The notes beneath the pieces were generated by a model. The model had not been told where the DNA came from. It did not search any database and was given only the letters and a program-made list of their open reading frames with translations. Of a DNA stretch of 64,000 bases, positions 1 through 64,000 are shown one piece after another. Made by a program: the position numbers and the translations under genes. How positions within the stretch are numbered: the stretch's first letter is position 1; every line of letters starts with the position of its first letter. Source of the DNA: Odontesthes bonariensis (Eukaryota; Chordata; Actinopteri; Atheriniformes; Atherinopsidae); NCBI RefSeq assembly GCF_027942865.1, contig NC_134509.1, forward strand, positions 18,340,697 through 18,404,696, in the 5' to 3' direction.

Positions 1-125
1 AGATGAACTGCTAATCACATGTTTATTAGACTGAACTGTTTGAGAAAAGCAAGGGACTTTATCTTTAAATGATTTGGTTATGAAAGCTTCCGAGATGCAG
101 TGCTGGAAGTCGTGTGTTTCCTCAG

Positions 126-933
126 CAACCTGCCCTGAAGGATGGAGGAAGTTTGGCTGCAGCTGTTACCGCCTCTCCTCTACAGCAAACATCTGGAGCA
201 CCAGCAGAGGGCGGTGCTCCAGACAGGGAGCAGACCTGGTGATCATCGACAGCTGGGAGGAAATGGTCTGTGAGTTTTACAGAAGCACAGCAGCTGTGTG
301 AGTTTGAATGTAAAGTCATGAAGTTATTTCTCCTTCTCAGGGGTTTCTCAACAAGTTTGGAGCTAATTCAAAGTTTTGGATTGGATTAAGTCGAACATCT
401 GGCACAGATAAGTGGATGTGGACGGACGGAAGATCACCACAGACCACGTAGGTGTTTAAGTCACATGACAATTTAAAGGTCATTTATCCACAAAACACAC
501 CAGTTCAGCATGATTACAGATTAAAAGGGTCTCTTCAAGACTTTTTCATGTCATTTCACTCTTCAGTTGGTGAATGTGGAACTAAAACTGGTTTATTAGG
601 TCCTTTGTGACACATGTCAGCCAATAAAAGCAGTGAAACAGATTCAGATCATGATTTAAACTTTGATCTAACAAGTGTCTTAATGTGGCGTCTTTAAACT
701 TAAACTTTCTCTCTTGCCTCCCTTCCTGGAACTGGCCTGACCTTTCGTGCAGCTTCTGGCAGCGTGGGCACCCACTGAGGAACCCCTTCAGGACTCAGAG
801 CTGTGCAGCTTTTAACAGCTTTCAAGCTGGGATCCTTCAGCTAAATGTTCGGTCATGGAGTAGTGAGTTCTGTGCTCAGCATCTGCAGTGGGTCTGTGAG
901 AAAAAAGCTGCTCCTCCTGCGCTGGTAAACTAG
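126..933 (+). pseudogene. C-type lectin-like domain gene, 3' part, probably decayed
   Basis: Three segments encode a C-type lectin fold, a family that binds sugars or protein ligands at the cell surface or in secretions. Segment 1 (126-265, after a ttcctcag acceptor) reads CPEGWRKFGCSCY and ends at EEM before a gt. Segment 2 (341-447) continues in frame with GFLNKFGANSKFWIGLS and WTDGRSP. Segment 3 (about 715-933) holds the C-terminal cysteines and WVCEKK, then a stop. The EPN/WND calcium and sugar residues are not seen. Segment 3 has a pyrimidine-rich tract but no usable AG acceptor in the right phase, so the gene looks broken. The 5' part would lie before the window. It could still be expressed with an unusual splice; the fold is clear, intactness is not. 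Confidence 0.6.
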
Positions 934-1960
934 TCATTTTTAATAAACTTTATTTGAGACAAAAGTAGGTTTTACTCACTCTGTTATGTGTGATTCTGAC
1001 CGTCAGGATAATGATGCATATTTATCATGATGAGCATTAAATGGAATACTTTGTGAAGCAGTATATGATGATTTTGCTGTGTTCACCGTGTTTGTCAAAA
1101 GCATCTTAAATAAAGACATTTTCTAGCCTCCGGGTCAGTTTCTGTGTTATGTGACCCTCTGCTCGTACACCTCTCTGCTGATTCACCTTAGCCCACATGC
1201 TGCATTTAGTGTTGGTTGGAATTTGGAGGTTGGCCAATGATATCAAAATGTTTGGAGATCTCTAAAAGGTGGGAAAAGGTAGGATAAAAAAACATGTTTT
1301 ATTAGATTTATTAACTGAAACAAAACAGCTCACCAGGAGCTGTTTGTCATGAACTGTGGAAGGAGACTAAAAGTTTCAGCATTTGGAAGATATGATCATC
1401 TGGATCTCAGTTTAGTTGCATTTCTTTTATGAAAAGCACCAAATGAGAACAAATATCATCTTTAAAGAAGTCAAACTCAAGTGAAATATACACTTAGAAC
1501 TGAGTTACAATCTAATAAAGTCAAATTAATTTAAATTCATGTTGGTCCAATTCATAAAATGCTGATTAGAAAAAAGTTAATCAGGTGATGAACTTTGACA
1601 TTCAAGAAATCAAGAAAAATCTCATCGAAACAAACATAAAAGAGAAATTATTTATATATATATATATATAGTTCCAAAGCCAATAACTTCATCTGAATTT
1701 ATAAGCAGAAAGTTCTGAGTCATCCAGGTCTTTAACACATGCTTGTAGTCTGACGAGCTGATTGGTTTCACCTGGTTTCATAGATAAGTACAGCTGAGTA
1801 TCATCAGCATAATAATGGACATTTATGCCACGCTGTCCAATAATGTCACCTAATGGAAGCATCTGTTCACAGATCTATATGATTTAAAATATTAATCAAG
1901 ATAATAACACTGATACATATCATTGGATGCTGTTGCAGAATCACTACTTTTATCTCACCT
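934..1960. other. Intergenic, 3' flank of the lectin remnant
   Basis: No gene is seen. There are AATAAA-type sites near 941 and 1110 that could serve the lectin transcript, and a short (TA)n tract near 1652-1670. The rest is AT-rich sequence without recognisable coding potential. Confidence 0.5.
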
Positions 1961-1982
1961 GTGCGTTTGTGTTTGAGCTCAG

Positions 1983-2089
1983 TCGCCTTCAGGATCTACG
2001 ACATGGACAAAGATGGCTACATATCCAACGGAGAGCTCTTCCAGGTCCTGAAGATGATGGTGGGCAACAACCTGAAGGACACGAAGCTG
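1983..2089 (+). pseudogene. Orphan exon of calcineurin subunit B (EF-hand)
   Basis: After a good acceptor (gagctcag at 1975-1982) the frame reads [19 protein letters not shown] and continues through VGNNLKDT. That is the third EF-hand region of calcineurin B (PPP3R1 type), the calcium-binding regulatory subunit of a phosphatase. The calcium loop residues D-D-D-Y-S-E are intact. Homology stops just after KDT and the frame then runs into unrelated sequence and a stop at about 2150. No other calcineurin B exon lies nearby, and the lectin remnant sits just upstream. The retained acceptor points to a copied genomic exon rather than a processed cDNA. It is most likely a non-functional fragment. Confidence 0.6.
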
Positions 2090-2159
2090 ATTTATCCTCT
2101 TGAACTTCCACATGTGGCTTCTGTCAATGCTGAGTCACATGGCCTCAATTAATTTCTGA

Positions 2160-3652
2160 GGGTGAAGTGTGTAAACAGCTGAGTTTACTGCTCCTACAGG
2201 CTGACACAGGCACTGCAGGGCGAAGACAGAGTGGTTCCTGACCAGTTACCTGCACAGCTGTTCAATTTTATCTAGAAAATGAGAACATCAGGAGCATCCT
2301 GTCTCAGTGTGATGCTGAAAAACGAGTCCATCCTTTGGTTCCTTCCAGGCGGGACTCCACACAAGCAGTCCAGGTTCCACCAGGATCTTTTCTGGGAAAA
2401 AAACATTGTGTAAAAGCCTGAATTCATGTGTGAATGATGATATAGTTGAGTTAGTGAATGTATCAGTGATTTTACAGAAACATCAGTCGACCTGCTGATG
2501 TCCTGTTTGTCCAACATTAAATATTCATTCTTACTGTTGCCTTAAAAACTCAGATTTTTATAATAAAAGTAAAAAATTAAAAATATTCTAAATTAAAAAT
2601 CTAATACCTAAATATATTGAGATAAATACTCAATATTTTTCAATAAAAAGTCAAATGGATGATTGAGATAAAGAGTAAAAATGAGAGAAAAGATCAAAGA
2701 CAAAATTTCACAAACTTTGAACTTTAATGAATAAAATAATCAGATGAAAACATAAAAATTTTACATTGTGGTGAATAATGAGGCAAAAAGTCTCATTTCT
2801 GAGATGAAAAATCAATAATTCACCATGTGAAAATGTCAGAAAGTCGAAATTAAGACAGAATGAGCCAAACAGACTAACAGTGGCAGGATTCTGATGTTGA
2901 ACATCAGGAACTTTCACTCCAAAGCAGATGTTGTGGACTGTTAAAATCTGTAGAAACAGGACGGTGGCTGCTGGGGCACAAAAAGCTGCTATGAGTTAAA
3001 GAAAGGATGCTGCTGGGCTCTTCTCCTCTCCCTCTCCAGCCGGGAGGAAGAGGTGATCCAAAGTGAGGAGTGTGGCAGCGCCTCCTTTAAACTCTGTGGG
3101 CAGTCCCTCATGCTCATGCAAATGTTGTTTTTAAAGGATCATTTCAGTCCTCTTTGTGAGCGTTCAACAGCAACATTCTGCCATCAGAAACTAGCTCCAG
3201 TCCAGGTGTCCGTTCATCATCTAACAGGAAGTGAAAGTGAATCAGGATGAACCCCGGCTGCTCACCAGACTTCTGCTCATTGGAGCAGATTGCAGCTCAG
3301 TGATTCCTCTCTGATGTCACGGTTTGTCACATGTGCAGCAAACTAACTGCAGCTGACATCAACTGAATGGTCTCAGTTGAAGTGAGCTGCAGAGAAACAC
3401 AACATGCTGATACTCAGTGTGAAGCTTTGACTGGAAACACACAGAAAAACAACATCCTGGAAGAATGGCAGCTTCCATCTTTAAAGGACTGGAAGAGGAA
3501 GAAGTTTCCAAGGAATCATTTAGAAGAGTTTCAAACAGAAACTGACTGAATCCATGAATCTGAAAAGGTGTTTCTGAGTGAAAGAGACTGACATGAACAG
3601 ACTGAACTATCTGTTCAACAGGGATTCTCTGACAGGAGGACACTCTGTATAC
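2160..3652. other. Intergenic, no gene recognised
   Basis: AT-rich DNA downstream of the minus-strand NLR gene's stop codon. It would include that gene's 3' UTR. Short open frames here show no recognisable motif. Confidence 0.4.
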
Positions 3653-4182
3653 TCAGCACAGAGACACTGAGGAACCAGGTGAACCGAACCAGAATCCAGG
3701 ATGCAGAGGTTCTTCAGTGAATGTGGTGCTGAAGGTGTGGAGGTGGATCAGAGTGTCAGAGGAGACTCTGTAGAAGGACAGAGTGCCAGCAGGACGGTCC
3801 ACATACACTGCTGCTCTGTTAGAGGAGAAGAAGAAGGGGGAGAAGATAGATGTTCCTCTCTTGTTGTGACAGACAGAGTAACCTTCATCAGAGCAGATCA
3901 GACTCCAGGACTGATCATTCCCTCCAAACGTACAGTCTCTGTCTCCTCTCCTCCTGATTCCTCTGTAACTCACTGATATATAAACATCTCCACTCCACTC
4001 GACCTCCCAGTAACAGCGACCAGTCAGAACATTTCTACACAGCAGCTGACATTGGCCATCAAATCTGTCTGGATGATCAGGATATGACTCAACCTTCTTC
4101 ACACGTCTCACTTTTGTGTTGTAGTAAGACAGTTTCAGGTTTCTGTTCACTGTGTTTGTGTCGATTGTGAGTTGGCAGGAAT
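3653..4182 (-). CDS. NLR last exon: PRY-SPRY (B30.2) domain
   Basis: The exon starts after a ccatcag acceptor and runs to a stop at 3653-3655. PRY signature [15 protein letters not shown] near its start is followed by SPRY motifs including [20 protein letters not shown] and [14 protein letters not shown]. In fish NLRs this domain is the presumed ligand- or partner-binding end. The first two bases complete a Tyr codon opened by the preceding 47-nt exon, giving KYSCQLT, the usual junction of this family. Confidence 0.9.
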
Positions 4183-7100
4183 CTGATGGAGAGAACAAAC
4201 ACAGTTCAGCTGCAGATCTATCATCTGTTCACTTTGATCAATGAGTGATGTGACAGTGTGAAGATGGCTGGATGTCATGAATCAGATGAAGAACACACTC
4301 ACACTTCCTCAGACCTGGTGTCAGCCATCGTTCTCCAGCAGGCTCCACCCTGAAAGGAGGAGGGGGGTCAGAGCAGCACCGTCTCTTTCAGCATCAAACA
4401 TGGACATTACATGGCTCTCACACACATTGTTCTACACTGAGAAAGGAACAGTCCAACATCTGGACACATCTACTGGAATGGAGCATCTGGAAACTAGGAT
4501 GAAAGCTGTCTGATCAACACTGACAAAAACAAACTGCTTCTTTCAGGCATATCCTCCTGATCTGAGCCAGAGCTGCAACCTCTCTTCTTGGATTATTAGA
4601 GCTGTTGTTAAAGCTAACAGCACAACAGTGGTGAGTGTATCAGTACAGCTGCTTTTAATTCATGCTACAGAGCTATCTCAGCTAGAAAACATGGTTAGCT
4701 TGTGTCTTCCAGGTTGTTCTCTGCTTCATTCAGTCAGAGTTCCACGTCCTTCATCAGAGACTGACCAGCAGCACAAATGTTCAGAGTAAAACTGCAAAGA
4801 TGGCTAATCCTTTCATATCTTCCTGTTGGAAAGCTGACATGTGGAAGCACGGCAGACTGACTGCGATGAGCTACAGCAGCAGGTTACCTCCACAGGACCC
4901 GAAAAGCAACAAGATACGTCTGTCAGAAACAGGGCCGCTGACAGGTTTGGCTGGGCCCGGGACAAAATTCTCTGAATGGCGAGTGTCAAGTTAAATCAGT
5001 CTAAACGAAAGTTACAGGCTACCCCAAAACGTCACGTTTATAACCCATTTGTTACATTCAACTCTATCTAAATGGCAATTTCACACGTTGCCATGTCTAT
5101 ACTGGCTTATTTTAAACAAAATAAGGTTAAACCAGAGCTGCGTTACACTGGCTATCATTCAGCTGACCGGGGATGATTCTCAAATCAATTCAGCCTGATT
5201 GGCGTGCGTGCCTGAAACATTTGGACATATTTGCGGACTAATGCGCATATTCCTTTTTTTTTTTTTTTTTTTGGGCCCCCCCCCCCCCCATTCCTGGGCC
5301 TGGGACAAAATACCCGTTTGTCCCCCCCTATCGGCGGGCCTGGTCAGAAACATTCAATCTGCAAACACAAAGCACAGTAAAAGATCCTGAAGATTCAAAT
5401 GCTTCTCATTTCCTGAGCTGATCATTAGAGACTGAGTGATGTTAGTGTCTCTGACCCAGGGGATGGAGCAGTGATCACTAACACCACAAACTCCAGAGGC
5501 AGGGCATCTGTGTGCTCCGTCAGTCGGTCTGATGTCATGTGGAGCTCAGAGGATTGTTGAAGTTTGCTCTGGTGGCTTTATCTCTGAGCTGAAACACATC
5601 CAGTTCCACACACTGTTCTCTGAATGTGTTGGAGCTGTCAGAGAGCCGGTCCATGGGAAGATCCCCATGATTATCAACTCACAGGAGGCACAAAGTGACT
5701 CATTTATTAATCTGTAAAAACACGGGAATGTGCACACCTGTACACAAACTCTGAGCCATGTGTATGAGCCTTTAGGAGACACAGATGGTGAGGTGGTGGA
5801 AAATAGACCTGAGAGTCTCTCATAGAACAAATATTCAGAGCAGCTGTTATTTAAAGCACCAGAACTGTTCCATAGTAAACTTTCAGCTGTAAAAGGCAGA
5901 AGCAAACTCAAATCATGGATCACATTCATCTCATTACTGAGTCAGCGCCATCTCATTATCCAACTTTGAAAGCCCTGACTGCAGAGGAGACGTTGGACTG
6001 ACACTGGTGGTCAATATTAGCTGTGAATATACTGAGTCCTTTTCACATCAACCACGTTAACCGGGCTAACTGATGACACCATCATCATCTCAACACACAC
6101 ACTCTGCATTGTCCAGGCACCTCCCTTGTGTGTCCTACCGACTGTAAACGGACAAAGTCTGGACAGAAACCCAGTGACAGCTCTCACAGTCATCCTGACT
6201 CATGAGTCCATATCAGAACGCAGCGAGCAAAACCTCAGGAGCCTGAAGAAGGAAACAACTTGTGCTTTCCTGTCAAATCCCTCATTTCAAATCCTATCAG
6301 GGTGAGGGGTTCCACTGACTCTCACCTTCATTTTGATCAGGTGTTTGCAGGTGATTGAAGGAAAACGATAAATGCTGCAATGACACTCGTGTGTGATGTT
6401 GCTCAGAGCATTGGCACCAATGAATAACAACATGGATGAAAGAATTCAGATGGAACGAGTGTTCAAATTACTTCCTTCTGCAAATGGACCTTGATGTCTG
6501 TCTCATCTAAATTCACTTTCTGGGTGTGTTGCTGTGATCAGGAGCCTCCAATCAGCAGGAGCTGAGCATCAACATGCATGATGTGCTCTGCAACCACCAT
6601 TTATGGTTAAACCTGGGCGTATGGAGGGAGGGACACAACTCTAATCCATATGTGCACATTTCCACGTGGACTGTGATTTATAAAGGGAACTTTACCTGAA
6701 CATGTGCACACAGTTTTATAAACCTTTGTGCTAAGCTAGGCTAACATGGCCTGGACCCATCTCTGCAAATGAATCAGAGTCAGAGACCAAAAGGATGTTT
6801 AAATGACAGACTGTTCCTTTAACATGCAGATACCTGTCCAAACTGAATCAACTCTGACCAACAGACCCTTCTCACTGTTGTTCCTGCAGATGTTCTCCTC
6901 AGAGACCTCAAATATCTGCTGTTTCTATCCAACCAGTGTTTCTGCTGAGCAAAGGAAACAGGCTCCTACATGTGTGATTGTTCATGTAACACTCAGCAGG
7001 AAGCAAAAGCACAGGGATGAGTGCAGGACAGAGAACATGTTCCCTGCTCTTCCTCCTCTATCAGACATTGTGAGGCTGCAGCAGGCCTCTCCATACCTGA

Positions 7101-10100
7101 GTTTGTGTGGATCCTTCAGTGCGGCCCTCAGCAGCTTCCCTCCTGAGTCTCCTGGATGGTTGTAGCTCAGGTCCAGCTCTCTCAGATGGGAGGGGTTGGA
7201 GGTCACAGCTTCAGCCAGAGAAGCACAGCCTTCCTCTGTGATCACACAGCCTGACAGGCTGCAGACACAGAGCAACACAACTGGTGTCTGTTTCATTTTA
7301 TTCATCTGAGTTTCTCACATCCATCCATCCATTTTCTAACCCCGCTTAATCCAACTAAGGATCGTGGGGGGCTGGAGCCTATCCCAGCTGTCATTGGGCG
7401 AGAGGCCAGCAGGTCACCAGTCCACCAGAGACAAACAACCATGCACCAAGTTTCTTACATGTTAAATCAATTTAAATGAGGAACTGTTGATAATGTAGCT
7501 TCATTAAATTTAATGAGTTTCAACAACAAACCATTTTATTCAGTTGATGTGATTATTTGAATTTAAATGTAACAGATGTTACTGCATCACAGAGACTGTA
7601 TGAAGCTGAAACAGCAGAGAATCCTGACCTGAGAGCTTCCAGGTTACAGTTTGGACTCTTCAGTCCATCAGACAGCTGCTTCACTCCTGAATCCTGCAGG
7701 TCGTTGTTACTCAGGTCCAGTTCTGTCAGCCTGGAGGACTGGGAGCTGATAGCTGAGGACAGAGCTGCACAGCTTCTCTCTGAGAGGTTACAGACACTCA
7801 GTCTGAGGAGGGAATAACAGGAAAAAGGACAAAGAACAGCTGTGATCCAAATGAAACGGCTCTAATGCTGCATAAAGACTGAAAGACCATCTATTTCACC
7901 TCCTGATATCAGGTTTATAACCTTGTTTTCCATGTGGTGGTTCTTAAATGCGTGAAACAAGGAGTCAACATGGTGGCGAAGCATTTGAATCTTGGAACTG
8001 CAGTTTCTCAGTGACAAAGTCTCAAAATCTGTTGTCTATCAGCACATCATCATCTTTGTGATAATGTAATTATCTCACGCCACTGGTGTGCACTTGTTTC
8101 ATTTCACCCCAGAGTGAGAGTCTCTACGACTGTTTTGCTGATCTTGTTTTTAATTGAGTCTCATCTGCTGCACTCCCAGATTATATGGCTCCACTGTGTG
8201 TGATGAAGGTGAGAAGAAACACTGAGTGGAGATATACACCATCATATAATCCACATTACATTACACATCCAACATTGTTTTACTGCATGATATCGATTGT
8301 TCAGGTTAGTTAAGCCAGAAAACCAGAACAGATTAATCTACTTCATTGATCAAGGCACCTGGCAGCCGTTTTATCATTAAATTAAGACAGAATTATACCA
8401 ACTCTCAGTTTAAAAGGTTAATGAATCCTGACCTGAGAGCTTCCAGGTTACAGTTTGGACTCTTCAGTCCATCAGACAGCTGCTTCACTCCTGAATCCTG
8501 CAGGTCGTTGATACTCAGGTCCAGTTCTGTCAGGCTGGAGGACTGGGAGCTGAGAACTGAGGACAGAGCTGCACAGCTTCTCTCTGAGAGGTTACAGCCA
8601 CTCAGTCTGAGGAGGGAATAATGAGATTAATCTGTGACTTTCTCTCCTATAAAAACAGCAGCAGTATACACATCCCTCTATATCTGTACTCACAGAGCTT
8701 TGTTGGAGGCTTTGACCACTGGCAGCAGCCTCAGAAGAGCCTCCTCTGAAACAGAGTATTTCTTCAGGTCAAACTGATCCAGATGTTTTCCTGATGACAG
8801 TAAGATGAAGCCCAGAGCTGACCACTGAGCAGGAGAGAGATAATCTGTGGAGAGACGTCCTGAACTCAGGGACTGTTGGATCTCCTCCACTAGAGAACGA
8901 TCATTCAGTTCATTCAGACAGTGGAACAGATTGATGCTTCTCTCTGCAGACAGATTCTCACTGATCTTCTTCTTGATGTAATGGACTGTTTCCTGATTGG
9001 TCTGTGAGCTACTTCCTGTCTGTGTCAGCAGGCCTCGTAGGAGCCTCTGATTGGTCTGCAGGGAAAGACCCAGGAGGAAGCGGAGGAACAGGTCCAGGTG
9101 TCCATTTGGACTCTGTAAGGCCCTGTCCACAGCACTCTGATGGAGATGTTTTAGATTAGGTTTGTTAAATAGTTTTGACCACTCAGAGGTTGTTTTTTGT
9201 TCCACCATCAGGTTGACTCCAGAGTTGATGAAGGTCAGATGGACATGAAGAGCAGCCAGAAACTCCTGAACACTCAGATGGATGAAGCAGAACACCTTCT
9301 CCTGGTACAGCCCTCTCTCCTCTCTAAAGATCTGTGTGAACACTCCTGAGTACACTGAGGCTGCTGAGATATCGATGCCACACTCTGTCAGGTCTGATTC
9401 ATAGAAGATCAGGTTTCCTTTCTGCAGCTGCTCAAAAGCCAGTTTTCCCAGAGACTCAATCATCTTCCTGCTCTCTGGACTCCAGTGTGGATCCGTCTCA
9501 GCTCCTCCATCATACTTGACCTTCTTCACTTTGGCCTGAACCACCAGGAAGTGGATGTACATCTCAGTCAGGGTGTTGGGCAGCTCTCCTCCCTCTCTGG
9601 TTTCCAACACATCCTCCAGAACTGTAGCAGTGATCCAGCAGAAGACCGGGATGTGGCACATGATGTGGAGGCTTTGAGATGTCTGGATGTGGGAGATGAT
9701 CCTGCTGGCCTGCTCCTCATCTCTGAATCTCTTCCTGAAGTACTCCTCCTTCTGTGGGCCAGTGAACCCTCTGACCTCTGTCACCATGCCAACACAGCCA
9801 GGAGGGATCTGATTGGCTGCTGCAGGTCGTGTGGTTATCCAGAGGCGAGCAGAGGGAAGCAGCTTCCCCCTGATGAGGTTTGTCAGCAGCACATCCACTG
9901 AGGTGGACTCTGTAGCATCGGTCAGGGGCTCTTTGCTGTGGAAGTCCAGAGGAAGTCGACACTCATCCAGACCATCAAAGATGAACACAACCTGGAACTG
10001 TTCAAAGCTGCAGATTCCTGCTTCTTTGGTCTCAGTAAAGAAGTGATGAACAAGCTCCACCAAGCTGAACTTTCTCTCTTTCAGCACATTCAGCTCTCTG

Positions 10101-13100
10101 AAAGTGAATGGAAACATGAGCTGGATGTCCTGGTTGGCTTTGCCTTCAGCCCAGTCCAGAGTGAACTTCTGTGTTAAGACTGTTTTCCCAATGCCAGCCA
10201 CTCCCTTTGTCATCACTGTTCTGACTGGTTCATCTCTTCCAGGTGGGACTTTAAAGATGTCTTCTTGTCTGATGGATGTTTCTGCTCTGCCTGCTTTCCT
10301 GGATGCTGCTTCAATCTGTCTGACCTCATGTTCATCATTGACCTCTCCGGTCCCTCCCTCTGTGATGTAGAGCTCTGTGTAGATCTGATTCAGAAGGGTT
10401 GGCTTTCCTGCTTTAGGAATCCCCTCAAACACACACTGGAACTTCTTCTTCAGGGCAGATTTAAGTTTACGTCCACAAAGTTCTGAATGAAGACAAGAAA
10501 TAACATCAGTAAATAGATATTTCAACCCCGTAAAGAATGAGTATCTGAACATCTGTTGTTCTGTGTGCTGAGACATCAGTAAATGTGTCATTTATCCAGC
10601 AGGTTAAATCTTTAGAGAAATCCTCTTACTGCTCTGCAGACGGTCAGCCAGCTCCTCCTGCTTCATTCTCCTCAGGAAGTGAGCTGTGATCTTCACTAAT
10701 GCCTCTCTGCTGCTCCTCTGCTCTTCATCCTCACCCTCCCTCTGACTCTCTAAGCATTCTGGGTAATCTGGACTCAGAACCTTCTGCATCTTCTTCAGCT
10801 CCTCCTTCACAAAAGTGAGCATGTTGTCCTCCAGCAGCTGGAACAGAAAACTATATGAATGAGCCAAACATCAGATCCATGTTGGACACACTGACAACCC
10901 ACTGGTCTACAGAGTGCAGCATGGAGATGACTGTGAACAGAACAGATGGAAAAATAGTTGTTGTACATGTACAGACCATAAATATGGAGTCCAGCTGTGT
11001 TTGATGCTGCTGGGCAGACTGACCACCGGGACCCTCTGAGCTCTGCTGGTCCACTCTGTCGAGGAATCATGAAGAATGAGCTCACTTTGGTTGGGTCCCA
11101 GCAGCTCTCACCAACCCCTTCAGAAAGCTTTCCCTCCCTGCTGAAGCGCCCTGGAGCAAGGCAGCCAGAGCCAGTGTGTGCTTGGATCAGACTGGTTGTA
11201 CTGGGCAGCTCCCAGTGTGAAGGCCTCAGACGATGACTGTTCAACATCATCTGATGATTATTTCCCGGGAGACAAACTTTCATTGCAGCTTCAAAGCTGT
11301 GTTTAGTTAACTGGAAGAAGCAGAGTTCCTGTCTGTTTACCAAGTTTCATTTCAGCCTCTCAGGACAAACTTTTGTTCTGTTGCTCACTAATCTGAACGT
11401 CTCAAAGCTTTAAGCAGCTAACCAGCTGACTGTTCCTCTGCTGAACCTGGAACACATCACACCTCCATCAGCTCCATGTGGTTCAGACGTTCAGGTTTTT
11501 AATCCTAAATAAATCTGTCTGTCCTCCTCCATCCAGCAGCACCGGCCCCCCGAGTGGAAGCTCCTGCCTGCACTGTGTTAGAGCCAAAGCACAAAGGCGC
11601 CCCCTGCTGGACCAGCTGCTGTCCTGCAGACACTCAGAAACACCTCCTCCAACATCATTCTTTCCTCTCTGACTGCTGTGTTGGTGGAAAACATCCAACA
11701 CACGCCGCTTCACATATGAACATAGAAGTGGATGTGAAACAGAGCTGAGCTCACATTAAACACATGTTGGAGTAAAAACTGTTCAAACTGACTCTGCTGC
11801 ATTTTACTCTGTTACAGCATTTACACTCAGCTCACCTCTGAGGGGATGGATGTAGGTCTGATTTGAATTCAATAGGAAGATACATCGACCGGTCGCTCTT
11901 CATGGACACACAGCTGGGTCCAGGTCCAGGTCCAGGTCCAGGTCCAGGTCCGGGTCTCTGATGGATCCTGACAGAAAAACACTTGTTTTCTTCAAACTGA
12001 AGTTTCAGTGATAGTGTTTGAGTCTGCAGTGAGACGGCCTGTCAGAGTGTGGCTGATATACGACTCTGTGTGGAACAATGTTACAGCTCCCCCTTGTGGC
12101 AGCTCTGTGATCTTACAGAGCTGAATGCTGATAAACACACACACTCTGAAGCTTTTAACCCTCAGATTCAGACCAATCACCACCGACCCTCAGCTGCTTC
12201 CTGCACAGCTTCCTGCTGTATAGAAGTGGCTGCACATGTGACGTCCTGTTGGAAAACTGAGATTCTTCAACTGGTTCTAAGTTCTGGGTGCTGTTGGTCT
12301 AAATGAGCCTATAAGCCTCGTTTCCACTATGCAGTCGGGTACGGGTCGGTTCAGAACGGTTCTCTTATTTCAGTGTTTCCACTACCACGAAAGCGTACCG
12401 GTCCCATGGAACCCGTTACTATTTTTGTAACCCTTCTGCTCGGGGTACCGAGCACACAGGACCGGTTCCAGGCTCTGCTCTCCGTTGTTGGTGAGGAGGC
12501 TGTGCAGCGGGAGCTCGATGGCGCTGTGCCAAATGAAAAGGTTTTCCAGTTGATTGCCGCAAAAATGGCAGAGAGTAGTTTCAACCGGACCGCGAGCCAG
12601 TGTCGCAGTCCGGTGGTTCGAAATTATGGATGTTATTTGTTATTTGCTCTTATTTGCTATTTACGCTTCTGCACGCACTCTGCCCTTTGTACAGTGGGAA
12701 CGCAAGCTGACCCCAAAGCAACCCGACCCGTACCGCTCTGAACCAACCCGTACCGGACTGCATAGTGGGAATGAGGCTTTAGAAAAAAACACACACACTC
12801 TGAGGCTTTTAACCCTCAGATTCAGACCAATCACCACCGACCCTCAGCTGCTTCCTGCACAGCTTCCTGCTGTAAAGAAGTGGCTGCACATGTGACGTCC
12901 TGTTGGAAAACTGAGATTCTTCACACTCCATTGATGCCAAATGTTAACTGGCTCTAAGTTCTGGGTGCTGTTGGTCTAAATGAGCCTTTAGAGAGCTCCT
13001 AGTACCCAAAGATCCACATGAACTTGAAGCCTCATCCTCCTCCACCTCCCTGTCTCCAGTCTGTTGTGTGGAATGAAATCCAGATGTGATTCTCCATCCA

Positions 13101-13952
13101 GGGTACCAGCCAGACCAACTAAAGCCCAGCTGAAAGACTCTGTACCTGTGGACAGAGGAGACTGACTGCTCTGTAACATACAGCATGAACAGTAATGTTA
13201 GAGCTCCCCTTGTGGCAGCTCTGCCACTCTGCAGGCAGATGTCAGCAGGTGTGTAAACTGGGAGCTGGATGTAATTTCACCTGAGAGAAAACAGGAAGAC
13301 TTCAGCTCTTAGCTTTCAGTGTGGTTCTCTAACTCAGTCTTTACTGTTTGTGTGATCAGATTCATTCTGCTCTTTCAGAGACAAACTACAGCTGCACCAC
13401 ACTGGAAAACACTGACTCTGGAAGATTTGATTTTTCTGGAATATAAAGAGTCAGATTATTAAATGAGATCTTTTCACCAGATGACTTGAGCAGATTAATT
13501 AGGAGAGAATTAATAACAGATCAATGAGCTGCATGATTGGGCTGATTTGGTCATTTTGTTCTTGTTGCTTCAGAATCTGGTTTTAAACTGACGTCATTAA
13601 ACCCAACGCTCCATCATCTAACCTGTTTTGTTGCAGCACATGTTGTATTTCTTATTCCTGGCTTTGTGATCCTGCTTACAGAGCCCAGCTGCTGTTCAGA
13701 ACCTTACAGAACATCTGTTATTACGATGAGCTGTGGACATTTATTCAGTTGATATATTTATAAATCTGCTGAAGCAAACAGAGACGGTGAGACACGAAGG
13801 GTTAAATGTTCACTCACTGTTGGGCTGGAACATCAGGCTGGAAATTAATGAAGAATTCTTTTGACAGGTCGCTCTTAAAGGACACACAGCTGGGTTCAGG
13901 TTCTGGTTCAGGTTCTGGTTCTGGTTCTGGTTCTGGTTCAGGTTCTGGTGCA

Positions 13953-13987
<35 letters not shown>

Positions 13988-14179
13988 AGGTTCAGGTTCA
14001 GGTTCAGGTTCAGGTTCAGGCTGGTTCCTGTGAATAAAGGTGGTTTGGTGATGTGAGTGCTGAGCTCGGACATGGAGAAGAGTCGTGGACAGTCAGAGAT
14101 GGTCACCTCACCTCTGAGCTTTGCTCTGGCTCTCATGTTCCCCACACAGAGAGGTTTTAGTGTCCTCACACTGATCCAT
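3653..14179 (-). CDS. NLRC3-like fish NLR (FISNA-NACHT-LRR-B30.2), complete gene
   Basis: Probable cytosolic innate sensor of the fish-expanded NLR-C family. Eleven minus-strand exons with GT/AG borders join in frame: 14179-14112, 14027-13818, 11967-11836, 11055-10977, 10837-10630, 10482-8694, 8606-8433, 7802-7629, 7258-7097, 4349-4303 and 4182-3653. They sum to 3573 nt, about 1190 residues plus stop. Order: start exon MDQCED; Glu-Pro and Gly-Pro repeat exons (about 23-137); helical linker (138-232); FISNA (about 236-310); NACHT with Walker A GVAGIGKT (about 326-333) and Walker B FIFDGLDE (about 399-406); winged-helix/HD2; LRRs (829-999); PRY-SPRY (1015-1190). No in-frame stop was met. No pyrin or CARD domain is recognised. 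Every join keeps phase, so the gene is probably functional; an additional LRR exon in the long last introns cannot be excluded. Confidence 0.85.
4303..4349 (-). CDS. NLR 47-nt linker exon before B30.2
   Basis: Too short for ORF calling. It is bounded by cctttcag and gtgagt. In frame it reads [15 protein letters not shown], the standard short linker joining LRR and B30.2 exons in fish NLRC3-like genes. Its phase fits both the upstream LRR exon (ends AG) and the downstream B30.2 exon. Confidence 0.85.
4350..7096. other. Long NLR intron, with one MITE
   Basis: The intron between the last LRR exon and the B30.2 linker. It holds the hAT-type MITE at 4931-5343. The remainder, including 5400-6800, shows no further LRR exon or other recognisable coding sequence on either strand. 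Confidence 0.5.
4931..5343. mobile_element. hAT-like MITE with 8-bp TSD
   Basis: The 413-bp block is bracketed by the direct repeat tcagaaac (4923-4930 and 5344-5351), a perfect 8-bp duplication as made by hAT transposases. Ends are roughly inverted (AGGGCCGC against CCAGGCCCGC), and a gggacaaaat motif occurs near both ends. It contains poly-T and poly-C runs and no coding capacity. Confidence 0.7.
7097..8606 (-). CDS. NLR leucine-rich repeat exons (three)
   Basis: Three phase-2 exons at 8606-8433 (174 nt), 7802-7629 (174 nt) and 7258-7097 (162 nt). The first two are near-identical copies ([33 protein letters not shown]), so they arose by recent exon duplication. The third is a different type ([30 protein letters not shown]) and is 12 nt shorter at its 3' end than the usual 174-nt unit, because the normal CRLDTLR end is replaced by KLR. 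The splice sites are intact. Confidence 0.88.
7318..7440 (-). repeat. SINE/LINE tail-type dispersed repeat in NLR intron
   Basis: Contains the motif catccatccattttctaacc followed by a block with ggctggagcctatcccagct. This is a very common dispersed fish repeat in antisense orientation. The same family tail, with the atggatgga end, is seen near 36280-36330 and near 51400. Confidence 0.6.
8694..10482 (-). CDS. NLR central exon: FISNA-NACHT-winged helix/HD2
   Basis: A single 1789-nt exon, typical in size for the NACHT exon of fish NLRs, between a ttcattcag acceptor and a gtgagt donor. It starts inside the frame (LCGRKLKS, then the FISNA hallmark [11 protein letters not shown] and LYITEGG). It carries Walker [13 protein letters not shown], Walker [16 protein letters not shown], the sensor region WITTRPAAA, and the [15 protein letters not shown] motif of the helical region. 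NACHT modules bind and hydrolyse ATP to drive oligomerisation. All key nucleotide-binding residues are present. Confidence 0.93.
10630..11055 (-). CDS. NLR exons 4-5: linker and pre-FISNA helical region
   Basis: The exon 11055-10977 (79 nt) reads [20 protein letters not shown] and ends exactly at ATG before gtctgt. The exon 10837-10630 (208 nt) continues [20 protein letters not shown] and [16 protein letters not shown] before gtaaga. Both match the conserved segment that precedes FISNA in fish NLRC3-like proteins. The second is charged and probably helical. Confidence 0.85.
11836..11967 (-). CDS. NLR exon 3 with Gly-Pro repeat
   Basis: A 132-nt exon (acceptor tctgtcag, donor gtgagc). It opens IHQR, then a run of Pro-Gly pairs coded by 6-bp units (about 11920-11955), then [12 protein letters not shown] and a PSPQR end. 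PSCVS-K-SD is the conserved core of this fish NLR exon; the Gly-Pro run is an expansion in front of it. It is paralogous to the Glu-Pro exon at 13818-14027. Confidence 0.82.
12131..12993. repeat. Duplicated ~180-bp intronic segment split by a MITE
   Basis: The block 12131-12310 recurs at 12786-12993 with few differences; both contain ctcagctgcttcctgcacag and end aaatgagcct. A related piece with cccttgtggcagctctg appears at about 12080-12110 and 13200-13225. The second copy has a ~22-bp insertion near 12930. It lies in the NLR intron between the two proline-repeat exons, and so looks like part of the same tandem duplication that copied the exon. Confidence 0.65.
12313..12779. mobile_element. 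Inverted-repeat MITE, ~467 bp
   Basis: Left end AAGCCTCGTTTCCACTATGC and right end, reverse-complemented, AAGCCTCATTCCCACTATGC form clear terminal inverted repeats that extend through further GGTACGGGT motifs. The uninterrupted sister sequence at about 12984-12996 reads gagcctttag, so the target was near cct/tta. This is compatible with a 3-bp TTA-type duplication (PIF/Harbinger-like), but the left copy reads ata, so the superfamily is uncertain. No transposase is encoded. Confidence 0.65.
13818..14027 (-). CDS. NLR exon 2 with Glu-Pro repeat
   Basis: A 210-nt exon between a ttcacag acceptor and a gtgagt donor. In the gene's frame the 6-bp repeat reads as a long run of Glu-Pro pairs with a single Ala-Pro, then [18 protein letters not shown]. 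The Ser-Gly and Leu-Asn readings of other frames are shadows. The conserved PSCVS-K-SD core shows it is a duplicate of the exon at 11836-11967, with a different repeat amplified in each. The repeat tract is likely length-polymorphic but always in multiples of two residues, so frame is kept. Confidence 0.82.
14112..14179 (-). CDS. NLR start exon
   Basis: Translation is taken to start at the ATG at 14179-14177. The exon reads [20 protein letters not shown] then AQR and ends at gtgagg with phase 2. The start peptide and the GEHESQ-KAQR end match the usual first coding exon of fish NLRC3-like genes. It was found from the family pattern because it is too short to stand out as an ORF. Confidence 0.8.
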
Positions 14180-15560
14180 GCTGCTGAACTCACATCAGCT
14201 CACACACACGTTCTACCTTCATCTGCAGAGGAAACACACATCATTCATCTGCACACCAACTCAAATCCTCCTCTCCATCATTTGGGCTGTAAAAAGATCA
14301 GCTGCTCCTCTGATTGGCTCTGATTCTCTGCCATCAGCTACTGTACTTCTACTGTCAGTCCACTAGATGGAGTCACACACAGTGTCAGTTAATCAATAAG
14401 CTGATCATCGTGTAGATTTGTCTTCAAACACAAACTGATCAAAGTTTGTTCTGAAATAAGAAGTGAACATGTTCTCCAACATTACAGAGCAGAAACAAAC
14501 AGGAAAGTTTGAACTTACACTTTGTTCAGAGTTGAAGAAGAAGAAGAAGGCTCTCCGCTCCACAGACCGAGACACAGGTGAGCTGCTTCCTGTAACCAGT
14601 CAGAGCTCCACCTGTGACGGAGGCAGGACAGGGAGGACCAGTCCAGCCGGTTGAGTTCATGTTAAAACACACCTCCATGTTCCTTAACAACAAACTGATC
14701 TGAAAACATTTCTTCAGTCTGAATGTCTTCTTGGATCCAGCCTCTAAATTCCACTCTGCCCGGGGACATTTCTCTGCTGTCTGCGTGTTAGAACAGGTGT
14801 GTTCAGGTATGACTGATGGTTTCTGACTCTCCTTCAAAGGCTGCTAAAGTACACAGAACCTCTTTTTAAGTAGAGGCACATGTACTTTGGTTAAAAGAAG
14901 AAAATCTTCCGATTCAACTTCAAAAGAAAAGAACAGGCTGTGAAATATCAAATTAGATCAGATTTTTGTCTTTGAGTCATGAATGTTCATTCTTTCAGTT
15001 TGTCAGATCATCCTCTTCTTTGTGTGTTCAAAGAGTCAATCAGTCACCTTCTATAAGTACATTTCTTCTCAGAAGCTGGATAGTGAACTCAAACCTTAAC
15101 AAAAAATGGTGAGATAAGACAGAGTAATGAGGGAACACTCGGTTTCTGTGTCTCGGTCTCCAGAGGGCTCTGCAAACAAAGCTCCTGTCTCCTGAGATGC
15201 TGCAGTCCTCAGTGTAAGGGATTGGCTGAGGACCCAGCTGCTTGTGTAACAGCAGGCATCCAAAAGGTGGCGGTCTACATCTGAGGCAAAAAAAAAATAC
15301 AGGAAGGAGGAAGCTCGAGGACAAAGCAAAAGTTACGAGAGTAATGGCAGGACGTACAAACGACACAGATGTAGAGACAAGACTTCATACAAGCTGAGAG
15401 CTAATGAGGGCAGGAAGCAAAGCTGCAGATCACACACAAGGGTCAGGATTACAGAAATAATACAGGAACTGAACCAAACACGGGAAGAAATCCTAAAGAA
15501 TTAAAACTTAACTAAAACTTAACCTAAAAAGTAGTTTAACAATAATTCACAGAGCAGTCA
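14180..15560. other. Upstream flank of the NLR gene
   Basis: This would contain the NLR promoter and 5' UTR (minus strand), but no TATA box or motif can be named with confidence. There is a short GAA tract near 14535. The open frames near 15040-15366 have no recognisable domain. Confidence 0.4.
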
Positions 15561-15568
15561 CACATTTA

Positions 15569-16485
15569 CAGAGGTGTCAAGTAACGAAGTACAAATACTT
15601 TGTTACTGTACTTAAGTACACTTTTTAGGTATCTGTACTTTACTTCATTACTTATTTTTCTGCCTACTTCTGACTTCTACTCATTACATTTTCACACAAG
15701 TATCTGTACTTTCTATTCCTTACATTTTCAAAACAAACAGCCTCGTTACTCTTGGCTTCAGTTTTTTTTTTGGTAACTCTTGGCTTCAGTTTAATGTTTA
15801 TGTATTTCACGTCATGTGCGCCATCCAATACAGATCAGTGGCGCCATCCACACCTAGTGAGAACGAGTGTAATTGGATGAATCATATAACGCAAACACTC
15901 ATCGGTTTGGCTATTCGTCAAATTTGTGGTGACACACAAGGAAATCGTCATTCGTCAGAAGCAAGCAGGTGTTCTACAAACTGCAAATGCGAAGCTGCGC
16001 GAAGTGTGTGCCACGCCACAATGTCGGATTCAGAAAAAGATTGCGAAATGTCTGAAAGGTCGGACACAGGACACAGCGTATCAGGAGATGGAGACGGAGA
16101 CCAACAAGACCTTCCTCATCCTTGGCCCTATCTCAAAGAATTTTTCGAAATAGTCGGGTGCAAAAATGACTCGTGGAAGATGCAATGCAAACTCTGCACA
16201 CCCAAGACCCACGTGACCAACTAATCAGTTTTCAAATTAAGCTTGCAATTCATATAGTGGCATCTACCTTTTTGTGTGGGTTTTTAAAAAAAAAAAAATT
16301 ATAAATTTTTATTTAAAGGTTACTTTATACTTTTATACTTTAAGTAGGTTTTGGAGCACATACTTTTTCACTTTTACTTGAGTAAAGAGGTCAAGTTGAT
16401 ACTTCAACTTTTACCAGAGTGTTTTTAAACTGCAGTATCTATACTTCTACTTAAGTAACAAATGTGTGTACTTTTGACACCACTG
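15569..16485. mobile_element. hAT deletion derivative, perfect 8-bp TSD
   Basis: Ends CAGAGGTGTCAAGTAA and, reverse-complemented, CAGTGGTGTCAAAAGT are terminal inverted repeats starting with the hAT-typical CAG. The element is flanked on both sides by cacattta (15561-15568 and 16486-16493), a perfect 8-bp target duplication. Both ends are rich in acttaagtac-type subterminal motifs. Only the N-terminal zinc-finger part of a transposase remains, so it cannot move by itself. Confidence 0.88.
16021..16224 (+). pseudogene. BED zinc-finger N-terminus of a hAT transposase
   Basis: From the ATG at 16021 the frame reads an acidic leader then PYLKEFFEIVGCKNDSWKMQ and CKLCTPK, the start of a BED finger (aromatic residues plus the first CxxC). 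The frame stops at 16224, before the histidine pair. The catalytic hAT core is absent. It is contained within the element at 15569-16485. Confidence 0.65.
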
Positions 16486-16686
16486 CACATTTATCTAAAC
16501 CAGGAGACGGAGCAGCTCCAGACACACGTGACAGTTGGACGGGTGGGAGGTGTTTTTACTTCACGTTTTAAATCTGTGCTGGGTATGCCTTCATCAAACA
16601 GTTGCAGAAACAGGAACACGCATGAAAGATGGTTTAACTCTTTCTTCCTTTTATTTCTATAGCTTCAAGACAGCACTATAGTTTCA

Positions 16687-18463
16687 ATGCGTACAGCACT
16701 GGACAATGTTGCCCCTCTGAAAAGGAAGGTAATCAGTCAGAAGAGGTTGGCTCCTTGGTATAATTCACAGCTGCGTGCTTTAAAGCAGACTGCAAGAAAG
16801 CTGGAGAGACAGTGGCGTTCCTCTAATTTAGAAGAGTCTCAATTAGTCTGGAAAGATAGTTTAATAACGTATAAGAAAGCCCTTCGTAAAGCTAGAACTG
16901 CTTATTATTCATCATTGATAGAAGAGAATAAAAATAATCCCAGGTTTCTTTTCAGCACTGTAGCCAGTCTGACTAAGAGTCCGAGCTCTGCTGAGCCAGG
17001 TATTCCTTTAACTCTCAGCAGTGATGATTTCATGAGCTTCTTTATTAATAAAATTGTTTCTATCAGAGAGAAGATTGATGGAGTCCTTCCCACTATTATC
17101 AGTGATGTATCATCAAGTACAGCAGCTTTAGAAGTATCTTTAGAACCTGATTTGTATTTAGACGGCTTCTGCCCAGTTGATCTCTCTGAACTAACGACAG
17201 CAATAGTCTCTTCTAAACCATCAACTTGTGTTTTAGACCCAATCCCAACCAGACTGTTCAAGGAGGTTTTCCCATTAATTGACACTTCCATATTGGATTT
17301 GATCAATCTGTCTTTGTTGACAGGATATGTACCTCAGCCTTTTAAGGTTGCTGTAATTAAACCTTTACTTAAAAAACCTACTCTTGATTCAGAAGTGTTA
17401 GCTAATTATAGACCTATATCTAATCTCCCTTTTATGTCTAAAGTTCTTGAAAAAATAGTTGCAGCTCAGCTTTGTGATCACTTACACAGAAATAATCTGT
17501 TTGAAGAGTTTCAGTCAGGATTCAGAGTGCATCATAGCACAGAAACTGCACTGCTGAAAGTTACCAATGATCTCCTCTTAGCCTCTGATAGCGGACTTGT
17601 GTCTGTGCTTGTCCTGTTGGATCTCAGTGCTGCATTTGATACGGTCGATCACAGTATCTTATTACACAGACTTGAACATGTTATCGGGATTAAAGGAACT
17701 GCATTAGGCTGGTTTAAGTCATATTTATCTGATAGATTTCAGTTTGTTCTTGTAAATGAAGAATCTTCCTCACACACCAGAGTAAGTCATGGAGTTCCTC
17801 AGGGTTCTGTGCTTGGACCGATTCTTTTTACTTTATACATGCTTCCATTAGGTAACATTATTAGACAGCATGGCATAAATTTCCATTGCTATGCTGATGA
17901 TACTCAGCTGTACTTATCTATAAAACCAGATGAACCCAATAGGTTGGTCAGACTACAAGCATGTCTTAAAGACATAAAGACCTGGATGACTCAGAACTGT
18001 CTGCTTCTAAATTCAGACAAAACTGAAGTCGTTATCTTTGGACCTGAGCGTTTCAGGGAGAAATTGTCTCGCTATATAGTTACTCTAGATGGTATTTCCT
18101 TGGCTTCTAGTTCTACAGTGAGGAACCTTGGAGTTATTTTTGACCAGAACTTATCATTTGACTCGCATATAAAACAGGTTTCTAGGACTGCCTTCTTTCA
18201 TCTTCGTAATATTGTTAAAATCAGGAACATCTTGTCTCAGAGTGATGCAGAAAAACTGCTCCATGCATTAGTTACTTCAAGATTGGACTGCTGTAATTCT
18301 TTATTATTGGGCTGTCCTACATATTCTCTGAAAAGCCTTCAGTTGATCCAAAATGCTGCAGCCAGAGTTCTGATGAGAACTAACAGGAGAGATCATATTT
18401 CTCCAGTTTTAGCTTCTCTTCATTGGCTCCCTGTTAAATTCAGAATAGAATTTAAGATTGGTG
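16687..18463 (+). mobile_element. L2-type LINE, reverse transcriptase part, truncated both ends
   Basis: An open frame starts at 16687 and stays open to 18642. It encodes an L2/Maui-like reverse transcriptase: [44 protein letters not shown], the catalytic [12 protein letters not shown] (F/Y-ADD box), [10 protein letters not shown] and the thumb region through [13 protein letters not shown]. The upstream endonuclease domain is missing, so it is 5' truncated. The 3' part breaks off at about 18464, in the middle of the usual C-terminal motif, and continues into unrelated sequence. The reading frame is otherwise uninterrupted, which suggests a fairly young copy. Confidence 0.88.
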
Positions 18464-19250
18464 GAAGTGTCTTGGTTTGGGTCAGCAGGTCCTTTGAGAG
18501 AACAGTAATCTCGTTTAGCTGCAAACAGAACGTCATGGCATCAGGTGCGACCGTGGTCTTAACTGCTTCTTCTCCAGCTCGCATCAATGTGACGCACCAA
18601 CAACTCTGTACATTCATGTCTCAGTCATCCCGGTCATGGTAATCTCAAATGCATCAATGAAGTCAACTGGACTTCTTCTCTTTGCTCTAAAAAGTTTTAT
18701 AATTCCTATTTGCTCGGTGGGAGTTTCCGGCTTCTAAAGTTCTGCTCGTAAAGTCACACTTTGAGATCCTTTCCGTCCCTGATTCACTGAGCTGACTTCA
18801 CAGACCTGCCACAGCAGGCCCGGCCCTAACCAATTTGGCGCCCTAGGCAAGATTTAAGGTGGCGCCCCCTTTTATCGCATTACATTTCACTGCTAGTGTA
18901 CATGCTCACAAGACACTGAATAGCTTTGTCTTGAACATTCTTTTATTTAAATAAAGCAATTGCACATTCAAAATACTTCAAGTATTAGATTTAAATATTC
19001 CCAAAATAAAAAGTGTAAACCAATTACATTAACCCTAATCGAACGCCCCCCCCCACGCGCCCCTTACAGACACACTTAGGGCCAGCAACTTTTCACCAAC
19101 TGTTCATTCACTAACGGTAATTAATATGATATAATAATTAGGCCTATCATTTCTACATATTATCTTTAATTAATTTACGCTTAATTTATTTTGCCTATTT
19201 GTCAACATATTTTCGTTAACATAGTTTCGTTTTTTACTCGAGGATTCACC
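18464..19250. repeat. Composite dispersed-repeat sequence
   Basis: After the LINE break the sequence includes a block beginning ggcccggccctaaccaattt (about 18816) with ggcgccctaggcaag, a familiar dispersed fish repeat end, plus an ataaagcaattgcac block. No coding domain is seen, and no partner inverted end was found, so the element type is left open. Confidence 0.5.
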
Positions 19251-20342
19251 TATGGCGTGATCTTTGTGCCACCAGGTTGAGCGCGCAGTGACACTGATTT
19301 GAGGGCACAGATCTATCTGAAGGAACAATAATTTTAAGCGTGTGCGTATGATTTTAAGCGTGTGCGTATGAATCTCACACACGCTCGCTCATAGGTGCTC
19401 GGACACGCGCTAAACTCTGACAAACTGCTCGCTGGAAAGGCTCACTCTGCTCGCTCGCGGCTCTGTCTCTGCTCGCAACTCTGTTAGTTGTATGTAAATG
19501 AGCCACGCCACCAGCCAATCACTGCAGAGTCTGCAGTGCAGACTCAATTGAACTTCTACCATCACCCTAAAGGAATTAAACTAGATGTTATATTTTTTTG
19601 TCAAACCAGTAACCATTACAGATTAAACCAATAACACAATTGATCAGTTTAAAGTTTAAAAGTTTAAAAAACCCACTGTGGGTCAGCTGCTATAGTTCAT
19701 AACTTACTAGGTAAAAACAACCACTTCAATACTTCAAACATTTAATTTCCTAAGCTGGTGTAGTTTTATTTTTCTACCGTTTTAGATTTTGATCAAATCA
19801 AATTTATTTGTAGCACATTTCATGTACAAAACAATTCTTTACACAAAATAAAAGCATTGCAGCAGGGAGTGGAAGAAACATTAAAAATACATAAAAGAAT
19901 ATAAAGAGAAACAAATAAAAAAAGTTGATGTTAGGTTTCTTTCTCTAAAATATTTGTGACACCCTACAACAGTAATCAGTAGGCTAACTAGCTAGCACCC
20001 AACTACACCAGTTTTAACATGATTACTACAATTCTTCCTCCTTATTTTTTTATTATTTATCACACAAATACCAGTCTGTGAAAACTACCAGTCTGTGATT
20101 GGCTGGTGGCGTGGCTCATTTACAACTAACAGAGTTGCGAGCGCAGAGACAGAGCCGCGAGCGAGCAGAGTGCCGTTCGAGCGAGCAGTTTGTCAGAGTT
20201 GAGCGCGTGTCCGAGCACCTATGAGCGAGCGTGTGTGAGATTCATACGCACACGCCTAAAATTATTGTTCCTTCAGATAGATCTGTGCCCTCAAATCAGT
20301 GTCACTGCGCGCTCAACCTGGTGGCACAAAGATCACGCCATA
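19251..20342. repeat. Long inverted repeat, arms ~250-280 bp
   Basis: The arm 19251-~19530 is the reverse complement of ~20095-20342 with few mismatches (shared motifs ggcacaaagatcacgcca, agatagatctgtgccctcaa, agcctcgctcata-type blocks). The left arm has one extra copy of a ~20-bp tgtgcgtatgattttaagcg unit. The ~560-bp spacer is AT-rich and contains a common caaatttatttgtagcac repeat. The outer right edge coincides exactly with the start of duplication copy A, so it probably inserted there and removed the upstream part. Confidence 0.75.
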
Positions 20343-21217
20343 CTCCCTGAGCTCCAGTTCTCGAGTCTCCCACAGTTCAAACACACAGATGATACAGTTG
20401 GTGATATGAGTTTTAATATGGATGTTTGCCGAACCCAATGTTAGACAAAGTATGCTTTGAAATCAAGGTGCCCCAGCTCAGATCTTTGCCCCCCATCAAC
20501 ACCTGTGTGTGACCCAGCTGGGGCGATTAATGAGCCCCACTCAGCCCCGGCTAACTCCTTCTTTCATGGGCTCCACGCAGCAGCCCGTCAGGATCGGTTC
20601 CTCCAGCATTCCTCGTGGAACATTTGGGATGTCCGACCTGTGTTGGTTCTGTGCAGATTCAAAGCAGAAAGCCTCAGCCTCAGCACGGGCGGCTAATTTT
20701 GCTCATATGTCATATTCCACAGATATTTTAACACAGTTAAAATCAATATCTTTAAATTCAAGTCTAATTCAGTTTAGTTTCATTTATGTCCATGTTTACT
20801 CTGGAATAGGTGCTACTTCTGTTTCTAATGGTGCTAACTTGTAGCTAAATATCCAGCTGGCGAACAGAACAAGGCTAAAGTCAAACATTAATGTCAAAGC
20901 AGAGCAGAACAAGCTCAACGAAACAGAACAGAACCACAAAGCCTGTGAACTACGACACCAGTGTTATTAATGTGCACTCGTTTCTTGTGTTTTTAATTCT
21001 TCAGGGAGGAAATTTCCCAGATTCATCCGGAGCTGTTGAGCCCTCCTGTCTGACCACAGTCTGCTACAGATGTGTGTCATTAGACGCTGCTGCCGGACTT
21101 TAACTGCAAAATAAAGACTTACAGGATAAAGAACAATATGATTTCACAGTAAGAAGTCTCAGTCTGTGACTGAACTTCTTCTTATTTATCGAGTTGAACA
21201 GAAGTATTGATGCTTCC
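20343..21217. repeat. Segmental duplication copy A, part 1
   Basis: 875 bp that align base for base in length with 56400-57274, starting at ctccctgagct and ending at gatgcttcc. Short frames shared by both copies (for example SSLPQFKHTDDTVGDM) show no known domain. It is cut at the left by the inverted repeat and at the right by the nested mobile element; the rest of copy A resumes at 42820. Confidence 0.85.
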
Positions 21218-21280
21218 TCACGGCTTGGAAGCTATGGAAGCCCATTTCCGCCATGAAAGAAAAAATAAAAGACCAACAGG

Positions 21281-21768
21281 AAGTCATAATTTCGACTTTC
21301 AAAGTCATAATTATGAGATAGAAAGTCATTATTATGAGATTCAAAGTCATAATTTCGGCTTTCAAAGTCATAATTATGAGATAGAAAGTCATAATTATGA
21401 GATTCAAAGTCATAATTTCGGCTTTCAAAGTCATAATTATGAGATAGAAAGTCATAATTACGAGATTCAAAGTCATAATTTCGACTTTCAAAGTCATAAT
21501 TATGAGATTCAAAGTCATAATTTCGACTTTCAAAGTCATAATTATGAGATAGAAAGTCATAATTTCGACTTTCAAAGTCATAATTATGAGATTCAAAGTC
21601 ATAATTATGAGATAGAAAGTCATTATTATGAGATTCAAAGTCATAATTTCGACTTTCAAAGTCATAATTATGAGATAGAAAGTCATAATTACGAGATTCA
21701 AAGTCATAATTTCGACTTTCAAAGTCATAATTATGAGATTCAAAGTCATAATTTCGACTTTCTATCTC
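21281..21768. repeat. Left terminal tandem array of ~21-bp units
   Basis: About 23 units alternate between the forms aaagtcataattatgagattc or ...gatag and aaagtcataatttcgactttc. Each contains near-palindromes (cataattatg). It is the mirror of the array at 42020-42772 and follows directly on the outer inverted end. Units contain no stop in several frames, so long repetitive ORFs on both strands are artefacts. Confidence 0.9.
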
Positions 21769-22613
21769 ACGATACCGGAGCAGTGAGAGACAAGTCTCCT
21801 TAGAAAAACAGCGTACTCCAGCACCCAGTTATATGCTCCTAAATCCAAGGTAAGCATAGGATCTCATTGTCAGTTAAAGGTAGGTACGCCTTCTTTGATT
21901 TCCAAGGTTATAGTTGTGTTAGTTTTGTGTCGCCACGGAAACGCCTGCAGACTGGCTTTATCAAATATGTAAACGAGTGAAATGTAAGTATCAGAAAAAA
22001 GCTGCTGGATAGTTTTTCGGTTAGTGTTGCCAGGTTCTATGGTTCTTTCGTTTTAAATGCTTTTTGATCGTGTGGTGGTGTGTACAGCGGTCGTTTTCAT
22101 AGCAACGTTAGCTAGCCGCAGGTTAACCGTCAAAGCGCGTTAACCTTGTTATATGACATTATTTAATTGGTTTTTTTTAAGTAGTCCGTTAATTAGATTG
22201 TTTTTATTTCAAAGTGTGAAAAAAAGTTTGTTAATGCTCTCCAAGAATTCAACAAGTTAGTAATTATTTTGCGGCATAAATACAAGCACGAGCTAGGAGG
22301 TAACACACCCCACAGCTTGTTGTATGCACATGCATAATGTGATTCACTATCTTCCCCGTTAAATTGTTTTTGTCGATATATAGACAAGAGTAAAATATGT
22401 AAGTGATATGCATCAGTTTTCAACCTGTTTTCTTAACAGTTTCATGTACATTTAAGCTAAGCTAATGCCGGAGGTCTACAGCTTTAGATTGACAATATTT
22501 ACAAAAGCAATTAAAAATAAGGGAAATTGAAAAACAAGGAACTAAACAACAAAAAATAAAAACAGGCAGGCCCTGTTGAAAATTTTAACTGTTTAACTTT
22601 ACTCAACTTTCAG
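21769..22613. other. Left interior of outer element, probable promoter region
   Basis: Unique sequence between the left array and the first exon-like block of the SAM-HECT gene. No ORF of note. It would hold the promoter for that gene; no specific box is claimed. Confidence 0.4.
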
Positions 22614-22630
22614 GATACCTGAAGGGCCTA

Positions 22631-23286
22631 TGTAAAGGACTACTAATATGTTCTGTATTATAAATTTATTCATATGTGTTTGTCCTTCTGCTGCAGCTGT
22701 TGCGCAGCCAATGCTTTTATTTTGAAAAGCTTAGAACAGGAAGGTGTCGTAAATCGATTGTCGCAAACTGCGGTAGTAGCGCGAACTCCGGGGAAAAGAG
22801 AGGCGATGTGCTCCACAGTTGAACGGAACATATTACTACAGTATTATTGTGGATTGAAAAGGTCCTTTAGCACCTGGTTGATGGAGGAACAAGGTTGGTA
22901 GTAGTGTTTTATTGTATAAATGTATATTTAATTATATTTCACGGAGCATACAGGTTGCTATCAAGCTTAGCAGTAATGTTTTTCCCAGTAGAGGGCACTC
23001 GTGTTTTATGTGTCAGTCATGTTTATCATATATAGGTTTATAAGTTTCAATGTTATATGCTATGTAAGGTCACAGGTTTTATCTTTGTGTATTTTGTTTT
23101 ATTTCACAGTACAGTAAAATATTGAAGACAATATTAACGAATAAAGGTAACATACTGTCAGAGTTACTAATAATGTATTTATTCTGTATGTTTCTAGCTC
23201 TTACGGTGTGTTCACATGCAAGGCTGTTCAATAAAGGATTGTGAACCATCAGTTTGAGAGACCATCTTTCCAACCGGGACGCTACA
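22631..23286 (+). repeat. BEL 5' LTR
   Basis: Begins tgtaaaggactactaatatg and ends gggacgctaca. It reads the same as the 3' LTR throughout. It contains an aataaagg polyadenylation-type site near 23228 and would supply the promoter for the element. Confidence 0.92.
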
Positions 23287-23430
23287 GTAAGAGCTTGACC
23301 CAAGCTGAGAAGAGCTTTATTACAAGCTAAGGAGAAGCTCATCCCATGCTCAGCATAGAGGTTCCAGTTCCACAACTCCAATCAAGGTCTTCTGGGATCC
23401 GATGGTCAACTATATCGTTCTATCTTCAGT

Positions 23431-26400
23431 ATGGAAGCAGCTGGAAAAGAAACTGAGGATACAGAGGAGCTCCTGGTCAGTGAAGAAGAGGAAATGTTAT
23501 GCTCTGTTCGTCAAAGGAGGCCTACAGAAAAAATGCAAGCTTATCAGGAGGAGGAAGCCCATAAAAAGGAAAAACGACTTCTCAAAGTTTATGATCAATG
23601 GAAAAAACAAGTACGTACAACACGAGAACAATTAAAGGGAGACCTAACAAACAGTCAAATCGCTTCACTTATGGACATCTTAGAGAAAGAAAGAGATAGT
23701 GTCATAAAGTTATATGCAGAAATTAGAGAAAACTCCACTCCCTCTAATGACACAAGGCGACTCATAGATGCATGTGAAGCAGTCTCCAAAGATATTATCA
23801 AGGTTGCACATGAAAGACTCTCAGGCATAGACGAATATGACAGCGGCAAAGTGAAGACACGCCTACGTGAGCTTCTTGACCCAGACTATGCTCAATCCAT
23901 TTACAGTTCTTCAGTCACACACTCAAGTAAACACTCATCTGCTAGTAAGTCAAACTCGGGAAGGTCAGTAGTAGCAGTAAAGAGAGCAGAGGCTGCAGCA
24001 GAACTAGCTGCCAAGGAAGCGGAGTATGAAGTGTTAATAGAAGAAGAAAAACAAAAGGAAAGGATTCAACTTTTGGAAGAAAGGCAGAGAAGGGAGCTTG
24101 AATCTCAAAAACGTGAGTTGGGGAGATTAAAGGCTGAAAGGGAGTTAAAGGCCGCACGAGCTAGGCTAATAACTTATGATCAAGAGATAAAGAGTGAGAG
24201 CAGTGTTCATGTTGACTGTAGCAGAGCAGCTCAGAGGACCCCCACAATTTCTTCTCCCATTCAAGTCCCTAATAATAATGTTGTGTCCACCTCACCTCCA
24301 CAAGCAGACGTTCTTTACTTAGCCCAAGCATTACAGGACAGTGTTGCCATGAACCGACTACCAATGCCAGAACCCTCCATATTCACAGGTGACCCAATAC
24401 AGTTCATTGAGTGGAAATCTTCATTCGTTGCACTCATCGATACAAAAAATATTTCACCTGCGGACAAGCTGCACTACTTAAGGAAATATGTAGGAGGTTC
24501 AGCTCGAACAACACTTGATGGCATCTTCTACAGAAATGACAGTGATGCATACCAGGATGCATGGAAACGCCTCAACGAAAGGTACGGACATCCATTTGTT
24601 GCACAGAAGGCATTCAGAGAAAGGCTGGCAAAATGGCCGAAGATACAAACAAATGACTCTATAGGATTTAGAGCATTCGCTGATTTCATTCAAACATGTT
24701 ATGAAGCTATGCCCCACATAGATGGTTTAAACATTCTCAATGATTGTGAGGAGAACCAAAAACTTGTTCAGAAATTACCAAACTGGGCAGCTGCAAGGTG
24801 GAATCGTCAAGCTACTCATTACATGAAAGAAAGCGGGAAGTTCCCAAGCTTAAGGCACTTTGCTGAGTTCATGTCTTCTGAAGCAGAGATAGTGTGCAAT
24901 CCTATCACATCATTTCATGCTCTTCACTTTACAGACTTCACAAAAATCACTAGTAAAGGTTGCCAAAAGGAAAAAGGGCCCACCTCCAGTGTTCTCCACA
25001 CACAGGTGGTGACAGAGACTGAAAACGCAAAGCAAAGGTCCAACGTTAAACTACCCTGCATGCTCTGTCAAGACAACGGACACAAACTTTACAGCTGCCC
25101 CCAGTTCAAAGGCAAATCACTTGAGGAACGAAGGAAATACATAAAGGATAAAAGGCTCTGTTACGGCTGTCTCAAACCCGGCCACAGCGCAAAGGACTGT
25201 CGCTACAGACTTGTATGCGAAATGTGTAAGAAAAAACACCCCACCTGTTTGCACGACTTCAACTATGATAACAACAAATCAGCAACAAACCCAATTCAGA
25301 CCAACACAGAACAGGCTGCAACTACCCTGTCTCTAAATACAGAAACCAACGAACAATGTGCAAACACTTCCATGATCGTACCAGTGTGGGTTTCTTCAGA
25401 ACAACAACCAGGTAAAGAAAGGCTTGTTTATGCACTCTTAGACACCCAAAGTGACACTGTCTTCATTGACCAAGATGTGTCTAACAACATTAAGGCTAAG
25501 TCTACCCCAATAAGGTTAAAGCTCACTACAATGCTAGGTAAGGATGCTGTTGTGCCATGTGAACGTGTCTCAGGTCTCAAGGTGAGAGGCTACAACTCCA
25601 CGGAAATGATTGAACTCCCTCCTGCTTACACCAAAGACTGTATACCAGTTAACCGCTCTCACATTCCTTCCTGTGAAACGGCAAGGCAATGGAATCATCT
25701 CAGAGCAATTGTGAATGAGATTCCTCCACAGCTAGAATGTGAAGTTGGGCTTTTAATTGGCTACAATTGCTCCAAGGCATTAGCTCCAAGGCAGGTAATC
25801 TTAGGAGGAGATAACGAACCCTACGCGGTCCGCACCGCATTGGGCTGGAGTATTGTAGGCCCTACATCATCTCACAATGACTCTCTTAGCATGTCTGTGT
25901 GTCACAGAGTCACAGTCAAAGAGCTCCCCTTAATGACTCCAGCTGATGCACTCAAGGTTCTCGAGTCTGACTTTAAGGATGACACCAAGGATAACAGATC
26001 AGTGTCTCAAGACGACATTCTCTTTCTGAACACATTAAAGGAAGGCATTTACAAAAACAATGAAGGACATTATGAAATGCCACTTCCATTTAAGGAGCGA
26101 CCTCTCTTACCAGATAATAAGCAAATGGCCACTGTGCGACTTCAAAGCCTCAAAAACAAACTGTTGAAAGACCAAGGCTACAAGAAGCAATATGTAAAGT
26201 TTATGAGTGAAATCATAGAAAAGGGTGATGCAGAGGAAGTGCACAGTGAAGCAAAGGAAGGAGAACGGTGGTATATTCCCCACCACGGGATATATCATCC
26301 CCAAAAACCAGACAAACTCAGAGTAGTCTTTGACGCCTCAGCAAAATACAAAGGTAACAGTCTCAATGATTATTTGCTGTCAGGCCCAGATCTGCTGAAC

Positions 26401-28814
26401 AGTCTAAATGGTGTTCTCATCCGATTCAGACGTCATCAAGTTGCATTGTTATGCGACGTTGAAAAAATGTTCCACCAATTTCATGTATACGAAGCAGATA
26501 GAGACTATTTAAGATTTTTATGGTGGAAAAATGGCAACCTGGACGCTGAGCCCCAAGAATTTAGAATGAAGGTGCACCTTTTTGGCGCCACGTCCTCACC
26601 AGGGTGTGCCAATTATGGACTAAAACATCTTGCGAAAGAAAATGAGACACAGTTTCCTCTTGCATCTCAGTTCATAATGAAGGATTTCTATGTGGACGAT
26701 GGTGTAACAAGTACTGCAAGCATCATGGAAGCTATTCAGCTCGCTCAGGAGGCTCAGACACTCTGTGCATCAGGTGGCCTCAGACTACACAAGTTTGTCA
26801 GTAATGACAAAACAGTGATAGAAAGCATTCCAGCATCTGAACGTGCCTCTCCACAGCAAGCATGTGACTTAGCATTTAATGACTCTAAACTTGAAAGAGC
26901 TCTTGGGATTCACTGGCACATAGAATCAGACACACTCAGATTTCGCTTTCACCCCGATGACCAACCTGCTACAAGACGTGGCATCCTCTCTATTGTTGCA
27001 TCTCTTTACGATCCATTGGGATTCATTTCCCCCTTTGTACTCACAGGCAAAAGAGTGCTTCAAGAGGCATGCAAACAAGGCACTGGTTGGGATGATCCCC
27101 TTCCCAGTGAACTATGGCCAGTGTGGGATAACTGGAAAGATGACTTGAAGAACTTGGAGAAAATCACAATACCACGCTGTTATGTTACCAAAGATTTTGG
27201 CCAAATTGTAAAAACAGAGTTGCATCATTTTTCCGATGCAAGTTCCTATGGTTATGGTCAGTGTTCATATTTAAGACACATAAACAAAGATGATAAAGTG
27301 CATTGTGCTTTGGTTACAGCAAAGACCAGAGTTGCTCCCATTAAAGTAATAACCATACCAAGACTCGAACTGACAGCTGCCGTTGTCTCCATTACTGCAA
27401 GCAACATGTTAAAGGATGAGCTTGAATTGACACAGATTGACGAGTATTTCTGGACAGACTCTAAAGTAGTTTTAGGTTACATCAATAACGAAGCACGCCG
27501 TTTTCACACATTTGTCTCCAATAGAGTGCAAAAGATAAGGCTCAATAGCGCCCCCCAGCAGTGGAGATATGTTTCGTCTGAGCAAAATCCTGCGGATATT
27601 GCCTCCAGAGGTTCAAATGCGAGTGACCTCATTTCATCAGATTGGTTTAATGGGCCACAGTTTCTGTGGAACAAGGCAATCCCTCCAGCTGCAGAGATTG
27701 ACATGAACGTGTCACTCGGTGATCCAGAGGTAAAAAGGGCACACGTACTGACCACTCTCAAAGCAGAGAAGAAGAGTTTGTCAGATAAGTTGACAAAGTT
27801 TTCCTCGTGGTACAAAGTCACTCAAGCCATAGCTCGACTCATTCGCTGTGCCAAGAGAGATAAAACAGCAGGCCATAGTACAGTACAGGAAAGACAACAC
27901 GCACAATGTGTTATTCTAAGGGACGTACAAGCAAGGGAATATGCAGAGGAAATAAAGATGCTAAAACACGGAAAGGCACTTCCTCGCAAAAGCACACTGT
28001 TTGAAATGGATACTTTCCTTGACAATGATGGACTCCTTAAGGTGGGAGGAAGACTCAAAAATGCTTCATTCTCCTCCACAATGAAACATCCAGTAATAGT
28101 TCCGAAGGGTCAACATGTCACTCAGCTAATAATAGCTCATTTCCACAGTAAAGTGCAACACCAAGGGAAGGGACTGACAATCAATGAGATCAGGTCAAAT
28201 GGAATTTGGATTCCAGGCATCAACAAGGCCGTGGCAAATTTTATACACCAATGTGTAAAGTGTCGCAAACTCAGAAGAGGTACGGAAGAACAGAAAATGT
28301 CTGATCTCCCAACACAGCGCTTAGATCCATCTCCACCATTTGCCTTTTGTGGAATGGACTGTTTTGGACCATTTCTAACCAAGCAAGCTCGCAAAGTGCA
28401 CAAGCGTTATGGACTTCTTTTTACCTGCCTTTGTTGCAGAGCAGTGCACATAGAAATGTTAGATGACATGACTACAGATGCCTTTATAAATGGACTCCGC
28501 TGTTTCATAGCCATAAGAGGAACAGTCAGTGAGATAAGGTGTGATCAAGGAAGCAACTTCGTCGGAGCTAAAAACGAACTGAAGGAAGCTCTAAAGCAAG
28601 TGGACCCTAACCGAATTACCACATTTCTTGCCGAGAAACAGTGTGACTTCAAAATGCACACTCCTCATTCAAGCCATACAGGAGGGGTATGGGAAAGACA
28701 AATCAGGACAGTTCGAAACATTCTGTGTTCAACTGCTTCACTTTCGTCAGGTAGACTGGATGATGCATCATTAAGAACATTCTTTTATGAGGCAATGGCC
28801 ATTACGAACAGCAG
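23431..28814 (+). CDS. BEL/Pao gag-pol polyprotein, N-terminal ~98% of pol up to the insertion
   Basis: One open frame from ATG 23431. Order by residue: coiled-coil rich gag (about 1-270); the gag region FTGDPIQFIEWKSSF (about 315); zinc knuckles CMLCQDNGHKLYSC (about 544) and CYGCLKPGHSAKDC (about 576); aspartic protease LLDTQSDT (about 669, DTQ in place of DTG); reverse transcriptase with MKDFYVDDG (about 1087); RNase H (HFSDASSYGYG, FWTDSKVVLGYI); integrase zinc-binding HxxxH...CVKCRKLRR and catalytic GMDCFGPF (about 1641), CDQGSNF (about 1704) and GVWERQ (about 1752). After about 28814 the frame runs into the inserted element and stops at 28908. All enzymes are readable; only the C-terminal integrase tail is cut off. 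Confidence 0.95.
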
Positions 28815-30776
28815 TATGGAAGCAAATCGTAATCAAAATTCAAATTCAAATGCATTATCAGAAATGCTTTTTCATTTTAAGAATGTGGCTGCATTATTTG
28901 ACTCATAAATATAATTACTAATCAAACATCCTATTTGCATTTCAATTTTCTTCTTCAAGACTGCTCATTCTTTCACTTAATTCAAATGAAAAGGACAAAG
29001 ACATTTGGAATTTAATTTTCAAAATATGCCTCAGCAAATAGATACCAAAATTCAATTTGAAATGTAAAAGTTGAAAATTCAAATGCATTATCAGAAATGC
29101 TTTTGCATTTTAAGAATGTGGCTGCATTATTTGACTCATAAATAAAATTACTAATCAATCATCCTATTGCATTTCAATTTTCTTCTTCAAGACTGCACAT
29201 TCTATGCCATAATCAAAAAGAAAACTAAGCGGACATTGCTTTTTCGTTTTAGTGGTCTGCATGCAAAATACTGCCCACAATTCGATAATGAAAAAGCAAT
29301 CTGAGCGGCGCAGGAGAGTGACGTCACGCCTGCTGACCGTGCTACCCATCATGTAGGCTACGGTAGGGGGCGGTGTGCATATTTGCTGTACAGTTTAGCT
29401 GCCCAGGTGGAGTCAAACAATATATCCATTCTGATGCCGGTGACCGGGTTGAACGGGTCACAGAGAGCTTGGCTGCATACTCTGCCGTCACAGATTCAGA
29501 GGTTAGTGCAGCAAGGGCTAGCGCGTCGCGGCTACGACCGGCCATGACTTTCGGGCCGCGGCCATCGCTGAGGGAGCAGCCATTAATGAGGCTGAGACAG
29601 ACTTTGCGAACAGGAGTCGGGGGATTACCTTTCACAGGTAGGATTCAACATTACTATTGGTTGCATTTTGTCAATAGAATATTATTGTACTGTATTTGTG
29701 TCTGCCGGCGAAATCGTAGCCAGCAAACGTTAAACTAGGATATGTTTATAGCAGGTGTTATGCCGAGAAGTGCTCCCCCTGCTGGTCGTACTTTAAGGAG
29801 AGTCTGTGATGGAATGATACGATAAAACTACATCATAATTTGTTTACCTAATTGAATTAACGGATGCAAATCTCAATAAGTCCAAATTTGTATATACAAT
29901 TAAAATAACCAAATTTCATAGTTTCAGGTTCATTTTTATATAATTTCATCTGGGCTATAATGAGTTGAGATTGTTAATAGAAAATGTATCCAACAGTCTT
30001 TCGTGTTGACTCCAAAAGTATTAGTCACGGCCCTTACTTTTGAATATATGTCCAATAATATAAAAATAGTTAGGAATAGGAATACTCTAAACTCTACAAT
30101 TGTCAGATTATCATAATTGTACACGTATTATTAATTTACATGAAGAGATGTGAAAAAAGATGCACGAATGAAACACCATTGTCAGCTCAATATTATTTTT
30201 TTTGGATAAATGTAATAATCCACACCTGAAACGGTTTACGCGCGCTCCGTGAATGGGAATGCACTTCTCGGCAGAACACCTCTGTTCACACGGCTATTAG
30301 GCCAACGGAAACTTCATAAATCATATATTCCATAACACAGGCTTAGATTACAACTAACACAAGAATGCTACTTTTGAAATAATGCAAATATTACTGTTAT
30401 AACATTGACCATCACATTTTACTCAGGTTTATTAATGACGTTTATTATGCCTGTATTATTCACATGTAATTCTTTCATCCTAACAAAAGTATTTACCTCA
30501 TGTCTCATACCCACCCCTCAGATTGTCCGACCGAGAGTTGGTGTTATTCCCTCCATCTTCGGCTTACAGGTTCACCTAATAAGAGTAGGTGTATCATCAT
30601 AAGGCTATTAGCATTCATAAATTGAAATATTATCAATAACAGGGCGGGGTGAAATACTTATCCCTGTGTGTGTGTATTTTTATATATTTTAATATTATGC
30701 TTCTTCATTTTAGCCAGAAAAGGGCAGGACTACATGTTCTTCCAGAAAAGCTGAAGAGAGCCTGTCTGTGACCACT
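28814..30776. repeat. Left inverted arm of fold-back element
   Basis: Reverse complement of 32736-34700. It includes an internal direct repeat (about 28835-28975 and 29070-29200) and a GC-rich block at about 29300-29640 with a tgacgtca CRE-type palindrome (29319-29326) that looks promoter-like. Short ORFs occur as mirrored pairs in both arms and are not supported as genes. Confidence 0.9.
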
Positions 30777-32735
30777 GACAGCAAGGGCTCGCACATTTTC
30801 TGGTGGGGAGGGGGGGGGGGCGGGGGGGACTCACACTAGGGCCAAAACACCAACTACAGGTACCGTACATTAACAGCAGAATGACAGTGTGTGATAGACT
30901 GGTCAGTAGGCTATATTTATAAGACACCGATGTTCGTTGTCAGCTGCCGCTGTTTTGGCAGCTCGAGCCTTGTCGTAATTTTGTAATTTGGAACGGATGG
31001 AATGAGAATCCAGCTTTGTACATATGTATGTGTATATATATATTTCTAGTGTAAGGTAGAGGATGTTTGTTTTGTATGTGTATTTATTTGACGATTGCCT
31101 ATGGTGCCCTACGAATGAATGAGTACGTATGTATACACACTGCTTGAAGATCATTCAAGCTGTTGACCTAACGAATTTTCCAATCACGTACTACAAGCTT
31201 TGTATCATTGAAGAGGAATAAAGACACTATACAGCTGTTATGATTTTTATGTAACATCTTTATCAAATCTGTAATAAAGTATTTCACAAGGCCAAAACAA
31301 TGTAAGAAAATATCTTTGATTTTTGCTTTTTTGGCTTCACAGCATAACTTTGTTATGACCATAGCATCAAGGTTCAAGGTACAATGTTTTTTAAATTGCC
31401 AATTGTGCATGAACCGCAGTCAAGACACATGCACTACTTGTTCAGGGATCTCTCTGAGTTAGTCTAGAAATATAGAAATACTATAATAAAATATGAAGAA
31501 TATAAAAAACACTGTACAAGAAGGTAGTTGTATATACACAAGTTTAAATATTTTGAATGGTATCAACCTAAAGCAAAACAAAATGAGCTAAGAGCCCTTG
31601 TTATAAATAGGCTTTATTCTTAGACTTTATGTATTCATATTCTGTAGTTCTCTAGATAATCTATGTTCCTAGTTTGTACGTTACACTCTGCTCATACAAC
31701 GCAAATGTATGTCCAACACTTTAAGATGACGTAGCGGGATAAAATAACTGGGTCAGATAAAGCGTCTCTTAGGACAGATAGGTCTGGTGCAGTAGATGCA
31801 CGCCTGAAACAACACGCACACACACACATCGCTTATCACATCCAAAGAACATGACGAAGACGGTGGATGGCCTGCTCACAGCATGAGTAAATATTCAATA
31901 ATGCGCCGTCAAATGTAGGTACAACCTCTGAGATAAGGGTGAACATAAATATGAAATGTTTCCAGATCTCTGGACTTGGTCGGACGGATTTCATGCGAGA
32001 ACTCTGTCTCTCCAAGTCCAGCGCTGATACTTGACCTGTGACCTCCAATAAATACTTTGTTTAACTTAAGACTGCTCCAACTGGTTCTTAGGCTTCCAAT
32101 ATAAAGAATAGGGTCTAACACCCTGAAAGAGGAGTGTTTTGCAGAGCTTGTTTTTGTCTCATGCTCCCTTTTATGCAGGTCAAGAGAGGTCAGTTTGCCA
32201 ATGTGGTGGGGCCTTATTTTCAGAAACACAGACACAAACAATGACAACAAGTTGGAATAATGGTTGTTGATGCCAAACTTTGTCTCCTCAATGTGTTCCC
32301 CAAGCTGAAGAACATCCTCCGTTCTCCTCCCGGATGATGTACGTGACTGTCGTCGTCTTTACAGCTTTGCTGAAGCTTGGCGAATCACCCACTCTGCAGC
32401 TCTCAGCACCTTCACTGTGCCACATGATGGAATCACTAGTACACCGTTGTTTTTCAGGGCTAGAAAGTGGTAGCTATCATGAAATGATGAAGGTACAGCA
32501 TCTCTGACCAAGCTTGCATGGCACACACCACAGGACAGCTTTTGCAGAATCTGGAGGACTACAAACCCTGCGATGTAGTACAAAGCATTGTCCACAACAT
32601 CCACCAGTATAAATATTGAGAAGTAGCTATTTAACATATTTAGAACGGTAATTTTGATATGATGTTTAAAAAAGAAATACTCAAATCATTAGGCTGAGTT
32701 AGTGAGTTTGAGGTTGAAGCTTCTGGGTCATCCTG
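30777..32735. other. Unique core of the fold-back element
   Basis: Includes a G-rich run (about 30800-30830), AT-rich sequence, a segment (about 31600-32118) also found inverted at 49072-49568, and the transposase remnant described separately. No complete gene. Confidence 0.6.
31990..32637 (-). pseudogene. P/THAP-type transposase C-terminal remnant
   Basis: The minus frame 32637-32359 reads VDVVDNALYYIAGFVVLQI, then LSCGVCHASLV and NGVLVIPSCGTVKVLRAAEW. This is the pattern (YIAGfvv, CxxC, GgLi-Ps) seen near the C-terminus of P-element/THAP9-like transposases in animals. A second frame (32250 downward) holds FLKIRPHHIGKLTSLDLH, which fits the final basic segment of the same proteins. The frame change and missing THAP and RNase-H-like domains make it non-functional. 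Confidence 0.6.
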
Positions 32736-34700
32736 AGTGGTCACAGACAGGCTCTCTTCAGCTTTTCTGGAAGAACATGTAGTCCTGCCCTTTTCTGGCT
32801 AAAAGGAAGAAGCATTATATTAAAATATATAAAAATACACACACACACAGGGATAAGTATTTCACCCTGCCCTGTTATTGATAATATTTCAATTTATGAA
32901 TGCTAATAGCCTTATGATGATACACCTACTCTTATTAGGTGAACCTGTAAGCCGAAGATGGAGGGAATAACACCAACTCTCGGTCGGACAATCTGAGGGG
33001 TGGGTATGAGACATGAGGTAAATACTTTTGTTAGGATGAAAGAATTACATGTGAATAATACAGGCATAATAAACGTCATTAATAAACCTGAGTAAAATGT
33101 GATGGTCAATGTTATAACAGTAATATTTGCATTATTTCAAAAGTAGCATTCTTGTGTTAGTTGTAATCTAAGCCTGTGTTATGGAATATATGATTTATGA
33201 AGTTTCCGTTGGCCTAATAGCCGTGTGAACAGAGGTGTTCTGCCGAGAAGTGCATTCCCATTCACGGAGCGCGCGTAAATCGTTTCAGGTGTGGATTATT
33301 ACATTGATCCAAAAAAAATAATATTGAGCTGACAATGGTGTTTCATTCGTGCATCTTTTTTCACATCTCTTCATGTAAATTAATAATACGTGTACAATTA
33401 TGATAATCTGACAATTGTAGAGTTTAGAGTATTCCTATTCCTAACTATTTTTATGTTATTGGACATATATTCAAAAGTAAGGGCCGTGACTAATACTTTT
33501 GGAGTCAACACGAAAGACTGTTGGATACATTTTCTATTAACAATCTCAACTCATTATAGCCCAGATGAAATGATATAAAAATGAACCTGAAACTATGAAA
33601 TTTGGTTATTTTAATTGTATATACAAATTTGGACTTATTGAGATTTGCATCCGTTAATTCAATTAGGTAAACAAATTATGATGTAGTTTTATCATATCAT
33701 TCCATCACAGACTCTCCTTAAAGTACGACCAGCAGGGGGAGCACTTCTCGGCATAACACCGGCTATAAACATATCCTAGTTTAACGTTTGCTGGCTACGA
33801 TTTCGCCGGCAGACACAAATACAGTACAATAATATTCTATTGACAAAATGCAACCAATAGTAATGTTGAATCCTACCTGTGAAAGGTAATCCCCCGACTC
33901 CTGTTCGCAAAGTCTGTCTCAGCCTCATTAATGGCTGCTCCCTCAGCGATGGCCGCGGCCCGAAAGTCATGGCCGGTCGTAGCCGCGACGCGCTAGCCCT
34001 TGCTGCACTAACCTCTGAATCTGTGACGGCAGAGTATGCAGCCAAGCTCTCTGTGACCCGTTCAACCCGGTCACCGGCATCAGAATGGATATATTGTTTG
34101 ACTCCACCTGGGCAGCTAAACTGTACAGCAAATATGCACACCGCCCCCTACCGTAGCCTACATGATGGGTAGCACGGTCAGCAGGCGTGACGTCACTCTC
34201 CTGCGCCGCTCAGATTGCTTTTTCATTATCGAATTGTGGGCAGTATTTTGCATGCAGACCACTAAAACGAAAAAGCAATGTCCGCTTAGTTTTCTTTTTG
34301 ATTATGGCATAGAATGTGCAGTCTTGAAGAAGAAAATTGAAATGCAATAGGATGATTGATTAGTAATTTTATTTATGAGTCAAATAATGCAGCCACATTC
34401 TTAAAATGCAAAAGCATTTCTGATAATGCATTTGAATTTTCAACTTTTACATTTCAAATTGAATTTTGGTATCTATTTGCTGAGGCATATTTTGAAAATT
34501 AAATTTCAAATGTCTTTGTCCTTTTCATTTGAATTAAGTGAAAGAATGAGCAGTCTTGAAGAAGAAAATTGAAATGCAAATAGGATGTTTGATTAGTAAT
34601 TATATTTATGAGTCAAATAATGCAGCCACATTCTTAAAATGAAAAAGCATTTCTGATAATGCATTTGAATTTGAATTTTGATTACGATTTGCTTCCATAC
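32736..34700. repeat. Right inverted arm of fold-back element
   Basis: Mirror of 28814-30776, with only small substitutions and indels, for example near 33300 and 33450. The high match suggests the arms are young or kept alike by gene conversion. Confidence 0.9.
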
Positions 34701-35171
34701 AGCAGACCTCTTACAGTGGACAGCTTAAGTGACCCAACCAGCCCAGAGCCGTTGACTCCAAATCACCTGCTCACCATGAAATCTAAGGCAGCCCTGCCAC
34801 CTCCAGGTAAATTCATCAAAGAGGACATTTATGCACGGAAAAGGTGGCGGCAGGTGCAGTACCTAGCAGAACAGTTTTGGTCACGTTGGAAAAGGGAATA
34901 TTTGTCCAACATCGCAACAAGGCAGAAATGGCATACTCCAAGGAGAAACTTGAAAGTTGGAGATGTTGTCATGGAAAAGATGGATGACTTACCTCGCAAT
35001 GAATGGAGATTAGCACGTGTAATGGACACAGTGACTGACAAAGACGGACTCGTAAGGAAAGTAAAGCTTCGCTTTGGAGAAAAGAAGATGGAGAAAGGAA
35101 AATGTCCTAGCAAACCTTCTATAGTAGAACGTCCAGTGCAGAAACTGGTTCTGCTTTTTGAGACTGTTTAA
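34701..35171 (+). pseudogene. BEL/Pao integrase C-terminal fragment
   Basis: Continues the BEL pol frame past the inserted element: the split codons resume with RPLTVDSLSDPTSPEPLTPN and end with a DUF5641-like region containing FWSRWKREYL, WHTPRRNLKVGDVV and LPRNEWRLARV, then a stop at 35171. It lines up exactly with the point where the left part ends (ITNS), which confirms a clean insertion without loss. The upstream part of the local ORF is inverted-repeat sequence, not BEL. Confidence 0.9.
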
Positions 35172-35309
35172 CTATATTTTACAGTTAATGTTCATCCTTT
35201 CTTGTGGACTGAGTTTTCACAGACTTTAAGGGTTGTAGGTCCTTTCTTCATTAGGAAATTATTATCGCTCCCTTTGTTTGCTAGTTAAGCTCTAATAATT
35301 TGGTGGGAG

Positions 35310-35965
35310 TGTAAAGGACTACTAATATGTTCTGTATTATAAATTTATTCATATGTGTTTGTCCTTCTGCTGCAGCTGTTGCGCAGCCAATGCTTTTATT
35401 TTGAAAAGCTTAGAACAGGAAGGTGTCGTAAATCGATTGTCGCAAACTGCGGTAGTAGCGCGAACTCCGGGGAAAAGAGAGGCGATGTGCTCCACAGTTG
35501 AACGGAACATATTACTACAGTATTATTGTGGATTGAAAAGGTCCTTTAGCACCTGGTTGATGGAGGAACAAGGTTGGTAGTAGTGTTTTATTGTATAAAT
35601 GTATATTTAATTATATTTCACGGAGCATACAGGTTGCTATCAAGCTTAGCAGTAATGTTTTTCCCAGTAGAGGGCACTCGTGTTTTATGTGTCAGTCATG
35701 TTTATCATATATAGGTTTATAAGTTTCAATGTTATATGCTATGTAAGGTCACAGGTTTTATCTTTGTGTATTTTGTTTTATTTCACAGTACAGTAAAATA
35801 TTGAAGACAATATTAACGAATAAAGGTAACATACTGTCAGAGTTACTAATAATGTATTTATTCTGTATGTTTCTAGCTCTTACGGTGTGTTCACATGCAA
35901 GGCTGTTCAATAAAGGATTGTGAACCATCAGTTTGAGAGACCATCTTTCCAACCGGGACGCTACA
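35310..35965 (+). repeat. BEL 3' LTR
   Basis: Same 656-bp sequence as 22631-23286, preceded by the purine-rich tract ggtgggag and followed by TSD gccta (35966-35970). Confidence 0.92.
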
Positions 35966-36015
35966 GCCTAAAGAGACAGACAGAGGAGGTTCCTTTGACG
36001 TGAACCTAAACAGAG

Positions 36016-37004
36016 GTAAGTTGCAACTCTTGTAAAAATACAATTTATCATATTGTGTGTTTAAATGAAAGTAATTAAGATCAAAACTAAGATAATTCTG
36101 ATGATGTTCATGTACTTGATCGTTTTACAACGATGAGAATTTCATTTTGGGAAGTGTTCAACCATTAAAATGTTTCAGGGGAAAAATGTAAACACAGAAC
36201 TTTCAAACTTAAGCTCTACACTTTACCATTTAGTTGTGGAGACACTGGTAGAGTTTTCTTTATTACTTTTATGTAGTCCCGCGACCCGACCGACGGATTC
36301 AGCGGTATAGAAAATGGATGGATGGACTTTTATGTAGTTTCTTTGTGTATTGCTTTGTGATTGCAGATCTGTATAGCTGCTTGGTTGTCTGTTATCCTGT
36401 TTTTTTTTTTGGCTGGATCTTGAGTCTGAAATAATATTTCTATCTATCATGTAGGGCTGGACAATAAATCAATAATATATATCACGATAGACACGTGATC
36501 AATATTAATAGATCGTGCGTCTGATAGAATATTCAATATATAGAATATTCTCTGAACTCTGATCCAGAACCACAGAGCATTCTGGAGGATGTAGGCAGAG
36601 GAAAGGCTTTAGCCACTCAACCTCTCAAGGCCAGCTAAGCTAGGTTGATGGCATTATTCAACTCCCTCACTCACTCACTGGTGAACTAGCAACAAGCTGT
36701 TGAGTAACTTGCGGAGCAGCAGTTTCATGTTTCGCCACCGTGCCTCATAACTTTAATAAATAAATAAATAAATAAAGGTGTGAAAGCTGTGGATAAAAGA
36801 GGAAAGATAACATCACCAGTTTGGCAGCATTTCAGATATAAAAACAAAACAAAATAACAACTAATCAGTAATAAACTGATATGAAATGCTTGCATCGTTT
36901 TTCAGTAATATCATCCAACTCTACTATCATGTTCATAATAAATCTTTTGCAATGTTATATTTTATTAGACGTTATTCATTACTTATTGTTTGTAACTGTC
37001 ACAG
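36016..37004. other. Intron of SAM-HECT gene with small repeat relics
   Basis: It starts with a gtaagt donor and ends with a gtcacag acceptor. It holds a short SINE/LINE tail (about 36280-36330, gtatagaaaatggatggatgg), one end of a hAT-type MITE (about 36454-36530, agggctggacaataaatc) and a (taaa)n tract near 36757. No coding sequence. Confidence 0.55.
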
Positions 37005-37005
37005 G

Positions 37006-39183
37006 ATGGAAGAGATATGTGACTTCTTAAAATCACGGGATGTTTCAGAGGAAGTCATACAACGACTGGAAAAGGATAAGGTAGTTAGATTGTTGAGGAA
37101 ATCAGTACCATTTAGCAGTTATCATACAACACTATTATAGCGACATGGTGAAGAAAGATAAGTTTTATCATTTGGCCTTTTTTTACTTTTTTTTAAAACT
37201 TTTTTATTTATAGGTTAAATAACTGTTTCAACATTTTTTTTCTAGATTGACTCCAGTGTCCTTCTGCTCATGACAGATGAGCAGCTTAAGGAGTATCTCC
37301 CATCTTATGGTGATCGACTGGCGCTTCTTGGATATTGCAGAAGGAGGGGAAATGATCCTGCTGGCCGGAAATCAAAACTTTTTGACCGACTGAGAGCCAA
37401 GATTTCAAGAAACAAAGGCAACGATCAGAAGCAGGTCTCAGAAAATGTTACCATCAGAAATGCTCAAAAAAGTATGCGAAAAGTTGAGATAGGATGGCTG
37501 AATTCTCGAGATGGGAAGTTTTTTCAAGTTAGGACAAAGAAAGGTGGTGGAACAAGAAAAATTGATGTGTCAAAGGACTGTAGAAAAAATGAGTTAATTG
37601 AAAAGGCAGTGGGTTTGTTTTTTCCGTCTCAAAGAAATTCACAGGGAAGAATCACAGATTTTGAGTTTGATATGACAGATTTTCAGGAACATTCACTTGA
37701 TAAACATATTACCGTTGGAGAACTTTATGAGCAGACAAAACTACCTCTTTTGCGATTTTACCTAACAACCAAAAAAAAGGACAGTGGCAGTGACTCAGAA
37801 CCAGACAACCCCAGTGGAAATGACCAAGAAGCTTTAAGTTTTTCTACTCACTCTCAGGTTCACACACCACTGACTCAATCCAAAGCACCAGAAAGTTTTG
37901 ATGTCATATATGTTGGAAACAGCAGTGTCCTGACAAACAGCAGCAGTGATAATGTTCACCTAGTTTACTCTACTGTTGACATGGGTGATTTGTCCAGTGT
38001 CCAAGAGCTAGATGCAGCAATCAATGTTGACATTTTAGAAGACAGTGGCACTGTTACCTTTCTCACAGGACACATTTCTAACACAGGTAGTCTCAGTCTT
38101 GATGACACCCTTCCGCTGTCTCCACAGTCATCTAGTCCAGTGCTTTCTTCTTCACACTTTGATTATTTGGAGGAGCCCATTGTTCAGAGAGATGGGATTA
38201 AAAAAATCCTTGTTCTTCACCGTGGCCAAATCCTGAAAGAACTAATTTCACATTTTTGTGATCCAAGTGTCACTCAGGAGGACATATGTATTCAAGTGGT
38301 GCTTCCTGATGGAAGGCGAGAAAAGGCTGTTGATGATGGTGGAGTTTTGAGGGATGTCCTCTCCGAGTTTTGGCAGGACTTTTATGAACAGTGCACAATG
38401 GGCAATAACTTTAAGGTGCCCTACTTGCGTCATGATTTTGGACAGCAACAATGGGAAAGCATTGGCCGAATCATTGCCTTTGGCTGGCAAAAACAGAAGT
38501 ACCTGCCTATAAAACTTGCTCCAGTAATACTGGAGCAAGCAGCTCTTGGTTGTATAAAGAGTCCTCTTGTTGATAGCTTCCTTAGGTATGTTACAGAGTC
38601 CGATCGAATGGTGTTTGAATCTTGCCGTTCAGATTTTCAGAGTGTGGACAGAGAAGAGCTTCTGGAAATCATGGATCTCCATAACTGTCGAAGAGTACCA
38701 ACAGCTGATAACTTTGAGGTGCTACTTGAGGAGCTTGCTCACCAAAAGCTCATTCAGGAACCTGCCTTTGTTATTGAGCAGTGGAGCACTGTGCTTTCCC
38801 CGCTGAGGTCAGAGATGGAAAGTATTACAGCTGCATATGAAAATCTCCAACCAACATTAAGAAAGGTTGTACGTTCAATTGTATACCCTGCAATCATGAA
38901 TGCACAGCAGAAAAACATCAGCAAATATTTAAGTTCTTATCTCAGGGAATCAGACACACAGCACCTGTCACTTTTTCTTCGGTTCTGCACGGGATCTGAT
39001 TTGTGTCTTGGAAAAACCATCAGTGTTAGCTTCACTCAACTTCAAGGTATTCAGAGACGGCCAGTTGCCCACACATGCGGTTGCTACCTTGAGTTGCCGG
39101 TTAATTATGATAACTATCCAGAGTTTCGATACGAAATAAACAAGGTCCTAGAAAGCAGTGTATGGGTGATGGATATAGTGTAA
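37006..39183 (+). CDS. SAM + HECT-domain ubiquitin-ligase-like protein (G2E3-like)
   Basis: Two exons: 37006-37080 (25 codons, gtagtt donor) and 37246-39183 (after ttctag), about 670 residues. Residues 1-75 form a SAM-like domain (MEEICDFLKSRDVSEEVIQR, then LLMTDEQLKEYLPSYGDRLAL). A charged and Ser-rich middle follows. From about 310 a HECT-type ligase domain is readable: VDDGGVLRDVLSEFW, IGRIIAFGW, LFLRFCTGSD and the catalytic loop VAHTCGCYLELPV with Cys at about 636 (codon 39076-39078). HECT enzymes take ubiquitin on this Cys and pass it to a substrate. Similar HECT proteins are highly multiplied in fish genomes. Here it lies inside the outer transposon, convergent to the integrase gene, so it is cargo or an accessory transposition factor. 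No frame damage is seen. Confidence 0.85.
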
Positions 39184-40466
39184 CAGACTTCAGCTGAAGA
39201 ACATGTGAGTTTAAGGAGTTTTTAGCATTACACTTTCAAAGTTTAGCATTATCTTAAAAACACAGTTTTTAGCTCATCTTACCTCCACAGTGTTTGTATT
39301 TTTGCAATGTATTGTTCTCTGGAGTATTTATAAGACCTGCAATGTCTTAGTTGTAGGCACTCTCCTACTGGTGTTTGTTTTTTTCTGTTAAAGTACACCA
39401 AAGTTAAAGAAAAAGTTTAAAACATAAATCTGAGTCTGCAGTAAAATGTATTTCCTCAATATTTTGGGTTTAATTGAAAGATTTTGTATTGCTGCTATGA
39501 CTTTTTTTTTTAACTTTTAATCATTTTACTTGAGGCCACAATAGCTGGTTTATTCCACAGTTAAAAATTGAGATATGGCCAACATGCTTGTAAACAAGCA
39601 GCTCTTGGTTGTATAAATCATTTATGAATCATTTCTGATGTTTTGTTTCTTATATCAGTCACATACTTTAAATGTTCTGTGCGTGAACATGTTTCTACTC
39701 TGTAGTTCTGGAACAAATGGAACAGAGTGTTTTATTTATCCGTATTCATTAAAACGTTTCTTTTGTTTACTCAGCATTTTATTTATATTGCTGTTATTTT
39801 AAGGTTATGCTTACTTATATCTTCAATAACAGATTGATGCCATTGCAGTAGCTCAATATCAGATTTAACCAGAAAACAGCTGAGAAAGAACACTTTTTTT
39901 CAGTTATTCTTTTTTTTTACACCTTGAAGCATTATTTGTCATTATTTTTAAAAATGATTTTAGAAAATAACTCAAAGCCTTCTGTAATGGTTATGTAGAG
40001 ATTTTTTTATTTTATTTTGAAATACAATAAACCACTTTCTCAATTTAAGTGTGATTTATTTGGGGTGGGGGCTTTAAATCAGCATTGGATGCACACATGA
40101 AAAATTAGGTTTCAACAGCAGTTTTCAATTCCTTTATTTTCTATTTAATAATCAACATAATGTTCAAACTGTAATGAAGTGAAATTGATAATAAAGGGAA
40201 AATATCAAAATCAAAAACCATCTGACCATACTTGTGTAATGTATCAATATATTGATTATTATATCAGCTCAGCATGCATTGATCTTATTATTTTAGCGTT
40301 TCTTCTTACTTGGTTACAGAGCTTGGGAATGGCTTTGACCCATCATTATGATGGTGCAACAATTTGCTGAAGCAAATGCAGGTACTCCCAGGAAACGTCT
40401 ACTGAAGTCCAAATTAGTGACAAGGTAGCAAACTGTCAACGCAACAAAATGTTTTTACATTTATCA
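39184..40466. other. Convergent 3' region between the two transposon genes
   Basis: AT-rich, no gene. Holds the 3' UTRs of the SAM-HECT gene (AATAAA-type site near 40026) and of the integrase gene. A stretch from the SAM-HECT exon (gcagctcttggttgtataaa, about 38541) recurs at about 39599-39618, a small local duplication. Confidence 0.5.
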
Positions 40467-41907
40467 CTACAGTTCCAAATCACTAGTAATCAACTGTCTG
40501 AGTCTTATATATAGATCAATTGTTGCAAACACATCATCTGTGACATCCAGGTTATGCTCTGAAATCAGGTCCACACAGATACTGAAGACATCTTCATCGC
40601 ATGGAAAGTCTTTGAAAACACAGTTTTCCAAGCAGGCTTCAACCCTGTTCAGATCGATGCTGTGTAGATAGTCTCTGGTTCCATACACCTGAGGTACTGT
40701 GTACATTATGGATGAGCGCCCATGAGGACTTCGTGAATTATGTGCTGGACGTATCCTGTGGTTGTTCCAAGCTGAAGCAACTTCATTTAGTTCTTTCTAG
40801 AAGAAAATAAAAACCAAACTAGACTCATTGCCTTGAAATAAGCATTCAAAAGTAAAACAGAAATATGAACCTAGCATTACTAAATCCATTTACCCATCTA
40901 AAAACGGGGAGATTTCATTCAAGCAACTGTCCAAACATGCAATCTTTGCAATATTTAAGATATGCTATTAATTTAGTATCATACTCAGAAAATAAATCTT
41001 TGCACATTATAATCACTTTATAGCAATCATAAATATTTTCAATAGGTGAGAAGGTGTAAGACAGAGCGGCTCAAATCAAGCTCACCTGTATTATGTGGAG
41101 AAAACAGAACTGAATCAAGGCTTTGTCCAAGAAGCTGTCCGAGAAGTGTCCATCTGCTTTCAGTTTGTCAAAGAGGTCCATCCAAAACTGGAAACATTCA
41201 CTTCGCAGGATCAACCACCATCTTTCAATCCGCTGATTTCCAGTGCTTGGACCAAATATTACATTACCACTTTCAGGTTGATCTTCTGTAAGATGCAAAA
41301 ATCTTTGCATGTCAGCCGCATGAACATTTTCTGTCCCTAAATCCACTCTCAGTCTTTCAGGACAACCCTCGGCTTTAATCACTGCATCCATGAAATATCC
41401 AGCAATGACTTTTGGATCATTATTTGTTTTGTATGCCTCAAGCCATATTAGCCTTCTGGAAAAACCGTCAATGCAACCGTTGATCCCAATTCCAAATGGT
41501 TTGAGCTTATCATAGCCATCCATATGCCAAACATAGTTTGGACCACGACTATAGTAAACCCGTCTCCTCAGTCGATTTCTTGACCTTAGGTCCACTCCTT
41601 CACCATCTAGTAAGCGTAAAAGGACTCGAACTGTTTCCCTGTCTGTAACAAGACCATTCATCCAACATTTTTGGTGCATCCATCGATATCCGTGACACTG
41701 TCCAGAGGTTTCGAGTTGCTGTCGAATGAAAGCTGCCACGACACTCGCATCAGTTTTGTTCTTTCGGCGCCAAAGTTTCTTCTTATTAAGAATCCTTTCA
41801 AGTGTCCTCTTGCTAAGAATAACCCCATGAACCTCAGCCAGCAAAGCAAGAATTTCATCATTGGTGAAACCACGTCTGAAATACACCTCAATTTGTTTAT
41901 AATCCAT
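40467..41907 (-). CDS. DDE integrase-core transposase of the outer element
   Basis: Two exons: 41907-41086 (274 codons, ends CAG before gtgagc) and 40796-40467 (109 codons plus stop, after ttctag), giving 383 residues. N-terminal helix-turn-helix-like part (YFRRGFTNDEILALLAEV). The integrase core follows: WHMDGYDKLKPFGI with D130, RVDLGTENV with D189, and GNQRIERWW with E228, so DD38E spacing. Exon 2 adds WNNHRIRP, as at the end of rve-type cores. Retroviral-type integrase transposases cut and join DNA ends, so this is the likely enzyme that recognised the TATGGAAGC ends. The catalytic triad is intact. A host-domesticated origin is less likely, because the gene lies just inside the element's right array. 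Confidence 0.85.
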
Positions 41908-42019
41908 TAAAAAGGGGAGAAAAAACTGGTTAGACTACTGTTTTTCACTGGTTAGACTGATCAAATGGATCTCATCCTCAGACAAGACAGTATGTCTACT
42001 GGAATTGTCAGTTTTGGAA

Positions 42020-42772
42020 AGTCAAAATTATGACTTTAAATCTCATAATTATGACTTTGAAAGTCGAAATTATGACTTTAAATCTCATAATTATGATTTT
42101 CTATCTCATAATAATGACTTTGAAAGTCGAAATTATGACTTTGAATCTCATAATAATGACTTTCTATCTCATATTTATGACTTTGAATCTCATAATAATG
42201 ACTTTCTATCTCGTAATTATGACTTTGAAAGTCGAAATTATGACTTTGAATCTCATAATTATGACTTTGAGTCTCATAATTATGACTTTGAGTCTCATAA
42301 TTATGAATTTGAATCTCATAATTATGACTTTGAAAGTCGAAATTATGACTTTGAATCTCATAATTATGACTTTGAATCTCATAATTATGACTTTGAAAGT
42401 CGAAATTATGACTTTGAATCTCATAATTATGACTTTGAATCTCGTAATTATGACTTTGAATCTCATAATTATGACTTTGAAAGTCGAAATTATGACTTTG
42501 AATCTCATAATAATGACTTTCTATCTCATAATTATGACTTTGAATCTCATAATTATGACTTTCTATCTCATAATTATGACTTTGAATCTCATAATTATGA
42601 CTTTCTATCTCATAATTATGACTTTGAATCTCATAATAATGACTTTGAAAGTCGAAATTATGACTTTGAATCTCATAATTATGACTTTGAATCTCATAAT
42701 TATGACTTTGAAAGTCGAAATTATGACTTTGAATCTCATAATTATGACTTTGAAAGTCGAAATTATGACTTC
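42020..42772. repeat. Right terminal tandem array of ~21-bp units
   Basis: About 36 units of the forms gaaattatgactttgaatctc, ataattatgactttgaaagtc and variants, the reverse complement of the left array but longer (about 750 against 490 bp). It lies between the integrase gene and the right inverted end. Repetitive ORFs of ~260 residues occur in three frames on two strands, so none is taken as a gene. Confidence 0.9.
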
Positions 42773-42819
42773 CTGTTGGTCTTTTATATTTTCTTTCATG
42801 GCGGAAATGGGCTTCCATA

Positions 42820-45800
42820 GAATTGAGTGTTAAGAATGTGATTCTCCTTTCTGCTGGAAACAAAGGAGCAGAACTGTGGCTCTTTTTTTTTTAGATGACC
42901 GACCATCACAGAGCGAATAAGAAGGAAGAATATTCTGCCACAGGCTGAGGAAACTAAAGAGAAAGGTGTCTTTAGGACGTATCTCCCAGCATGACGGCGC
43001 CCCACATCAGCTGAAGCCTTTCTGGGTGAGTCTGCATGTTGTCTCTGTGGTCTTTTCCAGGTTTTTATCAGGTTAAGTTGAATTTATAGTTCAGCCCCTG
43101 GGAGAGAATCCAACCCTCCAGGATGAAGCAGGCTTAGAAAATGAAAGAAGACAAAAGGTTGAGTTGGAATTTCTCCTGGATTATACTGACATCTTGTGGT
43201 TAAACATTATTTTACAGTATTTTCTCGAAGCTAAATGATCAAATATTTAAGTTTCTATTCTATTTATCAAACCCTTTTTCTTTCTAAGCAGATTTCTTTG
43301 TATTTCTTTTACACAATTTTCTGTGTTTGATGCCTGAGCTTCTGTTAAAGATGCATTTTGTCATATTAATATATAAATATATTTGTATAATAAATTGCTG
43401 CACATGCTGCTGAAGTCTGACAGGAGTTTGATAACTACTAACAATACTGTAATAAAGACTTATTCCATGTAATGTATTTCACTGCTTTTTCATCCCGTGT
43501 CACAGGTAATTAAATATATAAACTCTCCACCTGCAAATGAACTGAATAAAAACGATGATTCGCAGCAGCAGCTGTAGGTTCGGAGGAGTTACACCGACCA
43601 TAAATGTTGGCATCACATGAAACTGGATCCAGAATCAGTCTAAAGTTTAGGCTCAAACAGCTTAAACAGCCCAAACCATCTCAAACGGTCGTTAAAGCCT
43701 CCTAAATGAACAGCCTGCCTGGTTCAGTAAAAACAAATGTGTCTTCTTTCTAAAGCAGGAGGAGTTGTGATGTGATTTGTTGTATTTTTCACTTGTAAAA
43801 CAACTATTTAAGGAAGTTTTCAGGGTTGAACTTGTAAAATAATTAAATCTCCTTTAGAGAGATGAGTGTGGTGAACCTGAGCAGTCCAGATGTTTCTGCA
43901 CACCACAGAGTTAAAGACAGATGTGTCACTGTCTGTGGCAGCCATGCAGGCCATAACAACCCTCCTCACAGGTAGAATTATCATCATCGTCTGGAAGAGT
44001 CATCCTGATGAGTCTGAAAGACATTTGGGTTTTTCCCGTTCAGTCATTAGCAGAGGAGCTCATCTTCATCCATCCAGCTGTGATTACTCAGCTCAGCAGT
44101 GCGGTCGCGCCTCCCAATGAAGCTTCGAACAGGTGATGTCCTTCCTAATGTTCAAATATGGCAGCTACAGACTCGTAAGATCACAACAGTCTGTGGTTCT
44201 TCTGCTTTATTTGGTGTTTTCCTGTTTTATTTGGTGTTTTTTCTGTTTTTTTTTGCTTTTTATTTGGTGTTCTTCGTTTTTTTTGGAGTTTTTGGTTTTA
44301 TTTAGGATTTAATCTCGCTTTGCGTTACTCTATTCTTGATGAGCCTCTTTGTTTCTACTCTGGCTTTTATGATTTGCCTCTGTTGTTGTAGTCTCAGTAT
44401 TGTGTTACCTCGGTTCAGTTTCTGGTTTATTCTGTTTCCGTCCTCGGTTCTCCTGTTTGGGCCTCAGCTCCACGCTCACCTGTCCGTCCTGTTCATCAGT
44501 TCCCGCAGTATTTATGCTCCTGTGGTTGATCACCGCTGTAATTCTGTTGTCCACAACCTTCCAACCACCGCCGATCCCGACAATAACAAGCTTAGAATAA
44601 AGCTCAATGTGAGTCTCAGCTGCTGTTTTTCTGTTTCTGCCCTGTTTGATGTATTTTTGTGCCTCTGCTTTTTTCACTTTTCCCTTTAAACACTCTGAGC
44701 TGTGTTACAGGGAAATAACTGTTCTTCAGTCACAGCATAGGAACAACACACAGAGAGCAAGGAGAGAATAAAACATGTTACTGTTTCCTTTGTCCAAATT
44801 GGTGTTGATCCACTTGAACAGAACCCTCTACAAATAAATTCACAATAAGATGGTATTTAGTGCTCTGAAATAGCCTGAAATAGTCTGAAAGCTTACTTTG
44901 GAATCAGTAACCTTTCCAGGTGGATATTTCAGTAAAGTTTGGGATACATTTCCTACAATGATGCCCATTAAAACTGTAGCTCAGGTGTGAAATAATCAGT
45001 GTGATCAAATTCATCTGGTGTTCATTCACCGAAACGTCCTAAAATGACAGGATTCTACTTCCTGTTCATGTTTTCCTGGTTAAAAAAGTCACGTCTGCCC
45101 TGCAGTTGACCCAAATGATGTATTTCAATTCAATTCAGTTCAGTTTTATTTACATAATGTCAAATTACAACAAATGTCATCTCAAGGCATCACAAAGATA
45201 CAGTCGAGATGTTTGTATCATTAAAAAGCACTCGATTATCCTTCATAGAAAAACCTTCATATGTGGAACTCAGACATGCAAAGTTGAGTTTTTAAGGCCC
45301 TTAAGACTGTAATATTTACTGTTTATGCAAAAAGACAAACTAAAGTAAAAGTGCTCAAAGTAATGAGGTCTGTGCAAACTTTAAATAATATTCAGTCATA
45401 TTCAGTCCAATTCAAGCCAATTATTATGACTAACTGGATGAATTTTGTTCAGATCTTTTTAATTTATCTGTAAAATTGAATGTTTTCAAGAGAAAATAAA
45501 CCTTTATCCAATATGTCCTCCTTGAAATGTATTTTACATGAAGTGGAAGCGCCGGTTTAAAGAAGATACTGTGAGCTGGGTGTGCTTTTGTATCTCGTTA
45601 CATCATCTTTCACCCCGGAGACATTTACGGCATCACCACAACAGAGAATATATGCTGCGTAAAACAAAGGGAAGACTGTTGTGTCGGGTTATTTTTACCT
45701 GTTAGAATAACAGAAATAAAGCTTTGTGTGTTTATTCTGAACAAAATGCTTCCAATTCTTCTTCGTGAATGTGCTCTGATCAGGAGGAAATGATGAGTTA

Positions 45801-45951
45801 AACACAGAACTTCCCCATGGCTGCCAAACAAAGCTTCTTTATTATCTCAGTAGTTTCACAACATGATTAATGGAAATGTGTTGACATGATGCACAACTAA
45901 AAAAAACAATGTTTAGACAGATAAATGCAGCAGGCTTGACAAAAGAAACGA
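42820..45951. repeat. Segmental duplication copy A, part 2
   Basis: Matches 57320-60568 with scattered substitutions and indels, from aattgagtgttaag to gacaaaagaaacga. It has no recognised gene. It includes a caattcaattcagttcag dispersed repeat (about 45125) and several poly-T/ttggtgttt units near 44210-44290, shorter than in copy B. A shared 117-codon frame (44336-44689) is hydrophobic but shows no family. Confidence 0.85.
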
Positions 45952-47030
45952 CGATCCCACACATGCAATATCAATATTTTTACAATTTTCTTCATCAAAC
46001 ATCAAACCGAGGAGGAGAAAAACAGCTCCAAGGCTCTCTGAGGTTTGTAAATCTTGGGTACCTGTCATGGTTATGTGCTGTTGCCAGTTCTTCGGGTGTG
46101 TTTTCCCTTGAGCCGTGGATTGGGTTGGGTTGGGCAGGATTGTGAGTTCATCCACCTGGGTGGAGTCTGGGCTCCTGCCACAGCAGCTGCTTCATCCGCT
46201 CTGCTCATAAGGACCAGCATTTGCACCAACTCTCCACCAGAGTGTCAGCATCTGTATTGTGGTAATCGGGTCTCCTCGTGGCTCTTCTCTGAGTAATATT
46301 CTCTCCTGCCTCCTGGTGGGTTCCTGGTAGTTTGGAAGTGGCTAACTCTCCTGTGCACCTGATCTGTCTCAGTTTCTGTGAAAGCCTTCCTGATGATAAC
46401 TTATCATGACAACCTACCTGCCTGCCCACCCTCCTATGGCTGCAGCACCCACCAAAGGCAACCAGTGTGGAGGAGAATTTACACCCCATCATAAATGTTA
46501 TCTTTCTGTTTTTAAAACATCTGTTTTTGGAGCCTCTGACAGATGACGTCAGTACTTTGTATGTTCTGATTGGCTGGTTGACTGCAGCCTGAACACGTCT
46601 GCAGCTTCCAGTCTGATTCAGTCTTCGTACTCATGTCGGGTCGTCATGTCTGTCTGTCTCAGACAGAAATCAGCATTCATTCCACCAGCTTTATAAACCC
46701 TGTGTGTTCAGATGGTTCTTTTATAAATTTCATTCACTGAGAAACTAAATGAACGTGCACAAACCTGATTTCCTACTTTAGCCTTTAATGGATGCAGGCA
46801 CTTCTATGCTTTGTCATTTACATATCAAGACATGTTTCCACACTTTGAACTTGCCTCTGGCTAATGATACCTGCACATTTTTGCATACATGCTGAACAGG
46901 TATTCCGCCCACAGTTGGAGGAAGTATGGACCCCGACAGTTTAAAGCGCGCAACAGACTGTGAGAGACTGTCCTGTGGTTGGTTTCTGTAGAAGTGAAGC
47001 AGATATGAAATAGTTTCAGTGGTCTCTGCT
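45952..47030. other. Intergenic with a duplicated promoter-like block
   Basis: No gene recognised. The block about 46471-46655 duplicates the 5' region of the Ig receptor gene and is listed separately. The rest is unassigned. Confidence 0.4.
46471..46655 (+). promoter_or_regulatory. Duplicate of the Ig-receptor 5' flank without its start exon
   Basis: Nearly the same as 49790-49970: both contain aaaacatctgtttttggagc, gacgtcagtactttgta, ctgattggctggttgactg (an inverted CCAAT box) and tcatgtcgggtcgt. In the copy at 49984 this leads into the signal-peptide ATG; here homology stops before any ATG. It is probably the leftover of a duplicated gene head. Confidence 0.65.
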
Positions 47031-47032
47031 GC

Positions 47033-48815
47033 GCTTAGCTTCATGTAGGTCACATAGTGGTGGCCCAGAAGGCTGGACAGAGACAGCATGCGTCTCCTTT
47101 TATCTGCCTTTATGTATATATATATATATATATATATAAATATATATCTTAGCTTCATGTACACTCTAAAAAAGAATGTGCTGGCTCAACATGAAACAAT
47201 TGATGTAACAATTTGCATAGATTTTTTTAAGCTATTTCAACTTAGCCATAATTGAGTCAGTGCCACAAGATTTATCTGGTTAGGCAAACTCATTTACTTT
47301 AGCACAGGCAACATGATTTTCTTTGTGTAAAAATGACTCCTTTTAGTTATGGAACCAATTTCTTTTCCTTTGATTCTACTCAGAAATGTCTATGGAAATT
47401 GTTACCTTATTTTTTTTTTAGTACTATTAACTTATTTATCTAAGTCAGAATAAATTACACATTGAAATTCCAGTTTTATGAACGGTTTATTCAAACATGG
47501 CTGCATATTGACATTTTAATAGCACACAAAACTGTAGCCTCCATAAAAGAAATGCTATAAAACAGCTCAGTAAAACTGTCTCAGAGATACCTAACATTCT
47601 GACAGTCATGCTGATCAGACTGATATAAATTCTTTGCATTACTGAAAGTGCATTATTTTGAACTATACTATCTACTAACTAACTATACACTATACTATAG
47701 GTGAACTATAGCTGAACTCTACATTATACACTGCACTTTGAACATTACACCTTCTGTATAGTATGTTACTCAACAAAACATTGCAAACAACAGTGCAACA
47801 TTTTCCTCTTTAATTTGAGGATGGTCTAACTCAGATTCTTTTTAGTACAATAGTTTATTTTTTAGTGACATAACCGTGGGACTGGCTTTCAGATCATCCA
47901 GCTCGAGGAGGATCTTTTGAAACACTTCAAAAGTATTTTTCAGTCCTTTTGGGTAGCTGAGGTTGAGTGCGTATATCAACCCCATGAGCAAGACACAGGC
48001 TCTGGGAATATCCACATCTGTTAGGACCTCTGTTCCCTCTATGACGATCTTTGCATGGGCTGGATCAGAGCCACCTCGTGTTGTGACAATCTTCATCAGT
48101 TGGTCCGTACTATTCCCATCTCCATCCTAGTAGGTCAGAATTAATATAAATGTTTAAAGGGTTTGTAGTGGATTGGAAAATGCAACATATATTTACTATG
48201 TTATTTTTAAATCTTATGTATATGTATCTTATGTTCCGTATGCGCTGAATATTCATTTTTTGCAGCCCCCCCTCTTGAGGACAGCAGGTACATTATTTTC
48301 GGGGAGTATTGGTCCAGTTTTGCCAGGAATGTTGTCTCCAGGCTAACAGTTGTGATCCTCCTGAATTCTTGGTTAATCTGTATACAAAACAAAAGGCACA
48401 AATAGGCACACCATGTTAATGCATACAATTTACTCCAAAATAACACATACTGTTAGCTGTCTCATGGAAAAATATTTACTTGAGCTGCGTCAAAAAGAGC
48501 CGGCCATCTTTCTTTCCGGTCACTGCCTACAACTTGTGCCACATCAGCAATACAGTAAATTTAATTTGACCATTTTTGAATATTCAAGATGAAAAACAAG
48601 AAAAACAAAAGCTTGCAAACTAGCCTTCTACAAAGAAATAGGCATTGGGCAAGCACACATACACACACAACTAGCTTAATAATGTTAAGACCACTCCTGC
48701 GCCGTTGGCATCTGCAACATTTGCTTCCTCACCCGCGTTTTTACACTGCACTTACTGTCACATTGTGGTGGCCCAGAAGGCTAGACAGAGACAGCATGCG
48801 TCTCCTTTTATCTGC
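47033..48815. repeat. Direct repeats bracketing a SAMD3-like fragment
   Basis: A ~50-bp block (ggtggcccagaaggct to cttttatctgc) occurs at 47057-47104 and again at 48767-48815. In addition cttagcttcatgta occurs at 47036 and about 47149, and a (TA)n tract lies at about 47115-47140. A terminal motif acactctaaaaaagaatgtg starts at about 47161, resembling ends of common fish DNA elements. The bracketed 1.6 kb looks like inserted or duplicated DNA; the mechanism is unclear. Confidence 0.5.
47842..48545 (-). pseudogene. SAMD3-like protein, C-terminal exons only
   Basis: Three exon-like pieces on the minus strand: about 48545-48481 (VGSDRKERWPALFDAAQ, gtaaat donor), 48377 to about 48250 (after atacag; INQEFRRITTVSLETTFLAK and MYLLSSRGG), and about 48121-47842 (KIVTTRGGSDPAHAKIVIEG and LLMGLIYALNLSYPKGLKN, then stop). 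The pattern matches the C-terminal half of proteins annotated as SAMD3-like in fish, a family of unclear function often found near repeats. No SAM domain or start exon is present, and no donor is evident after the second piece, so it is taken as a fragment. Confidence 0.6.
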
Positions 48816-49071
48816 TTTTATTATGTTCTAGGTTTGTGTGGAACAGGAAGAGGTGAGTGGGTTTCCCTTCAGTCACAGCTCTCAGCCAGAAGACTCATCG
48901 ACCTGCAGGAACAAAGACTCAGCGTTCTGTGGACTTTGGGTGTTTCAGCACAGAGCCACTAACAGCTGTGAAACCATCACAAAACATATCAGATATCATT
49001 ACCATCAACATTTTATATGTTTTAAATGTTCTTTTATGAATTACATCTTGTTCTGGGAGATTTCCCATCCA

Positions 49072-49568
49072 AGGTGTTAGCCTGATTCTTTTATTGGAAG
49101 CCCAAGAACAAGCTGGAGGAATCTTAAGTTAAACAAAGTATTTATTCGTGGTCACATGTGAAGTTTAGCCGTGCTGAACTCGGAGAGACAGAGCCCTCGC
49201 AGGGCCTCCCATCAGAGAGAGCCCCAATATCTGGACACATTTCATGTTTATGTCCACCTTTATCTCACAGAGGTTGTACCTACATTTGACGACAAATCAT
49301 TGAATACTTACTCATACTGTGAGCAGGCCATCCACCGTCTTTGTCATGTTCTTTGGATGTGATAAGCGATGTGTGTGTGTGTGTGTTGTTGTTTCAGGCG
49401 TGCATCTACTGCACCAGACCTATCTGTCCTAAGAGACGCTTTATCTGACCCAGTTATTTTATCCCGCTACGTCATCTTAAAGTGTTGGTGTATGAGTGTA
49501 GGAACATAGATAATCTAGAGAACTACAGAATATGAATACATAAAGTCTAAGAATAAAGCCAATTTATA
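49072..49568 (+). mobile_element. Relic of the fold-back element's core
   Basis: It matches 31600-32118 in reverse orientation, including attggaagcc...aagaac, cttaagttaaacaaagtatt, gcaggccatccaccgtctt and gacccagttattttatcccg. Only part of the core is present and no inverted arm is seen, so it is a truncated relative. It contains a (GT)n tract near 49370-49386. Confidence 0.75.
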
Positions 49569-49983
49569 ACAAAGGCATCCTGTTTTTATTCAAAATGTTG
49601 CACCGTGTCCCCATCTTTGGGGAACCGGAGATGTACAAAATGCTTTATAAAGATGTCAGGTACATGGTCAAAAACTGGAGGAAAAGGACCCAAAAGCAGG
49701 ACTTCAGACGGATGGAAGACGGGCAGAGACGACCAATGAGAACCTTATTAAAAAGAAAACTTTCTGCTTTTTATCTCAAACTAAATAGGGAGAATTTACC
49801 CTCCATCATAAATGTTATCTTTTTGTTTTTAAAACATCTGTTTTTGGAGCAGCCTCTGACGTCAGTACTTTGTATTTTTCTGATTGGCTGGTTGACTGCA
49901 GCCTGAACACGTCTGCAGCTTCAGTCTGATTCAGTCTTCGTGCTCATGTCGGGTCGTGATGTCTGTCTCCGTTTAACTCCGTC

Positions 49984-52900
49984 ATGGAGACGAGGATGAT
50001 CGTTATTTCCCTCTGCCTTGGTAAGTGAGCTGTTTGTTCTGTTTGATAGAAACCTGCACAGCAGGTAAAGTTCAGGGTCTGCGCGGGTTTGCAGAGTCTC
50101 AGCAGTCAGAGAACAGCCGCCTCATATGTGCAGCACATTCAGCTCAGAGTCGCTTTTATCTTTATTTCATGATTTCTGTTTCTTTGGAAGGTGCACCTGA
50201 CCGTCTCTGCCTCCAACTGTTACCTGATCATCATTTATTGATCTGCTTCATGCATGGAACTCCATTATGATGCTTAATAGAGGGTTGATGAGTTATTTTG
50301 GAGAAGAGAAAACTAATTCCAGGATGTGTCTTATCAATTAAAATAATCAGAATGAATCTCTAAGAAAAAGAATATCTGGATCTGGGTTTTCAGGCTCCTG
50401 TAGGAGCCACAAAGTCCAGAATATCTCCGCAGGTTGAGCTGAACTCAGCGATCAGTTGGTCAGAGTCAGTAAAAAGCGGATGGAGGTTATTTCTGCCTTT
50501 AAACAGAGAAGAGGCGCTAAAGGCTTCAGAGGAGTCACTCATAGTGCTTATTAATAATGTGTGAGAAATGAGGAGCAGTGTGTAGCAGGTGGGTGAGCTC
50601 CACCTTTAAAAGATTCATTTTGTTTTACAAAGTCGTTATATTTCACTTTTTAAAGATAACGTGAGATAAAAAGTTTCCACCAGAGCTGGAATCCGCTCAA
50701 AACAGAGAGATTGTTGAATAAAACCAGATAAATACTGAGGTGGAATTAATCAGGACATTTATCTGAAACAAATAACAGACAAAAGAACAGGAAACTGTTA
50801 ACAAAAGATTATAAAGTTGATGTTGAAGTCAAGCCAACAATGCAGTGAAAAGCCTGTTCAATGCTCCGTTCATCACCGTTACAGTGAAATAACAATGATT
50901 GCTTCTTCTCTGCACTTTAAGTTGGTAAAATGTATCCTGCTGGCTCACTGTGCCCCACATCACATATTTAACAGCTAGCTTACCAATACAGGCATATATT
51001 TAGCTCAATGGCTGCAAACAAAGGAGGAATCTGTTTTAAAAGATCAGATATCAAGTTTCAGACGAAGCCACAAAAAGCTAAATTCAAGGCAGTGACCTAA
51101 AATTCTACAGAATAACAGCTTGTTTGGCTTTTAGTGTGAACTGCAGATGATTCATTTCTCATAAAATGAAGAGAAATATCAGGTCAGGGTCAGCATCAGT
51201 GAAATGAGGGTTCCTGGTTCAAATCCCGGCTGGTTCTTTCTGTGTGGAGTTTGTATGTTCTCCCCATGGATGTGTGGGTTCTCTCCGGCTTCCTCCCACC
51301 ACCCAAACATGAATGTCAGGCTGGTGACTCTGAATTGTCTCTAGGAGCGTCTCTGTGATGGCGAACACTGCCTCTCGACCCTGTTGGATTAAACAGGTAT
51401 AGAAAATAGATGGATGATGGAGGCTACTTTTTTTGTACTTCACGTTCAACAGACACTGAGGGTGGGGGGTATTTCTATATGCATTATGCATTCACTTCTT
51501 TTACATTACATTTAGCAAACGCTTTTACAAATTAGGATAATTAGGATATGATGACAGACAGACAGTCATCATTGAAAAAAATAAACGTGCACAATCGGCC
51601 TCCTATAATGCAATATATGCAGTTTCCAAGTATAGAATCTAGAGAGTGAAATGAAAGAATTCCTGATTTCCATGTCATTTCTTTTTTTTTCTTTCATTCC
51701 CCCCCAATCTCACGTCCCGGTTTGGAATGTCTCGCGGACCGGACCCGGTGTTTGGGGACCCCTGCTATAGTGCCTGTTCCCTTCTGGAGTTTCCCACCTG
51801 CTTCAGTTACTGATTAACTCACTTGTTTAGCGTTTGTCGTGTTCGGTTCCCGGACGCCGACTTTGAACTGAAGAAAGAATCCAAACACAGCTGCCACTCT
51901 GATGGATGGTGGGATAAATGAAACTGGGTGGAAAGTAGGGGTGGGTATTGGCAAAGAAGTCACGATTCGATTCGAATCACGATTCACATGCCACTATGCG
52001 ATACTATCACAATGCATCACGATACTTGAATTATTGCGATGCATCGCGATATTTTCACTGAACATACTTTAAAAAAAAATATAGCCATTACCAGTGGCTG
52101 ACTGGCTGTGTATGATCTGGATAATGTCTTCAATTAATACATAACTCAAAGCAAATCAATTCATAACTGTATTTATTGAAACAACTTTTGGAGGTATTGC
52201 CATTAAAACAAATATTACTGGACACACTCATCACAAAAAGTGCATAGGATTTATAAAACTTAAAATAACAAAATAGGGATGATCAGTACAGATAAAAAAA
52301 GTGCATAGGCTTTATAAAACTATAAAAAAATCAAATAAATATTGCAAACATCCCATGCAGCGAAATGCATCAATTGCATGTGTCCTATCATTAAAGGCAT
52401 AAAAAGCCCCCCCACCCAAAAAAAAAAATAAATAAAAATAAATAAAATAAAATAAAAATAATTGATACTTGGCGTCAAGAATCGATGCAGTAGATCGCGA
52501 AAATTAGAATCGCGATGCATCGTCATGACGATTATTTTGCACACCCCTAGTGGAAAGCAGGACAGAAATCCTGTTGCAGCTCGACTGAATCACGTCGACT
52601 GTTCTGCCCGCAGCGGTTAATGTTACTGAGGAGTAGTGTTGTGACGTTCGCGAACGAGCCGGTTCTTTTGAACGGCTCTTTCATATGAACGAAGGGAGCC
52701 GAGTTGCGGTGGCGCGGGAGCCGTTCTATTTCTCGTTCTTTTTTTCTTTTCTTTTTTTTTGTCATGCGTGTTTCACGCAGCTCCCAGGGGACATCTAGTT
52801 GCGGATTCCCCCCACATAGGACAACTACGAGTAGGAGGGGTAGGGCGCAGGCAGCTTGCACGTGCCCTTCACATGAGCAGTGAGTGTCTGAGTGAGCACT

Positions 52901-55900
52901 GACACTTCTGTATGGGGGGGGGGCCTTCGTGGCGCGAAAATAAGCGCCGCAGCGGCGCCACGCCGACAGCGCACACATAGAACGTGAGGGAAAAGTAATA
53001 TAGGAATCTAGTCAGACAGTCAGTCACTCATTGCTCGCAGAAAGGGACAGAAAGGGAAGCAGCCAAATTTGTTTCGAAATGAGCCAGAGAAAGAGGAGCA
53101 ATATTGGGACCACTTTTCAGCTGAGGGGGATACCAAAGCTAAATGTAACTTATGCATCTTATGTATGATTTCTGCCGCATTCCCAAATGTGTGCAGGACT
53201 TTGCGTTTGTGGAGTAACCAGAGACGGTCAAATAGGACTAAGAAAATCTTTTGAGTAACCATGGGTACGAGCGGACATGGCGGAAATTGATTATAAGCCT
53301 AAAATACTTTAAAAAAAAAAAGAAAAAAAAGAGCCAAACGAGCCAGTTTTTTGAACGGCTCTTTGAAAGGAATGAGCCATAAAGAGCCGGATCCCCCAAA
53401 AGAGCCATAAATCCCATCTCTACTGAGGAGCAAAGAGGAGGTTTCATGTCAGAACCTGAAACTGAGAGACAAGGCAAACAAAGGTGTGTCTGACGGAAAC
53501 CACAACTCATCTTTTCCTGCTTCATCAGGTGCGGGTGTTTGGGGGGCTGAGCCTCTCCCAGCTGCGCTCAGATCAGAATCACTGATAAAGATAACCTGCA
53601 TGTTTGTGGACTGTCGGAGGAGAGCGGCCACACAAGCAGCTCAGCTTTAATCAGAACACACATCCTGCAGACTTTAAAGAACCTGAGCCTAAAGCACCTT
53701 TTTATTTCTATCATCTTTCATTCAGTTCCAAACTGTAATAATCAGCTGATTATTGATCTTTATGATCATCCTGTTCAGTAAATGTGTGAGACTTCCTGCA
53801 CACTGGTTCCAGAACCAGTCAGCACCTGGAGAAGCAGCATTTTCACCACTTTGGAGCTGAACTGTTCAACAATCAGCAGCAGATGTTTTCCCTCTTATAT
53901 AAAATGTTATGATGGGAAACCGAGCCAGATGTTCCGTACCTGCGAGCTGGTTTCTGCAGATATTTACAGTCACTGAACAGCTTTATGAGCCTGTAGGAAC
54001 CGGTCTGTAGTGCGTGCAGGACAGCTGAGTCAAAGCCAAACAACAGAGTGAAAGCAGCACTCTGCTGTGACTCTCAGGTTAAAGCGTGTTTGACTTGATT
54101 TAGAAACATCTGGATTTGGCTTTTTGCTTCCAGTTGTGCATCGTGATGTTGTGAAGATTCACCTCGTGTCTCCGGCTCTGTTCGGTGTTCCTGTCCGTGA
54201 GACTGAGAAGTCAAAGTTTATGCAAATTCACTGAAGTCTCAGTTTCATTTGTCAGGACTGAATTGAATTTACTGCTTTTAAAAGTTAGCCACCATTCTGT
54301 GTTGGTGCATCTGGACTCCTTATGATCCCTGCTGTATTTGAAAGGTTTTCTCCTGTTTCCCTCCTGGATGTTTTACTTCCTGCCCTCGTGTTTCTTCACA
54401 CCTGTGTTGTACTAGTTTCTCTGAGCTCCACAGTTTTCTTTGTCTTTTCTCTGACTGTCACCGACAGCTTCACTGTAAACCCACATATCCTTCAGACAGC
54501 TGGGATAGCTTTGATGGGAGCTGAAGCTGACTGTTGTGTCTCTGATTGTTTCACAGGAACAATTTTATCTGCCGCTGAAGGAGTGAAGGAGAACCTGACA
54601 GGTGTTGTAGGAGGAAGCATCAGACTGCCCGACTCCATGCTGGATAAAGGATTTCTTTTATATAATAGAAACAACATTGCTTCAGTGAAAAATAGAGAAT
54701 TTGAGATCGAGGAGGACATTTATCTGAACAAACTTCTCTGGGACAAAGAAACTGGACTCTTTACAATCACAGACCTGCAGAGGAACGACTCTGGAGTTTA
54801 TAAGTTTGACTCTAAAAAAGGACGCGTTTTCACCTCATCTTATAAACTTACAGTTTACGGTGAGTCCCATTTCCTCCTAAATCTGATCAGTGTATTGATG
54901 GTATAAATGTTCTAGTGCAAAGATCAGACTTGTATAACTGCACCAAAGCAGACTGCAACGCCTGCAGACAGAGATCAGGTCAGCACATCGCAGGAAGCTT
55001 TATCTCTGCAGGATTTCTGCCAGCAAAGTGAATCAGGCCACAACCATCACACTGCCCACATCTGGAAATGATGCAGAGGTTTATTAATATGCAGCTTCCA
55101 GCTTGTCAGAACCTGTTTGACCTGCAGGTGAGTCAGGAACTCAGCTTAACCCTCACCAGGATTACTGGATGTGGGGAAGTTGAATGATGTGGGGATTTTT
55201 ACCTCCTGAGTTCTGCTTTATGTTAGAAAACAACTGAATGTCTCCTTTATGACTCCAGATCATCTTTAGAGCAACATCCCTTTTAAAAAGTTCCCTGCTG
55301 AATTAAACAGAGAGGAACATGAATAAAACCTCCTCGTCTTCCTTCTGTTCTCCATCCATTTCCCCTCCAGACTCTGTTCCGTCTCCTGCAGTGAACACAC
55401 TGAGTGTGAGCTCTGACAGCTGCTCGTTGCTGTGTTCGGTGCACAAAGAGACGACGCTGCTGTGGTTTAAAGGCGAGCGGATCCTGAATCGGAGCCTCTC
55501 TGCGTCCTCTCTGCCTCTCACCGTAAACACAGAGGACTTCAGCTCCTCTTACAGATGTGTTGCTGCCAGCCCTGCAGAAAATAAGACTCTGACGGTCAAC
55601 ATTAATGCATCTTGCAGTGAAGAAGCTACGAGGCAGATTCCAGCTGAAAATAAGATAAGACATTGTAAGATTCATTTCAACACTGATTCTGACAAACATA
55701 TCTCATATTTTATTCAAACACAGTTCCTGTTGGATCTCATTACTTTGTGTGCTTTGTGTTCATTGACAGATTATTGGCTCATTGGACTTCTAACCTGCAT
55801 CGGGTCCCTTGGATTTGTTGCACTGGCTGTCTGCGTGATTAAGAAAAGATGTCTTCCAGGCACAAAGAGGACAATCAGTCAAACACAAGGCAGGTATTTG

Positions 55901-56317
55901 TCTTTTTTTATTCATTCCCACAGATATAGTATTGATTATTGATTGTATTTGTCTACAGATTGTAGAATATTCTGTTATTCAGTCTGAGGTCGTATGAGGC
56001 GTCAGTACAGCTTATTAAATTCTTCGGCTTATAGATGTGTATTTCTCTGTTATTTATGTGTGACGTGCTTTGACTGTGTTCAGGGTTTTTTTAGTAGTCC
56101 ATTTTATTTCTTCCCAGAGATAGTTTATTGGTTATTCACATCAGTATTAGGTGTTTGTATTTGTCTACATTATTACAGCTCTGTTTGAAAATCTTAATGT
56201 CATAAAATTCAAATGTAGCTTCAATTTTTAATCTCTGCAGATTATCTGAAGACAAATGTCCAATATGCTGAAATCCAATCGTGTGGTGACAGACACATCC
56301 AGGTCAGTGCGTTTTAG
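49984..56317 (+). CDS. CD2/SLAM-type immunoglobulin receptor with ITIM-like tail
   Basis: Five exons: 49984-50020 (signal peptide METRMIVISLCLG), 54557-54859 (Ig V-like, no cysteines, as in CD2/SLAM first domains; SGVYKFD), 55371-55664 (Ig C2-like with SCSLLC, YRCVA, NASC), 55770-55889 (transmembrane LIGLLTCIGSLGFVALAVCV then KKRC), and 56241-56317 (tail NVQYAEIQS, stop). They sum to 831 nt, 276 residues plus stop. Phases fit if exon 4 uses a GC donor (caag/gcaggt); the alternative gt four bases on gives an early stop. VxYxxI is an ITIM-type motif, which recruits phosphatases in inhibitory leukocyte receptors. The promoter side has gacgtca and a CCAAT-type box. The first intron is 4.5 kb and full of repeats. 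Confidence 0.75.
50021..51200. other. Ig receptor intron 1, 5' part
   Basis: Intron sequence after gtaagt. No exon or recognisable repeat is seen. Confidence 0.4.
51205..51420 (+). repeat. SINE-like dispersed repeat
   Basis: It begins with a tRNA B-box-like ggttcaaatcccgg and continues through gtgtggagtttgtatgttct, ttctctccggcttcctccca and a tail agaaaatagatggatgatgg. This is a very common fish SINE/LINE-tail family. Confidence 0.65.
51690..51768. repeat. hAT-type terminal fragment
   Basis: The block with gcggaccggacccggtg ends in tttggggacccctg, the reverse complement of the CAGGGGTCCCCAAA end of a widespread hAT family. No matching left end is seen, so it is a truncated piece. Confidence 0.55.
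51936..52549. mobile_element. hAT-like MITE, perfect 8-bp TSD
   Basis: 614 bp, from TAGGGGTGGGTATTGG to GCACACCCCTA, flanked by gtggaaag on both sides (51928-51935 and 52550-52557). Subterminal cgattcgattcgaatcacg and gaatcgcgatgcatcg motifs are inverted near the two ends. It has no coding capacity and lies in intron 1 of the Ig receptor. Confidence 0.88.
52634..53422. mobile_element. hAT deletion derivative with BED remnant, perfect 8-bp TSD
   Basis: 789 bp flanked by ctgaggag (52626-52633 and 53423-53430). Left end TAGTGTTGTGACG and right end, reverse-complemented, TAGAGATGGGATTT are similar, and gagccg/cggctc motifs with gaacggctcttt are inverted inside both ends. It contains a BED-finger remnant but no catalytic core. 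Confidence 0.88.
53069..53200 (+). pseudogene. BED zinc-finger remnant of hAT transposase
   Basis: The frame reads EPEKEEQYWDHFSAEGDTKA then KCNLCILC: the aromatic W-HF and the first CxxC of a BED finger. The histidines are lost and the frame ends at about 53254. It belongs to the element at 52634-53422. Confidence 0.6.
53431..54540. other. Ig receptor intron 1, 3' part
   Basis: No repeat or exon recognised. The long frame 54322-54906 only overlaps the real Ig exon at its end; the upstream part is intron read-through. Confidence 0.4.
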
Positions 56318-56399
56318 TATGAGATCCCTTCAGATCGCCTTTAATGCTGATGTCAGCGTCAGATCTCTGCTGAAGTCTTTCTCTGAGCAGTTTGATGTC

Positions 56400-59300
56400 C
56401 TCCCTGAGCTACAGTTCTCGAGTCTCCCACAGTTCAAACACACAGATGATACAGTTGGTGATATGACTTTTAATATGGATGTTTGCCGAACCCAATGTTA
56501 GACAAAGTATGCTTTGAAATCAAGGTGCCCCAGCTCAGATCTTTGCCCCCCATCAACACCTGTGTGTGACCCAGCTGGGGCGATTAATGAGCCCCACTCA
56601 GCCCCGGCTAACTCCTTCTTTCATGGGCTCCACGCAGCAGCCCGTCAGGATCGGTTCCTCCAGCATTCCTCGTGGAACATTTGGGATGTCCGACCTGTGT
56701 TGGTTCTGTGCAGATTCAAAGCAGAAAGCCTCAGCCTCAGCACGGGCGGCTAATTTTGCTCATATGTCATATTCCACAAATATTTTATCACAGTTAAAAT
56801 CAATATCTTTAAATTAAAGTCTTATTCAGTTTAGTTTAATTTATGTCCATGTTTACTCTGGAATAGGTGCTACTTCTGCTTCTAACGGTGCTAACTTGTA
56901 GCTAAATATCCAGCTGGCGAACAGAACAAGGCTAAAGTCAAACATTAATGTCAAAGTAGAGCAGAACAAGCTCAACGAAACAGAACAGAACCACCAAGCC
57001 TGTGAACTACGACACCAGTGTTATTAATCTGCACTCGTTTCTTGTGTTTTTAATTCTTCAGGGAGGAAATTTCCCAGATTCATCCGGAGCTGTTGAGCCC
57101 TCCTGTCTGACCACAGTCTGCTACAGATGTGTGTCATTAGACGCTGCTGCTGGACTTTAACTGCAAAATAAAGACTTACAGGATAAAGAACAATATGATT
57201 CCACAGTAAGAAGTCTCAGTCTGTGACTGAACTTCTTCTTATTTAGCGAGTTGAACAGAAGTATTGATGCTTCCGTAATGGTAGCTGTGTTTTTATTTTA
57301 GATTAGAAGGATAGAAGAAGAATTGAGTGTTAAGAATGTGATTCTCCTTTCTGCTGGAAACAAAGGAGCAGAACTGTGGCTCTTTTCCACGATGACCGAC
57401 CATCACAGAGCGAATAAGAAGGAAGAATATTCTGCCACAGGCTGAGGAAACTAAAGAGAAAGGTGTCTTTAGGACGTATCTCCCAGCATGACGGCGCCCC
57501 ACATCAGCTGAAGCCTTTCTGGGTGGGTCTGCATGTTGTCTCTGTGGTCTTTTCCAGGTTAAGTTGAATTTATAGTTCAGCCCCTGGGAGAGAATCCAAC
57601 CCTCCAGGATGAAGCAGGCTTAGAAAATGAAAGAAGACAAAAGGTTGAGGAGGAATTTCTCCTGGATTATACTGACATCTTGTGGTTAAACATTATTTTA
57701 CAGTATTTTCTCGAAGATAAATGATCAAATATTTAAGTTTCTATTCTATTTATCAAACCTTTTTTCTTTCTAAGCAGATTTCTTTGCGTTTCTTTTACAC
57801 ATTTTTCTGTGTTTGATGCCTGAGCTTCTGTTAAATATTTTTTTGTCATATTAATATATAAATAAATATATTTGTATAATAAATGGCTGCACATGCTGCT
57901 GAAGTCTGACAGGAGTTTGATAACTACTAACAATACTGTAATAAAGACTTATTCCATGTAATGTATTTCACTGCTTTTTCATCCCGTGTCACAGGTAATT
58001 AAATATATAAACTCTCCACCTGCAAATGAACTGAATAAAAACGATGATTTGCAGCAGCAGCTGCAGGTTCGGAGGAGTTACACCGACCATAAATGTTGGC
58101 ATCACATGAAACTGGATCCAGAATCAGTCTAAAGTTTAGGCTCAAACAGCTTAAACAGCCCAAACCATCTCAAACGGTCGTTAAAGCCTCCTAAATGGTT
58201 CAGTAAAAACAAATGTGTCTTCTTTCTAAAGCAGGAGGAGTTGTGATATGATTTGTTGTATTTTTCACTTGTAAAACAACTATTTAAGGAAGTTTTCAGG
58301 GTTGAACTTGTAAAATAATTAAATCTCCTTTAGAGAGATGAGTGTGGTGAACCTGAGCAGTCCAGATGTTTCTGCACACCACAGAGTTAAAGACAGATGT
58401 GTCATTGTCTGTGGCAGCCATGCAGGCCATAACAACCCTCCTCACAGGTAGAATTATCATCATCGTCTGGAAGAGTCATCCTGATGAGTCTGAAAGACAT
58501 TTGGGTTTTTCCCGTTCAGTCATTAGCAGAGGAGCTCATCTTCATCCATCCAGCTGTGATTACTCAGCTCAGCAGTGCGGTCGCGCCTCCCAATGAAGCT
58601 TCGAACAGGTGATGTCCTTCCTAATGTTCAAATATGGCAGCTACAGACTCGTAAGATCATAACAGTCTGTGGTTCTTCTGTTTTACTTGGTGTTTTCCTG
58701 TTTTATTCGGTGTTCTTTCTGTTTTATTTTTTGTTTTTTTTCTGTTATTTTTGCTTTATTTGGTTTTTTCCTGTTTTATTTGGTGTTTTTTCTGCTTTAT
58801 TTGTTTTTTTCCTGTTTTATTTGGTGTTTTTTCTGTTTTTTTTTGCTTTTTATTTGGTGTTCTTTTTTTTTTGAGTTTTTGGTTTTATTTAGGAATTATT
58901 CTCGCTTTGCGTTACTCTATTCTTGATGAGCCTCTTTGTTTCTACTCTGGCTTTTATGATTTGCCTCTGTTGTTGTAGTCTCAGTATTGTGTTACCTCGG
59001 TTCAGTTTCTGGTTCATTCTGTTTCCGTCCTCGGTTCTCCTGTTTGGGCCTCAGCTCCACGCTCACCTGTCCGTCCTGTTCATCAGTTCCCGCAGTATTT
59101 ATGCTCCTGTGGTTGATCACCGCTGTAATTCTGTTGTGCACAACCTTCCAACCACCGCCGACCCCAACAATAACAAGCTTAGAATAAAGCTCAATGTGAG
59201 TCTCAGCTGCTGTTTTTCTGTTTCTGCCCTGTTTGATGTATTTTTGTGCCTCTGCTTTTTTCACTTTTCCCTTTAAACACTCTGAGCTGTGTTACAGGGA

Positions 59301-60568
59301 AATAACTGTTCTTCAGTCACAGCATAGGAACAACACACAGAGAGCAAGGAGAGAATAAAACATGTTACTGTTTCCTTTGTCCAAATTGGTGTTGATCTAC
59401 TTGAACAGAACCCTCTACAAATAAATTCACAATAAGATGGTATTTAGTGCTCTGAAATAGCCTGAAATAGTCTGAAAGCTTACTTTGGAATCAGTAACCT
59501 TTCCAGGTGGATATTTCAGTAAAGTTTGGGATACATTTCCTACAATGATGCCCATTAAAACTAGCTCAGGTGTGAAATAATCAGTGTGATCAAATTCATC
59601 TGGTGTTCATTCACCGAAACGTCCTAAAATGACAGGATTCTACTTCCTGTTCATGTTTTCCTGGTTGAAAAAGTCACGTCTGCCCTGCAGTTGACCCAAA
59701 TGATGTATTTCAATTCAATTCAGTTCAGTTTTATTTACATAATGTCAAATTACAACAAACGTCATCTCAAGGCACTTCAAAGATACAGTCTGTGCAGTCG
59801 AGATGTTTGTATCATTAAAAAGCACTCGATTATCCTTCATAGAAAAACCTTCATATGTGGAACTCAGACATGCAAAGTTGAGTTTTTAAGGCCCTTAAGA
59901 ATGTAAAAATACTGTAATATTTACTGTTTATGCAAAAAGACAAACTAAAGTAAAAGTGCTCAAAGTAATGAGGTCTGTGCAAACTTTAAATAATAAGAGA
60001 TAAAATGATAAAAAGGATGAATAGATGAAATGTATTCAGTCCAATTCAAGCCAATTATTATGACTAATTGGATGAATTTTGTTCAGATCTTTTTAATTTA
60101 TCTGTAAAATTGAATGTTTTCAAGGGAAAATAAACCTTTATCCAATATGTCCTCCTTGAAATGTATTTTACATGAAGTGGAAGCACCGGTTTAAACAAGA
60201 TACTGTGAGCTGGGTGTGCTTTTGTATCTCGTTACATCATCTTTCACCCCGGAGACATTTACGGCATCACCACAACAGAGAATATATGCTGCGTAAAACA
60301 AAGGGAAGACTGTTGTGTCGGGTTATTTTTACCTGTTAGAATAACAGAAATAAAGCTTTGTGTGTTTATTCTGAACAAAATGCTTCCAATTCTTCTTTAT
60401 GAATGTGCTCTGATCAGGAGGAAATGATGAGTTAAACACAGAACTTCCTCATGGCTGCCAAACAAAGCTTCTTTATTATCTCAGTAGTTTCACAACATGA
60501 TTAATGGAAATGTGTTGAAAAAACAATGTTTAGACAGATAAATGCAGCAGGCTTGACAAAAGAAACGA
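56400..60568. repeat. Segmental duplication copy B (uninterrupted)
   Basis: Direct copy of 20343-21217 joined to 42820-45951, with a 45-bp stretch (57275-57319) in place of the outer mobile element. It begins about 80 bp after the Ig receptor stop codon. No protein family was recognised in it. Confidence 0.85.
58680..58880. repeat. Minisatellite, ~20-bp cctgttttatttggtgttt units
   Basis: About eight imperfect units of ttcctgttttatttggtgtt type. The equivalent part of copy A (about 44210-44290) has fewer units, so the tract changed length after the duplication. Confidence 0.75.
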
Positions 60569-61606
60569 TACAATAAATATGAAATGATTAAATGTTCACC
60601 TGAGATCTTCCTGCATGTCTCACACAGAGGAGATAACAAGCTGTGGCAAAGGAAATGAATGTCTGACACCCTGAAATCTGCAGTTAAACACTGACAGCAG
60701 CGTCTGTCGGCCCGATGCGATGAGCCTGCAGTTGATCATAGACTGTGGTTAAGCTGGAGTTATCCACACTGCCTGAAGAATCTGGACCATTTCCTTCCTG
60801 AAGAAGCAAAAACACAGGAAGTGAGTGTCCAGCAGAATAACAGGAACCCTTCTCCACCCTGGAGGTTGTTGTGCTCCTCTGTACACATTCGACCTGCTGA
60901 TGGACCAGAAAGGAAGCAGCTTCTCTGTTTCAGCTCATGGAGACAACAGAACCATCTCAACAACATCACCGTCATAGCTTTAAAGCTCTCCGGTGAGCTC
61001 ATCTGTCCTTAATGTCTGACTCTGACATAAAATCAGAACAGAAACCATCCCCAGAACCCACAGTCTGCTCATTTCGCCTGCATCAGTTTGTACACATCAG
61101 CAGCATGAACAGCATCCTGAGTCATCCTGCTCTGCTCTGCTACCTGAATGGTGTGTTAATGCTGAGCACAGCAGACAGAGACAGATGAGTGTAAGCTGAG
61201 CCTCACCAGCTGCATCCCTCCTCTGAAATCAAGCCCAGAGCTATCTCACCACCTGCCAGGTTGTAATCTGTTTCCTGTCACTGTCATTATCCTCAGCGTT
61301 GATGACTTGCTCTCAACCTTCACACGAACCTGGTTATCTGTCTGGATCAGCTTCTTCTAAACACCTCCCGAACAGATCTGCTTCAGAGAACTGGGACCCT
61401 GCAGTGCTCAGACCTTTCTATATGACACCACTCCTCCGTCTGCTCCACCTTAGAGTCTCTGTCTGGCCTCAGTTAGGTATGTGTCATCAGTATGTTTGGA
61501 CACAGCTAAGTTCTGACTTATGTCTGTAAGGTCTGACACTGTTACCTTTAGAGCCGATGATCTGATGCAACATACAGATTTCATGCTTTCATGATTAATT
61601 AGTTAA
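60569..61606. other. Intergenic, nothing recognised
   Basis: Single-copy-looking sequence between duplication copy B and the Tc1 element. Short ORFs have no recognisable motif on either strand. Confidence 0.4.
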
Positions 61607-61841
61607 TACAGTGCATTCGGAAAGTATTCAGGCCCCCTTCAATTTTTCACTATTTGTTATGTTACAGCCTTATGTTAAAATTCATTTTTTTACCCGTCAA
61701 TCTACACTCAGCACCCTATACTGGCAGCACAAACACAGAATTATAGAATTTTTTGCAAATTTATTAAAAAAGAAAAACTGAAATATCACAAGAACTTAAG
61801 TATTCAGACCCTTTGCTCAGCACTTGGTAGAGGCACCTTTT

Positions 61842-62846
<1,005 letters not shown>

Positions 62847-62849
62847 TTT

Positions 62850-63003
62850 TAAAAAAAAAATTTGGGGCTTTTTATGCCTTTATTATATATAGGACAGTGA
62901 AGAGAGACAGTAAGCAGGGGGCAGAGATAGGAGAATAACACGCAGCAAAGGGCCATCCGATCGAACCAGCTGCACGAGGACTATAGCCTCTGTACATGGC
63001 TCT
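62850..63003 (-). mobile_element. SINE inside the Tc1 element
   Basis: 154 bp with a poly-A end at the left, so it is oriented minus. It has a tRNA B-box-like ggttcgatcgg and the tail aataaaggcataaaaagccc. It is flanked by a 15-bp direct repeat catggctctcatttt (62835-62849 and 63004-63018), as made by LINE-driven insertion. Confidence 0.8.
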
Positions 63004-63251
63004 CATGGCTCTCATTTTACTCTGATATGCACTGTGAGCTGTAAGGCCTTATATAGACAGGTGTGTGCCTTTCCAAATCATGTCCAATCAATTTGCAATT
63101 TTTTTAAAATTCTGAACTTGTGCTGTCATTATAGGGTGCAGAGTGTAGATTGATGGGGGAAAAATGAATTAAAATGATTTTAAAATAACGGTGCAACATA
63201 ACAAATAGTGAAAAATTGAAGGGGGTCTGAATACTTTCCGAATGCACTGTA

Positions 63252-64000
63252 AGAGCACGGTTACAGATCCAACCAGGGAGAATGCTCTTAAGTGCTCAGA
63301 ACTGTGGTTTTCTGACCCATCTTTCCACTAAATGTAAATGTAAATGTAAAATGCTTATCGCCTGCAGCAAATGTCCAGTGAAGTGGTCTAGGACGGATGT
63401 GTTAGCTTATAAAACAGTACAACAGCTGTTAATGTTGAGTAACCTAGCAACCAGATGAAAAGCCCTTACCTGACTTTTTCTGTCACTGCATACATGAATT
63501 TGCGTATATTGGACTTCGCTCTCGCTTCGTACTGAGTCTGCAGAGATACAAAGTTGAAAGTGAATTTGTTTTTCATTGTGATAAAACTTTCAAAAGCAGG
63601 TTTAGTGAGTGCTTCAGGGGAGAAAAGGGAACAGAGCAAAAACAACAAGACGTTCAGGTTTGTGAGAATATATTTCAGATCAGATTGTTGAGGCCCTGAG
63701 AGCAGTCAGAGCAGCTCAGTGTTGGGCCTTTGTTCTGATGATGTGAACATGTGTGATGAGCACAAACTGTGTCATGCCTGAAAATATTAGATTTCTGATT
63801 AAATGTTCAACCTCCCAGGAAACCAGTACGACAAAGTGAAGAAACAGCAGCGGTGTCTTTATTAATCATGCAGACAAAATGTGGTTCTTGGCTTAAATAC
63901 AAAAACAGAGTTCAAGATGATAAAAGACAAATGTTTATTCAACAGGACTTAAATGGCTTTCAGTGAGAGTTCAGTTGTTAGACCTGACACTTCTTCTTTT
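63252..64000. other. Right edge of the window
   Basis: Mostly unassigned. It contains a (taaatg)n-like tract at about 63330-63352 and the candidate minus-strand exon listed next. Any gene here would continue outside the window. Confidence 0.35.
63470..63537 (-). CDS. Candidate internal exon of an unidentified gene
   Basis: A 68-nt segment between a tctctgcag acceptor and a gtaaggg donor on the minus strand reads YEARAKSNIRKFMYAVTEKV in its open frame. The splice signals are good and the peptide is not low-complexity, but no family is recognised and no second exon was found, so this is only a possibility. Confidence 0.25.

Follow-up and report, generated by a model that had tools for sequence, protein, structure and literature searches.

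The locus raises the question of why a gene for a HECT ubiquitin ligase should lie beside a gene for a DDE integrase, and whether the two belong to one mobile element. The usual picture of a DNA transposon is a transposase and a pair of ends. The window (the whole stretch of DNA analysed, 64,000 nucleotides from Odontesthes bonariensis) had been predicted to hold a two-gene DNA transposon at 36886..42820, with mirrored ends, an intact SAM-HECT protein and, convergent to it, a DD38E integrase. This original prediction was followed up in the window and across the 945-Mb genome.

Both genes are intact in the window copy, as predicted. The HECT gene has two exons on the + strand. Exon 1 (37006..37080) encodes the SAM-like start MEEICDFLKSRDVSEEVIQRLEKDK and is followed by a GT donor; the N terminus matches that of P0001, from Xiphophorus. 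Exon 2 (37246..39183) is preceded by an AG acceptor and carries the HECT fold (Pfam HECT, 3.6e-8). The protein has 670 residues, and its catalytic Cys (codon TGC at 39076-39078) is residue 603 of the open reading frame and residue 636 of the spliced protein. The integrase gene lies on the - strand. Its exon 1 (41086..41907; Pfam rva_4, 5.1e-26) encodes D130, D189 and E228, the latter pair separated by 38 residues (DD38E), and its exon 2 (40467..40796) matches P0117, from Xiphophorus couchianus. The product is 383 residues long, and its match to Pfam rve (6e-4) is below the curated cut-off. In protein searches the closest relative of the HECT protein was from Xiphophorus hellerii (91% identical) and that of the integrase from X. 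couchianus (94% identical), both of them live-bearers, and the exon models are consistent with the predicted Xiphophorus proteins.

The HECT protein has been further analysed. AlphaFold predicts a HECT fold with complete N- and C-lobes. The mean pLDDT of the model is 72, mostly above 85 over residues 312-630, and residues 173-308 are unordered. A structure search with the model found 99 PDB chains at E≤0.001, the best solved match being HUWE1 (E=3.9e-12). Ahead of the HECT part is a conserved β-rich domain, which matches nothing in Pfam and carries an invariant GGGTR motif. The SAM-like start is a weak match: in P0001, a close homologue, the SAM_3 profile reaches E=0.03 and so falls short of its cut-off, and the other HECT proteins scanned gave no SAM match. 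In an alignment of the window protein with 14 homologues, hand-picked from 116 matches, the catalytic Cys is invariant in 15 of 15 sequences, as are many other columns. The aligned homologues span fish, frogs, bivalves, a firefly (a beetle), a sea cucumber and others. Among bacterial and viral sequences, 14 pattern stretches in GTDB genomes and 15 in IMG/VR contigs gave no confirmed HECT relative. The database entry of one homologue, P0069, assigns it to the MAG of a bacterial symbiont; it is probably animal host DNA. The fish copies P0060, P0102 and P0128, of HECT or integrase, bear unrelated names such as fumarate hydratase, Cse3 and methylglyoxal synthase.

The edges of the element are only partly where they had been placed. 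The right edge stands, with a TATGGAAGC-type end at 42819. The left edge was rejected: there is no end-like sequence at 36886, even with up to four mismatches, and the left end lies at 21233. On the basis of the inverted ends, and of a sister copy (C4:33252763-33258672) that has both of them, the whole transposon occupies 21233..42819 (no strand assigned), which is 21,587 bp with a nested retrotransposon and 8,247 bp without it. An end-pattern scan located the left terminal inverted repeat, TATGGAAGCCCATTTCCGCC, at 21233..21252 (+), with a perfect copy on the right at 42800..42819 (-); allowing four mismatches in 20, the window contains this sequence at these two places only. Genome-wide the 20-bp pattern has 285 matches with at most one mismatch, against none for the reversed control, and its abundance is above chance. 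The mirrored repeat of the original prediction does exist, but it is a 21-bp minisatellite internal to both true ends, at 21281..21753 and, as a mirror image, at 42022..42771 (neither with a strand). These minisatellites give the element 522-nt inverted arms (91%).

The nested element is foreign to the transposon. It is a BEL/Pao LTR retrotransposon (22631..35965, +; Pao peptidase PF05380, 5.6e-49) of 13.3 kb, with two LTRs of 656 bp that are identical to each other, and is flanked by the 5-bp duplication GCCTA (22626-22630 and 35966-35970). The sister copies L004 and L002 (C4:33.25M and C20) are continuous across this site and lack the 13.3 kb. The interior of the retrotransposon has a 1,880-nt inverted duplication, 28811-30690 against 32824-34703 of the window, which is 99% complementary.

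The window copy has no 6-bp target-site duplication, the flanks GGAAGC (21227-21232) and GAATTG (42820-42825) agreeing at 2 of 6 bases. The sister at C4:33.25M likewise has none (1 of 6), though its 20-bp ends are as perfect as those of the window copy. On C17, HECT fragments at 23955305 recur at 24016933, each shifted by the same 61,628 bp; a broken copy of the window family has apparently been duplicated locally.

Duplications are found elsewhere. Nineteen end pairs were chosen by us and scored, a further one at C16:38.33M being seen and left out because its left end is altered. Ten of the 19 have a perfect 6/6 duplication and 14 have at least 5/6. Three independent insertions combine both genes, matching ends and a perfect 6-bp duplication. 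They are C24:25969696-25978705 (GAACTC); C21:24693744-24700157, which has a local duplicate at C21:24730147-24756367 (GGTTTG); and C3:42704583-42712784 (GTTGAC), in which the integrase is accompanied by the C-lobe of a second HECT class, described below. Perfect duplications also surround elements with an integrase match and no HECT match, at C25:22203225-22207408, C7:4117524-4119461, C20:1356721-1359169 and the C12 copy in L017, and the HECT gene is therefore dispensable in cis. Among the end matches listed, a related type of end that carries CCCGTTTCCGCC occurs often, for example at C7:4117524, C12:29575329 (L017) and C26:25498260 (L016). Those CCCGTTTCCGCC copies for which both ends were read are about 0.9-1.9 kb long; their integrase is truncated or broken, and they show no match to HECT. 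A direct search for inverted ends in the 1.5-kb flanks of eight divergent pairs gave short, chance-looking matches only.

These features allow the element to be classified. According to the available text of PMC10045372 and PMC12730594, IS3EU transposons have TA..TA ends (TAYGG..CCRTA in fungal families), usually 6-bp duplications, and a DDE transposase. Ends of this type are present here, as TATGGAAGC in the window family and as TACGGAAGCG and TACGGTGGCC in other families; the transposase is of the rve type (rva_4 match, DD38E); and the group makes 6-bp duplications, with the window copy itself an exception at 2/6. Ginger1 and Ginger2 require a duplication of 4 or 5 bp (available text of PMC10045372), and membership of either was rejected on the 6 bp found here. 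The ends, the duplication length of the group and the DDE domain fit the published descriptions of IS3EU, and the window element is classed as a cut-and-paste DNA transposon of that type.

The original prediction had suggested looking for a HECT gene near the integrase at unrelated loci, and this was done in the O. bonariensis genome with a radius of 20 kb. A HECT match is present at 44 of 92 integrase loci (at 43 of them within 10 kb), and the orientation is convergent in all 44 pairs; uniform placement would give 0.38 chance neighbours. Together with the three insertions flanked by 6-bp duplications, this bears out the central claim that the HECT and integrase genes travel in one DNA transposon. 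The 44 pairs are loci rather than independent insertions: one family accounts for many of them, and of the two C21 elements one is a local duplicate of the other. Among integrase matches of at least 700 bp, 26 of 36 loci are paired. All counts are lower bounds, because the genome searches score only the best candidates.

It is worth setting out how the counts arose. There were 147 integrase matches, of which 93 rows (92 loci) were used; the other 54 are 24 fragments at counted loci and 30 distant matches. The distant matches (34-36% identity) lie at C3:33183551-35890634 (27), C20:12374812 and 12686715 (2) and C67:17047 (1). None has a HECT match nearby in any of three HECT searches, and including them makes the pairing 44/122. 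From 73 HECT matches 61 rows were used, the remaining 12 being fragments at counted loci. Protein searches gave a first count of 29 of 92 loci with HECT within 20 kb, all convergent. A divergent HECT query (Eleginops) then added three HECT loci, each convergent beside a seemingly lone integrase; of its 93 rows, only places not already covered were added, as nine stretches. All 51 rows of matches to the C-lobe of the second class were used, with two pairs merged by hand.

The second HECT class (class II) came to light in an integrase group that shares about 45% identity with the integrase of the window and seemed to lack HECT until its member L092 was read. In L092 the integrase faces a convergent gene with five or more exons, and the encoded protein matches positions 18-305 of 306 of Pfam HECT (E=8e-20). 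The class II C-lobe is convergent beside 12 integrase loci, and none of the 44 paired loci has both classes. Classes I and II are distant, a profile comparison giving E=8e-5, a probability of 61% and 18% identity. The end pattern of the class II family has 650 matches with at most one mismatch (reversed control 0). From the exact end inwards, two copies of this family (C21 and C24) show no difference over 4,103 bp, and their flanks differ; the family has therefore moved recently.

Two patterns had been named in advance as counting against the link, namely integrase copies regularly lacking HECT and HECT genes lying mainly outside such elements, and each is seen in part. There is no HECT detected within 20 kb at 48 of the 92 integrase loci. 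However, 29 integrase loci cluster into eight families, of which seven include HECT-paired members, the exception being L015-L017. The ten unpaired long loci comprise seven in HECT-bearing families, two in the HECT-less family and one outside the clustered set. Since they fall mostly within HECT-bearing families, the majority of the long copies without HECT appear to have arisen by internal deletion. Integrase-only loci were considered as proof against the pairing; this argument was weakened, and not kept, because the divergent query and the second HECT class revealed partners at 15 such loci. As to HECT genes outside, class I lies beside an integrase at 33 of 49 loci (16 are away from any recognised integrase), whereas class II does so at only 12 of 49 (37 away). 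About a dozen of the integrase-distant class II C-lobe loci are on C13 (21.2-29.8 Mb) and the rest on other contigs; these may reflect an expansion of host genes, domesticated copies or an element of another kind.

The two genes also share a history. For ten pairs, the HECT and integrase trees have five of seven splits in common, which was equalled by 2 of 5000 label shuffles, and the distances are correlated (Mantel r=0.965 for ten pairs; r=0.75, p=0.015, when each of six families contributes a single pair). The trees thus largely agree: the HECT gene moves together with the transposase gene, and the two have diversified in parallel. The test of dN/dS on both genes that had been proposed was less decisive. 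Within families the values (HECT 0.54-1.31, integrase 0.23-1.44) are uninformative, those for HECT being near neutral, which reflects decay of copies. Across older splits the integrase gives 0.10. The between-family values for HECT are poor: the window copy against L066 gives 0.35, with 13 stops in L066, one other pair is saturated (dS 2.2), and one yielded no value.

Hints of the same arrangement come from other species. Gene numbers suggest adjacency in Periophthalmus (integrase NQD34_015709, HECT NQD34_015710) and in Corythoichthys (HECT LOC130920718, integrase LOC130920720), and P0032 and P0140 are each on a contig of 4,943 bp. In Danio aesculapii and Pinctada both proteins are on contigs of equal length, with non-adjacent gene numbers. 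A search with the pearl-oyster integrase for mollusc integrase/HECT neighbours found no adjacent pair among the 120 matches listed.

On the basis of these observations, we hypothesise that the HECT ligase aids transposition in trans by marking a limiting host protein, and would put the probability of this at roughly 0.6. The DD38E integrase would cut and join DNA, leaving the 6-bp duplications that are seen. The ligase would take ubiquitin from a host E2 onto its conserved cysteine and pass it to some host factor by which the element is held in check, possibly one of silencing, chromatin or DNA repair. With this barrier lowered, transposition may become more efficient, and copies without HECT could be mobilised by intact copies elsewhere. 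Given the intact catalytic site, the occurrence of close relatives of both proteins across phyla and the use of one slot by two HECT classes, the element probably gains from the predicted ligase activity. As judged from the sequences, the most likely role of HECT is an accessory one, either in promoting transposition or in overcoming a host defence.

The target might instead be the element's own integrase, which the ligase would ubiquitinate so as to disassemble the complex after joining or to control its amount, acting as a built-in regulator. The pairing and co-diversification are explained no less well by such a partnership between the two proteins than by a host target, and the SAM-like start and the conserved β-rich domain before HECT could bind a partner. 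Nevertheless, two very different HECT classes accompany related integrases, which is easier to understand if the target belongs to the host, and we regard self-regulation as rather unlikely.

A passive role, with HECT as captured cargo taking no part in transposition, would suit both the clean duplications around elements without a HECT match and the neutral dN/dS within families. It sits poorly with the presence of HECT in seven of eight integrase families and the orientation fixed in 44 of 44 pairs. It also has to contend with the agreement of the trees, a catalytic Cys kept across phyla, and a second HECT class that fills the same slot, and seems to us improbable. A chance neighbourhood, in which a decayed integrase happens to lie beside a multiplied host HECT gene, might have been suspected from the window copy, which has a 13-kb insertion and no target-site duplication. 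It is refuted by the elements elsewhere that hold both genes between matched ends with duplicated flanks, and by the count of 44 neighbours, all convergent, against 0.38 expected. A ligase that marks a hindering host protein is the simplest reading, and cargo a less likely one.

If the ligase does act on the host, its conservation beside a transposase would mean that animals restrain transposition at the level of host proteins, and the protein that it marks would be a direct route to finding that barrier. The two-gene element suggests that mobile DNA can bring its own protein-tagging tool into the host cell. Many of the unnamed HECT genes of fish could have originated in this way; the link to G2E3-like genes made in the original prediction was assessed by eye. 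More tentatively, animal IS3EU may be an ancient class with its own E3 ligase as a standard second subunit, drawn from two exchangeable HECT classes, and a major source of the numerous HECT genes in fish and molluscs that are still uncharacterised.

Comparison with known systems places the element as follows. Host HECT ligases such as HUWE1, SMURF, NEDD4 and UBE3C have the HECT fold and catalytic cysteine in common with the window protein, but identity is 12-17% among the 50 structure matches listed, the N-terminal part differs, and the window HECT is encoded by a transposon. RAG-like (RAGL) transposons differ in their two genes, which encode RAG1L and RAG2L, a non-ligase partner, where the present element has an rva_4 integrase and a HECT ligase. 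They too have two convergent genes, inverted ends and target-site duplications, as described in the available text of PMC7204232. Helitrons with VTD or OTU deubiquitinase domains are also mobile DNA with an enzyme of the ubiquitin system (available text of PMC9741609). That enzyme, unlike the one here, removes ubiquitin and is part of the Helitron's own reading frame, and Helitrons move by a rolling-circle mechanism.

The nearest system is IS3EU / GingerRoot, with the same TA..TA ends, 6-bp duplications and DDE transposase in the available parts of PMC10045372 and PMC12730594; a HECT gene is absent from the main text of both and present in this fish element. A literature search found nothing joining IS3EU to HECT. 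Repbase and the GingerRoot paper were outside its reach, and earlier cataloguing is therefore possible. For IS3EU with ubiquitin it returned, in the text accessible, only a fungal pathogen genome and buffalo methylation, and the available text of PMC4255032 and PMC8195603 contains no HECT-transposon link. The closest parallel is in fungi, where, in the available text of PMC12730594, TET+ members of the same superfamily likewise carry an accessory enzyme gene in opposite orientation to the transposase, an alpha-kinase, with a TET/JBP gene between. The fungal elements therefore combine a kinase and a TET/JBP dioxygenase with their transposase, whereas the animal element described here has a HECT ubiquitin ligase.
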